From the NCBI GenBank assembly GCA_021791895.1, contig JAJYVS010000014.1:1-64000 (forward strand): 64,000 nucleotides of DNA. Direction: 5' to 3'. Each line of letters opens with the position of its first letter. Position 1 is the stretch's first letter. Position numbers and translations under genes: made by a program. Positions 1-64,000 of this stretch are shown here, one piece after another. Below the pieces are notes generated by a model. It did not search any database, was not told where the DNA came from, and worked only from the letters and a program-made list of their open reading frames with translations. The stretch comes from Actinomycetes bacterium. GTDB lineage: Bacteria; Actinomycetota; Acidimicrobiia; Acidimicrobiales; RAAP-2.

Positions 1-1280
1 GCCGGGGGGTCGTCCCTGACGGCCGGCGGCTCCCGGGGGCCGGGGCCCTCTACGCCCTCTACGGCTGGTTCGGCGAGAACCTGGTCTCCATCTCCCTGGC
101 CCGGGCGGCGGCGCTGGTCGCCGCCGGCTGGCCCCAGGCCGAGGTCAAGGCGGCGGCCGAGGAGTCGGTGCCCGAGCTGGCGGCGTTGGTCGCCCCGTTC
201 GCACCGGCCGTCCTGCACGCTCACCGGGAGGCCGGCCGGCGCCTGGTGCTGGCCACCACCACCCCCGAGGACCTGGTCGCCCCGCTGGCCCAGGCGGTCG
301 GCTTCGACGAGGTGATCGCCACCCGCTACGCGGCGAACGGCGGCCGCTACACCGGACGGGTGGACGGGGGGTTCGTGTGGGGACCGGGGAAGCTGGCCGC
401 GGTCCGGCGGTGGGCCAAGGCCGCCGGGATCGATCTCGGGTCCTCCCACGCCTACACCGACAGCATCTACGACGCCCCGTTGCTCATGAGCGTGGGCCAC
501 CCCCACGCCCTCAACCCCGACCCCCGGCTCCACGCCCTGGCGCTGGCCCGGCGCTGGCCGGTCGAGCACTGGGACCGCCCGCCCGGCGTGCCCTCGATCG
601 TCGGGCTGGAGCCCTACCACCTCCTGCGCCAGCTGGTGCGCCGCTCGAGCTTCCCCTACGCCCGGTTCGACATCGCCGGGACCGACTCGGTCCCCCGCGC
701 CGGCGGGGTCATCCTGGCGGCCAACCACCGCAGCTACTTCGACGCCGTGGCGCTCGCCCTCGTCGCCCGGGACCTCGACCGTCCGGTCCGCTTCCTGGCC
801 AAGCAGGAGCTCTTCTCGGTCGGGGTGGCCGGCTGGGTGCTGCGGGCCATCGGGGGGATCCCGGTCGACCGGGCCAGCCGGTCGAGGGCCCCCCTCGACG
901 CCGCCGAGGCGTCGCTGCGGGCCGGGGAGGTGGTGGTCATCCTGCCCGAGGGGACCATCCCGAGGGGCGAGGCCGCCCGCGACCCGGTGCTGCACGGCCG
1001 GACCGGAGTGGCCCGGCTGGCCGCCGCCACCGGGGCCCCGGTGGTGCCGGTGGGCCTGTGGGGCACCGAGCGGGTGTGGCCCCGGGAGGCCCGGTTCCCC
1101 CAGCTGGTGGGGATCCACGACGTCTCGGTGCGGGTCGGGTCGGCGGTCCCGCTCGGCCTGGCCGACCCGGCGAGCGCCACCGAGACGATCATGGCCGCCA
1201 TTGCGTCGCTCATCCCCGCCGCCGAGCGGCCGGCCGGCGGTGCGGTGGCCACCGGGACCGATGCCCGCTTCGAACCGTGA
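1..1280 (+). CDS. HAD-IB phosphatase / PlsC acyltransferase fusion (5' partial)
   Basis: The reading frame is open from base 3 with no start codon, so the N-terminus lies upstream of the window. The first visible part is a HAD subfamily IB domain: motif II-like LATTT, a KLAAVRRW lysine motif and the acidic motif YTDSIYDAPLL; the nucleophile Asp loop would be upstream. The C-terminal half is a PlsC/LPLAT acyltransferase with the H-x4-D signature NHRSYFD and the substrate motif PEGTIPRG. Such fusions are thought to dephosphorylate and acylate a glycerolipid intermediate at the membrane; the substrate is not deducible. The TGA stop overlaps the GTG of murT (GTGA). The same two activities recur in the operon at 3354-9578. 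Confidence 0.9.
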   Translation, partial: RGVVPDGRRLPGAGALYALYGWFGENLVSISLARAAALVAAGWPQAEVKAAAEESVPELAALVAPFAPAVLHAHREAGRRLVLATTTPEDLVAPLAQAVGFDEVIATRYAANGGRYTGRVDGGFVWGPGKLAAVRRWAKAAGIDLGSSHAYTDSIYDAPLLMSVGHPHALNPDPRLHALALARRWPVEHWDRPPGVPSIVGLEPYHLLRQLVRRSSFPYARFDIAGTDSVPRAGGVILAANHRSYFDAVALALVARDLDRPVRFLAKQELFSVGVAGWVLRAIGGIPVDRASRSRAPLDAAEASLRAGEVVVILPEGTIPRGEAARDPVLHGRTGVARLAAATGAPVVPVGLWGTERVWPREARFPQLVGIHDVSVRVGSAVPLGLADPASATETIMAAIASLIPAAERPAGGAVATGTDARFEP

Positions 1281-2527
1281 GGCTGCGCACCCGTCTCGGT
1301 GCCGGCGTGGCCGGCGCGCTGAACGGGGTGTCCCGCCGCCTCGGGCTCGGTCGGGGGACGGTCCTCGGCGGCCGGGCCGGCATGGCCATCGCCCCCGGCG
1401 CCCTGGCCGAGCTGGCGGCAGGCCGCCTCGTGGCCCTGGTGAGCGGGACCAACGGCAAGACGACGACGACGGCGTTGTTGGCCGCGGCGCTCGAGGTCGG
1501 CGGGCGGCGCGTCGTCACCAACTCCACCGGGTCCAACATGCCCGCCGGTCACTTCGCCGCGCTGGCCCAAGGCGCAGGAGGGACCCCGGTCGTCCTCGAG
1601 GTCGACGAGGGCTACCTGCCCGGGAGCGTCGAGACCCTGGAGCCGAAGGTGGTCGTCCTCCTCAACCTCTCGCGCGACCAGCTCGACCGGAGCAACGAGG
1701 TCCGCATGGTGGCCGGGCGATGGCGCCGGGCGCTGGCCGGGTCCAGGGCGACCGTCGTCGCCAACGCCGACGACCCCCTCGTCGTCTACGGGGCCGAGCT
1801 GGCCGGATCGCTGCTCTGGGTCGCCGGCGGGGCTCGGTGGCGTGCCGATGCCGCCGGCTGCCCGGCCTGCGGGGGGCGGATCGAGTACTCGGTCGACTCG
1901 TGGTCCTGTCGCTGCGGGTTCACCCGGCCCCGACCGGAGGTCTCGGCGGTCGAGGAGGCGGGGACGACCACGGCGGTCTTCGCCGACGGCCGGCGGCTGC
2001 CGGTCACCCTCGCCATCCCCGGCGCGTTCAACCGCCGCAACGCGCTGATGGCCATGGCGGCGGCGGGGGCCCTCGGCGTGCCGGCTGAGGTCGCCCTGGC
2101 GGCGATGGGTCGGATCGAGGGGGTGGCCGGGCGGTTCTCGTTGCGCCGGGTCCAGGGGGTCTTGACCCGGGTGCTCCTGGCCAAGAACCCGGCCGGCTGG
2201 GAGGAGCTGCTCGACGTGGTCGCCCCGGGGACCGGGCCGGTGGTGGTGGCGATCAACGCCCGGATCGCCGACGGGCGGGACCCCTCGTGGCTGTGGGACG
2301 TGCCCTTCGAACGGCTCGCCGGGCGACCGGTGGTCGCCACCGGGGAGCGCAGCGCAGACGTGTCGGTCCGGCTCCACTACGCCGGGGTCGAGCACCAGCG
2401 GGTCGGCGACCCGGCCCAGGCGGTCGTGCTGGCCGGCCGGCTGGGCGCCGCCGGTGCCGACGGAGAGGCGGTCGAGTTCATCGGCAACTACACCGCGTTC
2501 CACGACCTGCTACGCGTGGGCGCCTGA
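1277..2527 (+). CDS. murT: MurT, lipid II isoglutaminyl synthase Mur-ligase subunit
   Basis: A Mur-ligase-fold protein of 416 aa, the usual MurT length. Visible are the ATP-binding P-loop SGTNGKTTTT, a central zinc ribbon (CPACGGRIEY...CRCGF) that distinguishes MurT from MurC-F, and a C-terminal DUF1727-type domain. With GatD it amidates the D-Glu of lipid II to D-isoglutamine, in the cytoplasm at the membrane. The start is the GTG overlapping the stop of the preceding gene. In the same frame an artefactual extension reaches far upstream, but homology-like sequence begins only here. gatD follows after 7 bp, so the two are almost certainly cotranscribed. Confidence 0.93.
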   Translation: MRLRTRLGAGVAGALNGVSRRLGLGRGTVLGGRAGMAIAPGALAELAAGRLVALVSGTNGKTTTTALLAAALEVGGRRVVTNSTGSNMPAGHFAALAQGAGGTPVVLEVDEGYLPGSVETLEPKVVVLLNLSRDQLDRSNEVRMVAGRWRRALAGSRATVVANADDPLVVYGAELAGSLLWVAGGARWRADAAGCPACGGRIEYSVDSWSCRCGFTRPRPEVSAVEEAGTTTAVFADGRRLPVTLAIPGAFNRRNALMAMAAAGALGVPAEVALAAMGRIEGVAGRFSLRRVQGVLTRVLLAKNPAGWEELLDVVAPGTGPVVVAINARIADGRDPSWLWDVPFERLAGRPVVATGERSADVSVRLHYAGVEHQRVGDPAQAVVLAGRLGAAGADGEAVEFIGNYTAFHDLLRVGA

Positions 2528-2534
2528 GGCGCCG

Positions 2535-3275
2535 ATGGCTCGTTCGGCGCTCCGGATCGTCGTGGTCTACCCGGACCTCCTCGGCACCTACGGCGACGGG
2601 GGCAACGGGGTGATCCTGGCCAGCCGGGCCCGACGCCGGGGCTTCGAGGTCGACCTCGTCGAGGCGGCGAGCGACCGCCCCCTGCCCCGGGCCGACCTCT
2701 ACACGCTGGGCGGCGGTGAGGACGCCCCCCAGGTCCAGGCGGCCGAGCGCCTGGGCGCCGAGGGGGTGCTGGCCGCGGCGGTCGCCGAGGGCGCGGCGGT
2801 GCTGGCGGTCTGCGCCGGCTACCAGATCCTCGGCAAGAGCTTCCCGACCGCCGAGGGGACCGCGTCGCCCGGCCTCGGTCTGTTCGAGGTGGCGACGGAG
2901 AAGGGCACCGGGGCCCGGGCGGTCGGCGAGATCGTGGTCGAGGCGGCCGTCCCGACGGTGGGTCTGCTCACCGGGTTCGAGAACCACGGCGGGGTGAGCG
3001 TGCGGGGTCCGTCGGCCGGCGCCCTCGGCACGCTGCGTCGGGGGTCGGGCAACGGTGACGGGACCGACGGGGTCTGGAGCGGTCGGCTGGTCGGCACCTA
3101 CCTCCACGGCCCGGTCCTGGCCCGCAACCCCGCTTTGGCCGATGTCCTGTTGTCCTGGGCCACCGGCCGCGACGACCTGGCCCCCCTCGACGATCGGCGG
3201 GAGGAGGCGTTGCGGGCCGAGCGCCTCGAGGCCGCCCTCAGCTCCCCGCTCTCGATGCTGCGTCGTCGGCGCTGA
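2535..3275 (+). CDS. gatD: GatD, lipid II isoglutaminyl synthase glutaminase subunit
   Basis: A CobQ/CobB-type class I glutamine amidotransferase of 246 aa that supplies ammonia to MurT. The nucleophile Cys lies in AVCAGYQILG and the catalytic His in GTYLHGPVLARNP, both typical of GatD. The ATG at 2535 is chosen because the protein then starts at MARSALRIVVVYPDLLGTYGD, matching the family N-terminus; the upstream in-frame extension lies inside murT. The C-terminal codons run into an 18-bp tandem repeat that carries the stop. Confidence 0.93.
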   Translation: MARSALRIVVVYPDLLGTYGDGGNGVILASRARRRGFEVDLVEAASDRPLPRADLYTLGGGEDAPQVQAAERLGAEGVLAAAVAEGAAVLAVCAGYQILGKSFPTAEGTASPGLGLFEVATEKGTGARAVGEIVVEAAVPTVGLLTGFENHGGVSVRGPSAGALGTLRRGSGNGDGTDGVWSGRLVGTYLHGPVLARNPALADVLLSWATGRDDLAPLDDRREEALRAERLEAALSSPLSMLRRRR

Positions 3276-3338
3276 GTGGGCCGCTGGCGCTGAGCGGTGC
3301 GCCGGTACTGAACGGGCCGTCGGCGTTGAGTGGGCCGC
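3267..3338 (+). repeat. Four imperfect 18-bp tandem repeats over the gatD stop
   Basis: Units at 3267-3284, 3285-3302, 3303-3320 and 3321-3338 share the pattern CGGCGCTGAGTGGGCCGC with a few changes each. Because 18 is a multiple of three, every unit puts a TGA in the gatD frame (3273, 3291, 3309, 3327), giving four stops in series. The array fills most of the gap to the convergent acyltransferase gene. I see no obvious hairpin-plus-T terminator in it. Confidence 0.8.
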
Positions 3339-3353
3339 CGGCGGCGCCGGGCC

Positions 3354-4373
3354 TCAGATCCGCGACGGGGCGCGTCGGCGCGCTCGGCGCGTTCGGGGGC
3401 GGCGGCGTCCGGCCAGCTTGGCCAGCTTCACGTCGGGCCAGGCCGGTTCGTCACGCCTCGGGCCGGCGGCACCGAGGGCCCAGGCCCGACGCCACGGTGC
3501 GACCTCGGGCCCGCGCAGGGCGAGTGCGCCGTCGTCGGGCCGGCGACGGGCGGTCCACCAGTCCGAGGCGATCTCGGCGGCCAAGAGCGCGACCGCCCGC
3601 TCGATGCGGACCGCGAAGCGCCGGGCGTCCTCGTCGGGCTCGGCCCGGAGCGGTGGGCCGAAGACCACCGTCACCTCCCCCCGCCGCAGCTGCCGGGCCC
3701 GGTTCTCGGTGCCCGAGCCGCCCGGACGCCCCGCGTCGTCCCGCTTGGGCAGGACGTGGCGGGTGCCGTGCAGGTAGACCGGGACCACCGGGGCACCGGC
3801 CCGCACCGCCAGGTAGGCGGCGCCCCCCCGGAACTCCTGGGCCCAGCCGTCGGGCGAGCGGCCCCCCTCGGGGAAGAGCACCAGGTTCCACCCCTCGCCG
3901 AGCAGCTCGGTGGCGACCTCGGCCGACCGGCGGTTGACCCGGGACCGCTCGATCGGGATGGCCGCCAAGGTGAGCGACCACAGGGCCGACTTCCAGGGCC
4001 GGTCGAAGAAGTAGTCGGCCGCCGCCCCGACCACGGCGCGGTGGCGGAAGCGAGCCGGCAACGCGGTGAGGAGGAGCGGGGTGTCGAGGTGGCTCGCGTG
4101 GTTGGCGGCGAAGACGACCGGCGCCTCGAGGTGGGCCAGGTACTCCTCGCCCCGGACCGTGGTCGGGGCGAGGACTCGGGCGAGCGGTCTGGTCACGTTG
4201 TCGAGCACCATCGCCCGCACGAGGCGGGCCGGGTAGCGCCGCGACCACTCGTGGTCGTAGTCGAGCCCGACGTGGCGCTCCGGCGCCGGCCGGTCGACGC
4301 CGGCCGGCCAGTCGGGCGCTCCGAGCGGGAACCGGAGCCGGCCGAGGGCTGCCAGGGTGTCGGGCAGCTTCAT
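3354..4373 (-). CDS. PlsC-family 1-acylglycerol-3-phosphate-type acyltransferase
   Basis: A lysophospholipid acyltransferase-like protein of 339 aa. Motif I is NHASHLD (H-x4-D) and the substrate-binding motif is FPEGGRSPDG. The C-terminus is Arg-rich. The chosen start is MKLPDTL at 4373, whose ATG overlaps the TGA of the upstream LarA-like gene (ATGA); a longer in-frame extension is Arg/Pro-rich shadow sequence. It is the last gene of a four-gene operon (reductase-HAD, Zn-dehydrogenase, LarA-like, acyltransferase), so it probably acylates the product of that pathway. The acyl donor and acceptor are unknown. Confidence 0.88.
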   Translation of the reverse strand: MKLPDTLAALGRLRFPLGAPDWPAGVDRPAPERHVGLDYDHEWSRRYPARLVRAMVLDNVTRPLARVLAPTTVRGEEYLAHLEAPVVFAANHASHLDTPLLLTALPARFRHRAVVGAAADYFFDRPWKSALWSLTLAAIPIERSRVNRRSAEVATELLGEGWNLVLFPEGGRSPDGWAQEFRGGAAYLAVRAGAPVVPVYLHGTRHVLPKRDDAGRPGGSGTENRARQLRRGEVTVVFGPPLRAEPDEDARRFAVRIERAVALLAAEIASDWWTARRRPDDGALALRGPEVAPWRRAWALGAAGPRRDEPAWPDVKLAKLAGRRRPRTRRARRRAPSRI

Positions 4374-5959
4374 TGCACGTCGGCCAGAAGCAGCGGGGGC
4401 ACGTGCATGTGGGTGATGGTCGGGGACCGACCGACGACGTCGCTCGCGATCTCCAGGGCGTCGGCCAGCGTCGAGGCGGGGGAGAAGCCCATCCGCCGGA
4501 CCGCCTTGGGGTCGCCGCCGAGGACGATGACCCGGCCGAGGTGCTCGAGGGCGTGCGCGCACCAGTACCACATGTAGAAGGGGTGCACGCCGTGGTAGGC
4601 GTGGCCGGTCCGGTAGAGGTGCACGTACCAGGGGTCGTTGGCGAAGGACTCCTCGTAGAGCTTGTGCATCTCGGCCGGGTCGGTCGTCTCGGTCAGCACC
4701 TGCTCGTAGAAGTCGATGTAGCTCGGGTGGAAGGCCGGGTCGAAGTGGGGCTTGGTCGGGTGCTGCATGATGAGCACCCCGCCCTCGCGCACGAGGGGCT
4801 TGCCCCGGTACAGGTTGAAGAAGTACCCGAGGCCGAGGCAGGCGACGAGGATCGGGTTCATGATCGAGTTCACGTTGTAGGGGCAGATGTAGGGGAGGCC
4901 CATCGTGAGCACATCGGTCTGCCCGGTGACGGCGACCCCCTGCTGACGCCAGACGTGCTCCAAGGCCAGGTCGTGGACCGCCTCCACCTCCCCGGCCTGC
5001 ACCGAGGTCATCTGGTGGGGGGCCTTGATGGAGTGGAAGATCTGTCTCGACAGCTTCCCCGGCGCGGCGTCGAGGGCGGCCGCGGTGGCGGCGTAGGTGG
5101 CCCGGTCACGCAGCGACCACTCCCACTCGCGACGCTGCAGGAAGGCGAACTGGGACGGGAAGGTGTCGGTGTTGAGGGTGGTCTCGATCTGGAAGACCTT
5201 GACCCCGCTCGCCGCGATGTGCCGGCCCATGCGCCAGTTGGAGGAGTGCAGCTCCGAGGACGGGGCGTGCATGAACGACCGGGAGTGGCGCATCGTCGTC
5301 GGGTTGTGGTGGTGGCGCAAGCTGCGGTAGCTGGCGAGGCCGGTGGCGACGCTCTTGTGGCCCCCGTCCATGGCCACGAGGCAGATGTTCACGTAGACGA
5401 CGAGGTCGCTCTCGGCCGCCCGCCGGTTGATCTCGACCTCCTCGCCCTCGGCGGTCCGGCCGAGATCGGTCAGGTTGCTCGGATCCTCGGCGTCGTGCTG
5501 GGTGAGGAGGCCCCGGGGCGCGAAGGCCTCGTAGATGCGGTCGCCGAGCGCGTGGCGCAGCTCGGCTTCGGTCATGCGACGGTGCAGAGCCAGCGCGGCG
5601 ATGAGCATCACGTCGTCCACGCCGGCCGCCGCGGCGAGGTCGAGCACCTGCTCGATCACCATCTGGCGGATGTCGGGGGCCTGCATCGGCGGGAGCGGGA
5701 GGGAGACGTCGTCGAAGCAGATCGTGAGGCGCATGCCCGGGGTCATGAGCGCCCGGAGCGGCTCGGAGCCGCCCACCGGGTGCTCGAGCGCCTCGGCGAT
5801 GGCGCCGATCGGGTCGGGGAGCGGTTCGAGGGGCTCGGGCGCGTAGAGCACCCTCGTGCCTTCGGGGAACCGCTCGAGGGTGAAGCCCTCCCCGTTCCAC
5901 AGGAGCGTGGGCGGCGTCGAGCCGTCCACCTCCAGCACGAACCCCGGTCGTGGGGTCAT
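4370..5959 (-). CDS. LarA-like (DUF2088, nickel-pincer racemase superfamily) protein
   Basis: A 529-aa protein resembling the lactate racemase LarA family. An LALHRRMT motif near residue 126 matches the catalytic-His region. GGHKSVATGLASYRSL near residues 199-214 followed by HHHN near 216 resembles the Lys and His region that binds the nickel-pincer nucleotide in LarA. The protein is longer than typical LarA (about 425 aa), with an extended His- and aromatic-rich C-terminus. LarA homologues act on alpha-hydroxy acids; this substrate is unknown. No larB, larC or larE is in the window, so cofactor synthesis must be encoded elsewhere if it is used. Start and stop overlap both neighbours by 4 bp, tying it to a lipid-type operon. 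Confidence 0.8.
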   Translation of the reverse strand: MTPRPGFVLEVDGSTPPTLLWNGEGFTLERFPEGTRVLYAPEPLEPLPDPIGAIAEALEHPVGGSEPLRALMTPGMRLTICFDDVSLPLPPMQAPDIRQMVIEQVLDLAAAAGVDDVMLIAALALHRRMTEAELRHALGDRIYEAFAPRGLLTQHDAEDPSNLTDLGRTAEGEEVEINRRAAESDLVVYVNICLVAMDGGHKSVATGLASYRSLRHHHNPTTMRHSRSFMHAPSSELHSSNWRMGRHIAASGVKVFQIETTLNTDTFPSQFAFLQRREWEWSLRDRATYAATAAALDAAPGKLSRQIFHSIKAPHQMTSVQAGEVEAVHDLALEHVWRQQGVAVTGQTDVLTMGLPYICPYNVNSIMNPILVACLGLGYFFNLYRGKPLVREGGVLIMQHPTKPHFDPAFHPSYIDFYEQVLTETTDPAEMHKLYEESFANDPWYVHLYRTGHAYHGVHPFYMWYWCAHALEHLGRVIVLGGDPKAVRRMGFSPASTLADALEIASDVVGRSPTITHMHVPPLLLADVQ

Positions 5960-7206
5960 CGCCGACCTCCTCGGGCGCCCGACCGCAGGTCGAACGCGAT
6001 CTTCACCGCTCCGCGGCGGCCGGCCGCCCCGGCGTGGGCGACGGCCTCCTCGAAGCGCTCCAGCGGATAGGTGGCCGAGACCAGTCGGCCCGTCCTCATG
6101 GCGGCGGCCGCCTCCAAGGCCACCTCGAAGGTGGCCCTCGTCCCGTGCTCGAGGACCTCGGTCCCGTAGGCGTAGGTCCCGGCGAGGCGGACCTCGCGGT
6201 GCCAGAGCGGGGCCAGGTCCACGTGGACCCGGCCCGGCATCCCGACCAGGACCACGCTGCCGCGCGGCCGGACGACGTCGAGGGACGCCGCGATGGACTC
6301 GGAGGAGCCGACGCAGTCGAACACCACGTCGGCCCCGCCAGTCAGCCTGGTTCCCGCGGCGCCGCCGACCACCATGGAGCGGGCGTGGCGACGGACCGCC
6401 CGGCCGAGCTGCTCGGGCGGGACGACGGCGTTCGCCCCCAGCTCCTCGGCCAGCCGGCGCTGGTTGGCGTAGCGGGCCCCGACCGCGAGGACCCGCGGCA
6501 AGGGCAGCGCGCCCTGGCCGGTCAGGTGGCCGACGGCGGCCACGACGGCGAGCCCGAGGGTCCCGGCACCGACCACGGCGACCACGTCGTCGGCGCCGAC
6601 CCCCGCGTGCAGCACCGCGTGCAGCGCGCAGGCCAGGGGCTCGACGGTCACCGCGTCGGTGTCGGACAGCCCGTCGTCGACCGGGTAGAGCTGGCTCTCG
6701 TGGGCAACCAGGCCGGCGGCGGACCAGCCGCCCCCGGTGTCGGCGCAGAAGCCGGTCTGGATGCCCGGGGCGAGGTGCCCGAAGCCGGTGTGCTCGCAGT
6801 CGCCGGTGTTGCCGACCCGGCACGAGGCGCACGGCGTGAGCCCGCGGGCGACGCAGCCCAACACCGGCTGGATCACCACCCGGGCCCCGGCCGCGAGCGG
6901 GGTCCCGCCGGCCCCGGTGGCGGCCGACTCGACCACGCCGAGGACCTCGTGGCCGGGGACGAAGGGGAAGCTCACCAGGGGTTCGAAGTACCGCGAGCTG
7001 CGGCCGTCGATGGTCGCCAGATCCGAACCGCAGATCCCCGAGAGGAGCGGGGTGACCCGGTGCCACCCCTCGCCCGGGAGCGCCGGAGGCTCGGTGTCGA
7101 CGAGGCGCAGGGGCGCCACCTTGGCGCCCCGCCCCGACCCGAGTCCCGAGGCGAGCCGGGACGCCGCGAACCGCGGGAGGCTCCGCTCGAAGACGAGCGC
7201 CTTCAC
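5956..7206 (-). CDS. Zinc-dependent alcohol dehydrogenase family protein
   Basis: A medium-chain dehydrogenase of 416 aa. The N-terminal GroES-like catalytic domain carries ICGSD (zinc Cys) and PGHEVLGVVE (zinc His/Glu). A CASCRVGNTGDC cluster is a structural-zinc-like loop. The Rossmann segment VVGAGTLGLAVV binds NAD(P). It is somewhat longer than a typical MDR (about 350 aa) because of an N-terminal extension. The GTG at 7206 overlaps the upstream TGA. Between a fatty acyl-CoA reductase and a LarA-like protein it plausibly oxidises or reduces a hydroxylated or aldehyde intermediate; that role is inferred from context. Confidence 0.87.
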   Translation of the reverse strand: MKALVFERSLPRFAASRLASGLGSGRGAKVAPLRLVDTEPPALPGEGWHRVTPLLSGICGSDLATIDGRSSRYFEPLVSFPFVPGHEVLGVVESAATGAGGTPLAAGARVVIQPVLGCVARGLTPCASCRVGNTGDCEHTGFGHLAPGIQTGFCADTGGGWSAAGLVAHESQLYPVDDGLSDTDAVTVEPLACALHAVLHAGVGADDVVAVVGAGTLGLAVVAAVGHLTGQGALPLPRVLAVGARYANQRRLAEELGANAVVPPEQLGRAVRRHARSMVVGGAAGTRLTGGADVVFDCVGSSESIAASLDVVRPRGSVVLVGMPGRVHVDLAPLWHREVRLAGTYAYGTEVLEHGTRATFEVALEAAAAMRTGRLVSATYPLERFEEAVAHAGAAGRRGAVKIAFDLRSGARGGRR

Positions 7207-9578
7207 GGCCCGACGCTCCCCGCCCCGGTCGTGAGCGACCGGTGTTCGAGCCCGCCCAACGGGAGGAGGCGGTCGGTCCCCCCGGCGGCGCGGCTCCACT
7301 GCTCGACGAGCCACCCCCGCCGTCGGGCGATGGCCGCCAGGCGGGCGTCGGGGTTGACGACGACCGGGAAGCCGACGGCTTCGAGCATGGCGAGGTCGCT
7401 CGAGGAGTCGGCGTAGGCGACCGACTCGGCCAGCGACAGGCCGTGCTCGAGCGTGTAGCGCTCCAGCATGAGGGCGCGGGCCTCGCCGATGGGGGAGAGC
7501 TCGGCCAGGTGGCCGGTGAAGATCCCGTCGCGCTCGGACAAGCTCGCGCAGACCACGTCGTCGAACAGCGGGCGCAGCGGTTCGACCACGACGTCGAGGG
7601 CGCCGGTGATGAGCAGCGTGCGGTGTCCGAGCCGCCGGTGGTGCCGGACCCGGGCGATGCCGGCCGGGAACGCCCGGGGGAGGAGGAATTCGTGGAAGAG
7701 GTCCCAGGCGTCGCGCGCGATCGCCTCCACCGGGGCGCCCTCGTAGCGGCGGTAGAAGTAGCGGAGGAAGTCGCCCCGGTCCCGCCGGTCGAGGCTCAGC
7801 CACCGGGGGGCCGACGCCAGCAGGTCGGCCACGAAGCCGACCCGCCGGTCGGGCTCCATGTGCCGGCTGGCCAGCCAGGCGTAGGAGTCGACGACGTTCG
7901 AGGCGATCAGGGTGTGCTCGAGGTCGAACACCGCGAGGTGCCGGTCGGGGGAGAGCACTGCGCTGCGCAGCCGGGTTTGGCGGTCGGTGCCCCCGGGCCG
8001 GCCGGGGGAGGTACGGACCCGGCCCCGTTCGACCACCGAGGGCAGGTGGACCTCGGACACGTAGTGGGCCCAGTCGATGACGGCGGGGTCGAAGCAGAAC
8101 CGCTGGCGGTCCTCGGGGTCCAGGCTCTCGAACAGGCCGAGCAGCCGGTCGATCCGGTACCGGGCCTCGGTCTCGGTGTAGGCGCCGTAGAGCTCGGCGT
8201 AGCCGAGGGCCCGCTCGGCCAGGGTCTGGCGGTCCTCCAGCTTGGCCGCCCACTCGGCCTGCTTGCGGCGGAACGGCATGAGACGCAGGCCCCGCTCGGC
8301 GACGTCCATGAGCTTGACGGCCTGCTGCAGCTGGCGCTGGACCCGGCCGCGGCCGGGGAACGACCACTCCGGGAGGGAGATCGGCTGGCCCCGGTCGTCG
8401 TAGAGGGGGTGGCGATCGAACCAGTCCTTGATGAGGTGCACGAGCTGGCCGTAGGCGAGCGGGTTCCGCACCCCCGAAGCCACGTGGTACACGGCGGGGC
8501 CGTCCTCGGGCCCGCGGGCGGCGACTGCGATGATCGCCGCCACCACTAGGTCGACCGGGATGACGTCGGTGATCCCCTCGGGGACACCGGGGAACTCCCG
8601 CAGGAGGCCCCGGGCGAAGGAGAGGATGATCGGCTCGGCCATCCGGAAGCCGCGGATCCAGCCCGGCCGAGGTTCGGCCAGCGCCGACTCGATGATCGAG
8701 GGCCGCACGATGGTGAGCGGCACCGGGACCTCCCCCTGCGGGCCGTGCCGGGCGACCAGCGCCCGCTCGCCCAGCGCCTTGGTGAAGGCGTAGGCGTCGG
8801 GCCACCCGAGCGCCTTGGCCCGGGCCGAACCGGCCGCGACGAGCTGGCGCCGGACCCAGTCCTCCCGGAGGCGTTCGGCCCGGGCGGCGAGGAGGTGGGT
8901 GCCCGAGGCGCCCTGCTCGGCGTGGGCCCGTCGGGCGAATTCGCGCAGGTGCTCGGGTTGTCGGGAAGCGTCCTCCAGGTCGTCCCGGAGCCGCCGGGCG
9001 CTCGCCACCTCGGCGCTCCAGTCGATGGCCAGGCTGAATCGGTCCTCGGAGAGGAGCCGTTCGGCGGTCTCGCCCTGGTGGGCGCCGGCCACATAGGCCG
9101 TCGACACCGCGATCAGGTGGGCGGGCCGGCCTCCGGCGGCGGCGCTGGCGGCGACGGCCGCGGCCACCCGGGACGGGCCGAGCAGGTTGACCTCCACCGC
9201 GTGGTCGAGCGGGGCGTCGAAGCTGACCGTGGCGGCCGAGTGGATGACGACGTCACAGGCTGCGAGCTCGGCCCGGCCGGCCTCGTCCAAACCGAGGCCG
9301 TCGCTCGAGACGTCCCCGGCGACCCCTCGCAGGCGGTCGGCGACCTGGTGGTCGAACCGCCCGCCGAGTTCGTCGCGCAACCGGGCGAAGCAGTCGTTGC
9401 GGAGGATCTCCCGTTCCACCCGGGTCGCGACATCGTGGCGCCGACCAGGCCGGACGAGCGCGACGACCTGGGCGTCGGGGATGGTACGCAGGATCCGCTC
9501 GATGAGGGCCGTGCCCAAGAAGCCGGTCCCCCCGGTCACGAAGAAGCGCCGTCCGGCGAGGTCGTCGGCGATGCCCAT
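7203..9578 (-). CDS. Fatty acyl-CoA reductase (NAD_binding_4) fused to HAD-IB phosphatase
   Basis: A 791-aa two-domain protein. Residues about 1-500 are an extended short-chain reductase of the male-sterility/fatty acyl-CoA reductase type, with cofactor motif VTGGTGFLGTAL and active-site YAFTK. Residues about 550-790 are a HAD-IB hydrolase with FDLEHTLIAS (nucleophile Asp; the second acid is Glu), the LLITGALD segment and AYADSSSDLAML. It could reduce an acyl-CoA and dephosphorylate a phospho-intermediate. It is the first gene of the minus-strand operon; its ATG lies 9 bp from the nearer of two palindromic operators shared with the divergent tetR gene. Confidence 0.9.
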   Translation of the reverse strand: MGIADDLAGRRFFVTGGTGFLGTALIERILRTIPDAQVVALVRPGRRHDVATRVEREILRNDCFARLRDELGGRFDHQVADRLRGVAGDVSSDGLGLDEAGRAELAACDVVIHSAATVSFDAPLDHAVEVNLLGPSRVAAAVAASAAAGGRPAHLIAVSTAYVAGAHQGETAERLLSEDRFSLAIDWSAEVASARRLRDDLEDASRQPEHLREFARRAHAEQGASGTHLLAARAERLREDWVRRQLVAAGSARAKALGWPDAYAFTKALGERALVARHGPQGEVPVPLTIVRPSIIESALAEPRPGWIRGFRMAEPIILSFARGLLREFPGVPEGITDVIPVDLVVAAIIAVAARGPEDGPAVYHVASGVRNPLAYGQLVHLIKDWFDRHPLYDDRGQPISLPEWSFPGRGRVQRQLQQAVKLMDVAERGLRLMPFRRKQAEWAAKLEDRQTLAERALGYAELYGAYTETEARYRIDRLLGLFESLDPEDRQRFCFDPAVIDWAHYVSEVHLPSVVERGRVRTSPGRPGGTDRQTRLRSAVLSPDRHLAVFDLEHTLIASNVVDSYAWLASRHMEPDRRVGFVADLLASAPRWLSLDRRDRGDFLRYFYRRYEGAPVEAIARDAWDLFHEFLLPRAFPAGIARVRHHRRLGHRTLLITGALDVVVEPLRPLFDDVVCASLSERDGIFTGHLAELSPIGEARALMLERYTLEHGLSLAESVAYADSSSDLAMLEAVGFPVVVNPDARLAAIARRRGWLVEQWSRAAGGTDRLLPLGGLEHRSLTTGAGSVGP

Positions 9579-9587
9579 CCCGGTTGT

Positions 9588-9601
9588 CTACCATTTGGTA
9601 G
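9588..9601. promoter_or_regulatory. Palindromic TetR-type operator, copy 1
   Basis: CTACCATTTGGTAG is a perfect inverted repeat (CTACCA-TT-TGGTAG) in the 46-bp divergent intergenic region. An identical copy starts 23 bp away. Its position upstream of the reductase-HAD start suggests repression by the adjacent TetR protein. Confidence 0.75.
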
Positions 9602-9610
9602 GGATTTTGT

Positions 9611-9624
9611 CTACCATTTGGTAG
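9611..9624. promoter_or_regulatory. Palindromic TetR-type operator, copy 2, abutting the tetR start
   Basis: A second exact CTACCATTTGGTAG palindrome ends one base before the GTG of the tetR gene. It contains TACCAT (9612-9617), which fits a TANNNT -10 element spaced 7 nt from the GTG, so transcription would start at the start codon. The operator and the core promoter then coincide, which suggests tight autorepression. Confidence 0.75.
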
Positions 9625-10218
9625 GTGGCCACCGGGACGTCTGATCGGATCCTCGACGCCGCGCTGGCATCCTTCGGGTCCCGCGGCTACGACACCACCT
9701 CCCTCGACGCCCTGGCCAAGCAGCTCGACATCCGCAAGCAGACGATCCTGTACTGGTTTCCTACCAAGGATGCCCTGCTCGGGGCCGTCATCGAGCGGAG
9801 CGCCACCGAACTCGCCGAGGCGTTCGAGGTGGGCCTCGAGGGCGCGGGCGAGGGCTGGGCCAAGGTGGAGGCGGTCGTCCGGGCGGTGTTCCGGCTGGCG
9901 TCCCGGCAGCCCGAGCTGCTCGCCCTGGTCCGCGAGGTCTCCCGACTCGGCCCGCCGGCGGCGACCAAGATGCTCGTGGTGCTCGACCCGCTCGTCCAGC
10001 GGGCCAGTGCGTTCCTCGAGGCCGAGATGGACGCCGGGCGGATGCGGCGCCACGATCCGAGACTCCTGCTCCTCGCGATCTACTCCACCGTGATCGGGAT
10101 GGTGACCGAGGTGGAGGTGCTGCGGGCGCTCGGCGAGGAGCCCACCGCCCGGTCGTTGGTTCGTCGGCGGGCCGACGTCCTCGGACTGTTGCGCTCGGCC
10201 CTTAAGACGGAGGCGTAG
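9625..10218 (+). CDS. TetR/AcrR family transcriptional regulator
   Basis: A 197-aa regulator with an N-terminal helix-turn-helix: SDRILDAALASFGSRGYDTT then LAKQLDIRKQTILYWFPTKD, the classic TetR recognition-helix pattern. The rest is a helical ligand-binding domain. The GTG start directly follows the second operator, leaving no room for a Shine-Dalgarno, so a leaderless mRNA is likely. It probably represses itself and the divergent lipid operon and responds to an acyl-type ligand; the ligand is a guess. The 3' end overlaps the convergent membrane protein gene by 17 bp. Confidence 0.9.
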   Translation: MATGTSDRILDAALASFGSRGYDTTSLDALAKQLDIRKQTILYWFPTKDALLGAVIERSATELAEAFEVGLEGAGEGWAKVEAVVRAVFRLASRQPELLALVREVSRLGPPAATKMLVVLDPLVQRASAFLEAEMDAGRMRRHDPRLLLLAIYSTVIGMVTEVEVLRALGEEPTARSLVRRRADVLGLLRSALKTEA

Positions 10219-10954
10219 CGGCCGGGCGCTTCTTCTTCTGCGTCTTGGGCGTGTAGCGCTTCGAGGCGACCGGCCCCTTCTTCTCCGGTTCCTTGGCCTT
10301 CTTGCCCCGAGCGCTCCGAGTCCCTCTTGGTGGCGGTGGTTGACGCTCTCCGCTCGGATTGGCCTTCGTGCCGGTCGGCGACCCGTACCGCTGGACCCGC
10401 CAGGCCCGGACCAGGAGCCAGCCACCCCCGAAGATGAACGGGATCCCGAGGATCCCGACCTCGGCTTCGAACGCCAGACCGGCCATGAGCAGGGTGAAGC
10501 CGACCGGGCTCCGTCGTCCGACGCGGACGGTGATGAAGATCGCGATGGCGAAGGCCAGCAGTAGGGCGAGTTCGAATTCCCAGTGGGCGCGGTCGTAGAA
10601 GGCCTCACAAACGTTGGCGGCCTTGTGGTAGGTGAACCCCGAGGTGCAGCTGTGGTTGGAACCGGGGGGGAGTTTGACCGGCCTCTTCGGGTTGAGGATG
10701 TAGGGAACGTCCTGCCAAAGGGCGAGGACGGCGGCGAGGGCCGCCGCGATCAGACCCCAGCGACGTTCCTTCGGGTCGAGATTGAGGATCGCCTGGCGTT
10801 TCCCCTCGTCAGAGGAGGTTGGCCTGGGGTTTTGTGCGCCTTCTCCCATCGCCCTGGGCCCCTTGGGCACGGTCAGCGCGGTCGACACGCGGGCCGCTAG
10901 GCCTTGCCATCGGCTGGATCGGGCGGGTGGGGAGACAGGGGCGTCGTCAGGCAC
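10202..10954 (-). CDS. Hypothetical membrane protein with basic C-terminal tail
   Basis: A 250-aa protein of unknown function. Hydrophobic segments lie near residues 66-85 (LIAAALAAVLALWQDVPYIL), 130-145, and two between about 150 and 185, separated by a loop with two Cys. The last 60 residues are Lys/Arg/Pro-rich and cytoplasmic-looking. The GTG at 10954 gives the longest version; an ATG at 10849 (MGEGAQ) is an alternative start. A TACCCT sequence 9 nt upstream of the GTG could be a -10 element. The gene is convergent with tetR and upstream of the tRNA. Confidence 0.65.
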   Translation of the reverse strand: MPDDAPVSPPARSSRWQGLAARVSTALTVPKGPRAMGEGAQNPRPTSSDEGKRQAILNLDPKERRWGLIAAALAAVLALWQDVPYILNPKRPVKLPPGSNHSCTSGFTYHKAANVCEAFYDRAHWEFELALLLAFAIAIFITVRVGRRSPVGFTLLMAGLAFEAEVGILGIPFIFGGGWLLVRAWRVQRYGSPTGTKANPSGERQPPPPRGTRSARGKKAKEPEKKGPVASKRYTPKTQKKKRPAATPPS

Positions 10955-11075
10955 GTCTTCTCTAGGGTATCGGTCCTTGGCAAGTCACCGCCGCTGGGGT
11001 CGGGTGCTCGCCGAACTTGGACCCTGGCCTCTCGAGTTCGGGCGAGGGCTAGCGTGTCCTTCCGCACGAGTCTTG

Positions 11076-11149
11076 GGGCGCTTAGCTCAGTTGGTTAGAG
11101 CGCAGCCTTCACACGGCTGAGGTCGGAGGTTCGAGTCCTCTAGCGCCCA
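11076..11149 (+). tRNA. tRNA-Val (anticodon CAC)
   Basis: The 74-nt sequence folds as a cloverleaf: acceptor GGGCGCT pairs with AGCGCCC, the D-arm is GCTC/GAGC, the anticodon stem CAGCC/GGCTG holds the loop TTCACAC with anticodon CAC, and the T-arm GGAGG/CCTCT holds TTCGAGT. The discriminator is A and the 3' CCA is not encoded. Its 3' part is the left copy of a 47-bp direct repeat, marking it as an integration target. Confidence 0.95.
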
Positions 11150-11152
11150 CTC
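11106..11152 (+). repeat. Putative attL: 47-bp direct repeat in the 3' half of tRNA-Val
   Basis: From the anticodon loop to 3 bp past the discriminator base, the sequence is identical over 47 bp to 14154-14200. This is the usual geometry of tyrosine-integrase attachment sites in tRNA genes. The flanking bases differ on both sides, so the repeat is bounded. Confidence 0.85.
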
Positions 11153-11230
11153 CGTTGTCCCAGGTGCCTTGCCATTTTGGCACTTCGGAAGTGAGCGGGG
11201 TCGGCCACCAGCGGGACACACTTGACCCCG

Positions 11231-11929
11231 ATGACCCGGGCCAGCGTCAACGGCATCGAGCTGTACTACGAGGAGCACGGGAGCGGCCCAGCGCTGCTGC
11301 TCGTCCCCGGGCTCGGAGCCGACACCCGTCTCTTCGCCGGGGTCGTCGGACCCCTCGCCGCCACCTGTCACGTGATCGTGTTCGACCCCCGCGGCGGAGG
11401 CAGGAGCGACAAGCCACCTGGCCCCTACGCCATCGAGCAGATGGCCGACGACGCCGAGGGGCTCCTCGACGTGCTGGGGATCGAGCACGCGATCGTCGTC
11501 GGGTACTCCATGGGCGGGCGAATCGCATTGAGTCTCGCCCTCGACCACCCGACCCGTGTGGCCCGGCTGGTTCTGGCCGCCACCAGTGCCAGTACGCCGC
11601 CCAGCCGCATCCTCAGCCGCCGGTGGCTGGCACTGGAGGTGTTGAGCCGGCTCCCGACTCCCGGCAAGCGGCAACCTCGGTGGGCCTGGGAGTGCCAGCG
11701 CCGGGCGTCCACCTCCTACGACGCCACCGCCCGCTTGGGTGAGATCGTCGTTCCGACCCTGATCCTTCATTGCCGGCGTGACCACATGGCGTCACTCGCA
11801 CTGGCGCGTGAGATGCACGCGGCGATCGCCGGATCCGCCTTGGTGGAGGTCCCCGGTGGGCATCTCTCACTCGTCACCCGAGAGCGCCGCCGCTTCGCGA
11901 GGGAGGTGGTGGCCTTCGCGACGAGCTGA
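11231..11929 (+). CDS. Alpha/beta hydrolase
   Basis: A 232-aa alpha/beta-hydrolase-fold protein. The nucleophile elbow is GYSMGG, the oxyanion-side motif is VPGLGADTRLF, a candidate acid is in CRRDHM and the catalytic His is in VPGGHLSL. It is shorter than the usual 260-280 aa; the cap region after LSRLPTP looks abbreviated, so part may have been deleted. An ATG at 11231 was preferred over a TTG 9 bp upstream. It is the first gene inside the putative tRNA-flanked element, has lower GC than the core genes, and its 3' end overlaps a convergent gene. The substrate is unknown. Confidence 0.8.
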   Translation: MTRASVNGIELYYEEHGSGPALLLVPGLGADTRLFAGVVGPLAATCHVIVFDPRGGGRSDKPPGPYAIEQMADDAEGLLDVLGIEHAIVVGYSMGGRIALSLALDHPTRVARLVLAATSASTPPSRILSRRWLALEVLSRLPTPGKRQPRWAWECQRRASTSYDATARLGEIVVPTLILHCRRDHMASLALAREMHAAIAGSALVEVPGGHLSLVTRERRRFAREVVAFATS

Positions 11930-12235
11930 GACACACCTCTGCTCCCCGCTCATTTTCCGAAGCCGGCAATCGAGTGACACCAAGATCTCCTCGATGAACT
12001 CGTCGATCTGCACGCTTCGCTCGACCTCGGTCGCTGTCTTCCACACCGTGTCGACGTAGAGCGTCGCCGGCAAGCGCGCGGCCTCGTCGAATCGCCGTGC
12101 CAGCTCGTCGGTGCGGTCCGCCTCAACCGGCGCGTCGTCGGTCTCCCGTTGGGCCTCCCCGATGGCTACCGACAGTCGTGCCTCCTCCTCGGCGAACAGC
12201 TCGGTCCCGATCGGCGGATCGGCGCTCTTGCTCAT
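11867..12235 (-). CDS. Hypothetical small acidic protein
   Basis: A 122-aa protein I do not recognise. The N-terminal 90 residues are rich in Glu/Asp and helical-looking (ELFAEEEARLSVAIGEAQ); the C-terminus is basic. The start MSKSADPP is supported by a good GGAGGG Shine-Dalgarno about 7 bp upstream, although an open frame extends further. It lies just downstream of, and is probably cotranscribed with, the minus-strand alpha/beta hydrolase. The last 63 bp overlap the 3' end of the plus-strand hydrolase. Confidence 0.6.
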   Translation of the reverse strand: MSKSADPPIGTELFAEEEARLSVAIGEAQRETDDAPVEADRTDELARRFDEAARLPATLYVDTVWKTATEVERSVQIDEFIEEILVSLDCRLRKMSGEQRCVSARREGHHLPREAAALSGDE

Positions 12236-12257
12236 CTTGGTCCCTCCGAGAGGCCAC

Positions 12258-13259
12258 TCAGCCTGGATTGGAGACCTGGCCGAGCACGTCGGAAATGGCC
12301 CTAACGACCTCCTTGGGATGGCGCAGATGCAGCGTGAGGTGGCCCGCGTCGACAGGGCGGACCTGTCCCCGTGGAACGGTGCGGGCGAAGTCCAGGTAGA
12401 GCTGGTGCTTGCCCTCGATCTCGGCATGGATCAGCTCCTGGGACTCTCCGCTGGAGACCACCTCCCGGAACCCGTCGGTAGCCATGGAGCACAACACGAT
12501 CATCGGGATGTCCGGCAGAGGGCCGGAGTCTTTGACCTCCCGGTATAGGTCCTCCACGTTCTTGGCCTCCAGCATCCCCGCCCGCAACCACTGTGGGCTC
12601 ACGTGGCGGACCCTGAGCTCTCGGCGGACTGTCTCGGGGAAGCCTTCCTTAGTCTCCTGGTCGAAGAGGTCTCGGTACGTGTTTTGCATCCGCCGCAGCG
12701 GAGGCAGGACGGCGAGGAGGCGGCTCGTGAGCGGATTGGACAGGGCGGCCCCGAGCACGGCGTTAAGCACCGCGAACTTGCGATTCCCGGATCTCATGGC
12801 GGTGAGCTGCTCGGGCATGTAGGCGTTGTAGTCCTCATGCGCTGGGTCGAGCAGGACGAGCCCGGCCACCCGGTCGGGGAAGCGTGCCGAGTAATGGCGT
12901 GCGTATAGACCACCTAGGGAATGGCCGACCAGGACATAGGGAGCCGGTAAGCCCAAGGTTCGGAGCAACCCGTCCAGCTCGTCGATGACCTCACGAGAGC
13001 TTCTCGGCAGCGTGACCCGATCGCTCCATCCGGTCCCGGCCCGGTCGTAGAGGACACTGGTCGACAGCTCCGCCACCAGGGTCTGGACGTTCAGGTAGTC
13101 AAGACCCACGGTCCCCGCCCCCGAGAGGAAGACGACGGGAGGTCGGCCGGTTCCGGTGCGGAGCACGAACAGTCGACGACCCCCGACCTGAACCCATGTT
13201 CCGATGGGCGGGTCTGCGACCCGCGACCCCTTGGCCGACTCCTCTGGTTGCTGCGTCAT
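12258..13259 (-). CDS. Alpha/beta hydrolase
   Basis: A 333-aa alpha/beta hydrolase. The nucleophile elbow is GHSLGG, a strand-end Asp lies in LLDPAHEDY, and the catalytic His is in DAGHLTLHL. A helical cap domain spans roughly residues 160-250. No signal peptide is seen. The ATG at 13259 has GGGAG upstream. It is divergent from a winged-helix regulator with only 58 bp between them, so it is likely controlled by that regulator. It belongs to the putative tRNA-Val element. The substrate is unknown. Confidence 0.85.
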   Translation of the reverse strand: MTQQPEESAKGSRVADPPIGTWVQVGGRRLFVLRTGTGRPPVVFLSGAGTVGLDYLNVQTLVAELSTSVLYDRAGTGWSDRVTLPRSSREVIDELDGLLRTLGLPAPYVLVGHSLGGLYARHYSARFPDRVAGLVLLDPAHEDYNAYMPEQLTAMRSGNRKFAVLNAVLGAALSNPLTSRLLAVLPPLRRMQNTYRDLFDQETKEGFPETVRRELRVRHVSPQWLRAGMLEAKNVEDLYREVKDSGPLPDIPMIVLCSMATDGFREVVSSGESQELIHAEIEGKHQLYLDFARTVPRGQVRPVDAGHLTLHLRHPKEVVRAISDVLGQVSNPG

Positions 13260-13305
13260 GCCACGCTCCCATTATCCGCAGATTCGAGAATGGTAGCAGG
13301 ACTGA

Positions 13306-13324
13306 TATTATTGTCCAGTGGACA
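13306..13324 (+). promoter_or_regulatory. Leaderless promoter and palindrome at the winged-helix gene start
   Basis: TATTAT (13306-13311) fits a TANNNT -10 element placed 6 nt before the GTG start, with TTCGAG 17 bp further upstream. The palindrome TGTCCAGTGGACA (13312-13324) spans the start codon and could be an autoregulatory operator. Confidence 0.5.
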
Positions 13325-13851
13325 CCCTCCAGCTCGTGACGCATCCGGTTCGGATGAGGATCCTTCACGCCATGGCCGGCGGAGAAGAGCGGACGATCAC
13401 GGAACTCTGCGACCGTCTCCCGGAGGTCTCCCAAGCCAGCATCTACCGGCACGTCGCGGTTCTCGCCGACGCCGGGATGCTGGACATCGTTGGCGAGCGG
13501 CGGGTCCGCGGAGCCGTAGAACGACGGTACCGACTGCGCGCCGAGCGACCGGTGATTGGCCGAGCCTTAGCTGCCGCGATGTCCCTAGATGACCACCGCA
13601 GCGGCTTCGCCGCCGCCATGGCCACCCTGGTGGCCGAGTTCAACGCCTACCTTGGAAGCGGGCCAGAACCGGTCCAGGACTCTGTCGGGTACCGGCAAGC
13701 TGTCGTCTGGCTGAACCGGCGGGAGGTCGTCGACCTCATGAGCCAGCTGCGCAACCTCATCACGGTCGGCATGGAGAACGGACCCGGGCGCGGCCGGCGT
13801 CCGTACCTGTTCAGCCCGATCGTGTTTCCGGTCCAACAGCCAAGCGACTGA
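13318..13851 (+). CDS. Winged helix-turn-helix (ArsR-like) transcriptional regulator
   Basis: A 177-aa protein. The N-terminal 80 residues form an ArsR-like winged helix: LVTHPVRMRILHAMAGGE, then TITELCDRLPEVSQASIYRH (recognition helix) and a beta-wing ending RRYRL. The C-terminal half resembles the effector part of HTH domain proteins that pair with small hydrolases or transporters. The GTG has no Shine-Dalgarno and sits directly behind a -10-like hexamer, so a leaderless transcript is likely. It probably regulates the divergent hydrolase gene. It is the last intact gene before the right-hand repeat. Confidence 0.82.
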   Translation: MDTLQLVTHPVRMRILHAMAGGEERTITELCDRLPEVSQASIYRHVAVLADAGMLDIVGERRVRGAVERRYRLRAERPVIGRALAAAMSLDDHRSGFAAAMATLVAEFNAYLGSGPEPVQDSVGYRQAVVWLNRREVVDLMSQLRNLITVGMENGPGRGRRPYLFSPIVFPVQQPSD

Positions 13852-14153
13852 GAACCGAACGCGCGACAGCTTCCGTTGGACCGTGAGCCCCACGACCGAG
13901 GCCTCGCTTCCTCCTCTCGCCCTGTTGAGGGGGCAGGACATATTGCCGGCACCTGTAACGACCACCCCGTTCGCCAGGCAGGTGTGCTGAAGGTAGTAAT
14001 CGCCCCTCCGACGTGAACCGCCACGCCTCGTGCGCGATTCGTGCGCGACGAGCCGGAACGCATCGGTCAATGATGGTCGCTCATGGTCACTCAGAGTCCT
14101 GCTGAACGTGGCATTCGGTTCCGCACGCTGGACACCAAAACACCAGTTCATCT
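13852..14153. other. Non-coding right end of the putative integrated element
   Basis: I see no convincing gene here. The segment holds two short direct-repeat sets: CGTGCGCGA at 14029 and 14040 (11-bp period) and three 10-bp units at 14064-14093 (CGGTCAATGA, TGGTCGCTCA, TGGTCACTCA). Both lie within about 125 bp of the right att copy, where tyrosine-integrase arm-type sites are expected. Confidence 0.5.
14029..14093. repeat. Short direct repeats near attR (possible integrase arm sites)
   Basis: Two copies of CGTGCGCGA spaced 11 bp apart, followed 15 bp later by three tandem 10-bp units related to TGGTCACTCA. Helically phased repeats next to an att core are typical of integrase arm binding. 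Function is inferred from position only. Confidence 0.45.
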
Positions 14154-14200
14154 CCTTCACACGGCTGAGGTCGGAGGTTCGAGTCCTCTAGCGCCCACTC
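14154..14200 (+). repeat. Putative attR: 47-bp copy of the tRNA-Val 3' end
   Basis: An exact copy of 11106-11152, 3,048 bp from the first. It includes the anticodon loop, T-arm and 3' acceptor strand but no 5' half, so it is a tRNA fragment rather than a gene. The 3' end of a minus-strand hypothetical gene reads into it. Confidence 0.88.
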
Positions 14201-14643
14201 AGAATGCGCGGGAAAGAGCCGGGGCCGCGGGCTGACCGGAACCGGGGACACGGGGCCGGAGGAGAAGGAGGGGGGCCAGCCAGCCAGGGGGGCGCGAAGC
14301 GGACCGGAGGCAAAGGCAGCACTCCACTTTGAGTCGTCCGACCTAATCGACTCGCCAGAGCCGGCCTCTTGGCGATGGAATGGTAAATGGCGGCCTGTAA
14401 CGCAAACCAGATGGTCTGTCCTTCCGCAACGTCAACAGTTAGGGTCGCTACACCCATTGGCCGGAAGAAGACGCCAAGGGAAACTGAAACCTCGTGCCGC
14501 CCCCGGGGTGACCTCGAACCGATGTTCTCCCCACGGGATATCCCGACCTGAACACCGTCAATGGTGATGATGGGTCGGTAGCCCTCCAAGGGCAATCGAA
14601 GCGCAGACAAGCGAGCCTCCACCATGATGGTTGAGCTTGCCAT
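14188..14643 (-). CDS. Hypothetical protein terminating inside attR
   Basis: A 151-aa protein I do not recognise. Residues about 20-75 look like a small beta-sandwich (ITIDGVQVG, GRHEVSVSLGVFFRP, ATLTVDVAEGQTIWFAL). The tail after residue 100 is Pro/Arg-rich and unlike the rest. The last residues and the stop fall within the 47-bp repeat, so the present C-terminus was probably created when foreign DNA recombined at the tRNA 3' end. Confidence 0.5.
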   Translation of the reverse strand: MASSTIMVEARLSALRLPLEGYRPIITIDGVQVGISRGENIGSRSPRGRHEVSVSLGVFFRPMGVATLTVDVAEGQTIWFALQAAIYHSIAKRPALASRLGRTTQSGVLPLPPVRFAPPWLAGPPPSPPAPCPRFRSARGPGSFPRILSGR

Positions 14644-14683
14644 GTTGTTCTCGCTCGACGGCTTACTGCTCGCCCTCTAGAAG

Positions 14684-15112
14684 TTAGTCACGATCGGATC
14701 GACGCCGTCGAGAGGTCAATCCCCTCAAGTAGATCCGCGCAGAAAGCGCAATGAAGTCGTAGAGGGGATGTTGGTCCAGCGACTGAACGGGTCCCAACGT
14801 CGCGGTCTCCACTTGTCTTCGGCGAAGAAACGTTGCCAGTCCCAGGGTCTCGATCTCGGACGCGACCCGGCTCACAGCTGGCTCAATGTTGTCACCGGTA
14901 TAGGGACCTGCTCGATAGAGCTCTTGCCCCTTCGCCTCATCACGAATGACTACGTCACGTAGCGGGAGACCGCTTGGCACCTTGCCCCAACTGAGCGATG
15001 CCAGTGCCAATACCTTGATCCAGGCGAGCAGCATGCCACCTCGGCCGTGAGGTTCGACTGTCAGAACTCCCTCAGGGAACCTGATGGGATCTCGCAAACG
15101 CAGAAGTGACAT
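14684..15112 (-). CDS. Hypothetical protein, paralogue A of a tandem pair
   Basis: A 142-aa protein of unknown function. It is roughly half identical by eye to the next gene upstream over the first 105 residues. Shared blocks are a PIxFPxGVL N-terminus, HGxGG, a hydrophobic WIKxLALAxLS segment, LPLRDxVIR, ELYxxGPY and FLRxRQVxxAxLGP. The C-termini differ. The hydrophobic segment is short and might be a buried or peripheral-membrane helix. It lies 2 bp downstream of paralogue B, so they are cotranscribed. Low GC relative to the flanking core genome suggests acquisition. Confidence 0.6.
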   Translation of the reverse strand: MSLLRLRDPIRFPEGVLTVEPHGRGGMLLAWIKVLALASLSWGKVPSGLPLRDVVIRDEAKGQELYRAGPYTGDNIEPAVSRVASEIETLGLATFLRRRQVETATLGPVQSLDQHPLYDFIALSARIYLRGLTSRRRRSDRD

Positions 15113-15114
15113 GA

Positions 15115-15546
15115 CTATCGGCCGGACCGACGCTTCCAGAACGACACGCTGCCTCGAAGCGTGTCTGCGAAGAACGATGTCTGCTCCCGGAGCGTCAGCG
15201 TCCCCGACGATTCACTGAATGGGCCTAGCGAGGCCGAGGCCACCTGTCGCTTACGAAGGAACTCGGCCAGCCCGCCGGACTCCACTTCTGCGACGATGCG
15301 CTTGATCTCTCTCTCGACCTCGACGCCGCCTTCGTAAGGTCCCTCTCCATAGAGTTCTCGGCCTCTCATTCGCTGGCGGATGACGATGTCTCGCAGGGGG
15401 AGACTTTGCGACATAGTCCCAAAACTCAGACCTGCGAGCGCGAGCGCCTTGATCCACCACAGCAGCTGGCCACCGTGGCCGTGAGATTCAAGGATGAGAA
15501 CTCCGCCTGGAAAGTGGATCGGATGTTCCAAAGGGGGAACGGGCAT
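15115..15546 (-). CDS. Hypothetical protein, paralogue B of a tandem pair
   Basis: A 143-aa protein, first of two tandem related genes. It carries the same blocks: PIHFPGGVL, HGHGGQLLWWIKALALAGLS, LPLRDIVIR, ELYGEGPY, and FLRKRQVASASLGP. The C-terminal 40 residues diverge (SFFADTLRGSVSFWKRR). No catalytic signature or domain is recognised. Two copies side by side with divergent tails suggest heteromer subunits or recent duplication and specialisation; both are inference. Confidence 0.6.
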   Translation of the reverse strand: MPVPPLEHPIHFPGGVLILESHGHGGQLLWWIKALALAGLSFGTMSQSLPLRDIVIRQRMRGRELYGEGPYEGGVEVEREIKRIVAEVESGGLAEFLRKRQVASASLGPFSESSGTLTLREQTSFFADTLRGSVSFWKRRSGR

Positions 15547-15841
15547 TGACTACCGCCTAGCCGTCTCGATCTTCCGAACACGCTAGCTCCGGCCTACCAG
15601 CATCGATTTCCTTGACCACCGTTGTGTGGCCGCTCACGTTCACTCAGCACGCCTCCCACCCACCGAGAAGCCCGCTGCAGATCTCGGCACTCGCAATGTT
15701 GTAATCGCCCTGGGCGGAGCCAGACTTCGTAACGGTGTGGGTCGTTCCTCCCTGCTTGTAAACGAGTACCAGCCGGGGACAGCGCCCGCCCCTGCCAACC
15801 CCAGGCTGGCGAGAACTTGGCCAGGGATGGTCGGGCTGCCC
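15547..15841. other. Non-coding or decayed stretch upstream of paralogue B
   Basis: No intact gene is seen. On the minus strand one frame reads a protein-like stretch (RLVLVYKQGGTTHTVTKSGS, then DYNIASAEICSGLLGGWEAC) that is in frame with the small zinc-ribbon ORF just upstream but separated from it by a TGA. This suggests a broken longer gene. Confidence 0.4.
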
Positions 15842-15991
15842 TCATCGAGTGACCTGCCTGAGGGTGGCGTCGGCAGCGAGGAGCGGGATTTGGCGGGAAA
15901 CCGAGACCACTTTCCGACACCGCCGGCATCGGGTATTGGTCCGGGCCTCGGTGTCGAAGGTGAGGCCGCACGCTCGGCAGGTGAGCTGCAT
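15842..15991 (-). CDS. Small zinc-ribbon protein
   Basis: A 49-aa ORF starting MQLTCRACGLTF and continuing to NTRCRRCRKVV, giving two CxxC knuckles about 18 residues apart, the pattern of a compact zinc ribbon. The rest (SVSRQIPLLAAD...) is short and featureless. Because the same frame continues with plausible protein sequence after the TGA, it may be the N-terminal zinc-binding domain of a longer, now interrupted gene. Upstream is a gap of 61 bp to the next gene's stop. Confidence 0.5.
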   Translation of the reverse strand: MQLTCRACGLTFDTEARTNTRCRRCRKVVSVSRQIPLLAADATLRQVTR

Positions 15992-16052
15992 GGCCCATCA
16001 TCGCTCTGCGTCTCGAAGGTTGCGGGGACCGGAGCCAGCCGCTGCTGCCCCG

Positions 16053-16763
16053 TCAGGTGTACGAGATCGCGACCCCGACGGTGATCAGCTGGCTCGACCC
16101 TTTCGCTTGGTAGGAGACCCTCCACAGGGGCTGGGAACGGTCTGGGATGCCGTAGACATCGCCGTCCTGACATCCGTAGTTGAGGCGCTCACTTCCCAGA
16201 GCGGCCGTTGCCCCCGTGAGGTACACACAGAGTTGCCTGTTCGTCAGCTTCAGCGCCCACGGAGGGGCACTGGGCGAGGACGCGGCGACAGCGACCGGGG
16301 TGGTGGGTTGGACCTCGACGGCACTCAGGTTGGTGGGGCTCTGAAAGCAGAGGAGATCCGAACCGCCAAAGGGATCCGAGAAGCAGGGATCGGCAAGGTT
16401 GCTCCCATTGGGCTCGTTTTGGTTCAGAAAGCACCGGTACGCATCGCTGCGGGAGCTGTCGGCCTCTGAGTTGTTCTCGCAACGAGCTGTCGTCTGAAAC
16501 ACCATTTTGACCCCAGGACCGAGTCCAGTTGGCGAGAAGGGGTTCAGCATGTCTTGCTGAGTGACCGAACCCGTCGTCGTGGGAGCGACCGCCGTCGTCG
16601 TCGTTCCGATGCCTGAAGGGGAATCCTGCTTGTTCGGAGCGCCATTCGAAGTACTGACGGCCAGTCCGATCCCGATGCCTCCCCCCAGCGCCGCCAGGAC
16701 GAGGGCGCCAACCGCGATCCGACGGAGCCACGGCCCAGCAACCCGAGATCGAAGTCGCGCCAT
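16053..16763 (-). CDS. Membrane-anchored Cys-containing extracellular protein
   Basis: A 236-aa hypothetical. A basic N-terminus (MARLRSRVAGPWLRR) and one hydrophobic segment (IAVGALVLAALGGGIGIGLAV, about 16-36) form a signal anchor. A Thr/Ser linker (TTTTAVAPTTT) follows, and then an extracellular domain with six Cys, likely disulfide-bonded. The ATG at 16763 is preferred because it lies just downstream of the previous gene's stop and gives a typical signal anchor; the frame is open for 17 more codons. The adjacent upstream gene encodes another anchored protein of similar layout, so the two may work together at the cell surface. Confidence 0.65.
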   Translation of the reverse strand: MARLRSRVAGPWLRRIAVGALVLAALGGGIGIGLAVSTSNGAPNKQDSPSGIGTTTTAVAPTTTGSVTQQDMLNPFSPTGLGPGVKMVFQTTARCENNSEADSSRSDAYRCFLNQNEPNGSNLADPCFSDPFGGSDLLCFQSPTNLSAVEVQPTTPVAVAASSPSAPPWALKLTNRQLCVYLTGATAALGSERLNYGCQDGDVYGIPDRSQPLWRVSYQAKGSSQLITVGVAISYT

Positions 16764-16765
16764 GA

Positions 16766-17983
16766 TCAAGCGCTGCCATACCAGGCGACGAAGGCATTGA
16801 GCGCCACCGTGCAAAGGGCGTGGTCGCTGTTGGGCATGGTGCAGGTGTCGAGCCAGCTGCCGTTGTAGTTGCCCGAGTAGTACGTCATCACTCCGTTGGC
16901 CGGGTACGGGCCTCCCGAAGGATTGCCATCTCCGACCACCCCAGCCGGGTCTTCGAACGCGATGACGCCGGAGCTGATGATGTACGTCGACTCGTTCCCG
17001 GGCCGAGTCTTCGGGCAGCTCATGCCGTAGTCATTGAGGTAGTCGGTGGCGGCGGTTGTGAAGAGCGGACACGCCTGAATCTCGCGACAGCCAACGCATG
17101 CCGAGGTCTCCGACCCGACGATCGCCTCCTGTTGCTGGGGCGAGAAGGCCGCGCCCAGATTGGGAGCCACCTCCCCGGGAGCGAAGACCTCGACTGTTGT
17201 CGATCCATCGGCGCCGACACTGGCAGAACAGTCCCAGCCATTCGGACCGACGAGCTTCATCGAGCCGTTCTCGTCGCTGTAGACGGACAAGTGGCTGGCG
17301 AGGTCGCTCGGAACGGTCAGGTTGACCGACGGCGGCAATGGCGCAGAGCCTGGTTGGGCGACTCCGTAGCTGGTCGGACACGACACGAGCGGGAGGCTGG
17401 CGTTCACTGTCGCGACCGCCGGAGTTGAGCTCGGGGGTGTCGATGACGGAGGCGCCGAAGGTTGGGAGGTCGATGGCGGATTGGACCGGGTCCGAGGCTG
17501 GGAACCGCTGAGGGCCCACGGCAACGCGATGGCGAGGGCCAACACCGCAGCGGCGAGCGCCACCCACACGGGCCACGGAAGGGGGCGGCGCCTTGGTGGC
17601 TCTTGTGGGGGCTGGTTGCCGAGGGCCTGGTTCTTCAGCTGCTGGAACTCCTGGTCGCTAAGGGCGCCACGCTCCCGAAGCGCGGCCAATCGTTCCAGCT
17701 GGTCGAGATGTCCGGCACGAGGCTGCTGCGCGGGAGGGCTCGTTGCCGGAGAGCCCCAGAACTGCGGATACGCGTGGGGCGGATTGGTCCGCAGCGCCAT
17801 GGCGAGGGCGACCGCCCAGCCAATGAGGGTCCACCCGAGCAGGAGATTGATCGCGAAGACACTGCCGATGTTGACGACCTTGCGAATACTGCCGATGAGC
17901 GTTGGCAGGAAGTACAAGGCGGCGCCGACCAGGATCACGACGCCCACGACGGCTCCGGCACTGGACGACAAAGAAGCGATCAC
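16766..17983 (-). CDS. Superinfection-immunity-like / SHOCT membrane protein with extracellular domain
   Basis: A 405-aa multidomain protein. Two N-terminal membrane helices match the superinfection immunity family pattern, the second being IGSVFAINLLLGWTLIGWAV. A SHOCT helix follows (LERLAALRERGALSDQEFQQ), then a third transmembrane segment (VWVALAAAVLALAIALPWAL), a Ser/Pro/Thr linker and a Cys-rich extracellular domain. The GTG at 17983 has a GGGGGG Shine-Dalgarno; the longer frame lacks support. Phage T4 Imm blocks DNA injection, but most bacterial homologues are uncharacterised, so a defence role is only a possibility. Confidence 0.7.
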   Translation of the reverse strand: MIASLSSSAGAVVGVVILVGAALYFLPTLIGSIRKVVNIGSVFAINLLLGWTLIGWAVALAMALRTNPPHAYPQFWGSPATSPPAQQPRAGHLDQLERLAALRERGALSDQEFQQLKNQALGNQPPQEPPRRRPLPWPVWVALAAAVLALAIALPWALSGSQPRTRSNPPSTSQPSAPPSSTPPSSTPAVATVNASLPLVSCPTSYGVAQPGSAPLPPSVNLTVPSDLASHLSVYSDENGSMKLVGPNGWDCSASVGADGSTTVEVFAPGEVAPNLGAAFSPQQQEAIVGSETSACVGCREIQACPLFTTAATDYLNDYGMSCPKTRPGNESTYIISSGVIAFEDPAGVVGDGNPSGGPYPANGVMTYYSGNYNGSWLDTCTMPNSDHALCTVALNAFVAWYGSA

Positions 17984-18904
17984 CGCTGGGTACCCCCCGG
18001 TGTCATCGCCATAGCTTGGCCCGAACCGCCTTTGACCGGGGCGATCGAGCCCGGACAGATCTACGAACTGGCCGTTGGCATACCCAGGAGCGCGGCCAAG
18101 GCTCCCCAAGTGGAGACACGGGGAGTGCACATCCCTCGTCGGATCTGCGAGGCGTAGACCTTAGAGCAGTTCGCCGCCTCCATGATCTCGACCAGCTTCA
18201 AAGATCCGAGTCGGGGCAGCAGTTCGCGCTGGTTGTAAGCCCGGATTGTATTTAACCCCGAATTTGGCCTCTTTTGGGCGGAAATCGCTGCGCTTCGTCA
18301 CCCTGCAGCTCGGGAGTCTGTCGCGGTCAGCCGCGATGCGCTTTTCGCACCGGACGTAACGCTGATTGGCGACGGGGCAACCACAGTCTGGGCACGACCA
18401 AGGTGAGGGGTCAGAACGCCGTGCCGGCCGCTGGCGGGCTGCCGTCGATGTCGCAGCCCCTTGGATGGCCGCCCCTCGGGCCGCGACCACCGCCTGAGCA
18501 ATCCGATGACGGCGAGTTGTGAGGGGAGTGTGAGGCGCGTACTTCCCTGACGGCGTTAACCCAGCCGGCGTCCGGGGCCTCGACTTGACGGACTAACTGA
18601 GACCCCGGCCATTGTCGACATGATGACCGCGCATTGTCACGACCAGGTGCAAGGGAGGTTCACTGAGCGGGTCCTAGGGACCTCCCGGTGGTCTGACGCG
18701 GAGGACATAGGACCCACTGAGGGTGACTCAATGGGCGAAGTGAGCTGGATAAGTGCAAGTAGCCCTTCCCGCAGTTCCGAAGGCGTCGGTCATTCTGGTG
18801 CAGCTCCGCTAGCAGCCTCAGGGTCCTGGCGATTGAGGTGGAGGAGGATGGCGTCCAGCTGCTGACGCTACCTGGCTGTATGCACTCTCTCTTGGTTGGC
18901 GGAG
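17984..18904. other. Long sparsely coding region with possible gene relics
   Basis: About 920 bp between two minus-strand genes. No intact gene is convincing. A minus-strand frame at 18161-18490 contains a zinc-knuckle-like motif and may be a relic. A plus-strand frame at 18620-18865 lacks recognisable features. Base composition is lower in GC than the core genome, as in the rest of 14201-19748. Confidence 0.5.
18161..18490 (-). pseudogene. Possible gene remnant with CxxC zinc-knuckle motif
   Basis: A 109-codon frame containing SCPDCGCPVANQRYVRCEK, a CPxCG...VRCE pattern seen in zinc-binding tails of various DNA-acting proteins. The flanking sequence is Arg-rich and looks frame-shifted, there is no good start, and no neighbour supports it. 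It could be a decayed C-terminal fragment of a mobile-element protein; that is a guess. Confidence 0.25.
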
Positions 18905-19357
18905 TCAGCCCGAGAACGGCCCAGCGATGAACGTGTCGCCGTAGCCTCCGGCACCGTTCCCACCGTGCGGTACGGAGATGTCGATGAAGTAGGTGGCTGG
19001 CCAGCTCGAGCCGACGAGGTAGATATGTGCCGTACCGGTTCCCTCTGCGTTAGTGGTGAGGCTTCCGATCCCCGAGTGACAGCGGAGGTCCACTACGTAG
19101 GTGGTGTCCGGAAGAGCTCCGTGGACCGAGACATTGATCTCCCGGCGGTTTTGGATGACGTTTGCGTGCGTGTTCACGACGCCGCTTAGGGTGCCACCCG
19201 GATTGTCACACCCAGCCGGATTCAGGCCCACATGTTCGAGAGCCGCTGTCCCATTTTCGGCACTGGGACCGGTAGGAGCCGCTTGTGCCAAGCTGGCAAA
19301 TGCCAAGCTCGACAGCGCCCCAATGCTGATGATTACGAGCATCCGGAGCCTCATCAT
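18905..19357 (-). CDS. Secreted hypothetical protein
   Basis: A 150-aa protein with a clear Sec signal peptide (MMRLRMLVIISIGALSSLAF, cleavage likely after AQA near residue 28). The mature part is about 120 aa, beta-rich, with two Cys and segments such as VNTHANVIQNRREINVSVHG and TTYVVDLRCHSG, suggesting an extracellular beta-sandwich. The start has an excellent GGAGGAGG Shine-Dalgarno. An upstream in-frame extension is not needed. No domain is recognised with confidence. It lies alone in the accessory region. Confidence 0.7.
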   Translation of the reverse strand: MMRLRMLVIISIGALSSLAFASLAQAAPTGPSAENGTAALEHVGLNPAGCDNPGGTLSGVVNTHANVIQNRREINVSVHGALPDTTYVVDLRCHSGIGSLTTNAEGTGTAHIYLVGSSWPATYFIDISVPHGGNGAGGYGDTFIAGPFSG

Positions 19358-19748
19358 GGGGTGTTCCTCCTCCTCGTTGTCCGTCGACGGCCGCGTTGGA
19401 AAGCCCTCTGGCCCAGCGAGTTGCACGCTGTTTACGATTTTCTAGTTCTACGCCTGTGCCGATCGGCCTACAACCCTCAATTTTGAGGATATTCAATGTC
19501 TGGAAAAACGGACGTGCGAGACCCGGTGGGTGAGCCAAACCATCCTGATTTTCCTAGCGGCAGGATCGTCCCATTGTTCGAGGTTCACACGGTTGATCGG
19601 GATCTAGACAGGTGCGGTGTCCCCCAATACCCGAATAAAGGAGGTCGATGAGTGCCCGCACTTGGGCGTTCGGAGCCTCACTTGATCGGGAGAAATCACG
19701 TGTGCAGAGACAGAGGGTTGCCTGGTGTCGGGCAGCAGCAAGGTCAAG
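19358..19748. other. Intergenic region at the edge of the accessory block
   Basis: About 390 bp with no convincing gene. It is comparatively AT-rich around 19430-19560 and presumably carries the promoter of the minus-strand secreted protein gene. Confidence 0.4.
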
Positions 19749-20753
19749 TCATGGGATCCGGGCTTCGACGACCGAAAAGGGAGTGGGCGTCGGGACGATG
19801 CCGTCGTAAAGCAGACCGGCGCCTTCGAACAGTGTTCTCATCTCGGCATCGGTCCGTTCCCGACCGTTGAGCATGCCCAGCATCGTGAGGTCGATCATCT
19901 TCGACATGTGCGGTTCGTCACCCGTGGGCATGACGAGCTCCAGAGCGATGACACGGGAGCCGGTCGCGCCGCCCCTCCCGATGCTGGTGAGCAGACGAGT
20001 TGCGTCGGAGTCGTTCCAGTCGTGCAACACCATCGAAAGCAGGTAGACGTCGCCCCGCGGTACGGCCTCGAACAAGTCACCGCCAACCGCGGCGATGCGG
20101 TCGCCTCGCCCGTATCCCTTCAAGGCGGGCTCGGCGTCGGCGATGACATGGGGGAGGTCAAAGACGATGCCAGTGGCGTTTGGCGCGGTCTCGAGCACCT
20201 TGGCGAGAAGCGCACCATCCGCGCCACCGACATCGATCATCGTGCCGGACTGAGGAAAGGCGTAGCTGCCGATCGCGCCGACCTTGATGCCTCCGGTGAG
20301 ATTTGCCATGGCCCGGCTGAACCGGCTGACTTGATCGGGTTGGCTGGCGAGCCAGGAGAAGAAGGGCTGATCGTAATGCTCGGTCGCCGCGCACTTCCCG
20401 GAGCGAACGGTGCCCAGCAAGCCGGCGAATGGTGCGTAGTGAGTCTCCATCCACATGAGGGCGAGATCGCGCATGGACCCCTCCTTGTCGCTCACCAGGG
20501 TCTCGCCCAACGGCGTGAGTCCGTAGGTTTCCGGTTCGATCTCGGTGAACACACCGAGGGATGCAAGTGTCCGGAGCAATCGAGCGAGCGCGAGGTGATC
20601 GCAGTCGAGGTCGTCGGCGAGCTGCTCGACGGGTTGCGGGCCCTCGGCCAGCCGGTCGGCCACGCCAATCTTGGCCGCGGCGTACAGCGCTTGGGACACC
20701 TGGAACCCCGACAGCAGCTGGACCATCTGAACGGGAGGTGGATGGGCTTCCAT
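19749..20753 (-). CDS. SAM-dependent O-methyltransferase
   Basis: A 334-aa class I methyltransferase of the small-molecule (acetylserotonin/hydroxyneurosporene-like) O-methyltransferase type. The N-terminal 100 residues are a winged-helix dimerisation domain (SQALYAAAKIGVADRLAEGP, LARLLRTLASLGVF). The SAM motif is IDVGGADGALLAKVL and the catalytic His is in MVLHDWND. The start MEAHPPPV has a strong AAGGAGGT Shine-Dalgarno. It is divergent from a MarR regulator with a palindrome between them, so it is probably induced by the phenolic or other compound that it methylates; the substrate is unknown. Confidence 0.9.
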   Translation of the reverse strand: MEAHPPPVQMVQLLSGFQVSQALYAAAKIGVADRLAEGPQPVEQLADDLDCDHLALARLLRTLASLGVFTEIEPETYGLTPLGETLVSDKEGSMRDLALMWMETHYAPFAGLLGTVRSGKCAATEHYDQPFFSWLASQPDQVSRFSRAMANLTGGIKVGAIGSYAFPQSGTMIDVGGADGALLAKVLETAPNATGIVFDLPHVIADAEPALKGYGRGDRIAAVGGDLFEAVPRGDVYLLSMVLHDWNDSDATRLLTSIGRGGATGSRVIALELVMPTGDEPHMSKMIDLTMLGMLNGRERTDAEMRTLFEGAGLLYDGIVPTPTPFSVVEARIP

Positions 20754-20817
20754 GGGTTGGACCTCCTTCGTCGTAGCGGGCCGGTGCTCGGCCCGCCGGC
20801 ACCATTGTAGATGCCAA

Positions 20818-20837
20818 GTCGCTAGAAGTCTAGTGAC
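20818..20837. promoter_or_regulatory. Inverted-repeat operator in the MarR/O-methyltransferase intergenic region
   Basis: GTCGCTAGAAGTCTAGTGAC is an 8-bp inverted repeat with one mismatch and a 4-bp spacer, 23 bp before the marR ATG. The size and position fit a MarR dimer site. Confidence 0.6.
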
Positions 20838-20860
20838 ATGGATTCGAGCTAATATGGGAC

Positions 20861-21397
20861 ATGGCCGATGAAGTTGCGATTCGCGTCCCCGCTGACTTCG
20901 AAGAGGAGTTCCCTGGTGCCAGCCGATCCGCTGCCGAGGCCGGGGCCAACCTGGTGCGGACCTCGGATGCACTGCTCGCCGAGTTCGGGCGACGCCGTCG
21001 GGAGATCGCCGACCTCTCGGCGAGCGGGTTCCAGGCGCTCGCGATTCTCGAGGGAGCGGGCGAACCGCTGCCCGGACACGTGATCGCCGAACGGCTCCTG
21101 GTGAGCAGCGCCAGCATGACCTCGTTGCTCGACACGCTCGAAGGCCGAGGGCTCGTGGAACGCCTCGCGCATCCGACGGATCGGCGTAAGGTTCTCGTTC
21201 GGCTGACCGACGAGGCTCGGGGGATCGTCGACCGGATGCTGCCGACCGTCCACTTGGCGGCGACCGAGGCGTTGGCGGATCTCACCGAGGGCCAGCGAGA
21301 ACAACTCATCACCTCGCTGGCGGTCATCCGTGCCCGTTTGGCCGCGATGTCGGGGCAGCCACCTCCGACCCCGAAGTCACGTCGCAAGCGCCGGTGA
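20861..21397 (+). CDS. MarR family transcriptional regulator
   Basis: A 178-aa winged-helix protein. The recognition-helix region is VIAERLLVSSASMTSLLDTLEGRGLVERL, followed by the wing with the conserved DRRKVLVRLT motif. Flanking helices form the dimer interface. The tail is Lys/Arg-rich. TAATAT (20850-20855) lies 5 nt before the ATG and there is no Shine-Dalgarno, so the mRNA is likely leaderless. It is divergent from the O-methyltransferase gene and probably represses both. Confidence 0.9.
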   Translation: MADEVAIRVPADFEEEFPGASRSAAEAGANLVRTSDALLAEFGRRRREIADLSASGFQALAILEGAGEPLPGHVIAERLLVSSASMTSLLDTLEGRGLVERLAHPTDRRKVLVRLTDEARGIVDRMLPTVHLAATEALADLTEGQREQLITSLAVIRARLAAMSGQPPPTPKSRRKRR

Positions 21398-21567
21398 ATC
21401 GCCTCGGGTCGGCCGGACACGTCTGCCCACCTCGGAACTCTTCTCCCCCTCCCGATCACGGGGCGTGGTCCGGTTCCGGAGGGTCATCTGGAATCCTTCT
21501 CCGTCCCGATCGCGACAACGGAGCCTGATCGCGCGTTCTCGGGCCCCGGTGTGCCAGCCTTGCTCGA

Positions 21568-22344
21568 GTGCCGCAGCGATTCACCCGTCGACCCGGCGTG
21601 CACCTGCTGTGCCCGATGGTGGTGATCCTGTCGGCAGTCGGGATCGCCGGTTGCACGCCGTCAATCAGCAGTTCGCTCACGCCCACCCATAGCGGTACCC
21701 AAGATCCGGGCCAAAGGGGAATGCGAGGGGCGCCATCGACGAGCCATCCGACGACGACGTCGACCACCACCAGCACCACGACCACGACCACGACCACATT
21801 GGTTCCGCTGGTTGCACCCTTGGGGAGCGTCGGACCGCTCACCTCGCCGCCGCTTCCGCCACCCGGCCCGGGCTTCCAACCGGGCTTGGTGACTGCCATC
21901 GGGGATTCGGTGATGCTCGATGCTCAGGGAGACCTCGAACAGGACATCCCGGGAATCCAGGTGAACGCCGCGGTAAGCCGCCAGTGGGTCGATGGCGAGG
22001 GTCTGCTTGCCCAGTTGAAGGCCGCCGGCGAGCTCGGCGCGGTCGTGGTCGTCGGGCTCGGGACAAATGGTCCGATCACGAGCAGCGATTTTGCCCAGAT
22101 GATGACGATCCTGTCGGGGGCGTCGAGGATCGTCTTCGTGACCGTGCACGTCGATCGGCCCTGGCAAGACCAGGTCAATCAGGTCCTCGAGATCGGGGCT
22201 GAGGCCTATCCGCGTGTGGTGATCGCCAACTGGGACTTTTTCGCCTCGGAGAATCCGAGTTGGTTTGCCTCTGACGGAACCCACCTCCCGATCGGTGGTC
22301 CCGGAGCCCAGGTGTTGGCGCAACTCATCGCTTCCGATGTGTGA
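21568..22344 (+). CDS. SGNH/OatA-like secreted lipoprotein
   Basis: A 258-aa lipoprotein. The N-terminal hydrophobic segment ends in a lipobox-like VGIAGC (Cys about 29), followed by a Thr-rich linker that should span the cell wall. The C-terminal 150 residues resemble the SGNH domain of OatA-like acyltransferases: GDSVM (block I), GLGTNG (block III) and SDGTHL (catalytic Asp/His). It could acylate or deacylate a cell-wall glycan, by analogy with the family. The GTG start at 21568 gives a proper signal peptide. It stands alone and is convergent with kdpE. Confidence 0.8.
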   Translation: MPQRFTRRPGVHLLCPMVVILSAVGIAGCTPSISSSLTPTHSGTQDPGQRGMRGAPSTSHPTTTSTTTSTTTTTTTTLVPLVAPLGSVGPLTSPPLPPPGPGFQPGLVTAIGDSVMLDAQGDLEQDIPGIQVNAAVSRQWVDGEGLLAQLKAAGELGAVVVVGLGTNGPITSSDFAQMMTILSGASRIVFVTVHVDRPWQDQVNQVLEIGAEAYPRVVIANWDFFASENPSWFASDGTHLPIGGPGAQVLAQLIASDV

Positions 22345-22444
22345 CCAAGGATGTCGGCGTTTCGCTCGCAGATCCTCGGGAACGGTCGACAAGAACGTCT
22401 GAGAGTCCTGTCCGACATCGGTGGGTTCCGGTCGAACCAGCGGT

Positions 22445-23182
22445 TCAGTCGGTTTTTCCGGCCTTTCCGACGGGAGGGGAGGTGCCTTGGTCGACGTCGA
22501 CCCGAGCGGACACCAGCATGTAACCGATCCCGGGCGCCGTATGGATGAGCCGTCCCGAGGGGTCGTCCAGCTTCTGACGGAGACGATGGATGTAGGCGTG
22601 CAGGTACTGCGACTCCCTTCCGTATCCGGGTCCCCAGACCGCCGAGAGGATCATCTCGTGGGTGCAGGTCCGGTTGGTGTGCCTGGCCAAGAAGGCCAGG
22701 ACCTCGAACTCCTTCGCCGTCAGCTCGAGGTCGCGACCCCCAAGGTGGGCGTCTCGGTGGACGAGGTCCAACTCCAGGAGGCCGAGAGAGAGGGACGTCG
22801 GCTGCGAGTGGCCGGCGGCCGCGCTCGATTTGCGTAGTGCGACCCTGAGCCTGGCTTCGAGCTCCCCCATCCCGAACGGCTTGGTGACATAGTCGTTCGC
22901 CCCCCCGTCGAGCGCCGCGATCTTTCGCTCTTCGGAGTCGATCGCCGACAGCACCACGATCGGGACGTCGCTCCACTGGCGGATCCGCCGGCAGACCTCG
23001 AGACCGTCGACGTCGGGCAGACCGAGGTCCAAGATCACGATGTCCGGTGACGAGCGAGCCGTGGCAGCCACGCCCTGATCTCCGTTGGCCGCGGTGACGA
23101 CGTCATGGCCGCCGGAGCGAAGACCGAGACCCAGGGCCCGGAGCAACGAAGGATCGTCGTCGATGACGAGGATCCTCGCCAT
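22445..23182 (-). CDS. kdpE: KdpE, OmpR-family response regulator of the Kdp system
   Basis: A 245-aa response regulator. The receiver has the acidic triad IDDD, phosphoacceptor Asp in VILDLGLPDVDG, and conserved Thr/Lys region VVLSA and KPF. The DNA-binding domain is OmpR/winged-helix type (LTAKEFEVLAFLARH, then YLHAYIHRLRQKL). It should activate kdpFABC when potassium is limiting. The ATG shares one base with the stop of the kinase gene (TGATG). A direct repeat upstream of the kdp operon is a candidate target. Confidence 0.93.
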   Translation of the reverse strand: MARILVIDDDPSLLRALGLGLRSGGHDVVTAANGDQGVAATARSSPDIVILDLGLPDVDGLEVCRRIRQWSDVPIVVLSAIDSEERKIAALDGGANDYVTKPFGMGELEARLRVALRKSSAAAGHSQPTSLSLGLLELDLVHRDAHLGGRDLELTAKEFEVLAFLARHTNRTCTHEMILSAVWGPGYGRESQYLHAYIHRLRQKLDDPSGRLIHTAPGIGYMLVSARVDVDQGTSPPVGKAGKTD

Positions 23183-24648
23183 CAGCTCTTCACCGGGGCT
23201 TGTCTGCTGATCGCCATGGTCAGTGCGAAGCGGGCGCCACCTGTCGGAGCATCCTCCACCCAGATCCGCTCGTTGTGCGCGTCCACGAACGCCTTGACGA
23301 TGGCCAGACCGAGTCCAGCGCGGCCACCGGTGTCGAACTGCACGAAGCTCTGGAACACGGTCTCTCGTTCGGCTGCCGGCACACCCTTGCCCCGGTCGGT
23401 CACCGAGAGGACGACGTGGTCGTCGACGAGCTTCGCGCCGACTTCGATCGCCTCGCCCTCGGGAGCATGGCGGTCGGCGTTGTCGATCAGGTTCGCGAGC
23501 ACCTGCTCCATGAGGATCGGATCCACATCAACGGGGGGGAGCGAGGCCGGGAGGTCGAGGGTGACCTCGCGCTCCCCGAGCGCAGGACGGAGCCCGACCA
23601 GTGCGTTGCCCACCAGGTCCAGGAGGACCGAGGCATGCCGCTCGACCCTGAGGACTCCGCTGTCGTAACGGTTCATGTCGAGGAGGCTGGTCACGAGCCT
23701 GGTTAAGCGGTCCGTCTGGATGTCCAGGAGCGAGTAGAGCTCCCGGGTCTCGGAGTCGGACAGCCGACTGCTCGGATCGAGCAACGTCGACGACGCCACC
23801 TTCATCGTCGCAAGCGGTGTCCGCAGGTCGTGCGAGACCGCTCCGACCAGGTCCCGCCGGACCTTCTCCACCTCTTCGAGCAGCTCGGAACGCATGGCCT
23901 TGGTACGGAGCTGCACTCGCTCCAGTGCCAGGGCAGCGTGGTTGGCGAACGTCCGCAGCACGTCGTCGTCGGCCTCGAGACCCGACAACCCCTTGAGCAC
24001 CAGCATCCCGACCGGTCCGGTCGCGGCGGAGAGCACCAGGATGCGCAACCGAGCCTCCCCGGGCCCCGCCCCGACCGCGACCGGCAAACCCGAGGCCGGC
24101 CCGAGACTGCGGAGATCGTCGTTGGTGAGGAGCGCGCCGGAGGTGGCGACAACCCTCAGTCCGTCTGCGCCGGGGAGCAAAAGGGCGACTCCCTCGACCT
24201 CGAACACCGTCGAGATGGCCCGGACGACCGTCTCGAGCAGCTCTTCGACCGAGCCGTTCTCGACGATCAGCTCGGAGAGGGTGAAGAGGCGTCGGGCCTC
24301 GTTCTCCCGGCGTTGGGAGCTCGTCCGGGCCGCGCTGAGGTGGGCACCCACCTGGGCGACGAGCAGCATCACCACGACGTAGACACCGAGCGGGACCCAG
24401 TTCTGCCCGGCGCCGACGGTCAACGTGTTGTAGGGAGGGATATAAGCGAAGTCGAACACCAAGAACCCGGCCAGCACGCTCGTGATGCCGCCGGCGTAGC
24501 CGCCGACGATCACACCGACGACGACCGGGACCACGAGCACCAGGCCGGGAGTGGCGATGCTCAGGTGCGCCCGGAGCGGCACCATCGCCGCGCCGAGCGC
24601 CACGGCGGTGGCGGCCCCGACGCAAGACCGGAGGACCCTGACGGTCAC
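23182..24648 (-). CDS. kdpD: KdpD C-terminal half: DUF4118-GAF-histidine kinase
   Basis: A 488-aa sensor kinase. Residues 1-110 hold closely packed membrane segments of the DUF4118 type, including PPYNTLTVGAGQNW. A GAF-like region spans about 120-260, then HisKA with AVSHDLRTPLATM, and HATPase_c with NLIDNADRH, DRGKGVP and GLGLAIVKAF. It lacks the KdpD sensor (Walker A) and Usp domains that normally occupy the first 400 residues. Those are encoded separately at 29702-30898, and the two pieces add up to a full-length KdpD. It is the first gene of a two-gene operon with kdpE. Confidence 0.92.
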   Translation of the reverse strand: MTVRVLRSCVGAATAVALGAAMVPLRAHLSIATPGLVLVVPVVVGVIVGGYAGGITSVLAGFLVFDFAYIPPYNTLTVGAGQNWVPLGVYVVVMLLVAQVGAHLSAARTSSQRRENEARRLFTLSELIVENGSVEELLETVVRAISTVFEVEGVALLLPGADGLRVVATSGALLTNDDLRSLGPASGLPVAVGAGPGEARLRILVLSAATGPVGMLVLKGLSGLEADDDVLRTFANHAALALERVQLRTKAMRSELLEEVEKVRRDLVGAVSHDLRTPLATMKVASSTLLDPSSRLSDSETRELYSLLDIQTDRLTRLVTSLLDMNRYDSGVLRVERHASVLLDLVGNALVGLRPALGEREVTLDLPASLPPVDVDPILMEQVLANLIDNADRHAPEGEAIEVGAKLVDDHVVLSVTDRGKGVPAAERETVFQSFVQFDTGGRAGLGLAIVKAFVDAHNERIWVEDAPTGGARFALTMAISRQAPVKS

Positions 24649-24710
24649 GGCACATTGTCCTACAGCGACGACGCCTCGCGACCGCCGGGGCCGGGTCGGT
24701 CAAGGAATTA

Positions 24711-24740
24711 TTCAGACCCGGGGCCGCCTGTTCAGATCCC
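24711..24740 (+). promoter_or_regulatory. Direct repeat upstream of the kdp operon (candidate KdpE site)
   Basis: TTCAGACCCG at 24711 and TTCAGATCCC at 24731 are exactly 20 bp apart, two helical turns, in the 121-bp gap between the divergent kinase gene and the kdp micro-ORF. OmpR-type regulators bind direct repeats in phase, so this fits a KdpE site; no experimental consensus was used. Confidence 0.45.
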
Positions 24741-24769
24741 GTGAAGGCCATGACGATCAGCATGGAGAC

Positions 24770-24853
24770 GTGGCCGATCTCCTGGTCGTCGTGGGAATCA
24801 TCTGCTTCGCCGTCGTCATGCTGGGCCTGATCTGGGCCCTCGACCGGGTGTGA
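24770..24853 (+). CDS. 27-residue membrane micro-protein upstream of kdpF
   Basis: A single hydrophobic helix starting VADLLVVVGIICFAVVML and ending WALDRV. The GTG start has GGAG just upstream, and the TGA overlaps the kdpF start by four bases. Its placement as the first gene of the kdp operon and the 4-bp overlap argue that it is translated. I believe similar tiny ORFs precede kdpF in other actinobacteria, but this should be checked. A role in assembling or stabilising the Kdp complex, as proposed for KdpF, is inference. Confidence 0.6.
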   Translation: MADLLVVVGIICFAVVMLGLIWALDRV

Positions 24854-24939
24854 CTGCGGTCCAGGGACTGCTTCTGGCCGTCTCGATCGCCGTTTTCATC
24901 TATGTGGGCGTGGCCATGTTCAAGCCCGAGTGGTTCTGA
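24850..24939 (+). CDS. kdpF: KdpF, small subunit of the Kdp potassium pump
   Basis: A 29-aa single-helix peptide: it starts [20 protein letters not shown] and ends with the family-typical FKPEWF. KdpF stabilises the KdpABC complex in the membrane. The GTG overlaps the preceding micro-ORF stop (GTGTGA) and the TGA overlaps the kdpA ATG. Confidence 0.9.
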
Positions 24940-26630
24940 TGGGGTTCTTCTGGACGATCCTCGTCCTGATCGTCCTCTTGGGGATCACCTGGCGATACCT
25001 CGGCGCCTACATGGCCGCCGTCTTCGAGGGTCGGGTGCAGTTCCTGGCCTGGGTGGAGCGACCCTTCTACCGGCTCCTGGGTACCGGGGAGGAGCACGAA
25101 CAAACCTGGAAGCGCTACGCGGGCTCCCTCGTGGTCTTCTCGGCGGTCTCGCTCGCGATCGGCTACCTGCTCCTACGGATCCAGGGATCGCTCTTCCTCA
25201 ATCCCCAGCACCTGGGCGCCGTGCCGCCGGCCCTCAGTTTCAACACGGTCGTCTCCTTCGTGACCAACACGAACTGGCAGAACTACGGCGGCGAGACGAC
25301 CATGTCGTACTTCTCTCAGATCGGCGTGCTGACGGTGCAGCAATTCGTGAGCGCATCGGTCGGCATCGCCGTCGCCATCACACTCGTGCGGGGATTCTCC
25401 CGCCGGAATTCCCCGACCATCGGCAACTTCTGGGTGGACATCACGCGATGCCTCCTCTACATCCTGTTGCCGATCGCCTTCCTCGCCGGCATCCTGATCG
25501 TCGGCCAGGGCGCGGTGCAGACGCTGGCCGGCCCGGTCACGATCCACGACCCCCTGAACGGCGTCACCCAGACCATCCCTCGGGGCCCGGCCGGGTTCAT
25601 GGGGGCCATCATGCAGCTCGGCACCAACGGGGGCGGGTTCTTCAACGCCGATTTGGCCCACCCGTTCGAGAACCCCACCGCGCTGACCAACTTCCTCTAC
25701 ATCTGGCTCACCCTGTCGATCCCGTTCGCCCTGACCTACACCTTCGGAAAGATGGTGAAGAGCGTGCGCCACGGGATGGCGCTCGCCGGGGTCATGGTCA
25801 TCATCTTCGGGTGCTGGGTGACGATCACCGCCTACTCGGAGCACCAAGGGAACCCTGCAGTCGTGGCTGCCGGGGTGACGCAGACGAACACCGGGAACAC
25901 CGAGGGCAAGGAGGTCCGCTTCGGGGACACGACCAGCGCGTTGTTCAACACGTCGATGACCCAGACCTCCGACGGAGCCGTCGACAGCGCGACCGACTCC
26001 TACAACCCCATGGGGGGGTTCGGCGCCCTCACCGGGATGATGCTCGGCGAGGTGACCCCCGGTGGGGTCGGGAGCGGGCTCTACACCCTGCTCATCTACG
26101 CCATCATCGCCGTCTTCATCGGGGGGCTGATGATCGGCCGAACCCCCGAGTACCTGGGCAAGAAGATCCAGGCCAGGGAGGTGAAGCTGGCCGGGCTCGG
26201 GGCGCTCGTCATGCCGCTGATCGTCCTCGTCTTCACGGCGATCGCGGTGTCCGTGCACTCGGGACGGGCCGGTCCGCTCAACGCGGGGCCACACGGGTTC
26301 AGCGAGATCCTCTACGCACTGACCTCACAGGGCAACAACAACGGGTCGGCCATGGCCGGCCTGTCGGGGAACTCGGCCTTCTACAACGTCGTCGGTGGGA
26401 TCGACATGCTGCTCGGTCGGTTCGCCATCATGATCCCCGCCCTCGGCCTCGCCGGCGCCCTGGCGGCGAAGAACGTCGTCCCGGCCTCGCTCGGCACGTT
26501 CCGGACGGACAACTCGATGTTCGTCGGGATGACGATCGGCGTCGTCCTCATCATCGGCGGCCTGACCTTCTTCCCGGCGGTGTCCCTGGGGCCGATCGTC
26601 GAACAGCTGAGCCACGGCAGGTTCTTCTGA
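24939..26630 (+). CDS. kdpA: KdpA, potassium-binding channel-like subunit
   Basis: A 563-aa polytopic membrane protein, the usual KdpA length. Selectivity-filter-like loops are visible: [32 protein letters not shown] and [13 protein letters not shown]. It carries K+ across the membrane and transfers it through the complex. The ATG overlapping the kdpF stop is used; a start 9 bp upstream is possible but less likely. Translationally coupled to kdpB by a TGATG overlap. Confidence 0.97.
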
Positions 26631-28714
26631 TGACCCGGATCGACGCCAACCCGCTCGACGGTGGACACGAGGGTCCGGGCGCTCCCACCGTGGCGCGTGG
26701 CGTCGCGCAACCGAGGAGCCTCTTCGACCGCGAGGTGCTCGGTCGGGCGCTCATCGACTCGTTCAAGAAGCTGATCCCGACAACCCAGATCAGAAACCCG
26801 GTCATGTTCGTCGTGCTCGTGGGGACGGCGGTCACGCTCATCGAGGCGATCGCTCGTCCGAACCTCTTCGCCTGGTCGGTCACGATCTGGTTGTTCCTGA
26901 CCGTGATCTTTGCCAACTTCGCCGAGGCGATGGCCGAGGGGAGAGGGAAGGCCCAGGCCGAGACGCTTCGGCGGATGCGGGCCGAGACCGAGGCCCGCCG
27001 GCTCGTCCCCGACGGCACCGAGGAGCGGGTGCCGGCATCGGACCTCGCCAAGGGCGACCTCGTCGTGTGCGAGGCCAACGACGTCATCCCATCGGACGGT
27101 GAGGTCATCGAAGGGATCGCATCGGTGGACGAGTCGGCCATCACCGGGGAGTCGGCGCCGGTCATCCGGGAGTCCGGCGGCGACCGCTCGGCGGTGACCG
27201 GCGGCACCAAGGTCCTGTCGGACCGCATCGTGGTCCGGATCACGGCCGAACGGGGCAGGACCTTCCTCGACCGGATGATCGCCCTCGTCGAGGGGGCCAA
27301 CCGGCAGAAGACGCCCAACGAGATCGCGCTCACCATCCTCCTGGCCGTCCTCACCATCGTCTTCATCCCGGTGGTGGTGACCCTGGAGGCCTTCGGCCAC
27401 TACTCGGGTGCCTCGGTTTCGGTGGTCGTCCTGATCTCCCTGTTGGTGTGCCTGATCCCGACGACCATCGGGGCGCTCTTGTCGGCCATCGGCATCGCCG
27501 GGATGGACCGCCTGGTGCAGCGCAATGTCCTGGCCATGAGCGGGAGAGCGGTGGAGGCCGCCGGCGACGTCCAGACCCTGCTCCTCGACAAGACCGGGAC
27601 GATCACGCTGGGCAATCGCATGGCGTCCTCGTTCTTCCCGGTCGAAGGACTCGACGAGGTGGACCTGGCCGAGGCGGCCCAGCTCGCCTCCCTGGCCGAC
27701 GAGACCCCCGAGGGCCGATCGATCGCGGTGCTGGCGAAGAATCGCTTCGACCTTCGCGAGCGGGAGATCGGAGCGGACCACACCTTCATTCCGTTCTCGG
27801 CCAACACCCGCATGTCCGGTCTCGACATCGACGGGAGGAGGATCCGCAAGGGTGCATCGGAGGCCGTGAAGCGTTGGGCCGTGGAGCAGGGCGGAACGGT
27901 TCCCGCAGACCTCGATCCGATCGTCGAACGGCTCGCCCGGGGCGGCTCGACCCCCCTCGTCGTCGCCGACGGTCCCCGGGTGCTCGGCGTGATCGAGCTG
28001 AAGGACGTGGTGAAGCAGGGGATCCGAGACAAGTTCGAAGAGATGCGACAGATGGGCATCCGCACCGTGATGGTCACCGGCGACAACCCGTTGACCGCGG
28101 CGGCCATAGCCCAGGAGGCAGGGGTCGACGACTTCCTCGCCGAGGCGACCCCCGAAACGAAGATGGACCTCATCCGACGGGAGCAGGAGGGGGGGAAGCT
28201 CGTCGCCATGACCGGCGACGGGACCAACGACGCCCCTGCCCTGGCCCAGGCCGACGTCGGCGTGGCGATGAACACCGGGACGACCGCCGCCAAAGAGGCC
28301 GGGAACATGGTCGACCTCGACTCCAACCCTACGAAGCTCATCGACGTCGTGGAGATCGGCAAGCAGCTGCTGATCACGAGGGGCAGCCTCACCACCTTCT
28401 CGATCGCGAACGACGTCGCCAAGTACTTCGCGATCATCCCGGTGGCCTTCGAGGCGACCTATCCCCAGCTGAAGGCGCTCAACATCATGCACCTCCACAG
28501 CCAGACCAGCGCGGTGATGTCGGCGGTGATCTACAACGCACTGGTCATCGTCGCGCTCATTCCGCTCGCGCTGCGGGGAGTGCGATTCCGCGCCGCGGGG
28601 GCGGCCGCGATCCTCCGGCGCAACGTCTGGATCTACGGGATCGGCGGCATCGTCGTCCCGTTCGTCTTCATCAAGGTCATCGACCTCGTCCTCGTCGCCC
28701 TGCACCTCTACTGA
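26630..28714 (+). CDS. kdpB: KdpB, P-type ATPase subunit of the potassium pump
   Basis: A 694-aa P-type ATPase. Visible are the actuator TGES motif (ITGESAPVI), the phosphorylation loop [11 protein letters not shown], the nucleotide-binding lysine region RKGASE, and the hinge [16 protein letters not shown]. Residues 1-65 are a variable cytoplasmic leader. It energises K+ uptake by ATP hydrolysis. The start ATG shares a base with the kdpA stop. In E. coli a Ser162 in TGES is inhibited by phosphorylation; the TGES Ser is present here. Confidence 0.97.
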
Positions 28715-28724
28715 TGGAGACCCG

Positions 28725-29351
28725 GTGATCCTGGCCCAGCTCCGACGTTCGGCCGTCGCCGTCGTGCTTTTCACGCTCGTCTTCGGCTTCCTCTACGCCC
28801 TCTCGGGAACCGGCGTCGCCCAGCTCCTGTTCGCGCACCAGGCGGACGGATCGCTGAGCGCCTACGGGTCGACGTTGATCGGCCAGAACTGGGCGACGGT
28901 CAGGTGCCCCGGACACCCGCTCGGGAGCTGCGTGTTCCACGGCCGACCCGACGACACCGGGCCCTATGCGGCGAACCCGAAGACCCACACCCCGGGCGGG
29001 GACAACCCGCTGGTTGCCGACGGGGTCAAAGGGGAGTCGGGCGCAACCAATCTCGGTCCGCGTTCGAAGACACTCTTGAAGGACACGAGAGCCCTTGTTG
29101 CCTACTGGCACGCGCTCGGCGTCGACCCGACCCCCGATTTGGTCACCACCTCGGGGAGCGGGCTCGATCCGGACATCACGCCCGAGGACGCGATCGTGCA
29201 GATCCCGATGGTCGCCAAGGCCACCGGCATCTCGCCCGCCCGGCTGCGCGGACTGATCGCCAAAGAGACCAGCGGTCCTCAGCTGGGATTTCTCGGTTCG
29301 AGCACGATCGACGTGCTGGCACTGAACGAGGCTCTGGCCAAACTTCGGTGA
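28725..29351 (+). CDS. kdpC: KdpC subunit of the potassium pump
   Basis: A 208-aa protein with one N-terminal transmembrane helix (VAVVLFTLVFGFLYALSG) and an extracytoplasmic domain that includes GSTLIGQNW, PDDTGPYAANP and the C-terminal LLDVLALNEAL-like segment (IDVLALNEALAKL) typical of KdpC. It includes a VTTSGSGLDPDI block, strongly conserved in the family. The GTG start lies 10 bp after kdpB. The stop overlaps the start of the OB-fold gene. Confidence 0.96.
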   Translation: MILAQLRRSAVAVVLFTLVFGFLYALSGTGVAQLLFAHQADGSLSAYGSTLIGQNWATVRCPGHPLGSCVFHGRPDDTGPYAANPKTHTPGGDNPLVADGVKGESGATNLGPRSKTLLKDTRALVAYWHALGVDPTPDLVTTSGSGLDPDITPEDAIVQIPMVAKATGISPARLRGLIAKETSGPQLGFLGSSTIDVLALNEALAKLR

Positions 29352-29686
29352 GCACCGGGACTCCAGACCACGCGACCCCGGCGGGGCTCCCGCTCGTGAC
29401 CGAGCTGGGCCGGGCCGTCCACCGGTGTCGCGTCGCCGTCAGCGCCAGGGTCGTCGCCGTGTCGCGCCCGTCGTCCGGGGACCGGGCTCCCTCGGGGTTC
29501 CGCTGCGTCCTCGACGACGGGACCGGTCAGGTCGATCTCCTGTTCCTCGGGCGCGACCACATCCCGGGCCTGGTGGTCGGTGCCCACTGCCAGGTCGAAG
29601 GGACGGCAAGAATGGAACGCGGTCGGCTCACGGTCTGGAACCCGCTCTACGAGCTGAAACCGACCGACCCCGACCCGAGGGGCTGA
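29348..29686 (+). CDS. OB-fold nucleic-acid-binding-like protein
   Basis: A 112-aa protein whose central part (FRCVLDDGTGQVDLLFLGRD, then VVGAHCQVEGTARME) looks like an OB-fold of the tRNA_anti type, with the DDGTG turn typical of that fold. The GTG overlaps the kdpC stop (GTGA), so it is translationally coupled to kdpC. Its place between kdpC and the KdpD sensor half is unexplained; a regulatory or unrelated role are both possible. Nucleic-acid binding is inferred from the fold only. Confidence 0.7.
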   Translation: MSTGTPDHATPAGLPLVTELGRAVHRCRVAVSARVVAVSRPSSGDRAPSGFRCVLDDGTGQVDLLFLGRDHIPGLVVGAHCQVEGTARMERGRLTVWNPLYELKPTDPDPRG

Positions 29687-29701
29687 GCGAGGAGGTCGGG
29701 C

Positions 29702-30898
29702 ATGGACGAGACGCCGCCCGACAACGCGACGTCACCGTCGACCGATCCGCTCGAGGCGGCGAGGGGCGGACACTTCCGGGTCTACCTGGGCGCGTCAGCC
29801 GGGGTCGGGAAGACCTACGCGATGTTGAACGAGGGTCACCGACGCCTCCAGCGGGGAACCGACGTGGTGATCGGCTTCGTCGAACCGCACGGTCGCCCCC
29901 AGACCGAGGCGATGACGGCCGGATTGGAGGTCGTCCCCTGCAAATCCGTGGAGTACCGGGGCAGCGTCTTCACCGAGATGGACACGGCCGCGCTGCTCGT
30001 CCGCCACCCGACGGTCGCCTTGGTCGACGAGCTTGCCCACACCAACGTCCCTGGGTCCGGAGCTCACGAGAAGCGTTGGCAGGACGTCTTCGACCTCGTG
30101 GACGCGGGGATCGAGGTGATCACGACCGTCAACATCCAACACTTGGAGAGCATCGCCGATGCCGTCGAGGAGATCACCGGTGTCGCGATCAGGGAACGGG
30201 TTCCTGACTGGGTGGTGCGCAGAGCCGACCAGATCGAGCTGGTGGACTCGTCGCCCTGGCAGCTCCGGCGTCGCATGGTGCACGGGAACATCTACCCGCC
30301 GTCCAAGGTCTCCCAGGCGCTCGAGAACTTCTTTCGCACCGACAACCTCATCGCTCTGCGCGAACTCGCCCTTCGGTTCCTGGCCGACGAGACCGAGGAG
30401 CAGTTGCTCGAGCACCTCAGCCGATATCAGACCGGAGTCGTGTGGGAGACGAGCGAGCGGATCCTCGTCGCGGTCATCGCCGCCCCGGGCACCGAGGGGA
30501 TCCTGCGCCGGGCCTCACGGATGGCCGCCCGGATCAAGGCCGACCTCCACGCAGTCCATGTGCACCGGAGCGAAGGGTCCGGCCGTGCCGGCGACGACCA
30601 GCTGGCTCGACTTCGCCAGCTCGCCGAGGACGTCAACGCACACTGGAGGGAACTCGAGTCCGACGATCCGGCCACGACGATCATCGAGTTCGCCAAGCAC
30701 CACCAGATCACCCAGATCGTGATCGGTTCGAGCCAGCGACACCGGTTCCAGGAGCTCCTCGGCGGGGGTTCGGTCGTGCGGAAGGTGTCGCGCCTGGCGG
30801 CCGACGCCGGGATCGACCTGCACATCATCGCCAGGCGTGAAGAGCCCGACGACTCCCCGGTCCGTTCGGGTCGCCCGGGGCCCGAGGAGCGCCCTTGA
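29702..30898 (+). CDS. KdpD N-terminal half: KdpD sensor domain plus Usp domain
   Basis: A 398-aa protein equal to the cytosolic N-terminal part of KdpD. The Walker A loop is GASAGVGKTYAML, a Walker B-like VALVDELAHTN follows, and the family signature TTVNIQHLESI is intact. The last 130 residues form a universal-stress-protein domain (ILVAVIAAPGTE, IVIGSSQRHRFQELLGG). It has no transmembrane or kinase segment. It sits in the kdp operon after the OB-fold gene, while the kinase half is 5 kb away on the other strand. It presumably binds the kinase half in trans or acts alone as an ATP or nucleotide sensor. Confidence 0.93.
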   Translation: MDETPPDNATSPSTDPLEAARGGHFRVYLGASAGVGKTYAMLNEGHRRLQRGTDVVIGFVEPHGRPQTEAMTAGLEVVPCKSVEYRGSVFTEMDTAALLVRHPTVALVDELAHTNVPGSGAHEKRWQDVFDLVDAGIEVITTVNIQHLESIADAVEEITGVAIRERVPDWVVRRADQIELVDSSPWQLRRRMVHGNIYPPSKVSQALENFFRTDNLIALRELALRFLADETEEQLLEHLSRYQTGVVWETSERILVAVIAAPGTEGILRRASRMAARIKADLHAVHVHRSEGSGRAGDDQLARLRQLAEDVNAHWRELESDDPATTIIEFAKHHQITQIVIGSSQRHRFQELLGGGSVVRKVSRLAADAGIDLHIIARREEPDDSPVRSGRPGPEERP

Positions 30899-32094
30899 CC
30901 TCGAGCACGCCCCGATCCGGACCATCGTGGCCACCAGGGGCTCACCGGCGCGCCGGCGTCGGCGTCCGGGTCTGGATCGTGCTCGCGGCGTTCCTGGCGG
31001 TGGTCGCCCCGGCCGACCTCGTCCTTGGGCCGAGCGCCGGTGCCGCGACCGCCCCTTCGACGAGCCCCAGCGCGGTGACGTGGCTGTGCCGGACGGGACC
31101 AGCCCCCGACCCGTGCCGGTACCCGGAATCGGCGCGCTCGGTGGCGGCGGACGGCACCTCCGTCGTGGAGGACGCGTATCCGGCGGCCCACTCGGCCTTC
31201 GACTGCTTCTACGTCTATCCGACCGTCACCGCGACGGCCGGCTCGGCCAACGCCACCACCGACGTCACCCCGGCGATCGAAGCGGCCGCGGTGGCCCAGG
31301 CGTCGCGCTTCTCGCGCGTCTGCAACGTCTGGGCCCCCACCTACCGGCAACGGACCGAGGCCTCGCTGGCCAACGGGCTCGGCGCCGACCGGCACGCCAA
31401 CCTCGTCTCCTACGACAGCCTGCTCGCCGGCTGGAAGGCCTACCTGGCCCACGACAACCACGGGCGGCCGATCGTCTTCATCGGGCATTCGCAGGGCGCG
31501 GTCAACCTCATCAGGCTCCTGCGTTCCCAGGTGGACCGGAACCCGAGGCTCCGCTCGAAGATGGTGGTGGCGATCCTGCTCGGCGGCAACGTCCAGGTCC
31601 CCCGGGGCAAGGTCGTCGGCGGCACGTTCGCCCACATCCCCGCGTGCACCACCCCCGGCCAGACCGGTTGCGTGATCGCCTACTCGAGCTTCTCGACCGT
31701 CCCGCCGAAGCACTCGTTGTTCGGCCGGGCCGGTTCGGGCGTGAGCCTGCAGTCCGGGCAGACCACGGCGAAGGGCCAGCAGGTCCTCTGCACCAACCCG
31801 GCCCGGCTCGGCAGCCGTCGGTCCCAGCCGCTGACGCCGTACTTCCTGGCACCGGCGAGCTCGGCACAGCCCTGGGTGACCTACCCCGGCCTCTACCGCG
31901 CCACCTGCGAGTCGAAGGGGGGTGCCACCTGGTTGGAGGTCTCGTCGCGCCCGGGGGACCCCCGGCCGGTGGTCGCCCCCACCTTGGGTCCGACCTGGGG
32001 ACTGCACCTCGATGACGTCAACCTGGCCCTCGGCGACCTGGTCAACGACGTCGCGAAGGCCGAAGCGGCCTACGCCGCCCGGCGTCGCCCGTGA
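30895..32094 (+). CDS. Secreted DUF3089 lysophospholipase-like protein
   Basis: A 399-aa protein with a signal-anchor-like segment (VWIVLAAFLAVVAPADLVLG) after a basic leader, then a DUF3089 alpha/beta-hydrolase domain: the FYVYPTVT strand, the nucleophile elbow GHSQGAVNL, and the CNVWAPTYRQ block typical of the family. Several Cys probably form disulfides outside the cell. The TTG at 30895 overlaps the preceding stop (TTGA); an internal GTG could be used instead. Substrate unknown, possibly a lipid ester. Confidence 0.83.
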   Translation: MTSSTPRSGPSWPPGAHRRAGVGVRVWIVLAAFLAVVAPADLVLGPSAGAATAPSTSPSAVTWLCRTGPAPDPCRYPESARSVAADGTSVVEDAYPAAHSAFDCFYVYPTVTATAGSANATTDVTPAIEAAAVAQASRFSRVCNVWAPTYRQRTEASLANGLGADRHANLVSYDSLLAGWKAYLAHDNHGRPIVFIGHSQGAVNLIRLLRSQVDRNPRLRSKMVVAILLGGNVQVPRGKVVGGTFAHIPACTTPGQTGCVIAYSSFSTVPPKHSLFGRAGSGVSLQSGQTTAKGQQVLCTNPARLGSRRSQPLTPYFLAPASSAQPWVTYPGLYRATCESKGGATWLEVSSRPGDPRPVVAPTLGPTWGLHLDDVNLALGDLVNDVAKAEAAYAARRRP

Positions 32095-32102
32095 CCTCGG
32101 AG

Positions 32103-32174
32103 TCAGAACGTCCGCTTGCGGGTCGCCCGTCGCTGGATGAACAGGCGGATCAGCTTGCGGATCAAAAAGACCAT
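32103..32174 (-). CDS. Possible 23-residue basic amphipathic peptide
   Basis: A short minus-strand ORF begins MVFLIRKLIRLFIQRR and ends with RTF, forming a strongly basic amphipathic helix. It lies alone in the gap between two plus-strand genes, with only a weak TAGGG upstream. Nothing else supports it, so it may be chance. Confidence 0.25.
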   Translation of the reverse strand: MVFLIRKLIRLFIQRRATRKRTF

Positions 32175-32263
32175 GGCCGAACCCTACGGCGCCGAGCCGA
32201 ACGACCGGGTTCGCCGGTTCTTGTACCCTGTCGGGCGATGGCCCCCCGGACCTTGGCGTCTTC

Positions 32264-32938
32264 GTGGTCGCGCCCGTGATCAGGGCGGTCCTCTTCGATC
32301 TGGGTGGGGTGCTCACCACCGGACCCTTCGAGGGTTTCGCCCGCTACGAGCGCGAGGCCGGGTTGCCCGCCGGGCTGATCCGCACCATGAACTCGACGAA
32401 CTCCGACACCAACGCCTGGGCCCGCTTCGAGCGGGGGGAGGTGGACTTCGCCGGATTCTGCGAGCTGTTCGCCGCCGAAGGCCGCGCCCTCGGCCACGAG
32501 GTGGATCCGGTCCGGGTGATGTCGGCGATACGCGGCGAGGTCCGCCCCGAGATGCTCGAGGCCGTCCGCTTCTGCAAGAGCAAGTTCAAGACCGCCGCTC
32601 TGACCAACAACTTCGCCTCGGCCGAGCGGGAGCGGAGCAGCGAGACCACCATCGGATCCTTCGACGAGCTGTTCGACGTGGTGATCGAGTCGAGCCGGGT
32701 CGGGGTGCGCAAGCCGGACCCCCGCTTCTACGAGATGGCGTGTACGGCCCTCGGCGTCGAGCCGGCGGAGTCGGTGTTCCTCGACGACCTCGGGATCAAC
32801 CTCAAGCCGGCCCGGGCCATGGGGATGGCCACCATCAAGGTGGTGACCGGGCACCAGGCCGTGGCCGAGCTCTACGAGGTCCTCGGGGTGGCCCCGAACG
32901 GGTGGTCGCCGCCCGCCGACCCCGAGCCGGGCCGCTAG
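32264..32938 (+). CDS. HAD superfamily hydrolase (HAD-IA)
   Basis: A 224-aa phosphatase-like protein. Motif I is DLGGVLTTGP, with the usual second Asp of DxD replaced by Gly, as in the epoxide hydrolase N-terminal phosphatase type. Motif II is TNNFA, the Lys motif is RKPDPRFY and motif IV is FLDDLGINL. The helical cap is between about 25 and 95. A GTG 12 bp downstream (32276) is an alternative start. It precedes a CoA-transferase by 25 bp; they may be cotranscribed. Substrate unknown. Confidence 0.85.
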   Translation: MVAPVIRAVLFDLGGVLTTGPFEGFARYEREAGLPAGLIRTMNSTNSDTNAWARFERGEVDFAGFCELFAAEGRALGHEVDPVRVMSAIRGEVRPEMLEAVRFCKSKFKTAALTNNFASAERERSSETTIGSFDELFDVVIESSRVGVRKPDPRFYEMACTALGVEPAESVFLDDLGINLKPARAMGMATIKVVTGHQAVAELYEVLGVAPNGWSPPADPEPGR

Positions 32939-32963
32939 GGCGGGGAGAGGCACGGGGGCGTCG

Positions 32964-34193
32964 GTGACAGGACCGCTCGAGGACATCACCGTCGTCGAGA
33001 TCGCCAACTGGGTGGCCGCCCCGAGCGCCTCGGCGCTCATGGCCGACATGGGCGCCCTCGTGATCAAGGTGGAGCCGCCGACGGGCGACTCCATGCGCAA
33101 CAAGCTCCGCCAACCCCGCTACCCCGACGGCTACGCCGGCACCGACGTGGTCTTCCAGCTCGACAACCGAGGGAAGCGGTCGATCGCCCTCGACGTCGGC
33201 GACGAACGGGGCGCCGACATCGTGCGGCGGTTGGTCGCCGACGCCGACGTCCTGATCACCAACTTCACCCGGACGAGGCTCGACCGCTACGGGCTCGGGC
33301 CCGAGCAGCTGCACGAGCTCAACCCCGGCCTCGTCTACGGCCTGGTGACCGGCCAGGGCTCGACCGGGTCCGACGCCGACCAGCTGGCCTTCGACGTCAC
33401 CGCGTTCTTCGGCCGGGGCGGGGTGACCGGCCTGCTCGGCGAGCCCGACGGCCTGCCGGTCCAGCCGCGGCCGGGCCAGGGGGACCACACGACCGGCCTC
33501 GCTCTCCTGTCAGCGGTGCTGGGCGCCCTGCGGGTCCGGGACCGCACCGGGGAGGGCCAGCTGGTCGAGACGGCGCTCATGCGGGTGGGGACCTGGACCG
33601 TCGGGGTGGACATGGCGGCCACGTTGGTGGACCGCCGCCAGCCGACCAAGCGGAGCCGCAAGCACCCGATCTCCCCGATGAACACCCTCTACCGCTGCGC
33701 CGACGGCGTCTGGATCGTCCTGTCCGCGCACGACCAGGCGACCTGGCCCGCGCTCTGTGCCGCGCTCGGCCTGGGCGAGCTGGTCGAGGACCCCCGCTTC
33801 GCCACCGCGGCCGAGCGTTTCGCCAACGCCCAGGAGCTGGTCGGGATCTTCGACCGGCTCTTCGCCTCCGCCCCCTACGGCACCTGGGCCGAGAAGCTGA
33901 GGGGCCGGCCGATCATCTTCGCCAAGGTGGCCGAGCTGCCCGACGTCATCGAGGACCCCCAGGCCGCCGAGATGCAGATGTTCGTCGAGATCGAGCACCC
34001 GGCCCTCGGGCGGTTCGAGACCCTGGCCGCCCCGTTCTCCTTCGGGCGCTCCGAGGTGGTGGTGCGGGGCCGGGCGCCCGAGATCGGGGAGCACACCGCC
34101 GAGGTGCTCGCCGGACGCCTCGGCATGGACGAGGACGAGATCGTCGCGCTGGCCCGGGTCGGGGTGGTGGCCGGACCGGGGATCCTCGGGTGA
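32964..34193 (+). CDS. Class III (CaiB/BaiF) CoA-transferase
   Basis: A 409-aa family III CoA-transferase. The N-terminus VVEIANWVAAPSASALMADMGALVIKVEPPTGD is the family signature; the catalytic Asp is in LAFDVTAFF, and the GDHTTGLALLSAVLGAL helix is typical. It moves CoA between carboxylic acids via a glutamyl/aspartyl-CoA thioester. The GTG start at 32964 gives a family-like N-terminus. Convergent with a TetR gene, 10 bp apart. Confidence 0.92.
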   Translation: MTGPLEDITVVEIANWVAAPSASALMADMGALVIKVEPPTGDSMRNKLRQPRYPDGYAGTDVVFQLDNRGKRSIALDVGDERGADIVRRLVADADVLITNFTRTRLDRYGLGPEQLHELNPGLVYGLVTGQGSTGSDADQLAFDVTAFFGRGGVTGLLGEPDGLPVQPRPGQGDHTTGLALLSAVLGALRVRDRTGEGQLVETALMRVGTWTVGVDMAATLVDRRQPTKRSRKHPISPMNTLYRCADGVWIVLSAHDQATWPALCAALGLGELVEDPRFATAAERFANAQELVGIFDRLFASAPYGTWAEKLRGRPIIFAKVAELPDVIEDPQAAEMQMFVEIEHPALGRFETLAAPFSFGRSEVVVRGRAPEIGEHTAEVLAGRLGMDEDEIVALARVGVVAGPGILG

Positions 34194-34203
34194 ACGGGCC
34201 GGC

Positions 34204-34824
34204 CTAGCCGCGCTCGGCGACGCCGGGGCCGGCGCTGGGCGGGCCGAAGCCGGCCACGATGCGGGCGATGAGCTCGGCCCAGCCCTCCCCGGGCGGCGCG
34301 GCGAGGGAGGCGGCCCGCTGGGCCATGAGCCCCAGGTGGACGGTCCGGATGAAGTACAAGAACGCGTCGGGGTCGACGTCGAGGGACAGGGTCCCGTCCC
34401 GCCGGGCGGCGGCCAGGAGCACTTCGGCCCGGTTCTTGAAGATCTCGTCCGCCTCCGCCAGGGCCTGGGCCACCTCGGGCTCGCGCCGGGCGGCCACGTA
34501 CGCCTCGAGCTGCATGGCCTCGGAGTCGCTCAACGGCTCCGCGCGCATCGCACCGGCGACCAGGAGGTCGGCCACCTTGGCCACCCGCTCGAGGTCGCTG
34601 CGGAGCCGGGCCGCCGAGCGGCTGCAGACCGCCTCGCGCAACAGCTCGTTCTTGGAGGCGAAGCGCCCGTAGACGGCCCCGGTGGACAGCCCGGCCTCGG
34701 CGACCACGTCCATGATCCGCGTCCCCGAGTAGCCCTTGGCCGCGAAGACCCGGGCGGCGGCGTCGAGGAGGCGCTCGCGCAGCGGATCGGGCTCGGGGGC
34801 TGGCTCGGTCGCGGCCTGGACCAT
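34204..34824 (-). CDS. TetR/AcrR family transcriptional regulator
   Basis: A 206-aa regulator. The N-terminal HTH is RERLLDAAARVFAAKGYSGT with the recognition region VAEAGLSTGAVYGRFASKNE. The helical ligand-binding domain has a C-terminal tail rich in Ala/Gly. An ATG at 34824 (MVQAATEP) is preferred; an in-frame start 24 bp upstream is possible. The gene it controls is not clear: it faces the CoA-transferase and has a short gap to the beta-lactamase-like gene. Confidence 0.88.
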   Translation of the reverse strand: MVQAATEPAPEPDPLRERLLDAAARVFAAKGYSGTRIMDVVAEAGLSTGAVYGRFASKNELLREAVCSRSAARLRSDLERVAKVADLLVAGAMRAEPLSDSEAMQLEAYVAARREPEVAQALAEADEIFKNRAEVLLAAARRDGTLSLDVDPDAFLYFIRTVHLGLMAQRAASLAAPPGEGWAELIARIVAGFGPPSAGPGVAERG

Positions 34825-34924
34825 GGGCCCAACGCTAGTTCCCGGCACCCACCCGGGACCCGACCGGACCCGGCAAATGGTGCGCGACCGAGGCCGGGAT
34901 GCGCGGCGCGCGTCGGGCCGAGGG

Positions 34925-36142
34925 TCAGTCGGCCAGGGCCTGGTAGACGAGGGAGCGGAGCTGGGCCCGGAACGGGTAGGCGGCCGAGGGCATCAGCTGG
35001 GTCATGAACAGGACCGCCAGGTCCTCCTTGGGGTCGATCCAGAAGGCGGTCGACGCCGCCCCGCCCCAGTAGTACTCGCCCGCCGAGCCGACCATGGAGG
35101 TGGCCGCCGGACCCTGGCCCACGGCGAAGCCGAGGCCGAAGCCGACCCCGGTGAACCCGGCCTCCCCGAAGCCGCCGACCGCCATCTGGGTGAGGTCGGC
35201 TCCGCCGGGCAGGTGGTTGACGGTCATGAGCTCGAGCGTCTTGCGCCCGATGACGCGGTGGCCCCCGAGCTCACCTTTGCCGACCAGCATGCGGCAGAAG
35301 GCCAGGTAGTCGGCGGTGGTCGACACCAGCCCGCCGGCACCGGAGAGATAGGACGGCCGGCGCCGGTAGGCGGAGGTCTCCGGGTCGTCGAAGAGGCTCG
35401 GCTCCCGCCCGGCGTGGTGGGCGTAGTTGGCGGCGAAGCGCGCCAGCTTGTCGTCGCCGACGCTGAAGGCGGTGTCGACCATGCCGAGCGGCTCGAAGAT
35501 CTCCTGGGCCAGGTACTCGTCGAACGGCCGGCCCGAGAGGATCTCGACCAGCCGGGCGCAGATGTCGGTGGACAGGCCGTAGTTCCACCGGGTACCGGGC
35601 TGGAACTTGAGGGGGTGGTGGGCGAGGAGCTCGCACACCGACTCGAGGGTTGCCGAACCGGCCGCCTCGCGGCGCTCGGCGTCGAAGGCCCGGTCGATCG
35701 GGTGGACCGGGGCCAGGTTGCTCGGCAGGCCGGTCGTGTGCATGAGGGCGTCGCGCACGGTCATCGGTTGGTCGGGCGCCGAGGTCTCGATCGACCCGTC
35801 GTCACGCACCGTCCCCACCTCGAGCCCCTCCCACGACGGGATGTAGCGGTGGACCGGGTCGGTCAGCAAGAAGGCGCCCTGCTCGTAGAGCTGCATCAGC
35901 GCGATCGAGGTGATCGGCTTGGTCATCGAGTAGATCCGCCAGATCGTGTCCTCGGTGACCGGCTTCGACCGCTCCCGGTCCATGAGGCCGAGCGAGCGGT
36001 GGTAGGCGACGTGGTCGCCCCGCAGCACGGTGATCTGGCAGCCGGCGATCTTGCCCGCCGACACGTAGCGCCGGTCGAAGTGGTCGGTGATGCGCTCCAG
36101 GCGCCGCCCGTCGAATCCGGCGGCCTCGGCGTCGACCTTCAT
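34925..36142 (-). CDS. Serine beta-lactamase-like (class C/EstB) hydrolase
   Basis: A 405-aa serine hydrolase of the beta-lactamase/penicillin-binding family. The catalytic tetrad motif SMTK (S-x-x-K) lies near residue 72 and the Tyr motif YGLS in WNYGLSTD near 190. No signal peptide is seen, so it is probably a cytosolic esterase of the EstB type rather than a penicillinase. The ATG at 36142 has a GGGAGGG Shine-Dalgarno. Substrate unknown. Confidence 0.9.
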   Translation of the reverse strand: MKVDAEAAGFDGRRLERITDHFDRRYVSAGKIAGCQITVLRGDHVAYHRSLGLMDRERSKPVTEDTIWRIYSMTKPITSIALMQLYEQGAFLLTDPVHRYIPSWEGLEVGTVRDDGSIETSAPDQPMTVRDALMHTTGLPSNLAPVHPIDRAFDAERREAAGSATLESVCELLAHHPLKFQPGTRWNYGLSTDICARLVEILSGRPFDEYLAQEIFEPLGMVDTAFSVGDDKLARFAANYAHHAGREPSLFDDPETSAYRRRPSYLSGAGGLVSTTADYLAFCRMLVGKGELGGHRVIGRKTLELMTVNHLPGGADLTQMAVGGFGEAGFTGVGFGLGFAVGQGPAATSMVGSAGEYYWGGAASTAFWIDPKEDLAVLFMTQLMPSAAYPFRAQLRSLVYQALAD

Positions 36143-36348
36143 GGGTCCCCCTCCCTCGCAGCAACCTGAGAACGTTCCCAGGACCTCGGGTCACCCTATC
36201 GCCCGAGGACTCGGGGGAACCGGCCGAGATCGGGGCGGGGTGCGCCGCGCCGTTCCCCGTCGCATCGGCGACGATGCGCGAAACTGCCGCCGATGTCGTC
36301 CCCGTGGTGTCGCGCTCGGCGCCCCGGCACGCGTGATGGGGTGAGCCG

Positions 36349-37203
36349 GTGCGCCTAGGACTCCTCGGGGTGCGCGGCTCGACCCCGGCACCAGGAGCCG
36401 AGTTCGTCCGCTACGGCGGGCACACCTCCTGTGTCGCCGTCGCGGACGAGGGGAGGGCACCGACGCTGGTCCTCGACGCCGGGACCGGCCTGCGCGCCCT
36501 GTCCGGGCTGACGGGCGGCAGCGCCTTCGCCGGGGCCATCGTGCTCGGCCACCTCCACTGGGACCACACCATGGGGCTGCCGTTCTCCCCGGCGGTCGAC
36601 AACCCCGACGCCGACGTCGAGCTGTGGGTGCCGGCCCAGGGCGACACCGAGACGATCCTCGAACGCTGGATGGCACCGCCCCACTTCCCGATCACCCCCT
36701 CCCAGTTGCGCGGCCGCTGGCGGTTCGGGGCGCTGGAGGAGGGCACCCACCGCCTCGGCGGCTTCGAGGTCCTGGCCCGGGAGATCCCCCACAAGGGGGG
36801 GCGGGCCTTCGGCTACCGGGTGTCGGACGGCACGGCCGCCTTCGCGTATCTGAGCGACCACTGCCCGACCGTGCTCGGGCCCGGGCCCGACGGCCTGGGG
36901 GCGCGTCATCCTGCCGCGATGGCCCTCGCCGAGGGGTGCGACCTGTTGATCCACGACGCGCAGTACCTCGACGAGGAGCTGGCGTCGCGGGCCAGCTTCG
37001 GCCACGCCGCCGCCGGGTACGCGGTCGGCCTGGCCGAGGCGGCCTCGGTGCCCCGGGTCCTCCTCTACCACCACGACCCGCCGCGGACCGACGACCAGAT
37101 CGACGCCTTGGTCGCGCGCTACGCCGGGCGCGCCGTCGTGGTCGAGGGGGCCAGGCAGGGCACGGTGATCGACCTCCCCGGGCATCGGCCCCCGGGGGCT
37201 TGA
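36349..37203 (+). CDS. MBL-fold metallohydrolase (cyclic phosphodiesterase/RNase Z-like)
   Basis: A 284-aa metallo-beta-lactamase-fold protein. The N-terminus LGVRGSTPAPG with RYGGHTSCV is typical of the PhnP/RNase Z-like group, and the metal motif is GHLHWDHTMGL. Further metal ligands are likely SDHCP and the HDAQY segment, followed by a HAAAGYAVGLA helix and YHHDP. It probably hydrolyses a phosphodiester; the precise substrate is unknown. The gene is preceded by a 206-bp gap containing a 7-bp hairpin (36261-36278). Confidence 0.88.
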   Translation: MRLGLLGVRGSTPAPGAEFVRYGGHTSCVAVADEGRAPTLVLDAGTGLRALSGLTGGSAFAGAIVLGHLHWDHTMGLPFSPAVDNPDADVELWVPAQGDTETILERWMAPPHFPITPSQLRGRWRFGALEEGTHRLGGFEVLAREIPHKGGRAFGYRVSDGTAAFAYLSDHCPTVLGPGPDGLGARHPAAMALAEGCDLLIHDAQYLDEELASRASFGHAAAGYAVGLAEAASVPRVLLYHHDPPRTDDQIDALVARYAGRAVVVEGARQGTVIDLPGHRPPGA

Positions 37204-37224
37204 CGGCTCCGGGCCCCTCGCCGG

Positions 37225-38784
37225 TCAGCCGGGGTCGCTCGCCGGCACCCCGGGCCGGGTGCCCACCTTGTGCTCGTAGCCCGGGAGCGGGGTGCGGTAG
37301 AGGCAGCCGTCGCAGTTCATGGTGACCGGCGCCCCCAACGTCTCGTCGTAGCGGGACCAGAGCAACGCGACGATGCGCTCGTCGAGCCCCATGTGCGCGC
37401 CCAGCGCGACCTCGACGTCGGAGTGGGCGGCCGCCCAGTCCCGGGCCTGCTCGCCGATCCGCTCGACCAGGAGCCCGGTGCACAAGAAGTACGGCACGAC
37501 CGCGATCCGCCGGGCGCCGAGCCGCCGGCAGCGCTCGAGCGCCTCGGCGACCGAGGGCCGGGCCAACGACACGAAGGCCGGTTCCACGAACCCGAGCGCC
37601 GGCGTCGGTCCCCCCGAACGCTCGCCGCCGGTCGCGAGGCCCCGCCCGTCGGCCAGCAGCCGGGCCGCCTTCACCAGGTCGCCGTTGGCGTCGGGGTCGG
37701 TCGAGCCCCTCCCGGCCACCACCACGGCGTCGCCCGGGCCCTCGGGCCACGGGGCGGGGTCGTGACCGGTGAAGCGCACCGAGCGGATCCGGTCCTCGAC
37801 GGTGGCGAGGACGTCGGGATGGAGCCCGAGGTCCCGCCCGTAGCTGAAGGCCACCGAGGGGTGGCGGAGCCTGGCCCGCGCCAGCGCGCCCGGCCCGTCG
37901 TCCTTCAGGTGTCCGGCCCCGAGGAGGAGGAGGGGGATCGCCACCACCCGGGACGCGCCGGCCTCGACCAGCCGGTCGACCGCGGTGTCGAGGGACGGCT
38001 CCACGAACTCGATGAACCCGGCCTCGACCGCCACCTTTGCCCGCCGGTCCCGCAGGGCCGCCGCGAAGCGCCCCAGTTCCTCGGCCCCGGCGGCCGAGCG
38101 GGTGCCGTGTCCGATCAACAAGAGCGCCGGGGGCCGGGTCGGCGGCGGCACCGCCTTCGCCAGCCGGGAGATCGCGTTCAGCATGGCCGCACCCACGGCC
38201 GCGCCGCCGCGCTCGCCCCGGAGGGTCATGGCCGGGATGCCCCGGCGCTCGGCCAGGTCCAAGAGGGCCTCCTTGGCCTCGGCGGCACCGACGTAGCCGA
38301 CCGGGGTCCCGATCACGAGGGCCGGCCGGAGCGATCCGGCGTCGATCAGGCGGACCACCTCGGCCAGGGCGGTGGGCGCGCAGCCGACGACGAAGACCGC
38401 GCCGTTCGGGTGGGCCGCCGCCGCCCGGGCCATGGCGGCGGCCGACCGGCTCGGGTACGGCCCGGCCCGGGCGACCTCGCCGAGGGTGCACACCGCGTCG
38501 ACACCGGTGATCGCGGCGCGGACCATCTCCACGTCGCAGACGACCGGCGCCCCGGCGGCCATCGCCGCCACCCCGGCCGCGACCGCCGAGGTCGGCGCGC
38601 GCAGGTGCGCGACCAGGGCCGGGTCGGCCGTCGCGTGGACCACCCGTGCGGCCACGGCGCGGGGCCCCTCCGGCCACGCCGACAGGTCCACCAATTGCTC
38701 GAGGAGCCGGTAGCTCTCGGCTTCGATCGGGTGCACCTCGGGCTCGACCCCTCGGCCCTCGCTCGGCAGGTCGCCGCCGGTCAT
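37225..38784 (-). CDS. cobH-cbiX: Precorrin-8X methylmutase (CobH/CbiC) fused to CbiX-type chelatase
   Basis: A 519-aa fusion. Residues about 15-215 are precorrin-8X methylmutase (IEAESYRLLEQLVDL, VHATADPALV, FVVGCAPTALAEVVRL), which migrates the C11 methyl to form (cobalt-)hydrogenobyrinate. Residues about 225-519 are a long CbiX-like sirohydrochlorin cobaltochelatase with two half-domains (LLLIGHGTRSAAGAEELG, GAGHLKDDGP; then AVVVAGRGSTDPD) and a CxxC in MNCDGCLYR near the end. The start overlaps the ferredoxin stop (ATGA). It is the last gene of the corrin-ring operon. Confidence 0.92.
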   Translation of the reverse strand: MTGGDLPSEGRGVEPEVHPIEAESYRLLEQLVDLSAWPEGPRAVAARVVHATADPALVAHLRAPTSAVAAGVAAMAAGAPVVCDVEMVRAAITGVDAVCTLGEVARAGPYPSRSAAAMARAAAAHPNGAVFVVGCAPTALAEVVRLIDAGSLRPALVIGTPVGYVGAAEAKEALLDLAERRGIPAMTLRGERGGAAVGAAMLNAISRLAKAVPPPTRPPALLLIGHGTRSAAGAEELGRFAAALRDRRAKVAVEAGFIEFVEPSLDTAVDRLVEAGASRVVAIPLLLLGAGHLKDDGPGALARARLRHPSVAFSYGRDLGLHPDVLATVEDRIRSVRFTGHDPAPWPEGPGDAVVVAGRGSTDPDANGDLVKAARLLADGRGLATGGERSGGPTPALGFVEPAFVSLARPSVAEALERCRRLGARRIAVVPYFLCTGLLVERIGEQARDWAAAHSDVEVALGAHMGLDERIVALLWSRYDETLGAPVTMNCDGCLYRTPLPGYEHKVGTRPGVPASDPG

Positions 38785-38972
38785 CGTTCGAGCTCGACGA
38801 TCGCGTCGCGCGGGCAGACCTCGATGCACGCCAGGCAACCGGTGCACCGGCGGGCATCGAGGCTCGGACGTCCCGGTGCCGGCAGGAGGGCCCGTTCGGG
38901 ACAGGTGAGGAGGCACAGCCCGCAGGCCGTGCAGGCAGCGCTCAGCGCGAGGGGCGGGACGAGCATGCTCAT
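38781..38972 (-). CDS. 2[4Fe-4S] ferredoxin of the cobalamin operon
   Basis: A 63-aa ferredoxin with two cluster motifs: CTACGLCLLTCP and CTGCLACIEVCP. It overlaps cobH-cbiX by 4 bp and follows cbiG-cobJ by 16 bp. Ferredoxins of this type occur in many cobalamin operons and could donate electrons to a corrinoid reduction or to the CxxC-bearing chelatase; the partner is not shown by sequence. Confidence 0.92.
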   Translation of the reverse strand: MSMLVPPLALSAACTACGLCLLTCPERALLPAPGRPSLDARRCTGCLACIEVCPRDAIVELER

Positions 38973-38988
38973 GGTGCGCGCCGGAGGG

Positions 38989-40677
38989 TCACGGGAGGTA
39001 CCCGCGCGGGGTGACCATCCGTCCGGCCCGCAGGCGGGTCGTGGACGAACCGATCACGAGGCACGTGGTCATGTTGACCGCTGCGCACTCCAGCTGGCCA
39101 AGCGTGGTCACCCGCACCGCCTGGTCCGGGCGGCCGGCGTCGGTGACGACCCCGACCACGGTGTCGGGCCCACGGTGCTCGAGGAGGATCGAGCGGGTCC
39201 GCTCCAGTTGCCAGGTCCGGGTCCTCGAGCGCGGGTTGTAGACCACGACGACCAGGTCGCTCAGGGCCGCGGCCCGCACCCGGGCCTCGATCAGCTCCCA
39301 GGGGGTGAGGAGGTCCGACAGGCTGAGGGTGAGGAAGTCGTGGCCGAGGGGTGCGCCGAGCAGGGCCGCCGCCGACAACGCGGCGGTCACCCCGGGGACC
39401 ACGCGCACCTCGACGTCGCGCGCCGTCGCCTCGTCCAAGAGGTCGAGGGTGGGGGAGGCCATGGCGTAGACCCCGGCGTCGCCCGAGCACACGAGGGCGA
39501 CCCGGGCACCCCGGGCCGCGAGGTCGAGGGCCAGGCGGGCCCGTTCCAGCTCGCTCCCGATGGCGAACCGGTGGATCTGCTGGGACGGGGTCAACAGGTC
39601 CGAGCACTGCTCGACGTAGGCGTCCAGCCCCACCACGACCTGGGCGTGGCGGACCGCGGTCGCCGCCTCGGCGGTGCGCTGGGCGGCCGAGCCAGGACCG
39701 AGCCCGACGATGTGGAGCGACCCGGCCGGGCGGGCCCGTCTCGCCACTGCCACGGTGGTCCGGCCGGCGACGGTCTTGGCCACGACGAGCTCGGCGTCAT
39801 CTCCGGCCGCGGCCAGTGCCGCCGCCTCGGCCACCGAGCGGGTCCCGACCGCCGAGGCCACCACCTCGCTCGGGTTGGGGACCACGACGGTGTCGAGCTC
39901 GGCGGCCGGGAAGCTCCGGACCGCCAGGTCGAAGGCGTCGGCGACGGCCGAGACGGCGGGGTGCTCCGCCCGCCGGTCGATGGTGGCGACGGCGGCCAGC
40001 GAGCGAGCGGAGAGTCCCCCGGTCCCGAGGACGCCGCGCACCGCGTCGAGCGCGTCGGACGCCGTGGCGTCCGAGGTGGTCCCGAGGCCGACGACGAGGG
40101 AGGGCGGCCGCAGGACGACGGTGGCGTCGGCTTGCTCCCGCGCCCGGTCGGTGACGACGACCCGACCGGCCGGAGCCGGATCGGTCGTGCCGAGCAACGC
40201 GGTGATCGGTCCGGGGAGCGGCCAGCCGAGCTCGTTGTCGAGGGCGACCGGCCGCCCGGCGACCAGCGCCGCGGTGACCCCGGCCACGTCCCCCTCGGCC
40301 AGGAGGTCGGGGAGCAGGTCGAGGGCGGGGAGGTCGAGCCGGTCGGTCGCCGTCGTCACCACCGCCTGAGCGCCGAGGAGGCGCGCCACCTCGGTGGCCA
40401 GCGCGTTGGCACCCGCCCCGTGGCCGCCGAGGACCGAGACGGCGAAGGTCGCGGCGTCGTCCACGCACACGACCGCGGGATCCGACGCCTTGTCGCGGAG
40501 CAGCGGGGCGACCAGCCGGACGGTGGCCCCGAGAGCGAGCACCACCACGAAGCCGTCGACCTTCTCCCACCGGTCGGCCAGGACCTTGGCCGGGTCGCCG
40601 TGCGCGTGCTCGTAGGGGAGGCGTTCGGCCACCCGCCGGCCGGCCTCGGTGACCGAGATGGCGAGGACCCCGCTCAC
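38989..40677 (-). CDS. cbiG-cobJ: CbiG / CobJ fusion: cobalt-precorrin-5A hydrolase and precorrin-3B C17-methyltransferase
   Basis: A 562-aa bifunctional enzyme. Residues 1-about 320 are CbiG (LAISVTEAGRRVAERL, VLALGATVRLVAPLL, VSVLGGHGAGANALA, VVGLGTTSDATASDALDAV). Residues about 325-562 are the CobJ/CbiH methyltransferase (HIVGLGPGSAAQRTAEA, VVVGLDAYVEQ, LVCSGDAGVYAMASPTLDL). The GTG at 40677 overlaps the cobL stop (GTGA). It catalyses ring contraction and deacylation in corrin synthesis. The CbiG part is a marker of the cobalt-early (anaerobic) route. Confidence 0.94.
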   Translation of the reverse strand: MSGVLAISVTEAGRRVAERLPYEHAHGDPAKVLADRWEKVDGFVVVLALGATVRLVAPLLRDKASDPAVVCVDDAATFAVSVLGGHGAGANALATEVARLLGAQAVVTTATDRLDLPALDLLPDLLAEGDVAGVTAALVAGRPVALDNELGWPLPGPITALLGTTDPAPAGRVVVTDRAREQADATVVLRPPSLVVGLGTTSDATASDALDAVRGVLGTGGLSARSLAAVATIDRRAEHPAVSAVADAFDLAVRSFPAAELDTVVVPNPSEVVASAVGTRSVAEAAALAAAGDDAELVVAKTVAGRTTVAVARRARPAGSLHIVGLGPGSAAQRTAEAATAVRHAQVVVGLDAYVEQCSDLLTPSQQIHRFAIGSELERARLALDLAARGARVALVCSGDAGVYAMASPTLDLLDEATARDVEVRVVPGVTAALSAAALLGAPLGHDFLTLSLSDLLTPWELIEARVRAAALSDLVVVVYNPRSRTRTWQLERTRSILLEHRGPDTVVGVVTDAGRPDQAVRVTTLGQLECAAVNMTTCLVIGSSTTRLRAGRMVTPRGYLP

Positions 40678-41957
40678 CCCTCGGCGTCCTCTTCGGGTCC
40701 CCAGGCCACGAAGACCGGGTTGTTGGCGACCAGCCGCCAGGTGCCGTCGGGAAGTCGCTCGCCCCGATCGGCGTGGATCTGGAGCAGCCGGCCCAGGTGC
40801 CGGGCCCCTTCGAGCGCCCGGTCGAGGGAGGCGAAAGAGGCCACGACGCGGCCACCGGGGGTGAGCCGGCGGAGCACGGCCGAGAGGACCTCGATGCCCC
40901 CGCCGCCCACGAAGGCCCGGTCCGGTGGCGGCAGCTCGTCGAGGACCTCGGGTGCGGCCCCGGTGATCACGTGGATCCCGACGCCGGCGGCGGCGGCGTT
41001 GATGCCGATCCGTTCGGCCGACTCGGGGTCCGACTCGATGGCGAACACCGTGAGTCCCGGTGCGACCAGCGCGGACTCGATGGCCACGCTGCCGCTCCCC
41101 GCACCCACGTCGAAGAGCACGCCGCTCGTCGGGAGGCACAGTTTCCCGAGGATCACCGAGCGGGTCTCGGCCTTGGTGATCATGCCCTCGCGGTGCAGGT
41201 AGGTCGCGTCGGACCGTCCCCAGGCGAGCACCCGTTCGTTGCCCTTCTCCTCGGTGCCTGCCGCCCGCCACCCGGTGAGGGGGAGCCCGCCCGGGCCGAC
41301 CAGGACCACGACCGAGAGCGGGTCGAAACGCCCCGACGCCAGCTCGGCCAGGCCGAGCTCGCGGACCTCCTCGTCGGCCGAGCCCAGCCGGCTGCACACC
41401 GCGGCGAGATCGACCGTGCATCCGGCGTCGAGCAGGGCCGAGCCGAGGCGCTCGGGCGGGTGCTCGGGGGAGGTGAGGACCGCCACCTTCGCCGAGGTGC
41501 GGGCGGCCCGGACCGCCTCGGCGAGCGGACGGCCGTGGGCGGAGACGACCGTCGCGTCGTCCCAGGGGATCCCGAGCCGGGCGAACGCCACGGCCACCGA
41601 CGAGGCGGCCGGGAGCACGCGGAGCTGGTGGCGGTCGAGGGTGCGGAGCAGGGCGCGCACGATGCCGAAGAACCCCGGGTCGCCCGAGGCCAGCACGCAG
41701 ACCGGGCCGGCCCCGCCCGACAGCCGGGCCCGCAGGCGCCCGACGAGCTCGGCGGTGTCCGCCCTGATCTCCAGGGTCTCGACCTCGGAGCGGTCGGTCT
41801 CGTTCCAGTTGGCGAAGAGCGCCAGGTGGCGTCGTCCCCCGACGACCACCCGTGCCGCCCGCAGCGCCTCGAGCGCGTCGGGGCCGAGGAGCTCGAGCCG
41901 GTCGTCCGCCACCCCGATCACCGTCACGACGCCGTGGTCGGTGGCGTCCTCAGGCAC
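40674..41957 (-). CDS. cobL: CobL, precorrin-6Y C5,15-methyltransferase (CbiE-CbiT)
   Basis: A 427-aa bifunctional methylase/decarboxylase. The CbiE half (residues 1-about 215) has VIGVADDRLELLGPDALEAL and the GDPGFFGIVRALL motif. The CbiT half (about 235-427) has the SAM-binding VGAGSGSVAIES and RAFVGGGG. It methylates C5 and C15 and decarboxylates the C12 acetate. The GTG start overlaps cbiD by 8 bp. Confidence 0.94.
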   Translation of the reverse strand: MPEDATDHGVVTVIGVADDRLELLGPDALEALRAARVVVGGRRHLALFANWNETDRSEVETLEIRADTAELVGRLRARLSGGAGPVCVLASGDPGFFGIVRALLRTLDRHQLRVLPAASSVAVAFARLGIPWDDATVVSAHGRPLAEAVRAARTSAKVAVLTSPEHPPERLGSALLDAGCTVDLAAVCSRLGSADEEVRELGLAELASGRFDPLSVVVLVGPGGLPLTGWRAAGTEEKGNERVLAWGRSDATYLHREGMITKAETRSVILGKLCLPTSGVLFDVGAGSGSVAIESALVAPGLTVFAIESDPESAERIGINAAAAGVGIHVITGAAPEVLDELPPPDRAFVGGGGIEVLSAVLRRLTPGGRVVASFASLDRALEGARHLGRLLQIHADRGERLPDGTWRLVANNPVFVAWGPEEDAEG

Positions 41958-43098
41958 GGGCGACCACCGCCTCGCCGTCGAAGTCCACCATGAGGACCTC
42001 GACGGTGAGCCGGCCCTGCACGTGGGTGCTGCAGGTGGCGACGGCCAGCTGGCACAGCCGCTCGAGCGGCCCGAGCACGTGGGCGGCGACGCAGGCCTCG
42101 AAGAAGTGCCGGGCGGTCGCGGTCTCGGTCGCCGCGGCGACCACGACCGCCGGGGCCCCCGACTCGGTGGCCACCCGCTCGAGCAGGGCGGTGTCGACCT
42201 CGGTGCGGTGCCAGTGGGTCATCATCACCCCGGCGGCCAGCTTGGTGATCTTGCCGGCCATGGCCACGATCGAGGCACGCGCCATGCCGGCTCCCGCGCA
42301 CCGGCGCAGGGCGATGCCGGTGAAGTCGCCGACCTCGACGAAGCACACCGGGTCGAGGGCGCGGAAGACCGCCATCGCCGCCTTCTCGGAGCGGGCGCCG
42401 GTCGAGAGCACCATGTGGCGTTCGCCCTGGGCCGCCGCCACGTCGACCTGCTGGACCACGCTGGCCCGGTAGGCGGCGGTCGAGAACGGGCGGACGATCC
42501 CGGTCGTGCCGAGGATCGAGATGCCGCCCACGATCCCCAGCCGTTCGTTGCTGGTGTCCTCGGCCATCGCCTCGCCCCCGGGCACCGAGAACTCGACCCG
42601 CACCGCCCGCCCGCTGCCGGGCGATCCGGCCAGCCCGTCCACCTCGGCCAGCGCCGCCAGGATCATCCGGCGGGGCACCGGGTTGATGGCCGGCGCGCCG
42701 ACCGGGAGGCCGAGCCCGGGCTTGGTGATCGTCCCGATCCCGGGCCCGCCCACCAGCTCGTGGTGCTCGTGGCCGGCCGGCAGCCAGTCCACCGTGGCCG
42801 TCATCCGGGCGCCGTTCGTGCAGTCCGGGTCGTCGCCGGCATCCTTCACCACCACCGCGACCGCCGGTGGGGCGGCGACCACCCCGGCGTCAGAGACGGA
42901 GAAGCGGACCCGGGTGCCGTTCGGGAGACCGATCTCGACCTCGCCCGGGACGGCCCCGTTGACCAGCCCGATGGCCGCCGCCTTGGCCGCGGCCGACGCA
43001 CAGGTGCCGGTGGTCCAGCCGGTGCGCAGGCCCCGGCGCCGAGCGGCGACCTCTTCGGAGAGCTCGGGCTCGAAGGGCGCCGCCCCGTCCTCAGCCAC
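41950..43098 (-). CDS. cbiD: CbiD, cobalt-precorrin-5B C1-methyltransferase
   Basis: A 382-aa CbiD. The signature N-terminus LRTGWTTGTCASAAAKAA is present, along with KDAGDDPDCTNGARMTATV, GTITKPGLGLPVG and GGISILGTTGIVRPFS. CbiD replaces CobF-type chemistry at C1 in the anaerobic pathway. It overlaps cobM by 8 bp at its start and cobL at its end. Confidence 0.95.
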   Translation of the reverse strand: MAEDGAAPFEPELSEEVAARRRGLRTGWTTGTCASAAAKAAAIGLVNGAVPGEVEIGLPNGTRVRFSVSDAGVVAAPPAVAVVVKDAGDDPDCTNGARMTATVDWLPAGHEHHELVGGPGIGTITKPGLGLPVGAPAINPVPRRMILAALAEVDGLAGSPGSGRAVRVEFSVPGGEAMAEDTSNERLGIVGGISILGTTGIVRPFSTAAYRASVVQQVDVAAAQGERHMVLSTGARSEKAAMAVFRALDPVCFVEVGDFTGIALRRCAGAGMARASIVAMAGKITKLAAGVMMTHWHRTEVDTALLERVATESGAPAVVVAAATETATARHFFEACVAAHVLGPLERLCQLAVATCSTHVQGRLTVEVLMVDFDGEAVVARA

Positions 43099-43921
43099 GC
43101 CGGCGGAGACGTCCGGCGGGCCGGCCGACGGTCGAGCCGGGGCGCGAGCGCCGGCGCCGCCCGTGGGCGAAGGCCGGCGAGTAGAGGTGGCTCCGCGGTG
43201 CCTCGGTGACGAGGGCGTCGCCCACCAGGACGAGCGTCGTCGTGGTGGCGCCGCTCTGGCGGAGGTCCGCGGCCAGCCGGCCGAGCTCGGTGTGGATGAC
43301 CCGCTCGTCGGGCCAGCTGGCCCGGATGACGATCGCCGCCGGGGTGTCGGGCCGGTACGCGCTCGGGTCGGCCAACAGCTCCGTCTGGAGGGCCTCGGGC
43401 TGGGCGGCCGACAGGAACACGGCCAGGGTGCAACCGGTGGCGGCGAACGCGGCGAGCCGCTCGCCCTCGGGCATCGAGGCCGCGGTGCGGGTGGCCAGGC
43501 GGGAGACCACCACGCTCTGGCTCACCCGGGGGATGGTGAGCTCCCGCCCGAGGGCCGCCGCGGCGGCCGAGAGCGAGGAGACCCCGGGCACGATCTCGAA
43601 GGCGCGTTGGTGGAGGACGCACCAGTCGATCTGCTCTTGGATCGCGCCGTAGAGCGAGGGGTCGCCCGAGTGCAGTCGGACGATCGGGGCGTCGGGGTTG
43701 GCCTCGTAGACCCCGAGGACGTCTTCGAGGGTCATCCCGGCCGAGTCGTAGACGGCGGCCGCGGGATCGGCATGGGCGAGGAGGGCCTCGGGGACGAGGG
43801 AGGACGCCCACACCACCACCGCGGCACCGGCCAGCCGTTGCGCCCCCCGCAGCGTGATGAGGTCCGGTGCGCCGGGGCCGGCCCCGACGAAGCTGATCCG
43901 GGGAACCGCCTCCGAGCTCAC
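43091..43921 (-). CDS. cobM: CobM, precorrin-4 C11-methyltransferase (CbiF)
   Basis: A 276-aa tetrapyrrole methylase. Visible are FVGAGPGAPDLITLRGAQRL, the substrate loop LHSGDPSLYGAIQEQ, and VPGVSSLSAAAAALG. It adds the C11 methyl. The GTG overlaps the cobI stop (GTGA). The Arg-rich last 20 residues run into the start of cbiD. Confidence 0.95.
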   Translation of the reverse strand: MSSEAVPRISFVGAGPGAPDLITLRGAQRLAGAAVVVWASSLVPEALLAHADPAAAVYDSAGMTLEDVLGVYEANPDAPIVRLHSGDPSLYGAIQEQIDWCVLHQRAFEIVPGVSSLSAAAAALGRELTIPRVSQSVVVSRLATRTAASMPEGERLAAFAATGCTLAVFLSAAQPEALQTELLADPSAYRPDTPAAIVIRASWPDERVIHTELGRLAADLRQSGATTTTLVLVGDALVTEAPRSHLYSPAFAHGRRRRSRPGSTVGRPAGRLRRRG

Positions 43922-44673
43922 CGCGCGCCCTTGTCGCGCGCGACCGGCGGCACCACCACGGTCACGAGGTACGACGCCGGCCCGTCGCCGACCGCCTCGA
44001 TCGGCCCCACCCGTTCGTCGCGCAAACCGAGGCGCTCGCCGAAGACGGCGCCGTCGAGCCGACCGCTCGACGCGAGGAGTTGAGCCACCGCCCCGATGTG
44101 GCGCCCGCCCTTGTAGACCACCACGGCCCGGTCGGGGTGCTCGAGCGCCTCGGCCACCTCGTCCACCCCGTCGAGCGCGGTCACGAGGGACAGCGACTCG
44201 GTCCCGTCGAGCAGCACCGTCCCGGTGGCGGCGGCCAGGGCCTGGAACGCCGTGATCCCCGGGACCGTCTCGACCCGGCCCTGCCAGCCGAGCTCGCCCA
44301 AGGCCCGGACGAGGGAGGGGAACGTGCTGTAGAGGTTGGGGTCGCCGAGGGTGACGAAGGCCACGTGCTCGCCCCGGCGGAGCCAGGGGACGAGGCGCGC
44401 CGCCGCCGACCGGTGCGAGGCCGCCCGGGCCTCGGCACCGCCCTCGTCGTCGGGACTCATGTCGAAGAGCAGCCGGTCGAAGACGACCCCGGGGACCGCG
44501 GCGGCCACGATGGACTCGGCCCGGCCCGGCCTCGAGAGCTCGGTGGTCGGGGCGACCACCCGGTCGGCCGATTCGAGCACCTCCAGCGCGGCCAGGGTGA
44601 GGAGGCCGGCGTCGCCCGGTCCCACCCCGACCCCGGTCAGCCTGGCGGCGTCTTTTCCGTCCCGCTCACCCAT
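43918..44673 (-). CDS. cobI: CobI, precorrin-2 C20-methyltransferase
   Basis: A 251-aa tetrapyrrole methylase and the first gene of the minus-strand corrin operon. Motifs are GVGVGPGDAGLLTLAALEVL, the FVTLGDPNLYSTFP loop and VPGITAFQALAAATG, all diagnostic of CobI/CbiL. It methylates C20 of (cobalt-)precorrin-2. Only 76 bp separate it from the divergent nitroreductase-like gene, and I find no B12-riboswitch core in that gap. Confidence 0.95.
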   Translation of the reverse strand: MGERDGKDAARLTGVGVGPGDAGLLTLAALEVLESADRVVAPTTELSRPGRAESIVAAAVPGVVFDRLLFDMSPDDEGGAEARAASHRSAAARLVPWLRRGEHVAFVTLGDPNLYSTFPSLVRALGELGWQGRVETVPGITAFQALAAATGTVLLDGTESLSLVTALDGVDEVAEALEHPDRAVVVYKGGRHIGAVAQLLASSGRLDGAVFGERLGLRDERVGPIEAVGDGPASYLVTVVVPPVARDKGAR

Positions 44674-44749
44674 CGGGCCTCAGGCTACGACGCCGTATCG
44701 GGCGCCGTTGCCAGCGCGCCGCGAGGTGGCCGTCCGGTAGCGTCCCTGC

Positions 44750-45193
44750 GTGCCCAGCGACCGCACGCTCCAGCTCATGAACCGGGTGCACCGCGGGGTG
44801 CTCGCGCTGTCCGGCGGGCGCTTCGGCTGGCGGGTGTCGGGGATGCCCGCCCTCGAGCTGACCACGACCGGGCGGCGCAGCGGACGGCCGCACACCGTCA
44901 TGCTCACCTCGCCGGTGCAAGAGGGCGACGCCGTGGTGATCGTGGCGTCCCGGGGCGGCGACGACCACCACCCGTCGTGGTTCCTCAACCTGCGCGACCA
45001 CCCCGAGGTCCAGGTGTCGCTCGCCGGCGGGCCGAAGCGTCCGATGCGTGCCCGGGTCGCCTCTCCCGAGGAACGGGCCCGGCTGTGGCCCGAGGTCACC
45101 GAGCGGGCGTCGAACTACGCCGGCTACCAGCGCCGGACCAGCCGACAGATCCCGCTCGTGGTGCTGGAGCCCTCAGGCGGGACCTCGCCCTAA
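44750..45193 (+). CDS. F420-dependent (DDN-type) nitroreductase-family protein
   Basis: A 147-aa split-beta-barrel protein of the deazaflavin-dependent nitroreductase family: the LELTTTGRRSGRPHTVMLT block and the downstream PSWFLNLRDHPEVQVSL block are typical. Such proteins use coenzyme F420 to reduce small molecules or quinones, which fits an actinobacterium. The substrate is unknown. Its 3' end overlaps the convergent phosphotransferase gene by 21 bp. Confidence 0.88.
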   Translation: MPSDRTLQLMNRVHRGVLALSGGRFGWRVSGMPALELTTTGRRSGRPHTVMLTSPVQEGDAVVIVASRGGDDHHPSWFLNLRDHPEVQVSLAGGPKRPMRARVASPEERARLWPEVTERASNYAGYQRRTSRQIPLVVLEPSGGTSP

Positions 45194-46177
45194 CCGGCCG
45201 GTCCCGACGGCCGACCACAAGGCGCCGAGGTCGTCGGGGGGCTCGAGGAGCACCCGGCGGGCGAGCGCCCGGGCCGCCGCCTGTCCGTCTGCGTCGAGGT
45301 AGTCGACCGGCGACGTGCCGTCCACCCGGGCGAGGACGAGACAGCCGATCTCGGCGATGAGCTCGGCGGTGGCGATGTCGAGGACCGAGTGGTCGAGGTA
45401 GGCACCGACGAAGGCGTCGGCACAGGCTCGGTACGACGTGGCGAGTGCGGGCCGGTGGACGGCCTTGCACACGAGGTGGGACACCAAGAACGCGAGGTCG
45501 AAGGTCGGATCCCCCCGGTGGGCGGTCTCCCAGTCGACCACCCAGAAGCCCGGCCCCTCGACGAGGACGTTCTTGGGCGAGAAGTCGCCGTGGACGAGGC
45601 AGCTCGACCGCCCGGTGAGCCGCGCGACCACGCGCTCGATGGCCGGGCGCAGATCGGCGTGGACCTCGGCCACCCGCAGGAAGAAGGGCGAGATCCGGAG
45701 CTCGAAGAAGTTGGTGGCGTCGGCGAACGCCTCGAGTGACCCGGGATCCGAGGCGCTGGTCGAGTGCCAGTCGGCCAGGGCCAGCCCGAGCCGCCGCCCC
45801 ACCTCGGCCTCGGCGGTGCCGGCCAAGAGGTCGGCCTTCCAGTTGGTCGCCGTCGCCGGCACCGCCCGCATCGTGATGACCAGGCGTTCCTCGTCGACGT
45901 CGAGCAGCTCGGGGACGTTGTCGGGCCGGATCGCCCGCGCGAGGGCGAGCGCGTCGGCCTCGCGCAGGACCCGGGCCGGCGAGGCATGCCACTCCTGGCG
46001 GACGCGGAGGCGATCGAGTGCCCGCTTGGCCACGAGCCGTCGGCCGGATCCGGTGACCAGGAACACGTCGGCCGACACCCCGCCCGAGAGCAGCCGGACC
46101 TCGACCGGGGTCCCTCCGGGCAGCAGGCCCCGGCGGACGAGGTGACGGACCAGGTCGGCCTCGGGCTCGGTCGGCAT
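45173..46177 (-). CDS. APH/ChoK-family phosphotransferase
   Basis: A 334-aa kinase-like protein. The ATP-side motif LLSGGVSADVFLV, the catalytic loop CLVHGDFSPKNVLVE (HGD...N) and the metal site VVDWETAHRGDPTFDLAFLV are those of aminoglycoside/choline-kinase-type phosphotransferases. The ATG at 46177 (MPTEPEAD) is chosen; an upstream extension of over 100 codons is low-complexity shadow. Substrate unknown; antibiotic resistance cannot be claimed from sequence. Confidence 0.85.
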   Translation of the reverse strand: MPTEPEADLVRHLVRRGLLPGGTPVEVRLLSGGVSADVFLVTGSGRRLVAKRALDRLRVRQEWHASPARVLREADALALARAIRPDNVPELLDVDEERLVITMRAVPATATNWKADLLAGTAEAEVGRRLGLALADWHSTSASDPGSLEAFADATNFFELRISPFFLRVAEVHADLRPAIERVVARLTGRSSCLVHGDFSPKNVLVEGPGFWVVDWETAHRGDPTFDLAFLVSHLVCKAVHRPALATSYRACADAFVGAYLDHSVLDIATAELIAEIGCLVLARVDGTSPVDYLDADGQAAARALARRVLLEPPDDLGALWSAVGTGRLGRGPA

Positions 46178-46289
46178 CAGGCGAGGAACGCTATTCGTGG
46201 CGTCGGGCCCCGTGGGCCTGGGGGCCGGGAGGCGCTCGATAGTGTCGGCGGCCGAGAGCCGCCGTCGAACGTCAAACAGGGGGACCCCG

Positions 46290-47114
46290 GTGAAGCTGGC
46301 AACCATTCGCCTCGAGAGCCGGACGAGCGCGGTCCGGGTGGACGAGGAGCGCGCTGTCGAGGTGGAGGACGCGCCGGAGCTCGGGGCCCTGCTCGCCCGC
46401 CCGGACTGGCGGGCACGGGCCGAGGCGGCCTCGGGCCCGAGCCACGACCGTTCGTCGCTCGACTTCGCGCCGCTCGTGCCGAGGCCGGACAAGATCGTCT
46501 GCGTCGGCCTCAACTACCGCAACCACATCTTGGAGACCGGCCGGGAGCTGCCGCAGTTCCCGACGTTGTTCGCCAAGTTCCCCTCGGCGCTCGTCGGGGC
46601 CCGTGACGACATCGTCCTCTCCGAGGGGGTGGCCGAGTTCGACTGGGAAGCCGAGCTCGCCATCGTCATCGGCCGCCCGGTCCGCAACATCGGAGAGGAC
46701 GAGGCGGTCTCGGCCATCGCCGGCTACAGCGTGCTGAACGACGTGACCGCCCGGGACTGGCAGCGCCGGACCCTCCAGTGGCTGCAGGGCAAGACCTTCG
46801 AGCACTCCACCCCGCTCGGGCCCTGGCTGGTCACCACCGACGAGATGGACGGGACGTCCGGGGCCATCGGCTGCAGCGTGAACGGCCAGCGCATGCAGGA
46901 CGCCGACGTCGCCGAGCTGGTGTTCGGCCCGGCCGCGTTGGTGTCGTACATCTCGAGCGTCGTGACCCTCCTCCCCGGGGACGTGATCGCCACCGGCACC
47001 CCCGGGGGCGTGGGCGCCGCCCGCACCCCGCCGGTGTTCCTCTCCGACGGCGACGTCGTGACGACCACCATCGAGGGCGTGGGGGAGTGCGCCAACACCT
47101 GCCGGCGGCGGTGA
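46290..47114 (+). CDS. Fumarylacetoacetate hydrolase-family protein
   Basis: A 274-aa FAH-family enzyme: KIVCVGLNYRNHILETG, the metal-binding FDWEAELAIVIGR (the two acids), and KTFEHSTPLGPWLVT are the family hallmarks. It probably cleaves or decarboxylates a beta-diketone or ring-opened aromatic acid. The GTG at 46290 has GGGG upstream and gives VKLATIRLES, a typical start. Translationally coupled to the next gene, a maleylpyruvate isomerase-like protein, which supports a gentisate-type aromatic degradation role; that is inference. Confidence 0.92.
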   Translation: MKLATIRLESRTSAVRVDEERAVEVEDAPELGALLARPDWRARAEAASGPSHDRSSLDFAPLVPRPDKIVCVGLNYRNHILETGRELPQFPTLFAKFPSALVGARDDIVLSEGVAEFDWEAELAIVIGRPVRNIGEDEAVSAIAGYSVLNDVTARDWQRRTLQWLQGKTFEHSTPLGPWLVTTDEMDGTSGAIGCSVNGQRMQDADVAELVFGPAALVSYISSVVTLLPGDVIATGTPGGVGAARTPPVFLSDGDVVTTTIEGVGECANTCRRR

Positions 47115-47842
47115 TCGCCGAGGGGACCCGCCGCCGCCTCGAGACGACCCTCGCGTGGATGGAACGGGGGACCGACTTCTTCGTCGGCCGGCTCGCGGTG
47201 CTCCATGACGACGAGCTGTCGGCACCCTCGGCCCTCCCCGGTTGGAGCCGACTGCACGTGCTCAGCCACATGGCCCGGAACGCGCGGGGGCTCGAGAACC
47301 TGCTCCGGTGGGCGCAGACCGGCGTCGAGTCGCCGATGTACCCGAGTCCCGAGCATCGCGCCCGGGACATCGAGGCCGGCGCCGACCGACCGCCGGCCGA
47401 GGTCCGGGCCGAGGCTTTGGCCGAGATCCCCAGGTTGCGCGCGGCCGTCGACCGGCTTGCCGAGGCGGCCTGGGAACGCGAGGTCCGCACCGCACTCGGC
47501 CTCCCGGTCCTGGCCGCGGAGGTCCCCTGGATGCGGGTCCGCGAGGTCTGGGTGCACACGGTGGACCTGGCGGCCGGGGTGGGCTTCGACGACGTGGAGC
47601 CGGCGGTCGCCCGTGCCCTGGTGGAGGAGGCGGTGGGTCGGCTCGCCGCCCGGGACGACGCGCCGGCGGTCGAGCTCGTGGTTCCTGAACGGGACGAGCG
47701 CTGGGTGCTCGGGCCGGGCGCATCGGGCCGGACCGTGGTCTCCGGCGCGCTCGGGGACCTCGCGGCCTGGCTCCTCGGGCGTAGCGAGGGGACGGGGCTG
47801 GCCGTGAGCGGCGCGCTCCCCGCGCTCGCGCCGTGGCTGTAG
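47111..47842 (+). CDS. Mycothiol-dependent maleylpyruvate isomerase-family protein
   Basis: A 243-aa DinB/MDMPI-like protein. The helical N-domain has ALPGWSRLHVLSHMARNARGLENL (first metal His), an acidic segment and MRVREVWVHTVDLAAGVGFDD with the remaining metal His, the classic H-E-H arrangement. The C-terminal part is the small MDMPI C-domain. The GTG overlaps the FAH gene stop (GTGA). In other actinobacteria this isomerase and an FAH-type hydrolase act in sequence on maleylpyruvate. Confidence 0.9.
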   Translation: MIAEGTRRRLETTLAWMERGTDFFVGRLAVLHDDELSAPSALPGWSRLHVLSHMARNARGLENLLRWAQTGVESPMYPSPEHRARDIEAGADRPPAEVRAEALAEIPRLRAAVDRLAEAAWEREVRTALGLPVLAAEVPWMRVREVWVHTVDLAAGVGFDDVEPAVARALVEEAVGRLAARDDAPAVELVVPERDERWVLGPGASGRTVVSGALGDLAAWLLGRSEGTGLAVSGALPALAPWL

Positions 47843-47966
47843 CGCTCGAGCGAGGAGGTGCCGGGTCGGTCGGGACCCGGCGGGCCGTTGCCCGGGGCGC
47901 GGGCCACCGATACGTTGGGCCCGGCCTCGGCCGGGGATCGGCGCCGGCCCGGGCTTGGGGGTGCAG

Positions 47967-48899
47967 ATGACCTCGCACGATCACGACACCCTGGCGCCCC
48001 CCCGACTCGTCGAGGTGAGCGACGGCGTCTTCGCCTACGTGCAGCCCGACGGGAGCTGGTGCATCAACAACACCGGGTTCCTGGTTGGCGCGTCCCAGGT
48101 GGTGAGCGTGGACGCCTCGTCGACCGAGCGACGGACCCGGGCCTACCTCGAGGCGATCCGCTCGGTGACCGCGGCGCCGGTCGCCACCCTGGTCAACACC
48201 CACTCGCACCTCGATCACACCAACGGCAACTGCTTCTTCGGACCGGTGACCGTCGTCGCCCACGAACGATGCCGCGCCGAGATGCTCGAGGCACCGCTCA
48301 TGGAGCGGGGGAGGGGTCCGTTCCCCGACGTCGACTGGGGTGCGGTGGTCAAGACGCCGCCGACGCTCACCTTCGAGGACTCCCTCACGATCTGGGTCGA
48401 CGACCTGCGTTGCGAGCTGCGCTACGTGGGGACACCGGCCCACACCACCAACGACGTCGTCGTCTGGATCCCCGAGCGCTCGGTCCTCTACGCCGGGGAT
48501 CTCGTCTTCAACGGCGGGACGCCGTTCAACCTGGCCGGGTCGATCCCCGGGGCGAGGCGGGTGCTCGAGGACCTGAAGGCGCTCGGACCCGAGGTCATCG
48601 TCCCGGGTCACGGCGAGGTGTGCGGTGTGGACGTCGTCGACCGGCTGATCGCCTATCTCGACCTCGTCTGGACGACGGCGAAGGAGGCGAGGTCCTCGGG
48701 CCTCGGCCCCCTCGACGCGGCGCGCCAGACCGACCTCTCCGAGTTCGCCGAGTGGCTGGACCCCGAACGGATCGTCGGCAACCTGCACCGCGCCTACGCC
48801 GAGCTCGACGGCGTCGCATCCGGCGCCCCGCTCGGGCCGGCCCCCTTCGTCGAGATGGTCGAGTACAACGGCGGGAAGCCCCTGCGCTGTCTGGCCTGA
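47967..48899 (+). CDS. MBL-fold metallohydrolase
   Basis: A 310-aa metallo-beta-lactamase-fold protein. The metal motif is VNTHSHLDHTNGN; further ligands are in GTPAHTTNDVVV, YAGDLVFNGG and VPGHGEV. ATG at 47967 is preferred over a GTG 6 bp and a TTG 12 bp upstream. It resembles cyclase/SoxH-like hydrolases. Function unknown. The gene stands between the FAH-MDMPI pair and the convergent cobB. Confidence 0.87.
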   Translation: MTSHDHDTLAPPRLVEVSDGVFAYVQPDGSWCINNTGFLVGASQVVSVDASSTERRTRAYLEAIRSVTAAPVATLVNTHSHLDHTNGNCFFGPVTVVAHERCRAEMLEAPLMERGRGPFPDVDWGAVVKTPPTLTFEDSLTIWVDDLRCELRYVGTPAHTTNDVVVWIPERSVLYAGDLVFNGGTPFNLAGSIPGARRVLEDLKALGPEVIVPGHGEVCGVDVVDRLIAYLDLVWTTAKEARSSGLGPLDAARQTDLSEFAEWLDPERIVGNLHRAYAELDGVASGAPLGPAPFVEMVEYNGGKPLRCLA

Positions 48900-48920
48900 G
48901 CCGGTCCGGGCGGGACGCGT

Positions 48921-50288
48921 CTAGGAGAACGCCCGGTCCGACGCGGCGCAGGCGACGAAGCGCTCGGCCGCCGAGGGGTCACCGCCCAGGTGCACGTGCA
49001 GGTAGGTGGCGAGCAGGCGCGAGGTGGCCCAACCCTCGGTCCGGGTGCCGGAGCGCCCGACGAGCTCGAGCGCGCCGCCCGGGGGGTCGAGCGTCGAGTA
49101 GTGGTGCTCGTGGCCCCGCACGACCGTGCCCCGGGGCCCGATCGGGGTGTCGGCGCACAGGGTGGCCGTGCGGTAGCCGACGGTGACCCGGGAGCCGAGG
49201 GTGGCGGTGGCGGGGATGGCGCCGCACAGGGCGTGGCCGTCGAGGGAGCCGGCCAGCCAGAGCAGCCCGCCGCACTCGGCCCAGGTGGCGAGGCCGTCGC
49301 CGACCCGGTGGGCCACCTCGGCCCGCAGCGGGGCGTTGGCCTCGAGCTGCTCGGCGAAGACCTCGGGGAACCCGCCGCAGGCGTAGAGGCCCCGGACCCC
49401 GGCCGGCAGGGCGGGCTCGACGAGCGGGTCGAAGCCGACCAGCTCGGCCCCGGCCTCCTCCAGGCGCTCCAGGTTGTCGGGATAGGAGAAGGAGAAGGCC
49501 GGGCCGGCGACGACGGCGATCGGGACCGGCGTCGCCGAGGTGCGCTCGGCCGGAGGAACCGGGACGACCGGGACGGCCGGGGCGGCGCGGGCCAGCCGTT
49601 CGAGTGCCTCGAGGTCGACGCCGCGCCCGACCGCCTCGGCCAGGAGGTCGAGCGAGCCCGAGACCGCTGCCGGGTCCTCGACCACCGGCACCAGCCCGAG
49701 ATGGCGGTCCCGCCACGAGAGCGCCGGATCCCGCCGCAGCACCCCGAGCACCGGCACTTCGCCGGTGGCGAGCGCCTCGTTGAGGAGCGCCTCGTGGGTG
49801 TCGCTGCCCACCCGGTTCAAGACGACGCCGGCGAGCGGGCGGCCCCAGTTGGCGAGGAGGTGGTGGTGGTAGCCGTCGACGAGGGCCCGGACCGAGGCGC
49901 TCATCGAGGCGGCGTCCACCACCAGCACCACCGGGGCGTCGAGGAGGTGGGCGACCTCGGCCGTGCTCGCCTCCCCGGTCGACCCCACCCCGTCGAAGAG
50001 CCCCATCACCCCTTCGACCACCAGCACCTCGGCGCCGCTCGCCGCCTTGGCCGCGATGGGCGCCACGGCGTCGGGGCCGCACAGGAAGCTGTCGAGGTTT
50101 CGCCCGACCCTCCCGGTGGCCAGCTGGTGGTAGCCGGGGTCGATGAAGTCCGGCCCGACCTTGGCCGAGGCGACCCGCCGCCCCGCCCGGCGCCACGCGG
50201 CCATCAACCCGGTGGCGACGGTGGTCTTGCCCACCCCCGAGTGGGAGCCGGCGATGACGATCCGCGGCCCGAGCGTCGTGGTGCTCAC
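48921..50288 (-). CDS. cobB: CobB/CbiA, cobyrinate a,c-diamide synthase
   Basis: A 455-aa two-domain amidotransferase. The N-terminal dethiobiotin-synthetase-like ATP domain has IAGSHSGVGKTTVATG and VVEGVMGLFDG; the C-terminal class I GATase has LYACGGFPEVFAEQL and the nucleophile AECGGLLWLAGS. It amidates the a and c side chains from glutamine. The GTG at 50288 is chosen because homology begins at about VSTTTLGPRIVIAG; the longer frame is shadow. No riboswitch was found upstream. Confidence 0.95.
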   Translation of the reverse strand: MSTTTLGPRIVIAGSHSGVGKTTVATGLMAAWRRAGRRVASAKVGPDFIDPGYHQLATGRVGRNLDSFLCGPDAVAPIAAKAASGAEVLVVEGVMGLFDGVGSTGEASTAEVAHLLDAPVVLVVDAASMSASVRALVDGYHHHLLANWGRPLAGVVLNRVGSDTHEALLNEALATGEVPVLGVLRRDPALSWRDRHLGLVPVVEDPAAVSGSLDLLAEAVGRGVDLEALERLARAAPAVPVVPVPPAERTSATPVPIAVVAGPAFSFSYPDNLERLEEAGAELVGFDPLVEPALPAGVRGLYACGGFPEVFAEQLEANAPLRAEVAHRVGDGLATWAECGGLLWLAGSLDGHALCGAIPATATLGSRVTVGYRTATLCADTPIGPRGTVVRGHEHHYSTLDPPGGALELVGRSGTRTEGWATSRLLATYLHVHLGGDPSAAERFVACAASDRAFS

Positions 50289-50355
50289 CCCGGCCGCTCC
50301 GACATGGGCCCACGGTGCCACGGACCGGGCCGGGGCGTCGACCGGGCGGGGCCCG

Positions 50356-52941
50356 CTACTCGGTGCGCAAGAGGAGGGCGGTCGGGGTGGCCCCGGCGAG
50401 GCGGGCCGGGAACAGCGCGACCACGTTGGCGAGCACGAGGGTCCCGGCGGCGACCAGGACCACCTGGATCGCCGGGACGGTCGGGAGGGAGACGGCATCG
50501 ATGGCATGGGCGAAGGAGGTCCAGAGGGCCTGACCGAGGATGATCCCGAGCGGCAGGCCGACCACGACCCCCACCACCCCGGTGACCGACGCCTGCCATG
50601 AGATGACCGCCCCCAACTGGTGCTGGAGGAAGCCGATGGTCCGCATGACCGCCAGGTCGCGACGACGGCGACGGACCGAGGCCACCAGGATCAGACCGAG
50701 GGCGACCACCGCGCTGGCGGCCAGCGTCGAGGCCAGGATGGCCGGGGTCGCACCCATGGCCCGGTAATTGACGATCTCGGCCGGCTGCTGGACCGGCAGG
50801 ACCACGAAGTGCCCCCCGCCGGTGTTGGGGTCGGCGTCGATCACCTTGGACGTCGCATCGGCGATGCGCTGCAGGCTCGCCAGGCCGGCGACGGCCGTGA
50901 CCCCCCGACGGAGCCGCACCACCACGATCGACGGTCCGTTGTTGTTGGGGTCCGGGCTGGTCTGGGCCCGCAGGAACGCCGGAGGCTCCAGGCCCTGGGC
51001 GATGAGGGCGCCGGTCCCCATCGAGGGGTGCAGTGTGCCGCCCGAGCCCACGGCCGGGAACGTGGCCGTGCCGACGATCCGGAGCTTGGTCGGCGGGACG
51101 TAGATCGGGAAGTCCTTGGGGGAGCCGTAGGAGCCGATGACCGTGTCCCCGACCCGCTTGTGCAGCGCGGCCAAAGTGGCGCCGCCGAGCACGATCTGAT
51201 GGTCGTTCTCGATCCCGTGACCCGAGATGATGGGGGGCGAGACGCGGGGATTGGGCGAGCTGATCAAGATGGGCACGGTCTGGCCGTCGAACTGTGCGTC
51301 GGCTTCTCCGTAGCCGGTGAACGCCGAGACGAGCCGGTCGTGGGCGAGCAGGTTCGTCGCATACGGCGGGACGGTGCCGCCGCCCGCCTCCTCGATGGCG
51401 TAGTTCCAGTTCCATCCGTAGAGCCGGGGGCTGGAGACGAGCGTGTTGAGGCCGCTGGCGAAGGTGAGGGTGGTGACCACGACGGCGACGGCGAGGACCG
51501 CGCCGAGCAGTGCTGAGCCGACCGGCACAGTGTCGGACCCGCGGCCGCGCTCGAGTGCGAAGCGGATGCCGGCCACCGCCGGGGCCGGCATCCCGGCGCG
51601 GCCGGCCCAGGCGACGAGGCGCGAGGGGCGTTCGGACACGTCGTTCGGTCGGGCCCTCCGGCGGGCGACCACCAGCGCGAGCAGGAGCGCGGCGACACCG
51701 AGGACGACCACCAGGATGCCGACGCCCGCGCCGAGGACGGTCCAGTCGAAGGCGGGACCCGGTGACGGGTCGACATGGCGCACGGCACCGACCGGGGCCA
51801 GCGGCGAGAGGCCCACGCACAGCCCGGCGGCCAGGAGCGCGCCGGCGAGGATCGCGCCGAGCATCCCGATCAGCGTGTCCGCGGTCACCATGGCCCGGCT
51901 CGCCCCCAGGGCCCGCAGGACGAAGAGGTCGGCGGCGTTGCGGCGCAGCGCCCGGCTCATGGCCTGGCCCGCGATGAGCAGGGCCGCGAGCAGACAGATG
52001 CCGCCGAAGGCTCCGAGGGCGATCGACTCGGGCCTGATCGCCCGTTGTGCGGCGCCCTCGGCGACCGAGGTGACGTGGAAGGTGTAGAAGGAGCCGGCCG
52101 GCAGGGCATTGATGAGCTCGCGCTCCACCGCGGCGACGTCGCCGCTCCCGTGGTCGAGTCGCAGCGTGTAGACGCTGAATCCGGCCGCCTTGGCGGCGAC
52201 GGCCTCCTTGGTGAACGCCGGGGTGAAGATCACGTAGGTCGGGTACCGATCGACCGCATCGTTGACCACCGTGTTGTTCAGGGCCACGATGCCGACGATC
52301 TCAGCCGTGACCCGGAACGCCGGCGGGACCTTCTGTGGGTGGCCATTGGCGTCGGCCACTTGGGCGAAGGTGTAGGCCCCCATGGGGATGCGTTGGCCGA
52401 CGTGCCAGTGCAGAAGCGCCGCCGCCCGGGCAGTGACGGCGATCTCGTCGGGCCGTGACGGGTCGGGAAGGCGACCCTGGTCGGCGATGACCCCGTCCTG
52501 CGTGAAGAACTGCCCGTTGACGCTCCCGACCGTGACTACCTCGTTGTTCTGGAGCGGCGCGGGCAGATCCGCGACTCCGTTCTCGCCGAGGGGGGCGATG
52601 TACATCTCGGGGTAGGCGGCCACCCGGCGGACGTGGGGGAGGCGGGCCAGGTCGCGGGTGAGGATCGGCGAGTAGAGGTTGGTGTTGATCGAGGCAAACG
52701 ACGTCGCCCCCCCGCTCTGCTGGGGGCCGATCTGGAAGAACTGGATCTGCAGGTCTGAGGCACCCGAGGACGCCAGGTAGGACGGATATGCGCTCTGGGT
52801 GCGCCGGGCGCCGGCCATCGCCGCCATGCCCAGCCCTCCGACCAGGCCGATCAGGAGCGCGACGGTCAGGTAGTCGCCCCACCGGCGGCGAAGAGTGCGC
52901 CGGAACCGGAACCAGGCGACCTGGAGGACCTGACGGTTCAC
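50356..52941 (-). CDS. FtsX/MacB-like ABC transporter permease
   Basis: An 861-aa membrane protein with one N-terminal transmembrane helix (YLTVALLIGLVGGLGMAAMA), a large extracytoplasmic domain, a group of helices (about 310-470) and a second periplasmic domain followed by three C-terminal helices (FtsX-type). The layout is that of duplicated FtsX permeases. No ATPase gene is adjacent, which is unusual; the permease is an orphan between cobB and cobO. The GTG at 52941 (VNRQVLQVAWFRF) gives the expected N-terminus. Cargo unknown. Confidence 0.88.
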   Translation of the reverse strand: MNRQVLQVAWFRFRRTLRRRWGDYLTVALLIGLVGGLGMAAMAGARRTQSAYPSYLASSGASDLQIQFFQIGPQQSGGATSFASINTNLYSPILTRDLARLPHVRRVAAYPEMYIAPLGENGVADLPAPLQNNEVVTVGSVNGQFFTQDGVIADQGRLPDPSRPDEIAVTARAAALLHWHVGQRIPMGAYTFAQVADANGHPQKVPPAFRVTAEIVGIVALNNTVVNDAVDRYPTYVIFTPAFTKEAVAAKAAGFSVYTLRLDHGSGDVAAVERELINALPAGSFYTFHVTSVAEGAAQRAIRPESIALGAFGGICLLAALLIAGQAMSRALRRNAADLFVLRALGASRAMVTADTLIGMLGAILAGALLAAGLCVGLSPLAPVGAVRHVDPSPGPAFDWTVLGAGVGILVVVLGVAALLLALVVARRRARPNDVSERPSRLVAWAGRAGMPAPAVAGIRFALERGRGSDTVPVGSALLGAVLAVAVVVTTLTFASGLNTLVSSPRLYGWNWNYAIEEAGGGTVPPYATNLLAHDRLVSAFTGYGEADAQFDGQTVPILISSPNPRVSPPIISGHGIENDHQIVLGGATLAALHKRVGDTVIGSYGSPKDFPIYVPPTKLRIVGTATFPAVGSGGTLHPSMGTGALIAQGLEPPAFLRAQTSPDPNNNGPSIVVVRLRRGVTAVAGLASLQRIADATSKVIDADPNTGGGHFVVLPVQQPAEIVNYRAMGATPAILASTLAASAVVALGLILVASVRRRRRDLAVMRTIGFLQHQLGAVISWQASVTGVVGVVVGLPLGIILGQALWTSFAHAIDAVSLPTVPAIQVVLVAAGTLVLANVVALFPARLAGATPTALLLRTE

Positions 52942-53146
52942 GGAGCGGGCCGGGGATCGGGTCGTGGGTGCATGGGCGAGTGGGGTGGTCGAGGAAGGGG
53001 CCCCCCGACCCAACTGCGGCGTCGTCCATTGTGGACGGCCGGCCCGGCGGGGCCAAGGGTGCCTGTCCGGTTTCGGGCGTTGGTGCCAGCATCACCGCGG
53101 TCACCGGTTGTCCGTTGAGCGCCCCGGACCACGGCGACGCGCGTCG

Positions 53147-53671
53147 TCAGTACTCGATGCCCTTCTTGGCGCGAACCCCGCGGTCGAAGACGTGCTTGAC
53201 CTTGCGCATCTCGGTGACCGTGTCGGCCAGGTCGATCAGCTCCGGTGCGGCATTGCGCCCGGTGATGACGACGTTGGTCTTGGGGGCCCGTTCTCGGAGC
53301 CCGGCGACGACGTCGTCGACATCGACCCAGCCGTAGCTGACGGCATAGGTGAGCTCGTCGAGGATGAGCAGGTCGTAGTGGCCCGAGGCGAGCTTCTCCC
53401 TCGCGACCTGCCACGCGTGACGACCTTTGGCCGCGGTCTCGTCGAGGTCGGTCGACTCCCAGGTGAAGCCGTCACCCAGGGTGTGCCACTCGATCTCGAG
53501 GTGGTCGGCCAACTTGCGTTCCCCCGTCTTCCACTTGCCGCCCTTCACGAACTGGACGACGCCGACTTGCCAACCCCGCGCCCAACCCCGGGCCATGACG
53601 CCGAAGGCGGCCGACGACTTGCCCTTCCCGTCTCCGGTGTTGAGGAGCACGATCGACTCGTCGCGGGGCAC
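53147..53671 (-). CDS. cobO: CobO, corrinoid adenosyltransferase (CobA/BtuR type)
   Basis: A 174-aa ATP:cob(I)alamin adenosyltransferase: the P-loop NTGDGKGKSSAAFG and DLLILDELTYAVSYGW are diagnostic, along with VVITGRNAAPELIDLADTVTEM. It attaches the adenosyl group to cobyrinate a,c-diamide. The GTG at 53671 is the first in-frame start. It lies close to cobB but is separated by the FtsX-like gene. Confidence 0.96.
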   Translation of the reverse strand: MPRDESIVLLNTGDGKGKSSAAFGVMARGWARGWQVGVVQFVKGGKWKTGERKLADHLEIEWHTLGDGFTWESTDLDETAAKGRHAWQVAREKLASGHYDLLILDELTYAVSYGWVDVDDVVAGLRERAPKTNVVITGRNAAPELIDLADTVTEMRKVKHVFDRGVRAKKGIEY

Positions 53672-53928
53672 CGCGGGTCACGCTACCGCCGCGCTTCGCG
53701 GGCCGCCCGAGGGTCGTGGGTCCGCTTGAATCGGCCAGGCGTTGACTCGGACATCCGAGCCGGACCCTGAGCGAACTTCCTGGCAAGGTCCTGCTCTGGG
53801 ACTCCTTGGCAGAAGCGAAGGGGCCAGGGGCGAGCGGCCTCCGACGGGGGGTGAGCCCGGTCGCTCGCCGAAAGATTCCCCACCGCCCGGAAGACGGCCA
53901 CCTGTCCGCTCGAGTCGGCGATGCGGCG
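53672..53928. other. Intergenic region upstream of cobO
   Basis: About 257 bp. A minus-strand frame at 53683-53901 has no recognisable protein features. I searched for a B12-riboswitch core on the minus strand and found none. It presumably contains the cobO promoter. Confidence 0.4.
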
Positions 53929-54843
53929 CTACGCCGCGCTGACCAGGTCGAAGGTTCCGCCACCGCCCTTCTTGTGGTTGCCGTTGCCGACGATCACCAC
54001 TTTGCCCCCGGAGGTGACCGGGGTCTCGTATCCGTAGAGGTAGAGGGGGTGTCCGTTGAAGGTCACTTGCAACTCGCCTCCGGCCAGTCGGTGGGTCCCC
54101 ACCGCGCCTGCCTTCAGCAGTGCCGAGACCCCCGGAGTACCGCTCGTGAGAAGGGGAGGCCAGGTCACGGCGCACGAGCCGGTACAGCCGTTCTTGGCCG
54201 TGTCGCGGTAGACCGGTACCGCCTGCCAGCCGCCCCCGGTCAGCATCGAGACCGCCAAGACCCGCTTGCCGCTGGGCAGCGTGGTGGTCGTGAGCATCGG
54301 CGTCCAGGCGGTGGCGGTTCCCTTCGGCGACACCAGGTACCAGATCCCGTGCCACGGCGGCAGTCCGGGTTCGTCCCATCCCTCGCCGGTGATCTGACCG
54401 GGCCCGCTGTCGAACAGGTAGAGCGGGTGGCCCCCGTAGGTCACCTGGTCGCCGACGCCGGGCCTCGAGACCGACCCGAGAAGGCTTTGGTGTACCCCTT
54501 TGCCGGCGATGGGTTGGCCGGTGGTCGTCACCGCTGGCCACTCCGCGGTCTGGTCCCCCTCGGGCCCAGTGCACGAGCCTGGCCCAGGGAACCCCGGCAG
54601 CGATTGCACCGTCGTCGTGCAGCCGAAGTTCTGTCCGGCATCGCTGGTGATGAAGTAGACGGTGTAGCCGGCGTACTGGCCCGAACCGACGACCAGGATC
54701 TTGCCAAAGGGGCTCGGTGCCGTGGCGATCACCGTTCCGGTGCCCGACGTCGATGCCGCCTGGGCCGTTCCGGGTACGAGCAACCCGACCGCCCAGAGCA
54801 CCGCCACCGACGCAACGCCACGAAGCCTTCGCAACACGCTCAC
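53929..54843 (-). CDS. Secreted protein with COG4315-type repeats
   Basis: A 304-aa secreted protein with a Sec signal (LWAVGLLVPGTAQAAS). The mature part contains two copies of the short Lipoprotein_15/COG4315 repeat, recognisable by HPLYLFDSGPGQITGEGW and HPLYLYGYE, each preceded by a GSC/CxGSC-like segment (TGSCAVTWPPLL). The family is common in actinobacteria and has no known biochemical role. The GTG at 54843 is chosen for its signal peptide; 9 extra codons are possible. It is divergent from the riboswitch-led cobalamin operon. Confidence 0.82.
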   Translation of the reverse strand: MSVLRRLRGVASVAVLWAVGLLVPGTAQAASTSGTGTVIATAPSPFGKILVVGSGQYAGYTVYFITSDAGQNFGCTTTVQSLPGFPGPGSCTGPEGDQTAEWPAVTTTGQPIAGKGVHQSLLGSVSRPGVGDQVTYGGHPLYLFDSGPGQITGEGWDEPGLPPWHGIWYLVSPKGTATAWTPMLTTTTLPSGKRVLAVSMLTGGGWQAVPVYRDTAKNGCTGSCAVTWPPLLTSGTPGVSALLKAGAVGTHRLAGGELQVTFNGHPLYLYGYETPVTSGGKVVIVGNGNHKKGGGGTFDLVSAA

Positions 54844-55020
54844 CCCCGCCAAGTCGGGTGCGGTCCGCACCTGTCGACAAGGTAAGGGGCCCTGGTGAGC
54901 ACCTCAAGGAGGCGCTCACCACTTCGCTTGTGGTAGCAGCACGACCTCTCGGTGCGCAGTCCCACGAAGACCGCCCACTGCCCGAGGGGCTGTGCACCCC
55001 GAGCACCGCGACCGCCGCCC

Positions 55021-55140
55021 CGGGTACGCTTCGGACGCGGTCCGGGGAACCCGGTGCGAGTCCGGGACTGTCCCGCAACTGTGACCGCTCGGCCCCGACG
55101 TTCCCGGAGCCGGGCGGAAGCCAGGAACCCGCCGCCACCG
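55021..55140 (+). ncRNA. Cobalamin (B12) riboswitch
   Basis: The conserved core is visible in order: GGGAACC (55044-), GGTGCGAGTCC (55053-55063), then CCCGCAACTGTGA (55072-55084, the B12-box-like J6/3-L region) and the 3' GCCAGGAACCCGCC (55120-55133). It ends about 40 nt before the cobU TTG. In other bacteria this RNA represses when adenosylcobalamin is abundant, here probably by occluding the GAGGA upstream of cobU. Exact ends are approximate. Confidence 0.9.
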
Positions 55141-55178
55141 ATCGGTCCGCCGTGACCGAGTGAGACGCGAGGACGTCG

Positions 55179-55721
55179 TTGAACGCACAGATCACCCTGG
55201 TGCTCGGGGGGGCACGATCGGGCAAGTCGGCCGTAGCGGAGCGGCTCGCCGCCTCCTTCGCGTCCCCTGGGTCTCCGGTCGTCTACGTGGCCACCGGCCC
55301 CTCCCCAAGCGACGATGCCGACTGGGCCGCCCGGGTGGCCGCGCACCGGGCCCGGAGACCGGCCGCCTGGAGCACCGTCGAGGTCGGGCCGGGCGGCGAT
55401 CTCGACGCGGCCCTGGCGTCGGCGAGCGGTCCGGTGCTCGTCGACTCCCTCGGCACCTGGGTCACCGGCCTGGCGGGCTTCGGCGCCGACGGTGGCCCGG
55501 CGGCGGCCCTGTGCGACCGGTTGGTGGCCCGCCGCGCCTCGGGCTCCCCGACCGTCGTCGTCTCCGAGGAGGTGGGGATGAGCGTCCACCCGGAGAGCCC
55601 GCTCGGCCGGGACTTCCGCGATGCGCTCGGCGATCTCAACCAGGACGTCGCCCGCGTCGCCGACGTCGTCCAGCTCGTGGTGGCGGGCCGCGTGCTCACC
55701 CTGGGCCCGGCGCACCCGTGA
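55179..55721 (+). CDS. cobU: CobU/CobP, adenosylcobinamide kinase/guanylyltransferase
   Basis: A 180-aa P-loop protein: LVLGGARSGKSAVAERLA, YVATGPSPSDDADWAARVAAH, LVDSLGTWV and VVVSEEVGMSVHPESPLGRDFRDALG are the family motifs. It phosphorylates and then GMP-activates adenosylcobinamide. The TTG start has GAGGA upstream and is the first codon after the riboswitch. It overlaps cobS by 4 bp. Confidence 0.94.
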   Translation: MNAQITLVLGGARSGKSAVAERLAASFASPGSPVVYVATGPSPSDDADWAARVAAHRARRPAAWSTVEVGPGGDLDAALASASGPVLVDSLGTWVTGLAGFGADGGPAAALCDRLVARRASGSPTVVVSEEVGMSVHPESPLGRDFRDALGDLNQDVARVADVVQLVVAGRVLTLGPAHP

Positions 55722-56446
55722 GCAGCGCCCGCGCGGCCCTGGCGTTCCTCACCCCGATCGGGGGCGCCGCCGCGCCCACGCCGAGCGCGTTCGGATGGTT
55801 CCCGGCCCTCGGCGCGGCGATCGGCGCCGTGCTCGGGCTGCTCTGGTGGGCCGCCGCCCGGGCCTTCCCTTCCCCGGTGGCCGCCGCCATCGTGGTGGCC
55901 GCCGATCTCGGGATCACCGGCCTCCTGCACATCGACGGGCTGCTCGACTCGGCCGACGGGTTGCTGGCACCGCTCGACCGGGACCGGCGCCTGGCGGTGA
56001 TGAGCGAGCCGTCGGTCGGGGCCTTCGGGGTCGCGGTCGCCGGGGTGGTCCTCGTGGCGAGGTTCGCCGCACTCAGCGCGCTCTCGCCCTCGATCGTCTT
56101 GCTCACCGGCATCTGGTGCGGCTCGCGGGCCGTGATGGCGGTCGCCCCGTCGTGTCTTCCCTACGCCCGGGGTGACACCGGCGGGCTGGCGTCGGCGTTC
56201 CTGTCGGGACGTCGCCGCGCGCCGGCCCTCGTCGCCGCGGGGAGCGGGCTGGCCGGCCTGCTCGTCGCCACGATGTTCTGGCGGCCGCTCGGTGGCGCCG
56301 TGGCCGCGGCGTCGGGCGTGCTCGCCGCCTCGGCGGTCCTGTGGCTCGCGCACCGGCGGATCGGCGGGTTCACCGGCGACGTCCTCGGGGCGGCCGGCGT
56401 GACCTTCGAGACCGTCGCGCTCGTGGTGGCGGCGGCGAAGTGGTAG
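55718..56446 (+). CDS. cobS: CobS, adenosylcobinamide-GDP ribazoletransferase
   Basis: A 242-aa polytopic membrane protein. GLLHIDGLLDSADGLLAPLDRDRRLAVM is the conserved catalytic D-x-x-D-x-x-D-like region, with typical flanking helices. It joins alpha-ribazole to cobinamide-GDP at the membrane. The GTG overlaps the cobU stop (GTGA). No cobT is in the window, so alpha-ribazole synthesis must be encoded elsewhere. Confidence 0.93.
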   Translation: MSSARAALAFLTPIGGAAAPTPSAFGWFPALGAAIGAVLGLLWWAAARAFPSPVAAAIVVAADLGITGLLHIDGLLDSADGLLAPLDRDRRLAVMSEPSVGAFGVAVAGVVLVARFAALSALSPSIVLLTGIWCGSRAVMAVAPSCLPYARGDTGGLASAFLSGRRRAPALVAAGSGLAGLLVATMFWRPLGGAVAAASGVLAASAVLWLAHRRIGGFTGDVLGAAGVTFETVALVVAAAKW

Positions 56447-57393
56447 GCACCGCCTTCGGCGGCCGGGCCGGCATGGTCGCCCTCGGCCTCGCCATCGATC
56501 GCCTCGTGGGCGAGCCCCCCGACCGGCTCCACCCGGTGGCCCGGTTCGGGTCGGCCATGGAGCGACTCGAGCGGCGGCTGTGGGCCGACCGGCGCGCCGC
56601 CGGGTGCACCTACGCGGCCGTGGGCGTCGGGGGAGCGGTGGCCGCCGGGGCCGGGTGCCGACGCCTGGTCCGCGACTCGGCGGCACTCTGCCTCGCCGTC
56701 GCGTCGTGCAGCGCGTCGAAGGCGCTCATCGACGCGGGCGAACAGGTCGCCTCGGCCCTCGCGTCCTCCGACCTCGACGCGGCCCGGGCTGCCTTGCCGA
56801 CGCTGGTCGGCCGGGACGTGGCCGGGCTCGACGAGAAGGAGATCGCCCGCGCCGTCGTCGAGTCCTTGGCCGAGAACCTCTCCGACGCGGTCGTGGCCAC
56901 CGCCCTGTGGGGGCTCGTCGCCGGCGCCCCCGGCGCGCTCGGGCATCGGGCCGCCAACACCCTGGACGCGATGGTGGGCCATCGCTCGGCGCGCCACGCG
57001 CGCTTCGGATGGGCCTCGGCCCGCCTCGACGACGCGCTCGGCTGGCCGGCCGCCCGGCTCAGTGCGCTCCTCGTCGCGGCGGCGACGCCCGGACGCGCCG
57101 GTGAGATCTGGCGGATCTGGCACGCAGAGGCCGGCGCCCACCCGTCCCCCAACGCGGGCGTGGTCGAGGGCGCCTTCGCCGCGGCCCTCGAGATCACCCT
57201 CGGGGGGACGAACCGCTACGGCGGCCGGGAGGAGGTCCGCCCGAGCCTCGGGGACGGGCGTCCCCCGGAGCCGGCCGACATCGTCCGGGCGGTCGCGCTG
57301 GTCCGGCGGGTGGTCGGTGTCCTCGAGCTCGCGCTCTTCGCCATCTGGGCGCTGTCGGTGGCGTTCGGGCGGGGCCGGGGGAGCCGACGATGA
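56440..57393 (+). CDS. cobD: CobD/CbiB, adenosylcobinamide-phosphate synthase
   Basis: A 317-aa membrane protein. GLAIDRLVGEPPDRLHPVARFG (N-terminal motif), RDVAGLDEKEIARAVVESLAENLSDAVVATALW and the NTLDAMVGHR region are the family's diagnostic blocks. It links aminopropanol (phosphate) to cobyric acid. The GTG at 56440 overlaps the last codons of cobS. Confidence 0.93.
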   Translation: MVGTAFGGRAGMVALGLAIDRLVGEPPDRLHPVARFGSAMERLERRLWADRRAAGCTYAAVGVGGAVAAGAGCRRLVRDSAALCLAVASCSASKALIDAGEQVASALASSDLDAARAALPTLVGRDVAGLDEKEIARAVVESLAENLSDAVVATALWGLVAGAPGALGHRAANTLDAMVGHRSARHARFGWASARLDDALGWPAARLSALLVAAATPGRAGEIWRIWHAEAGAHPSPNAGVVEGAFAAALEITLGGTNRYGGREEVRPSLGDGRPPEPADIVRAVALVRRVVGVLELALFAIWALSVAFGRGRGSRR

Positions 57394-58367
57394 GCCTGCC
57401 CGAACCGGGGGAGCACGGCGGCGACGCCCGGCTGGTCGCGTCGTCGCTCGGGCTGGACCCCGGCTCGGTGCTGGACCTGTCGGTGAGCCTGAACCCGTTC
57501 GCACCCGATCTCGCCCCGGTGGTCGGGCGCCACCTGGCGACCACCCTCGGCCGTTACCCCGACCGGCTCGACCTCGAACGGGCGCGCGCCGGGCTCGCCG
57601 CGGTCCTCTCGGTCGATCCGGCCCGGGTGCTCGTGACCAACGGCGGCGCCGAGGCCATCGCCCTGGTGGCCGCCGAGCTCGAGCGGGGCTGGGTCGAAGA
57701 ACCCGAGTTCTCCCTCTACGCCCGCCACCTGGCCGCACTCGAGGGGTCGGCCCCGAGGTTCCGGTCCGACCCGCACAACCCGAGCGGTCGTCTGGCGGCC
57801 CACGACGAGCGGGCCGAGGTCTGGGACGAGGCGTTCTATCCCCTGAGCACCGGGCGTTGGAGCGCCCCGGGGCGGCACCGGTCCTCGGTGGTCCTCGGCT
57901 CGTTGACCAAGGTGCTGGCCTGCCCGGGGTTGCGGGTCGGCTACGTCGTCGTCCCCCCCGACGACGGCGCCGCGCTCGGCCGGCCCGGGCTCATGGCCCG
58001 GCTCGAACGCCGCCAGCCGGCGTGGTCGGTCTCGCCGCTCGCGCTCGCGTGCCTGCCCGAGCTCCTCGAGCTCGCCGACGTCACCGACTGGGCGCCGCGG
58101 ATCGCCGCGGCCCGTCGCGACCTCGTGTCGGTCCTGCGCGCGCACGGCTACGAGCCCTCACCCTCCGACGCCAACTTCGTGCTGGTGCCGGGGGCGGCCG
58201 GGCTGCGGAGCGACCTCGCCGGTGAGGGTGTGGTGGTTCGGGACTGCGCCTCGTTCGGCCTGCCCGACCAGGTGCGGATCGCGGTGCCCGACGAGGGCGG
58301 CCTCGAGCGTCTCGATCGGGCGCTTTCGACCCGAGCCGACGGGCACCCGGTGGGCTCGACCCGATGA
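57390..58367 (+). CDS. cobC: CobC, threonine-phosphate decarboxylase-like PLP enzyme
   Basis: A 325-aa class I/II aminotransferase-fold enzyme. SLNPFAPDLAP, the VTNGGAEAIALVAAEL cofactor loop, and LGSLTKVLACPGLRVGYVV with the PLP lysine are visible. In cobalamin operons this protein makes aminopropanol phosphate from L-threonine phosphate. It is shorter than typical (about 350-360 aa) in the middle region between the N- and C-lobes. The ATG overlaps the cobD stop (ATGA). Confidence 0.87.
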   Translation: MSLPEPGEHGGDARLVASSLGLDPGSVLDLSVSLNPFAPDLAPVVGRHLATTLGRYPDRLDLERARAGLAAVLSVDPARVLVTNGGAEAIALVAAELERGWVEEPEFSLYARHLAALEGSAPRFRSDPHNPSGRLAAHDERAEVWDEAFYPLSTGRWSAPGRHRSSVVLGSLTKVLACPGLRVGYVVVPPDDGAALGRPGLMARLERRQPAWSVSPLALACLPELLELADVTDWAPRIAAARRDLVSVLRAHGYEPSPSDANFVLVPGAAGLRSDLAGEGVVVRDCASFGLPDQVRIAVPDEGGLERLDRALSTRADGHPVGSTR

Positions 58368-59899
58368 CCGGTCGCGACCTGCGGGGGGCGGTCATGGTCT
58401 GCGGCACCGCGTCCAACTCGGGCAAGAGCCTGCTCGTCGCCGGGCTGTGCCGGTTGCTGGCCCGCGGGGGCGTCTCGGTCGCCCCGTTCAAGGGCCAGAA
58501 CATGTCGCTCAATTCGGTCGTGACCAAAGACGGGGCCGAGATCGGCCGGGCCCAGGGGGCCCAGGCCGAGGCGGCCGGGGTGGAGTCCGACGTCACCATG
58601 AACCCGATCCTGCTCAAGCCGACCACCGACCGCCGTAGCCAGGTCGTGGTCATGGGCCGGCCGTGGCGGGTGCTCGACGCGGTCGGCTACCACGCGGCCA
58701 AGCCGGAGCTGCGCGGGGTCGTGCTCGAGGCCCTCGCCGCGTTGCGAGCCCGCTTCGACGTCGTCGTCCTCGAGGGGGCCGGCAGCCCGGCCGAGATCAA
58801 CCTGCTCGAGGGGGACCTCGTCAACCTCGGCCTGGCCGACGCGGCGGGGATCCCGGCCGTCGTGGTGGGCGACATCGACCGGGGCGGGGTCTTCGCCCAC
58901 CTGTTCGGGACGGTCGAGCTGCTCCCGGCGCCCCTGCGGGCCCGGGTGCGGGGGTTCGTCATCAACAAGCTGCGCGGGGACCCCGCGCTGCTCGGGGGCG
59001 GTCCGGCGGAGCTCTCCGCCCGCATCGGCGTCGCGGCCCTGGGGGTGATCCCGTGGCTCGAGGGGGTGGCCATCGACGCCGAGGACTCGCTCGCCCTCTC
59101 CTCGGACTCCTCGTGGCTCGCGGAGCGGGATCTCGACGAGTCCGCGACGCTCGACGTCGCGGTCGTCCGGTTCCCGCGGGTCTCCAATTTCACCGACCTC
59201 GACGCCCTGGGGGCCGAACCGGGGGTCGGCGTCCGTTGGGTCGAGCACCGCGGGCAGCTGGGCGCGCCCGATGCGGTCGTACTCCCGGGGACCAAGTCCA
59301 CCGTCGCCGACCTCGCGTGGCTGCGGGCGCGCCGGCTCGACGTCGCCCTCGCCGCCGCGCTCGCCTCGTCGCGTCCCCCGGCGGTGCTCGGCATCTGCGG
59401 CGGGCTGCAGATGCTCGGGCGGCGCATCGAGGATCCGCTCGGTGTCGAGTCGGCGTCCGGGGCCGAAGGGCTGGGTCTCGTGGAGGTGGTGACCCGCTTC
59501 GGCGAGGAGAAGCGGACCGCCCGTCGCCTCGGGACGGAGCGCTCGAGCGGGTTGGCGGTGAGCGGTTATGAGATCCACCACGGGGTGGTGGAGGCGGGTG
59601 CCGGGGCCGACCCGTGGTTCGACCTCGAGGCCGAGGGGACCGGGCCCGAGCCCGAGGGGGTGGCCGACCGGGCCCGGGCGATCTACGGCACCACCCTGCA
59701 CGGGGTGCTGGAGAACGACGGGCTTCGGGCGGCGTGGCTCACGTCGGTGGCGGCGCGCCGGGGCAAGCCGTTCGTGCCCGGGCCGGTGCCCTTCGCCGAG
59801 GTCCGTCGGCGTCGGGTCGACGTGGTGGCCGACGCCCTGGCCGCCCATCTCGACCTCGACACCCTCTGGCGGATCGTGGCCGAGGGGGTGACCTCGTGA
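58364..59899 (+). CDS. cobQ: CobQ, adenosylcobyric acid synthase
   Basis: A 511-aa two-domain amidotransferase. The N-terminal ATP domain has VCGTASNSGKSLLVAG and PFKGQNMSLNSVV; the C-terminal GATase has VVLPGTKSTVADLAWL, the nucleophile GICGGLQMLGRRIEDP, and GYEIHHGVVE with the His. It amidates the b, d, e and g side chains. ATG overlaps cobC, and the stop overlaps the cobN start. Confidence 0.96.
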   Translation: MTGRDLRGAVMVCGTASNSGKSLLVAGLCRLLARGGVSVAPFKGQNMSLNSVVTKDGAEIGRAQGAQAEAAGVESDVTMNPILLKPTTDRRSQVVVMGRPWRVLDAVGYHAAKPELRGVVLEALAALRARFDVVVLEGAGSPAEINLLEGDLVNLGLADAAGIPAVVVGDIDRGGVFAHLFGTVELLPAPLRARVRGFVINKLRGDPALLGGGPAELSARIGVAALGVIPWLEGVAIDAEDSLALSSDSSWLAERDLDESATLDVAVVRFPRVSNFTDLDALGAEPGVGVRWVEHRGQLGAPDAVVLPGTKSTVADLAWLRARRLDVALAAALASSRPPAVLGICGGLQMLGRRIEDPLGVESASGAEGLGLVEVVTRFGEEKRTARRLGTERSSGLAVSGYEIHHGVVEAGAGADPWFDLEAEGTGPEPEGVADRARAIYGTTLHGVLENDGLRAAWLTSVAARRGKPFVPGPVPFAEVRRRRVDVVADALAAHLDLDTLWRIVAEGVTS

Positions 59900-62800
59900 T
59901 CCTCTTCCTCACCAACGCCGACACCGAACTGCTGTGCCTGCGCACCCTGGCCGAGGGACTGGCCGGGCCGGGTCCCCTGCGCGCCGCCAACCCCGACCGC
60001 CTGGAGGGGGTCCCCTCGCTCGACGGGGTCGACCTGGTCGTCGTCCGGCTGCTCGGCGGCCGCCGGGCCTGGGGGCACCTCGACGCGCTCCGGGACGACT
60101 GCGCGGCGGCCGGCGTCCCCTTCGTGGCGTTCGGGGGCGAGGCCTTCGTCGACCGGGAGCTCGCCGAAGCCTCCTCGGCGCCGCTCGAGACCGTGGTGGG
60201 CGCGTTCGAGTACCTGGTCCAGGGGGGTGCGAGGAACCTCGAGCAGCTCCTGGCGTTCCTCTCCGACCACCTGCTCGGGACCGCCCTCGGGTTCGAACCG
60301 GCGGCGGTGGTGCCCGAGTGCGGGGTCTACCGGGACCGTGGCCGGCGCCCCGGGCGCCCGGTGGTGGCGATCGTCTTCTACCGGGCCCATCTGGTCGCGG
60401 GGAACACCCGGTTCGTCGACGAGCTGTGCGAGGCGTTGGACGCGGCGGGGGGCGAGCCGATGGCGCTCTACACGTACTCGCTGCGGGCCCGTCCCGGCGA
60501 CGAGGAGCACGCGGCCCTCCGCATCCTGCGCGAGGCCGGGGTCGACGCCGTCGTGACCACGGTGCTCGCCGCCGGGGCGATGGACGAGTCGCTCGAGGGC
60601 TGGGACCCCGGTGCCCTCGCCGCGCTCGGGGTGCCGGTCGTCCAGGCGATCTGCGCCACCAACGGCGCCGAGGACTGGCGGGCCTCGACGCGCGGGCTGA
60701 GCCCCCTCGACGTGGCCATGTCGGTGGCGATCCCCGAGTTCGACGGGCGGATCGTCTCGGTCCCCTTCTCCTTCAAAGAGGAGGTCGACGACGGCGAGGA
60801 CCTCGGGACCGCGATCAGCGCGTACCGGACCGTCCCCGACCGCCTCGACCGGGTGGCCGGACTGAGCGTGGCCCTGGGGAGGCTGCGGGGGATCCCGGTC
60901 GCCGAGCGCAAGGTGGCGCTCGTGCTCTCGGCCTACCCGACCAAGCGGAGCCGGCTCGGCAACGCGGTCGGGTTGGACACCCCGGCCTCGGTGCTCGCCC
61001 TCCTCGACGCGATGGCCGCGGCCGGCTACGGGCTGGACGCGGAGCGCCCCGGCGGCGACGAGCTCATGGCCGGGTTGGCCGACGGCCTGGTCTACGGGCC
61101 CGAGGCCGCGCCGCCGGCCGCGGCGGTCGGCCGCCTTCCGGTCCCCGCATACCGGGCGTGGTTCGCCGGGTTGCCCGAGGCGACCCGTCGGGCGGTCGAG
61201 GCGCACTGGGGGCCCGCCCCGGGCACGGTGTCGGTCGACGCCGCCGGCGGGGGGGCCTTCGTCTTCTCCGGCCGCTCGTTCGGCAACGTGGTGGTCGTGG
61301 TGCAGCCGCCCCGGGGCTTCGGGGAGAACCCGGTCGCCGTCTACCACTCGCCCGAGCTGCCCCCCACCCACCACTACCTCGCCTTCTACCGGTGGCTGGC
61401 CGAGGGTTTCGGGGCCCACGCGGTGGTGCACGTGGGCAAGCACGGCACCTTGGAGTGGCTCCCGGGCAAGGGCGTGGGGATGTCGGCCGAGTGCTTCCCC
61501 GACGCCGCGCTCGGCGACCTCCCGCTCGTCTACCCCTTCGTCGTGAACGACCCGGGGGAGGGGACCCAGGCCAAGCGGCGCGCGCACGCGGTGGTCGTGG
61601 ACCACCTGGTCCCGCCGCTCACCCGGGCCGACACCTACGACGACCTCGCCCGCCTGGAGGACCTGCTCGACCAGCACGCCCAGCTGGTCTCGCTCGACCC
61701 GGCCAAGCTGCCCACGATCCGGGCCCAGGTGTGGGACGCCCTCGTGACGGCCGAGATCCACCGGGACCTCGGGCTCGAGGCGCCCGGGGGTGGGGGCGGG
61801 TTCGACGACCCCGCCTTCGACGATGCGCTGGTGGAGGTGGACGGCTACCTGTGCGAGCTGAAGGACGCCCAGATCCGGGGCGGCCTGCACACGCTCGGCC
61901 GCCCGCCCGTCGGCCGCGAGCTCCTCGAGCTGGTGGCGGCCATCACCCGGCTGCCCCAGGGCACGGTCGGCTCGCTGCGGGCCGAGGCCGCCCGGATCCT
62001 CGGGCTCGGATCCGAGGGGTGGTCCCGGCAGGACACCGACCGGGTCGAGGCGCAGTGCCTCGGTTGGCTGGAACACTGCGAGCGCCACCGCTTCGACCTC
62101 GGCGCGGCGGTGGCCGACGGGGTCCCGGACCTCCCGGTCCTGCGCTTCGTGTGCGAGCGCCTGGTCCCCGCCCTCGAGCGGACCACCGACGAGCTCGGCG
62201 GGGTCCTGGCCGCCCTGGACGGCCGCTTCGTGGCCCCCGGCCCGAGCGGGGCCCCGAGCCGGGGGGCGGCCAACGTCCTGCCGACCGGGCGCAACTTCTA
62301 CGCGCTCGACCCCCGCGGGGTGCCCTCCCGGCTCGCTTGGGACGTGGGTCGGGCGCTGGCCGAGGGCGTCCTGGCCCGGCACCTGGCCGAGGAGGGCCGG
62401 TACCCGAGGTCGGTCGGCCTGGTGGTGTGGGGGACGAGCGCCATGCGGACCGGCGGCGACGACGTGGCCGAGGCGCTGGCCCTGCTCGGGGTCCGTCCCC
62501 GGTGGGCCGAGGGGAGCGGCCGGGTCGAGGGGCTCGAGGTGATCGGGGCGGCCGAGCTCGGCCGGCCCCGGGTCGACGTGACCCTGCGGGTGTCGGGCTT
62601 CTTCCGCGACGCGTTCCCCCACGTGCTCGACCTGCTCGACGAGGCGATCGGCCTGGCCGCCGGGGCCGAGGACCCCGGGTCGAACCCGGTGGCCGAGACC
62701 GGGGCCGGCGAGCCCCGGGTGTTCGGCCCGCGCCCGGGCGCGTACGGCTCGGGGATCCTGGCCCTGCTCGAGTCGGGCCAGTGGGCGACCGACGCCGACC

Positions 62801-63429
62801 TGGCCTCGGTCTACGTGGCCTGGGGCGGCTGGGCCTACGGCGCCGGCGGGTCGGTCCGCCCGGCCGCCGACGCGTTCGCCCGCCGCCTGGGCGCCATCGA
62901 GGTCGCGGTGAAGAACCAGGACAACCGGGAGCACGACATCTTCGACTCCGACGACTACCTCCAGGACCACGGGGGGATGGTGGCGGCGTCCCGGGCGCTC
63001 TCGGGGCGCGCGCCCAAGGCCTTCTTCGGCGACTCGGCCAACCCGGCCCGGCCCCGCGTGCGCTCCCTGGCCGAGGAGGCGGCCCGGGTGGTCAGGACCC
63101 GGGTGCTCAACCCGAAGTGGCTCGAGGCCATGGAGCGCCACGGCTACAAGGGCGCCTTCGAGATGGCGGCCACCGTCGACTACCTGTTCGGCTACGACGC
63201 CACGGCCCGGGTGGTGGAGGACTGGATGTACGAGCGGGTGACCGAGGCCTACGTGGCCGACCCGGAGCGCAAGAAGTTCTTCGCCCGCGCCAACCCCTGG
63301 GCGCTCCGCGCCATCGCCGAGCGGCTGTTGGAGGCGGCCGAGCGCGGGCTGTGGCACCCCTCGCCCGACGGGCTCGCCGCCGTGCGGGCCGCCATCTTGG
63401 AAGGTGAGGGCATGGAGGAGGAACGGTGA
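59896..63429 (+). CDS. cobN: CobN, cobaltochelatase large subunit
   Basis: A 1,177-aa protein, typical CobN length. The N-terminal region starts [18 protein letters not shown]; the central part has the strongly conserved HLEWLPGKG-like [15 protein letters not shown] and [16 protein letters not shown], and the C-terminal region includes [22 protein letters not shown]. CobN inserts cobalt into hydrogenobyrinate a,c-diamide together with AAA subunits; the next gene supplies one. GTG at 59896 overlaps the cobQ stop (GTGA). Confidence 0.96.
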
Positions 63430-64000
63430 GCCCCGGGACGGCCGTGTACCCGATGTCGGCCCTGGTCGGCCTGGACGACCTCGTCACCGCCCTCGTCCTC
63501 GTGGCCGTGGACCCGGCCATCGGCGGCGTGCTGCTGCGGGGGGACAAGGGCTCGGCCAAGACCACGGCGGCCCGGGCGCTGGCCTCGCTCCTGCCCGACG
63601 CGGCGCCCTTCGTCGAGGTCCCGCTCGGGGCGACCGAGGACCGGGTGGTCGGGTCGGTCGACGTGGCGGCGATCCTGGCCGACGGCGAGCACCGGCTCCG
63701 GCCCGGCCTGCTGGCGGCGGCCGACGGCGGGGTCCTCTACGTCGACGAGGTCAACCTCCTCGCCGACCACCTGGTCGACGTGCTCCTCGACGCCGCCGCC
63801 ACCGGGGTGAACCGGGTGGAGCGCGACGGGATCTCGATGACCCACCCGAGCCGGTTCGTCCTCGTCGGCTCCATGAACCCCGAGGAGGGCGAGCTCCGGC
63901 CCCAGCTGCTGGACCGTTTCGGCCTCTCGGTGGCGGTCGCGGCGCCGAGCGACCCCGACCAACGGGCCGAGGCGGTGCGGCGGCGGATCGCCTTCGACGC
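63426..64000 (+). CDS. Magnesium-chelatase ChlI-like AAA ATPase (3' partial)
   Basis: The frame starts at a GTG overlapping the cobN stop and stays open to the end of the window (191 codons seen). The Walker A is [15 protein letters not shown] and Walker B is [20 protein letters not shown]; the following [26 protein letters not shown] block is characteristic of ChlI/BchI. Beside cobN it should act as the ATPase subunit of a cobalt chelatase. The C-terminal part and any ChlD-like partner lie beyond the window. Confidence 0.93.

Follow-up and report, generated by a model that had tools for sequence, protein, structure and literature searches.

The window analysed here, a stretch of 64,000 nucleotides from an actinobacterial genome, contains four minus-strand genes (3354-9578) that overlap by 4 bp at each junction, an arrangement that the initial annotation had read as an operon; its coordinates proved exact and each gene call is backed by Pfam domains. 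The FAR-HAD gene (7203..9578) encodes a fatty acyl-CoA reductase (NAD_binding_4/Sterile) fused to a HAD-IB phosphatase domain, with matches of 6e-54 to NAD_binding_4 and 1e-26 to HAD; its Rossmann glycines, YxxxK motif and HAD motifs are kept in nearly all relatives, and the window protein and most of them have DxE as HAD motif I. It is followed by a Zn-dependent medium-chain alcohol/polyol dehydrogenase (Zn-ADH, 5956..7206, GTG start, Pfam ADH_N and ADH_zinc_N) whose catalytic C59, H86 and E87 and four structural cysteines are likewise kept in nearly all relatives. Then come a LarA homologue of 529 aa (4370..5959) and a PlsC-type 1-acylglycerol-phosphate acyltransferase (3354..4373; PlsC acyltransferase domain, 1.6e-22), which retains the NHX4D and PEG motifs in essentially all of 91 relatives.

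Divergent from the operon, on the plus strand, lies a gene for a TetR-family regulator (9625..10218, GTG start, TetR_N 3e-12). The 46-base gap between it and FAR-HAD contains two exact copies of the 12-mer TACCATTTGGTA, a near-perfect palindrome found at 9589..9600 and, 23 bp further on, at 9612..9623, which we regard as putative TetR operators. The regulator and operators that had been annotated at this place are both recovered. Among relatives, 33/33 intergenic regions between TetR and FAR likewise hold a palindrome with the TACC-N4-GGTA pattern. Genome-wide (2.83 Mb) there are three copies of the 12-mer, and this gap accounts for two. We considered a wider TetR regulon and rejected it: the third copy (C92:124833) is part of a longer palindrome that neighbours a different TetR gene, and is probably no target.

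A LarA homologue with a single catalytic histidine

The product of the third gene carries a Lar_N domain (PF09861, 1.4e-38) and matches NCBIfam NF052592, the LarAH14/15/16 family, with 882.6 bits over residues 7-529, well above the cut-off of 740. Its AF2 model (pLDDT 87.9) has the LarA fold over its whole length; the best fold match is 9q3k (Z 40.5, 2.4 Å over 454 residues), and LarA itself (5huq) is matched with Z 30.0. The protein had been annotated as a DUF2088 member of the LarA-like nickel-pincer superfamily on the strength of two motifs, GGHKS and HHHN, resembling the Lys/His region that binds the pincer cofactor (NPN), and domain, model and family match all bear this out. Indeed, K202 aligns with K184 of LarA, the cofactor lysine, and H218 with the nickel ligand H200, and both are invariant in 103/103 core relatives. 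The same holds for H126, which corresponds to His108, the first catalytic histidine of LarA.

The second catalytic histidine, His174, is replaced. Its position (residue 193) is occupied by Cys in the window protein, and among the core relatives by Asn in 101 of 103, with Cys in L006 and Ser in L007. Also, R75, an arginine that contacts NPN in LarA, is not kept, its position being L87 in the window protein, although an invariant R98 close by might stand in for it. Towards the C-terminus, where the catalytic lysine K298 of LarA would have to be placed, the two sequences align only weakly. A true NPN enzyme, with cofactor binding predicted from sequence, is the best explanation of the fold, of K202, H218 and H126, and of the larB, larC and larE genes described below. 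Because His174 is replaced, however, the enzyme is unlikely simply to racemise an alpha-hydroxy acid. Reasoning from the published LarA mechanism, with one base a ketone could be made and re-reduced on the same face, whereas inversion would be hard. Frankia LarAH14 showed none of the seven racemase or epimerase activities tested, and Desguin et al. (2020) raised the possibility that homologues lacking the second histidine catalyse hydride reactions of another kind (PMC7583248), while Gatreddi et al. proposed a one-way racemase with a single base (PMC12611868). The function of such homologues is left as an open question in both the 2020 and the 2025 superfamily papers (PMC7583248, PMC12611868).

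Conservation of the operon and of the cofactor genes

A search for this gene order across genomes showed that the four genes are co-conserved. The order FAR-HAD, ADH, LarAH, PlsC is kept in nearly all of the approximately 80 closest loci, as far as contigs reach; most of these come from acidimicrobial MAGs, Ferrithrix and Acidithrix being the isolates among them, and a TetR gene often accompanies the operon, adjoining it in many relatives and missing from others. The same order was met in many other actinobacterial families. Of 396 genomes of the phylum, in which LarAH was scored as NF052592 or fragments of it, 88 had both LarAH and FAR-HAD, 299 had neither, 4 had only LarAH and 5 only FAR-HAD, and the four protein trees are congruent (distance correlation r 0.76-0.90, with 0/999 permutations as high), both counts and correlations being inflated by shared ancestry. 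Several of the genomes with only one of the two genes are incomplete. Within a given family, genomes that lack either gene lack its partner too, and in 79 of 84 genomes both lie on one contig, mostly separated by about the length of the ADH gene. Of the four proteins, the LarA homologue evolves most slowly. Gene-order conservation and co-occurrence rule out that the operon is a product of chance or misannotation.

Reduced clustering of the ORFs around the loci, with loose clusters, pointed to no additional neighbour that all families share, apart from LarC in three loci; the gene contexts of more distant LarA homologues (L137-L153) show no FAR or PlsC link, and a search of plasmids returned one distant LarA and nothing else.

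The genes for making the cofactor are at hand. LarC and LarB are encoded side by side, and LarE too, on contig C72 of the window's genome, which rules out an organism without NPN, and in four loci (L121, L122, L123 and L135) larE, larB and larC directly adjoin the operon. A test of 35 genomes from the same class found larC in 16/18 that bear the operon and in 0/17 that do not; the two carriers in which it was not found, G263 and G294, are MAGs. Since larC is restricted to operon carriers in these genomes, NPN within the class seems to serve mainly, or exclusively, the LarA homologue of the operon.

A link to glycerolipids

The presence of FAR and PlsC in one operon already joins the LarA homologue to acyl-CoA reduction and acylation, as the initial annotation had pointed out, and an exchange of acyltransferases in other genomes reinforces the connection and points to glycerolipid acylation. 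In five loci of a Rubrobacter-like family (f25), PlsC is missing and a PlsY gene (PF02660, 7e-52) lies directly upstream of FAR-HAD, heading the operon; extra genes (protoglobin, MOSC) may sit between ADH and LarAH. This PlsY is the sole one in 6/9 genomes of the family that were searched. PlsY is the first acyltransferase of glycerolipid synthesis and uses glycerol-3-phosphate, and its replacement of PlsC suggests that the two serve the same glycerol-3-phosphate acylation. Among the genomes compared, G041 is probably Rubrobacter xylanophilus, G080 probably Acidimicrobium ferrooxidans and G113 probably Ilumatobacter coccineus.

Rubrobacterales lipids are reported to be mainly mixed ether/ester, going by the title of a paper cited as ref. 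28 in PMC11150832. G041 has the operon, one strong FAR and no AGPS-like protein. In G041 and G053, AGPS was not seen, all FAD-oxidase_C proteins being GlcD-like or long fused forms, and the possibility that every carrier has an AGPS was ruled out for G041, G053 and G051. The operon in the window contains no AGPS (FAD) gene, but an AGPS-like protein is encoded elsewhere in the window's genome (contig C21; best PDB match AGPS, 2.8e-56), and others were found in G374 and G226.

Discussion

Judging from gene content and its conservation, we are confident that this is an NPN-linked glycerolipid operon, conserved as such, whose product has no name. That product would be a modified membrane glycerolipid, for which a 1-O-alkyl (ether) glycerol-3-phosphate lipid is our leading candidate, a reading that we favour tentatively and hold at slightly less than probable. 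Going further and making the LarA homologue the acyl/alkyl exchange enzyme is a speculative step, argued by analogy, that we consider unlikely in itself but worth spelling out. PlsC (or PlsY in Rubrobacter-like genomes) would acylate glycerol-3-phosphate and FAR would produce a fatty alcohol by reduction of acyl-CoA. The LarA homologue, perhaps together with ADH, would transiently convert the C2 hydroxyl of the glycerol into a ketone, with its single His126 as base; the ketone would let the fatty alcohol replace the sn-1 acyl group, and the hydride would then be given back to the same face of C2, in a hidden redox cycle without inversion. The HAD domain could take off a phosphate where needed, and TetR presumably represses the operon through the TACC-N4-GGTA sites. 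The exchange chemistry is patterned on AGPS and on hidden-redox enzymes, and the LarA homologue would perhaps substitute for the FAD enzyme. The loss of His174 in a protein that keeps the fold, K202, H218 and H126 is as expected of a non-inverting reaction.

Some observations run against this reading. Where an AGPS-like protein is encoded as well, as in the window's genome, G374 and G226, an ether bond would not have to come from the LarA homologue. The roles of ADH and HAD have no unique explanation in an ether pathway, and a similar set of genes would be expected if FAR served another product, such as wax or free alcohol. Also, Cys takes the place of the usual Asn at the His174 position of the window protein, and no larC was found in the carriers G263 and G294.

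Other roles for the LarA homologue have to be weighed against the same evidence. Its substrate could be a small polar compound, either a hydroxy acid or a polyol (glycerate or a sugar acid, for example), destined for the head group or backbone of an acylated or alkylated lipid, while FAR and PlsC supply the chains. The likeness of the operon's ADH to polyol dehydrogenases and the genomic context of the nearest solved single-His relatives, tied to carbohydrate metabolism (PMC12611868), both speak for such a substrate; yet we found no sugar or glycerate gene conserved in the operon, and Frankia LarAH14 acted on none of the substrates it was given (PMC7583248), and we regard this role as doubtful. 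The initial annotation had gone from alpha-hydroxy acid racemisation to a hydroxylated or chiral lipid, which here would mean racemisation or epimerisation of a 2-hydroxy acid, for instance a 2-hydroxyacyl chain. The superfamily fold, the remaining catalytic histidine, the NPN lysine and the nickel ligand would suit it, and the one-base, one-way racemase proposed for related proteins (PMC12611868) offers a mechanism. However, His174 is lost throughout the family, the Frankia protein gave no such activity, we found no hydroxylase or hydroxyacid dehydrogenase conserved in the operon, and the PlsY/PlsC exchange ties it to a glycerol-3-phosphate backbone, so that this part of the annotation was not supported and we find the role distinctly unlikely.

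It could also be that FAR, ADH and PlsC make fatty alcohols, wax esters or alkyl lipids and that the LarA homologue is unrelated or ancillary. FAR and ADH suffice for a fatty alcohol, and related FAR genes do serve wax ester synthesis. But we found no wax synthase conserved in the operon, and a bystander would hardly be the slowest-evolving of the four proteins and almost never occur without FAR-HAD, which makes this account quite improbable. Lastly, interconversion of sn-glycerol-3-phosphate and sn-glycerol-1-phosphate through DHAP would set the stereochemistry of the lipid backbone, and it is formally a reaction of the LarA type, in which hydride leaves a secondary alcohol and comes back, with PlsY being a user of glycerol-3-phosphate. 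Inversion, though, calls for bases on both faces, and the second histidine is missing, so we consider this very improbable.

The ether-lipid reading, if we return to it, matters for two questions that the operon connects: the role of single-His LarA homologues and ether-lipid synthesis in Rubrobacter and other actinobacteria, the latter to our knowledge not settled. Should the NPN enzyme act on a glycerolipid, the chemistry of the cofactor would extend past the racemisation of small hydroxy acids, and if the ether-bond reading is true, this would be the first NPN enzyme other than a racemase or epimerase. In its boldest form, to which we give low credence, a single-His NPN enzyme would form the glycerol ether bond in an AGPS-independent, oxygen-tolerant bacterial route to ether lipids, widespread in deep-branching actinobacteria. 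The operon offers strains, genes and substrates with which this can be tested.

Comparison with known systems

In 2023, Sinninghe Damste and colleagues reportedly put forward an operon in Rubrobacterales genomes as a candidate for making 1-O-alkyl glycerol phosphate; with FAR and PlsY in Rubrobacter, it is possibly the same locus as the one analysed here. A closer look at characterized systems shows partial likeness to each. The AGPS pathway and the elb operon of myxobacteria also cluster a FAR, a PlsC-type acyltransferase, a HAD phosphohydrolase and an NAD(P) oxidoreductase (PMC9131029), but the window operon has neither AGPS nor a multidomain protein of the ElbD type (FAR-ACS-ACP-AT); its FAR is fused to HAD alone and a LarA homologue is present instead. 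With lactate racemase LarA (5huq) the window protein shares the fold, the residues equivalent to H108, K184 and H200, and LarB/C/E genes in the genome, but not H174 or R75, and it belongs to another operon. LarA_Bw and LarA_Sp (9q3j, 9q3k; PMC12611868) come nearer in having the same fold and one catalytic histidine, and nearly all relatives of the window protein have Asn where LarA has H174. The window protein, however, is 27% identical to them, has Cys at that position and a loop before the NPN lysine that is four residues shorter, and stands in a lipid context as opposed to one of glycolysis.

The closest likeness is to LarAH14/15/16 themselves (NF052592; PMC7583248), of which the window protein is a full-length match and Frankia LarAH14 the member tested in 2020. 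In the papers searched, this group has no demonstrated activity, and we found in them no description of its function or of this operon. Of the initial annotation's candidate for an undescribed system, the operon proved real and co-conserved; its LarA homologue belongs to a family that already had a name (LarAH groups 14/15/16), and to this family the operon adds a gene context, cofactor genes and a link to lipids.

The residue of LarAH, the LarA homologue of the operon (window 4370-5959, minus strand), that aligns with the lost second catalytic histidine of LarA is Cys or Ser at position 193 in the small clade that the protein forms with its relatives L006 and L007, and Asn in nearly all relatives. 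A second subfamily of LarA homologues (L137-L142), with about 40% identity to LarAH, is found in a neighbourhood unlike that of the operon, and several flanking genes are common to four of these loci.

Besides the two copies located between the divergent TetR gene and FAR-HAD, the putative operator TACCATTTGGTA occurs a third time in the genome, at C92:124833-124844 (L200:6834), where it is embedded in a longer palindrome, GGATCCACTGTACCATTTGGTACAGTGGATCC. Next to it lie an SRPBCC-like gene and a TetR gene other than that of the operon.

Convergent to PlsC, the plus strand encodes a MurT ligase (377-2527) and a GatD-type glutamine amidotransferase (2508-3275), probably the lipid II amidation pair. 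A further HAD-PlsC fusion protein (168-1280, plus strand) lacks its 5' end, as the contig starts there, and the match to its HAD domain begins only at position 88 of the profile. Two cobalamin synthesis genes lie on the minus strand of the window, encoding a CbiG-tetrapyrrole methylase fusion (38989-41421) and a CobB/CbiA-type protein (48921-50507).

As for AGPS, the FAD enzyme of the known ether-lipid pathway, an AGPS-like FAD protein is encoded in the same genome, apart from the operon (contig C21, L178:1038-2651).
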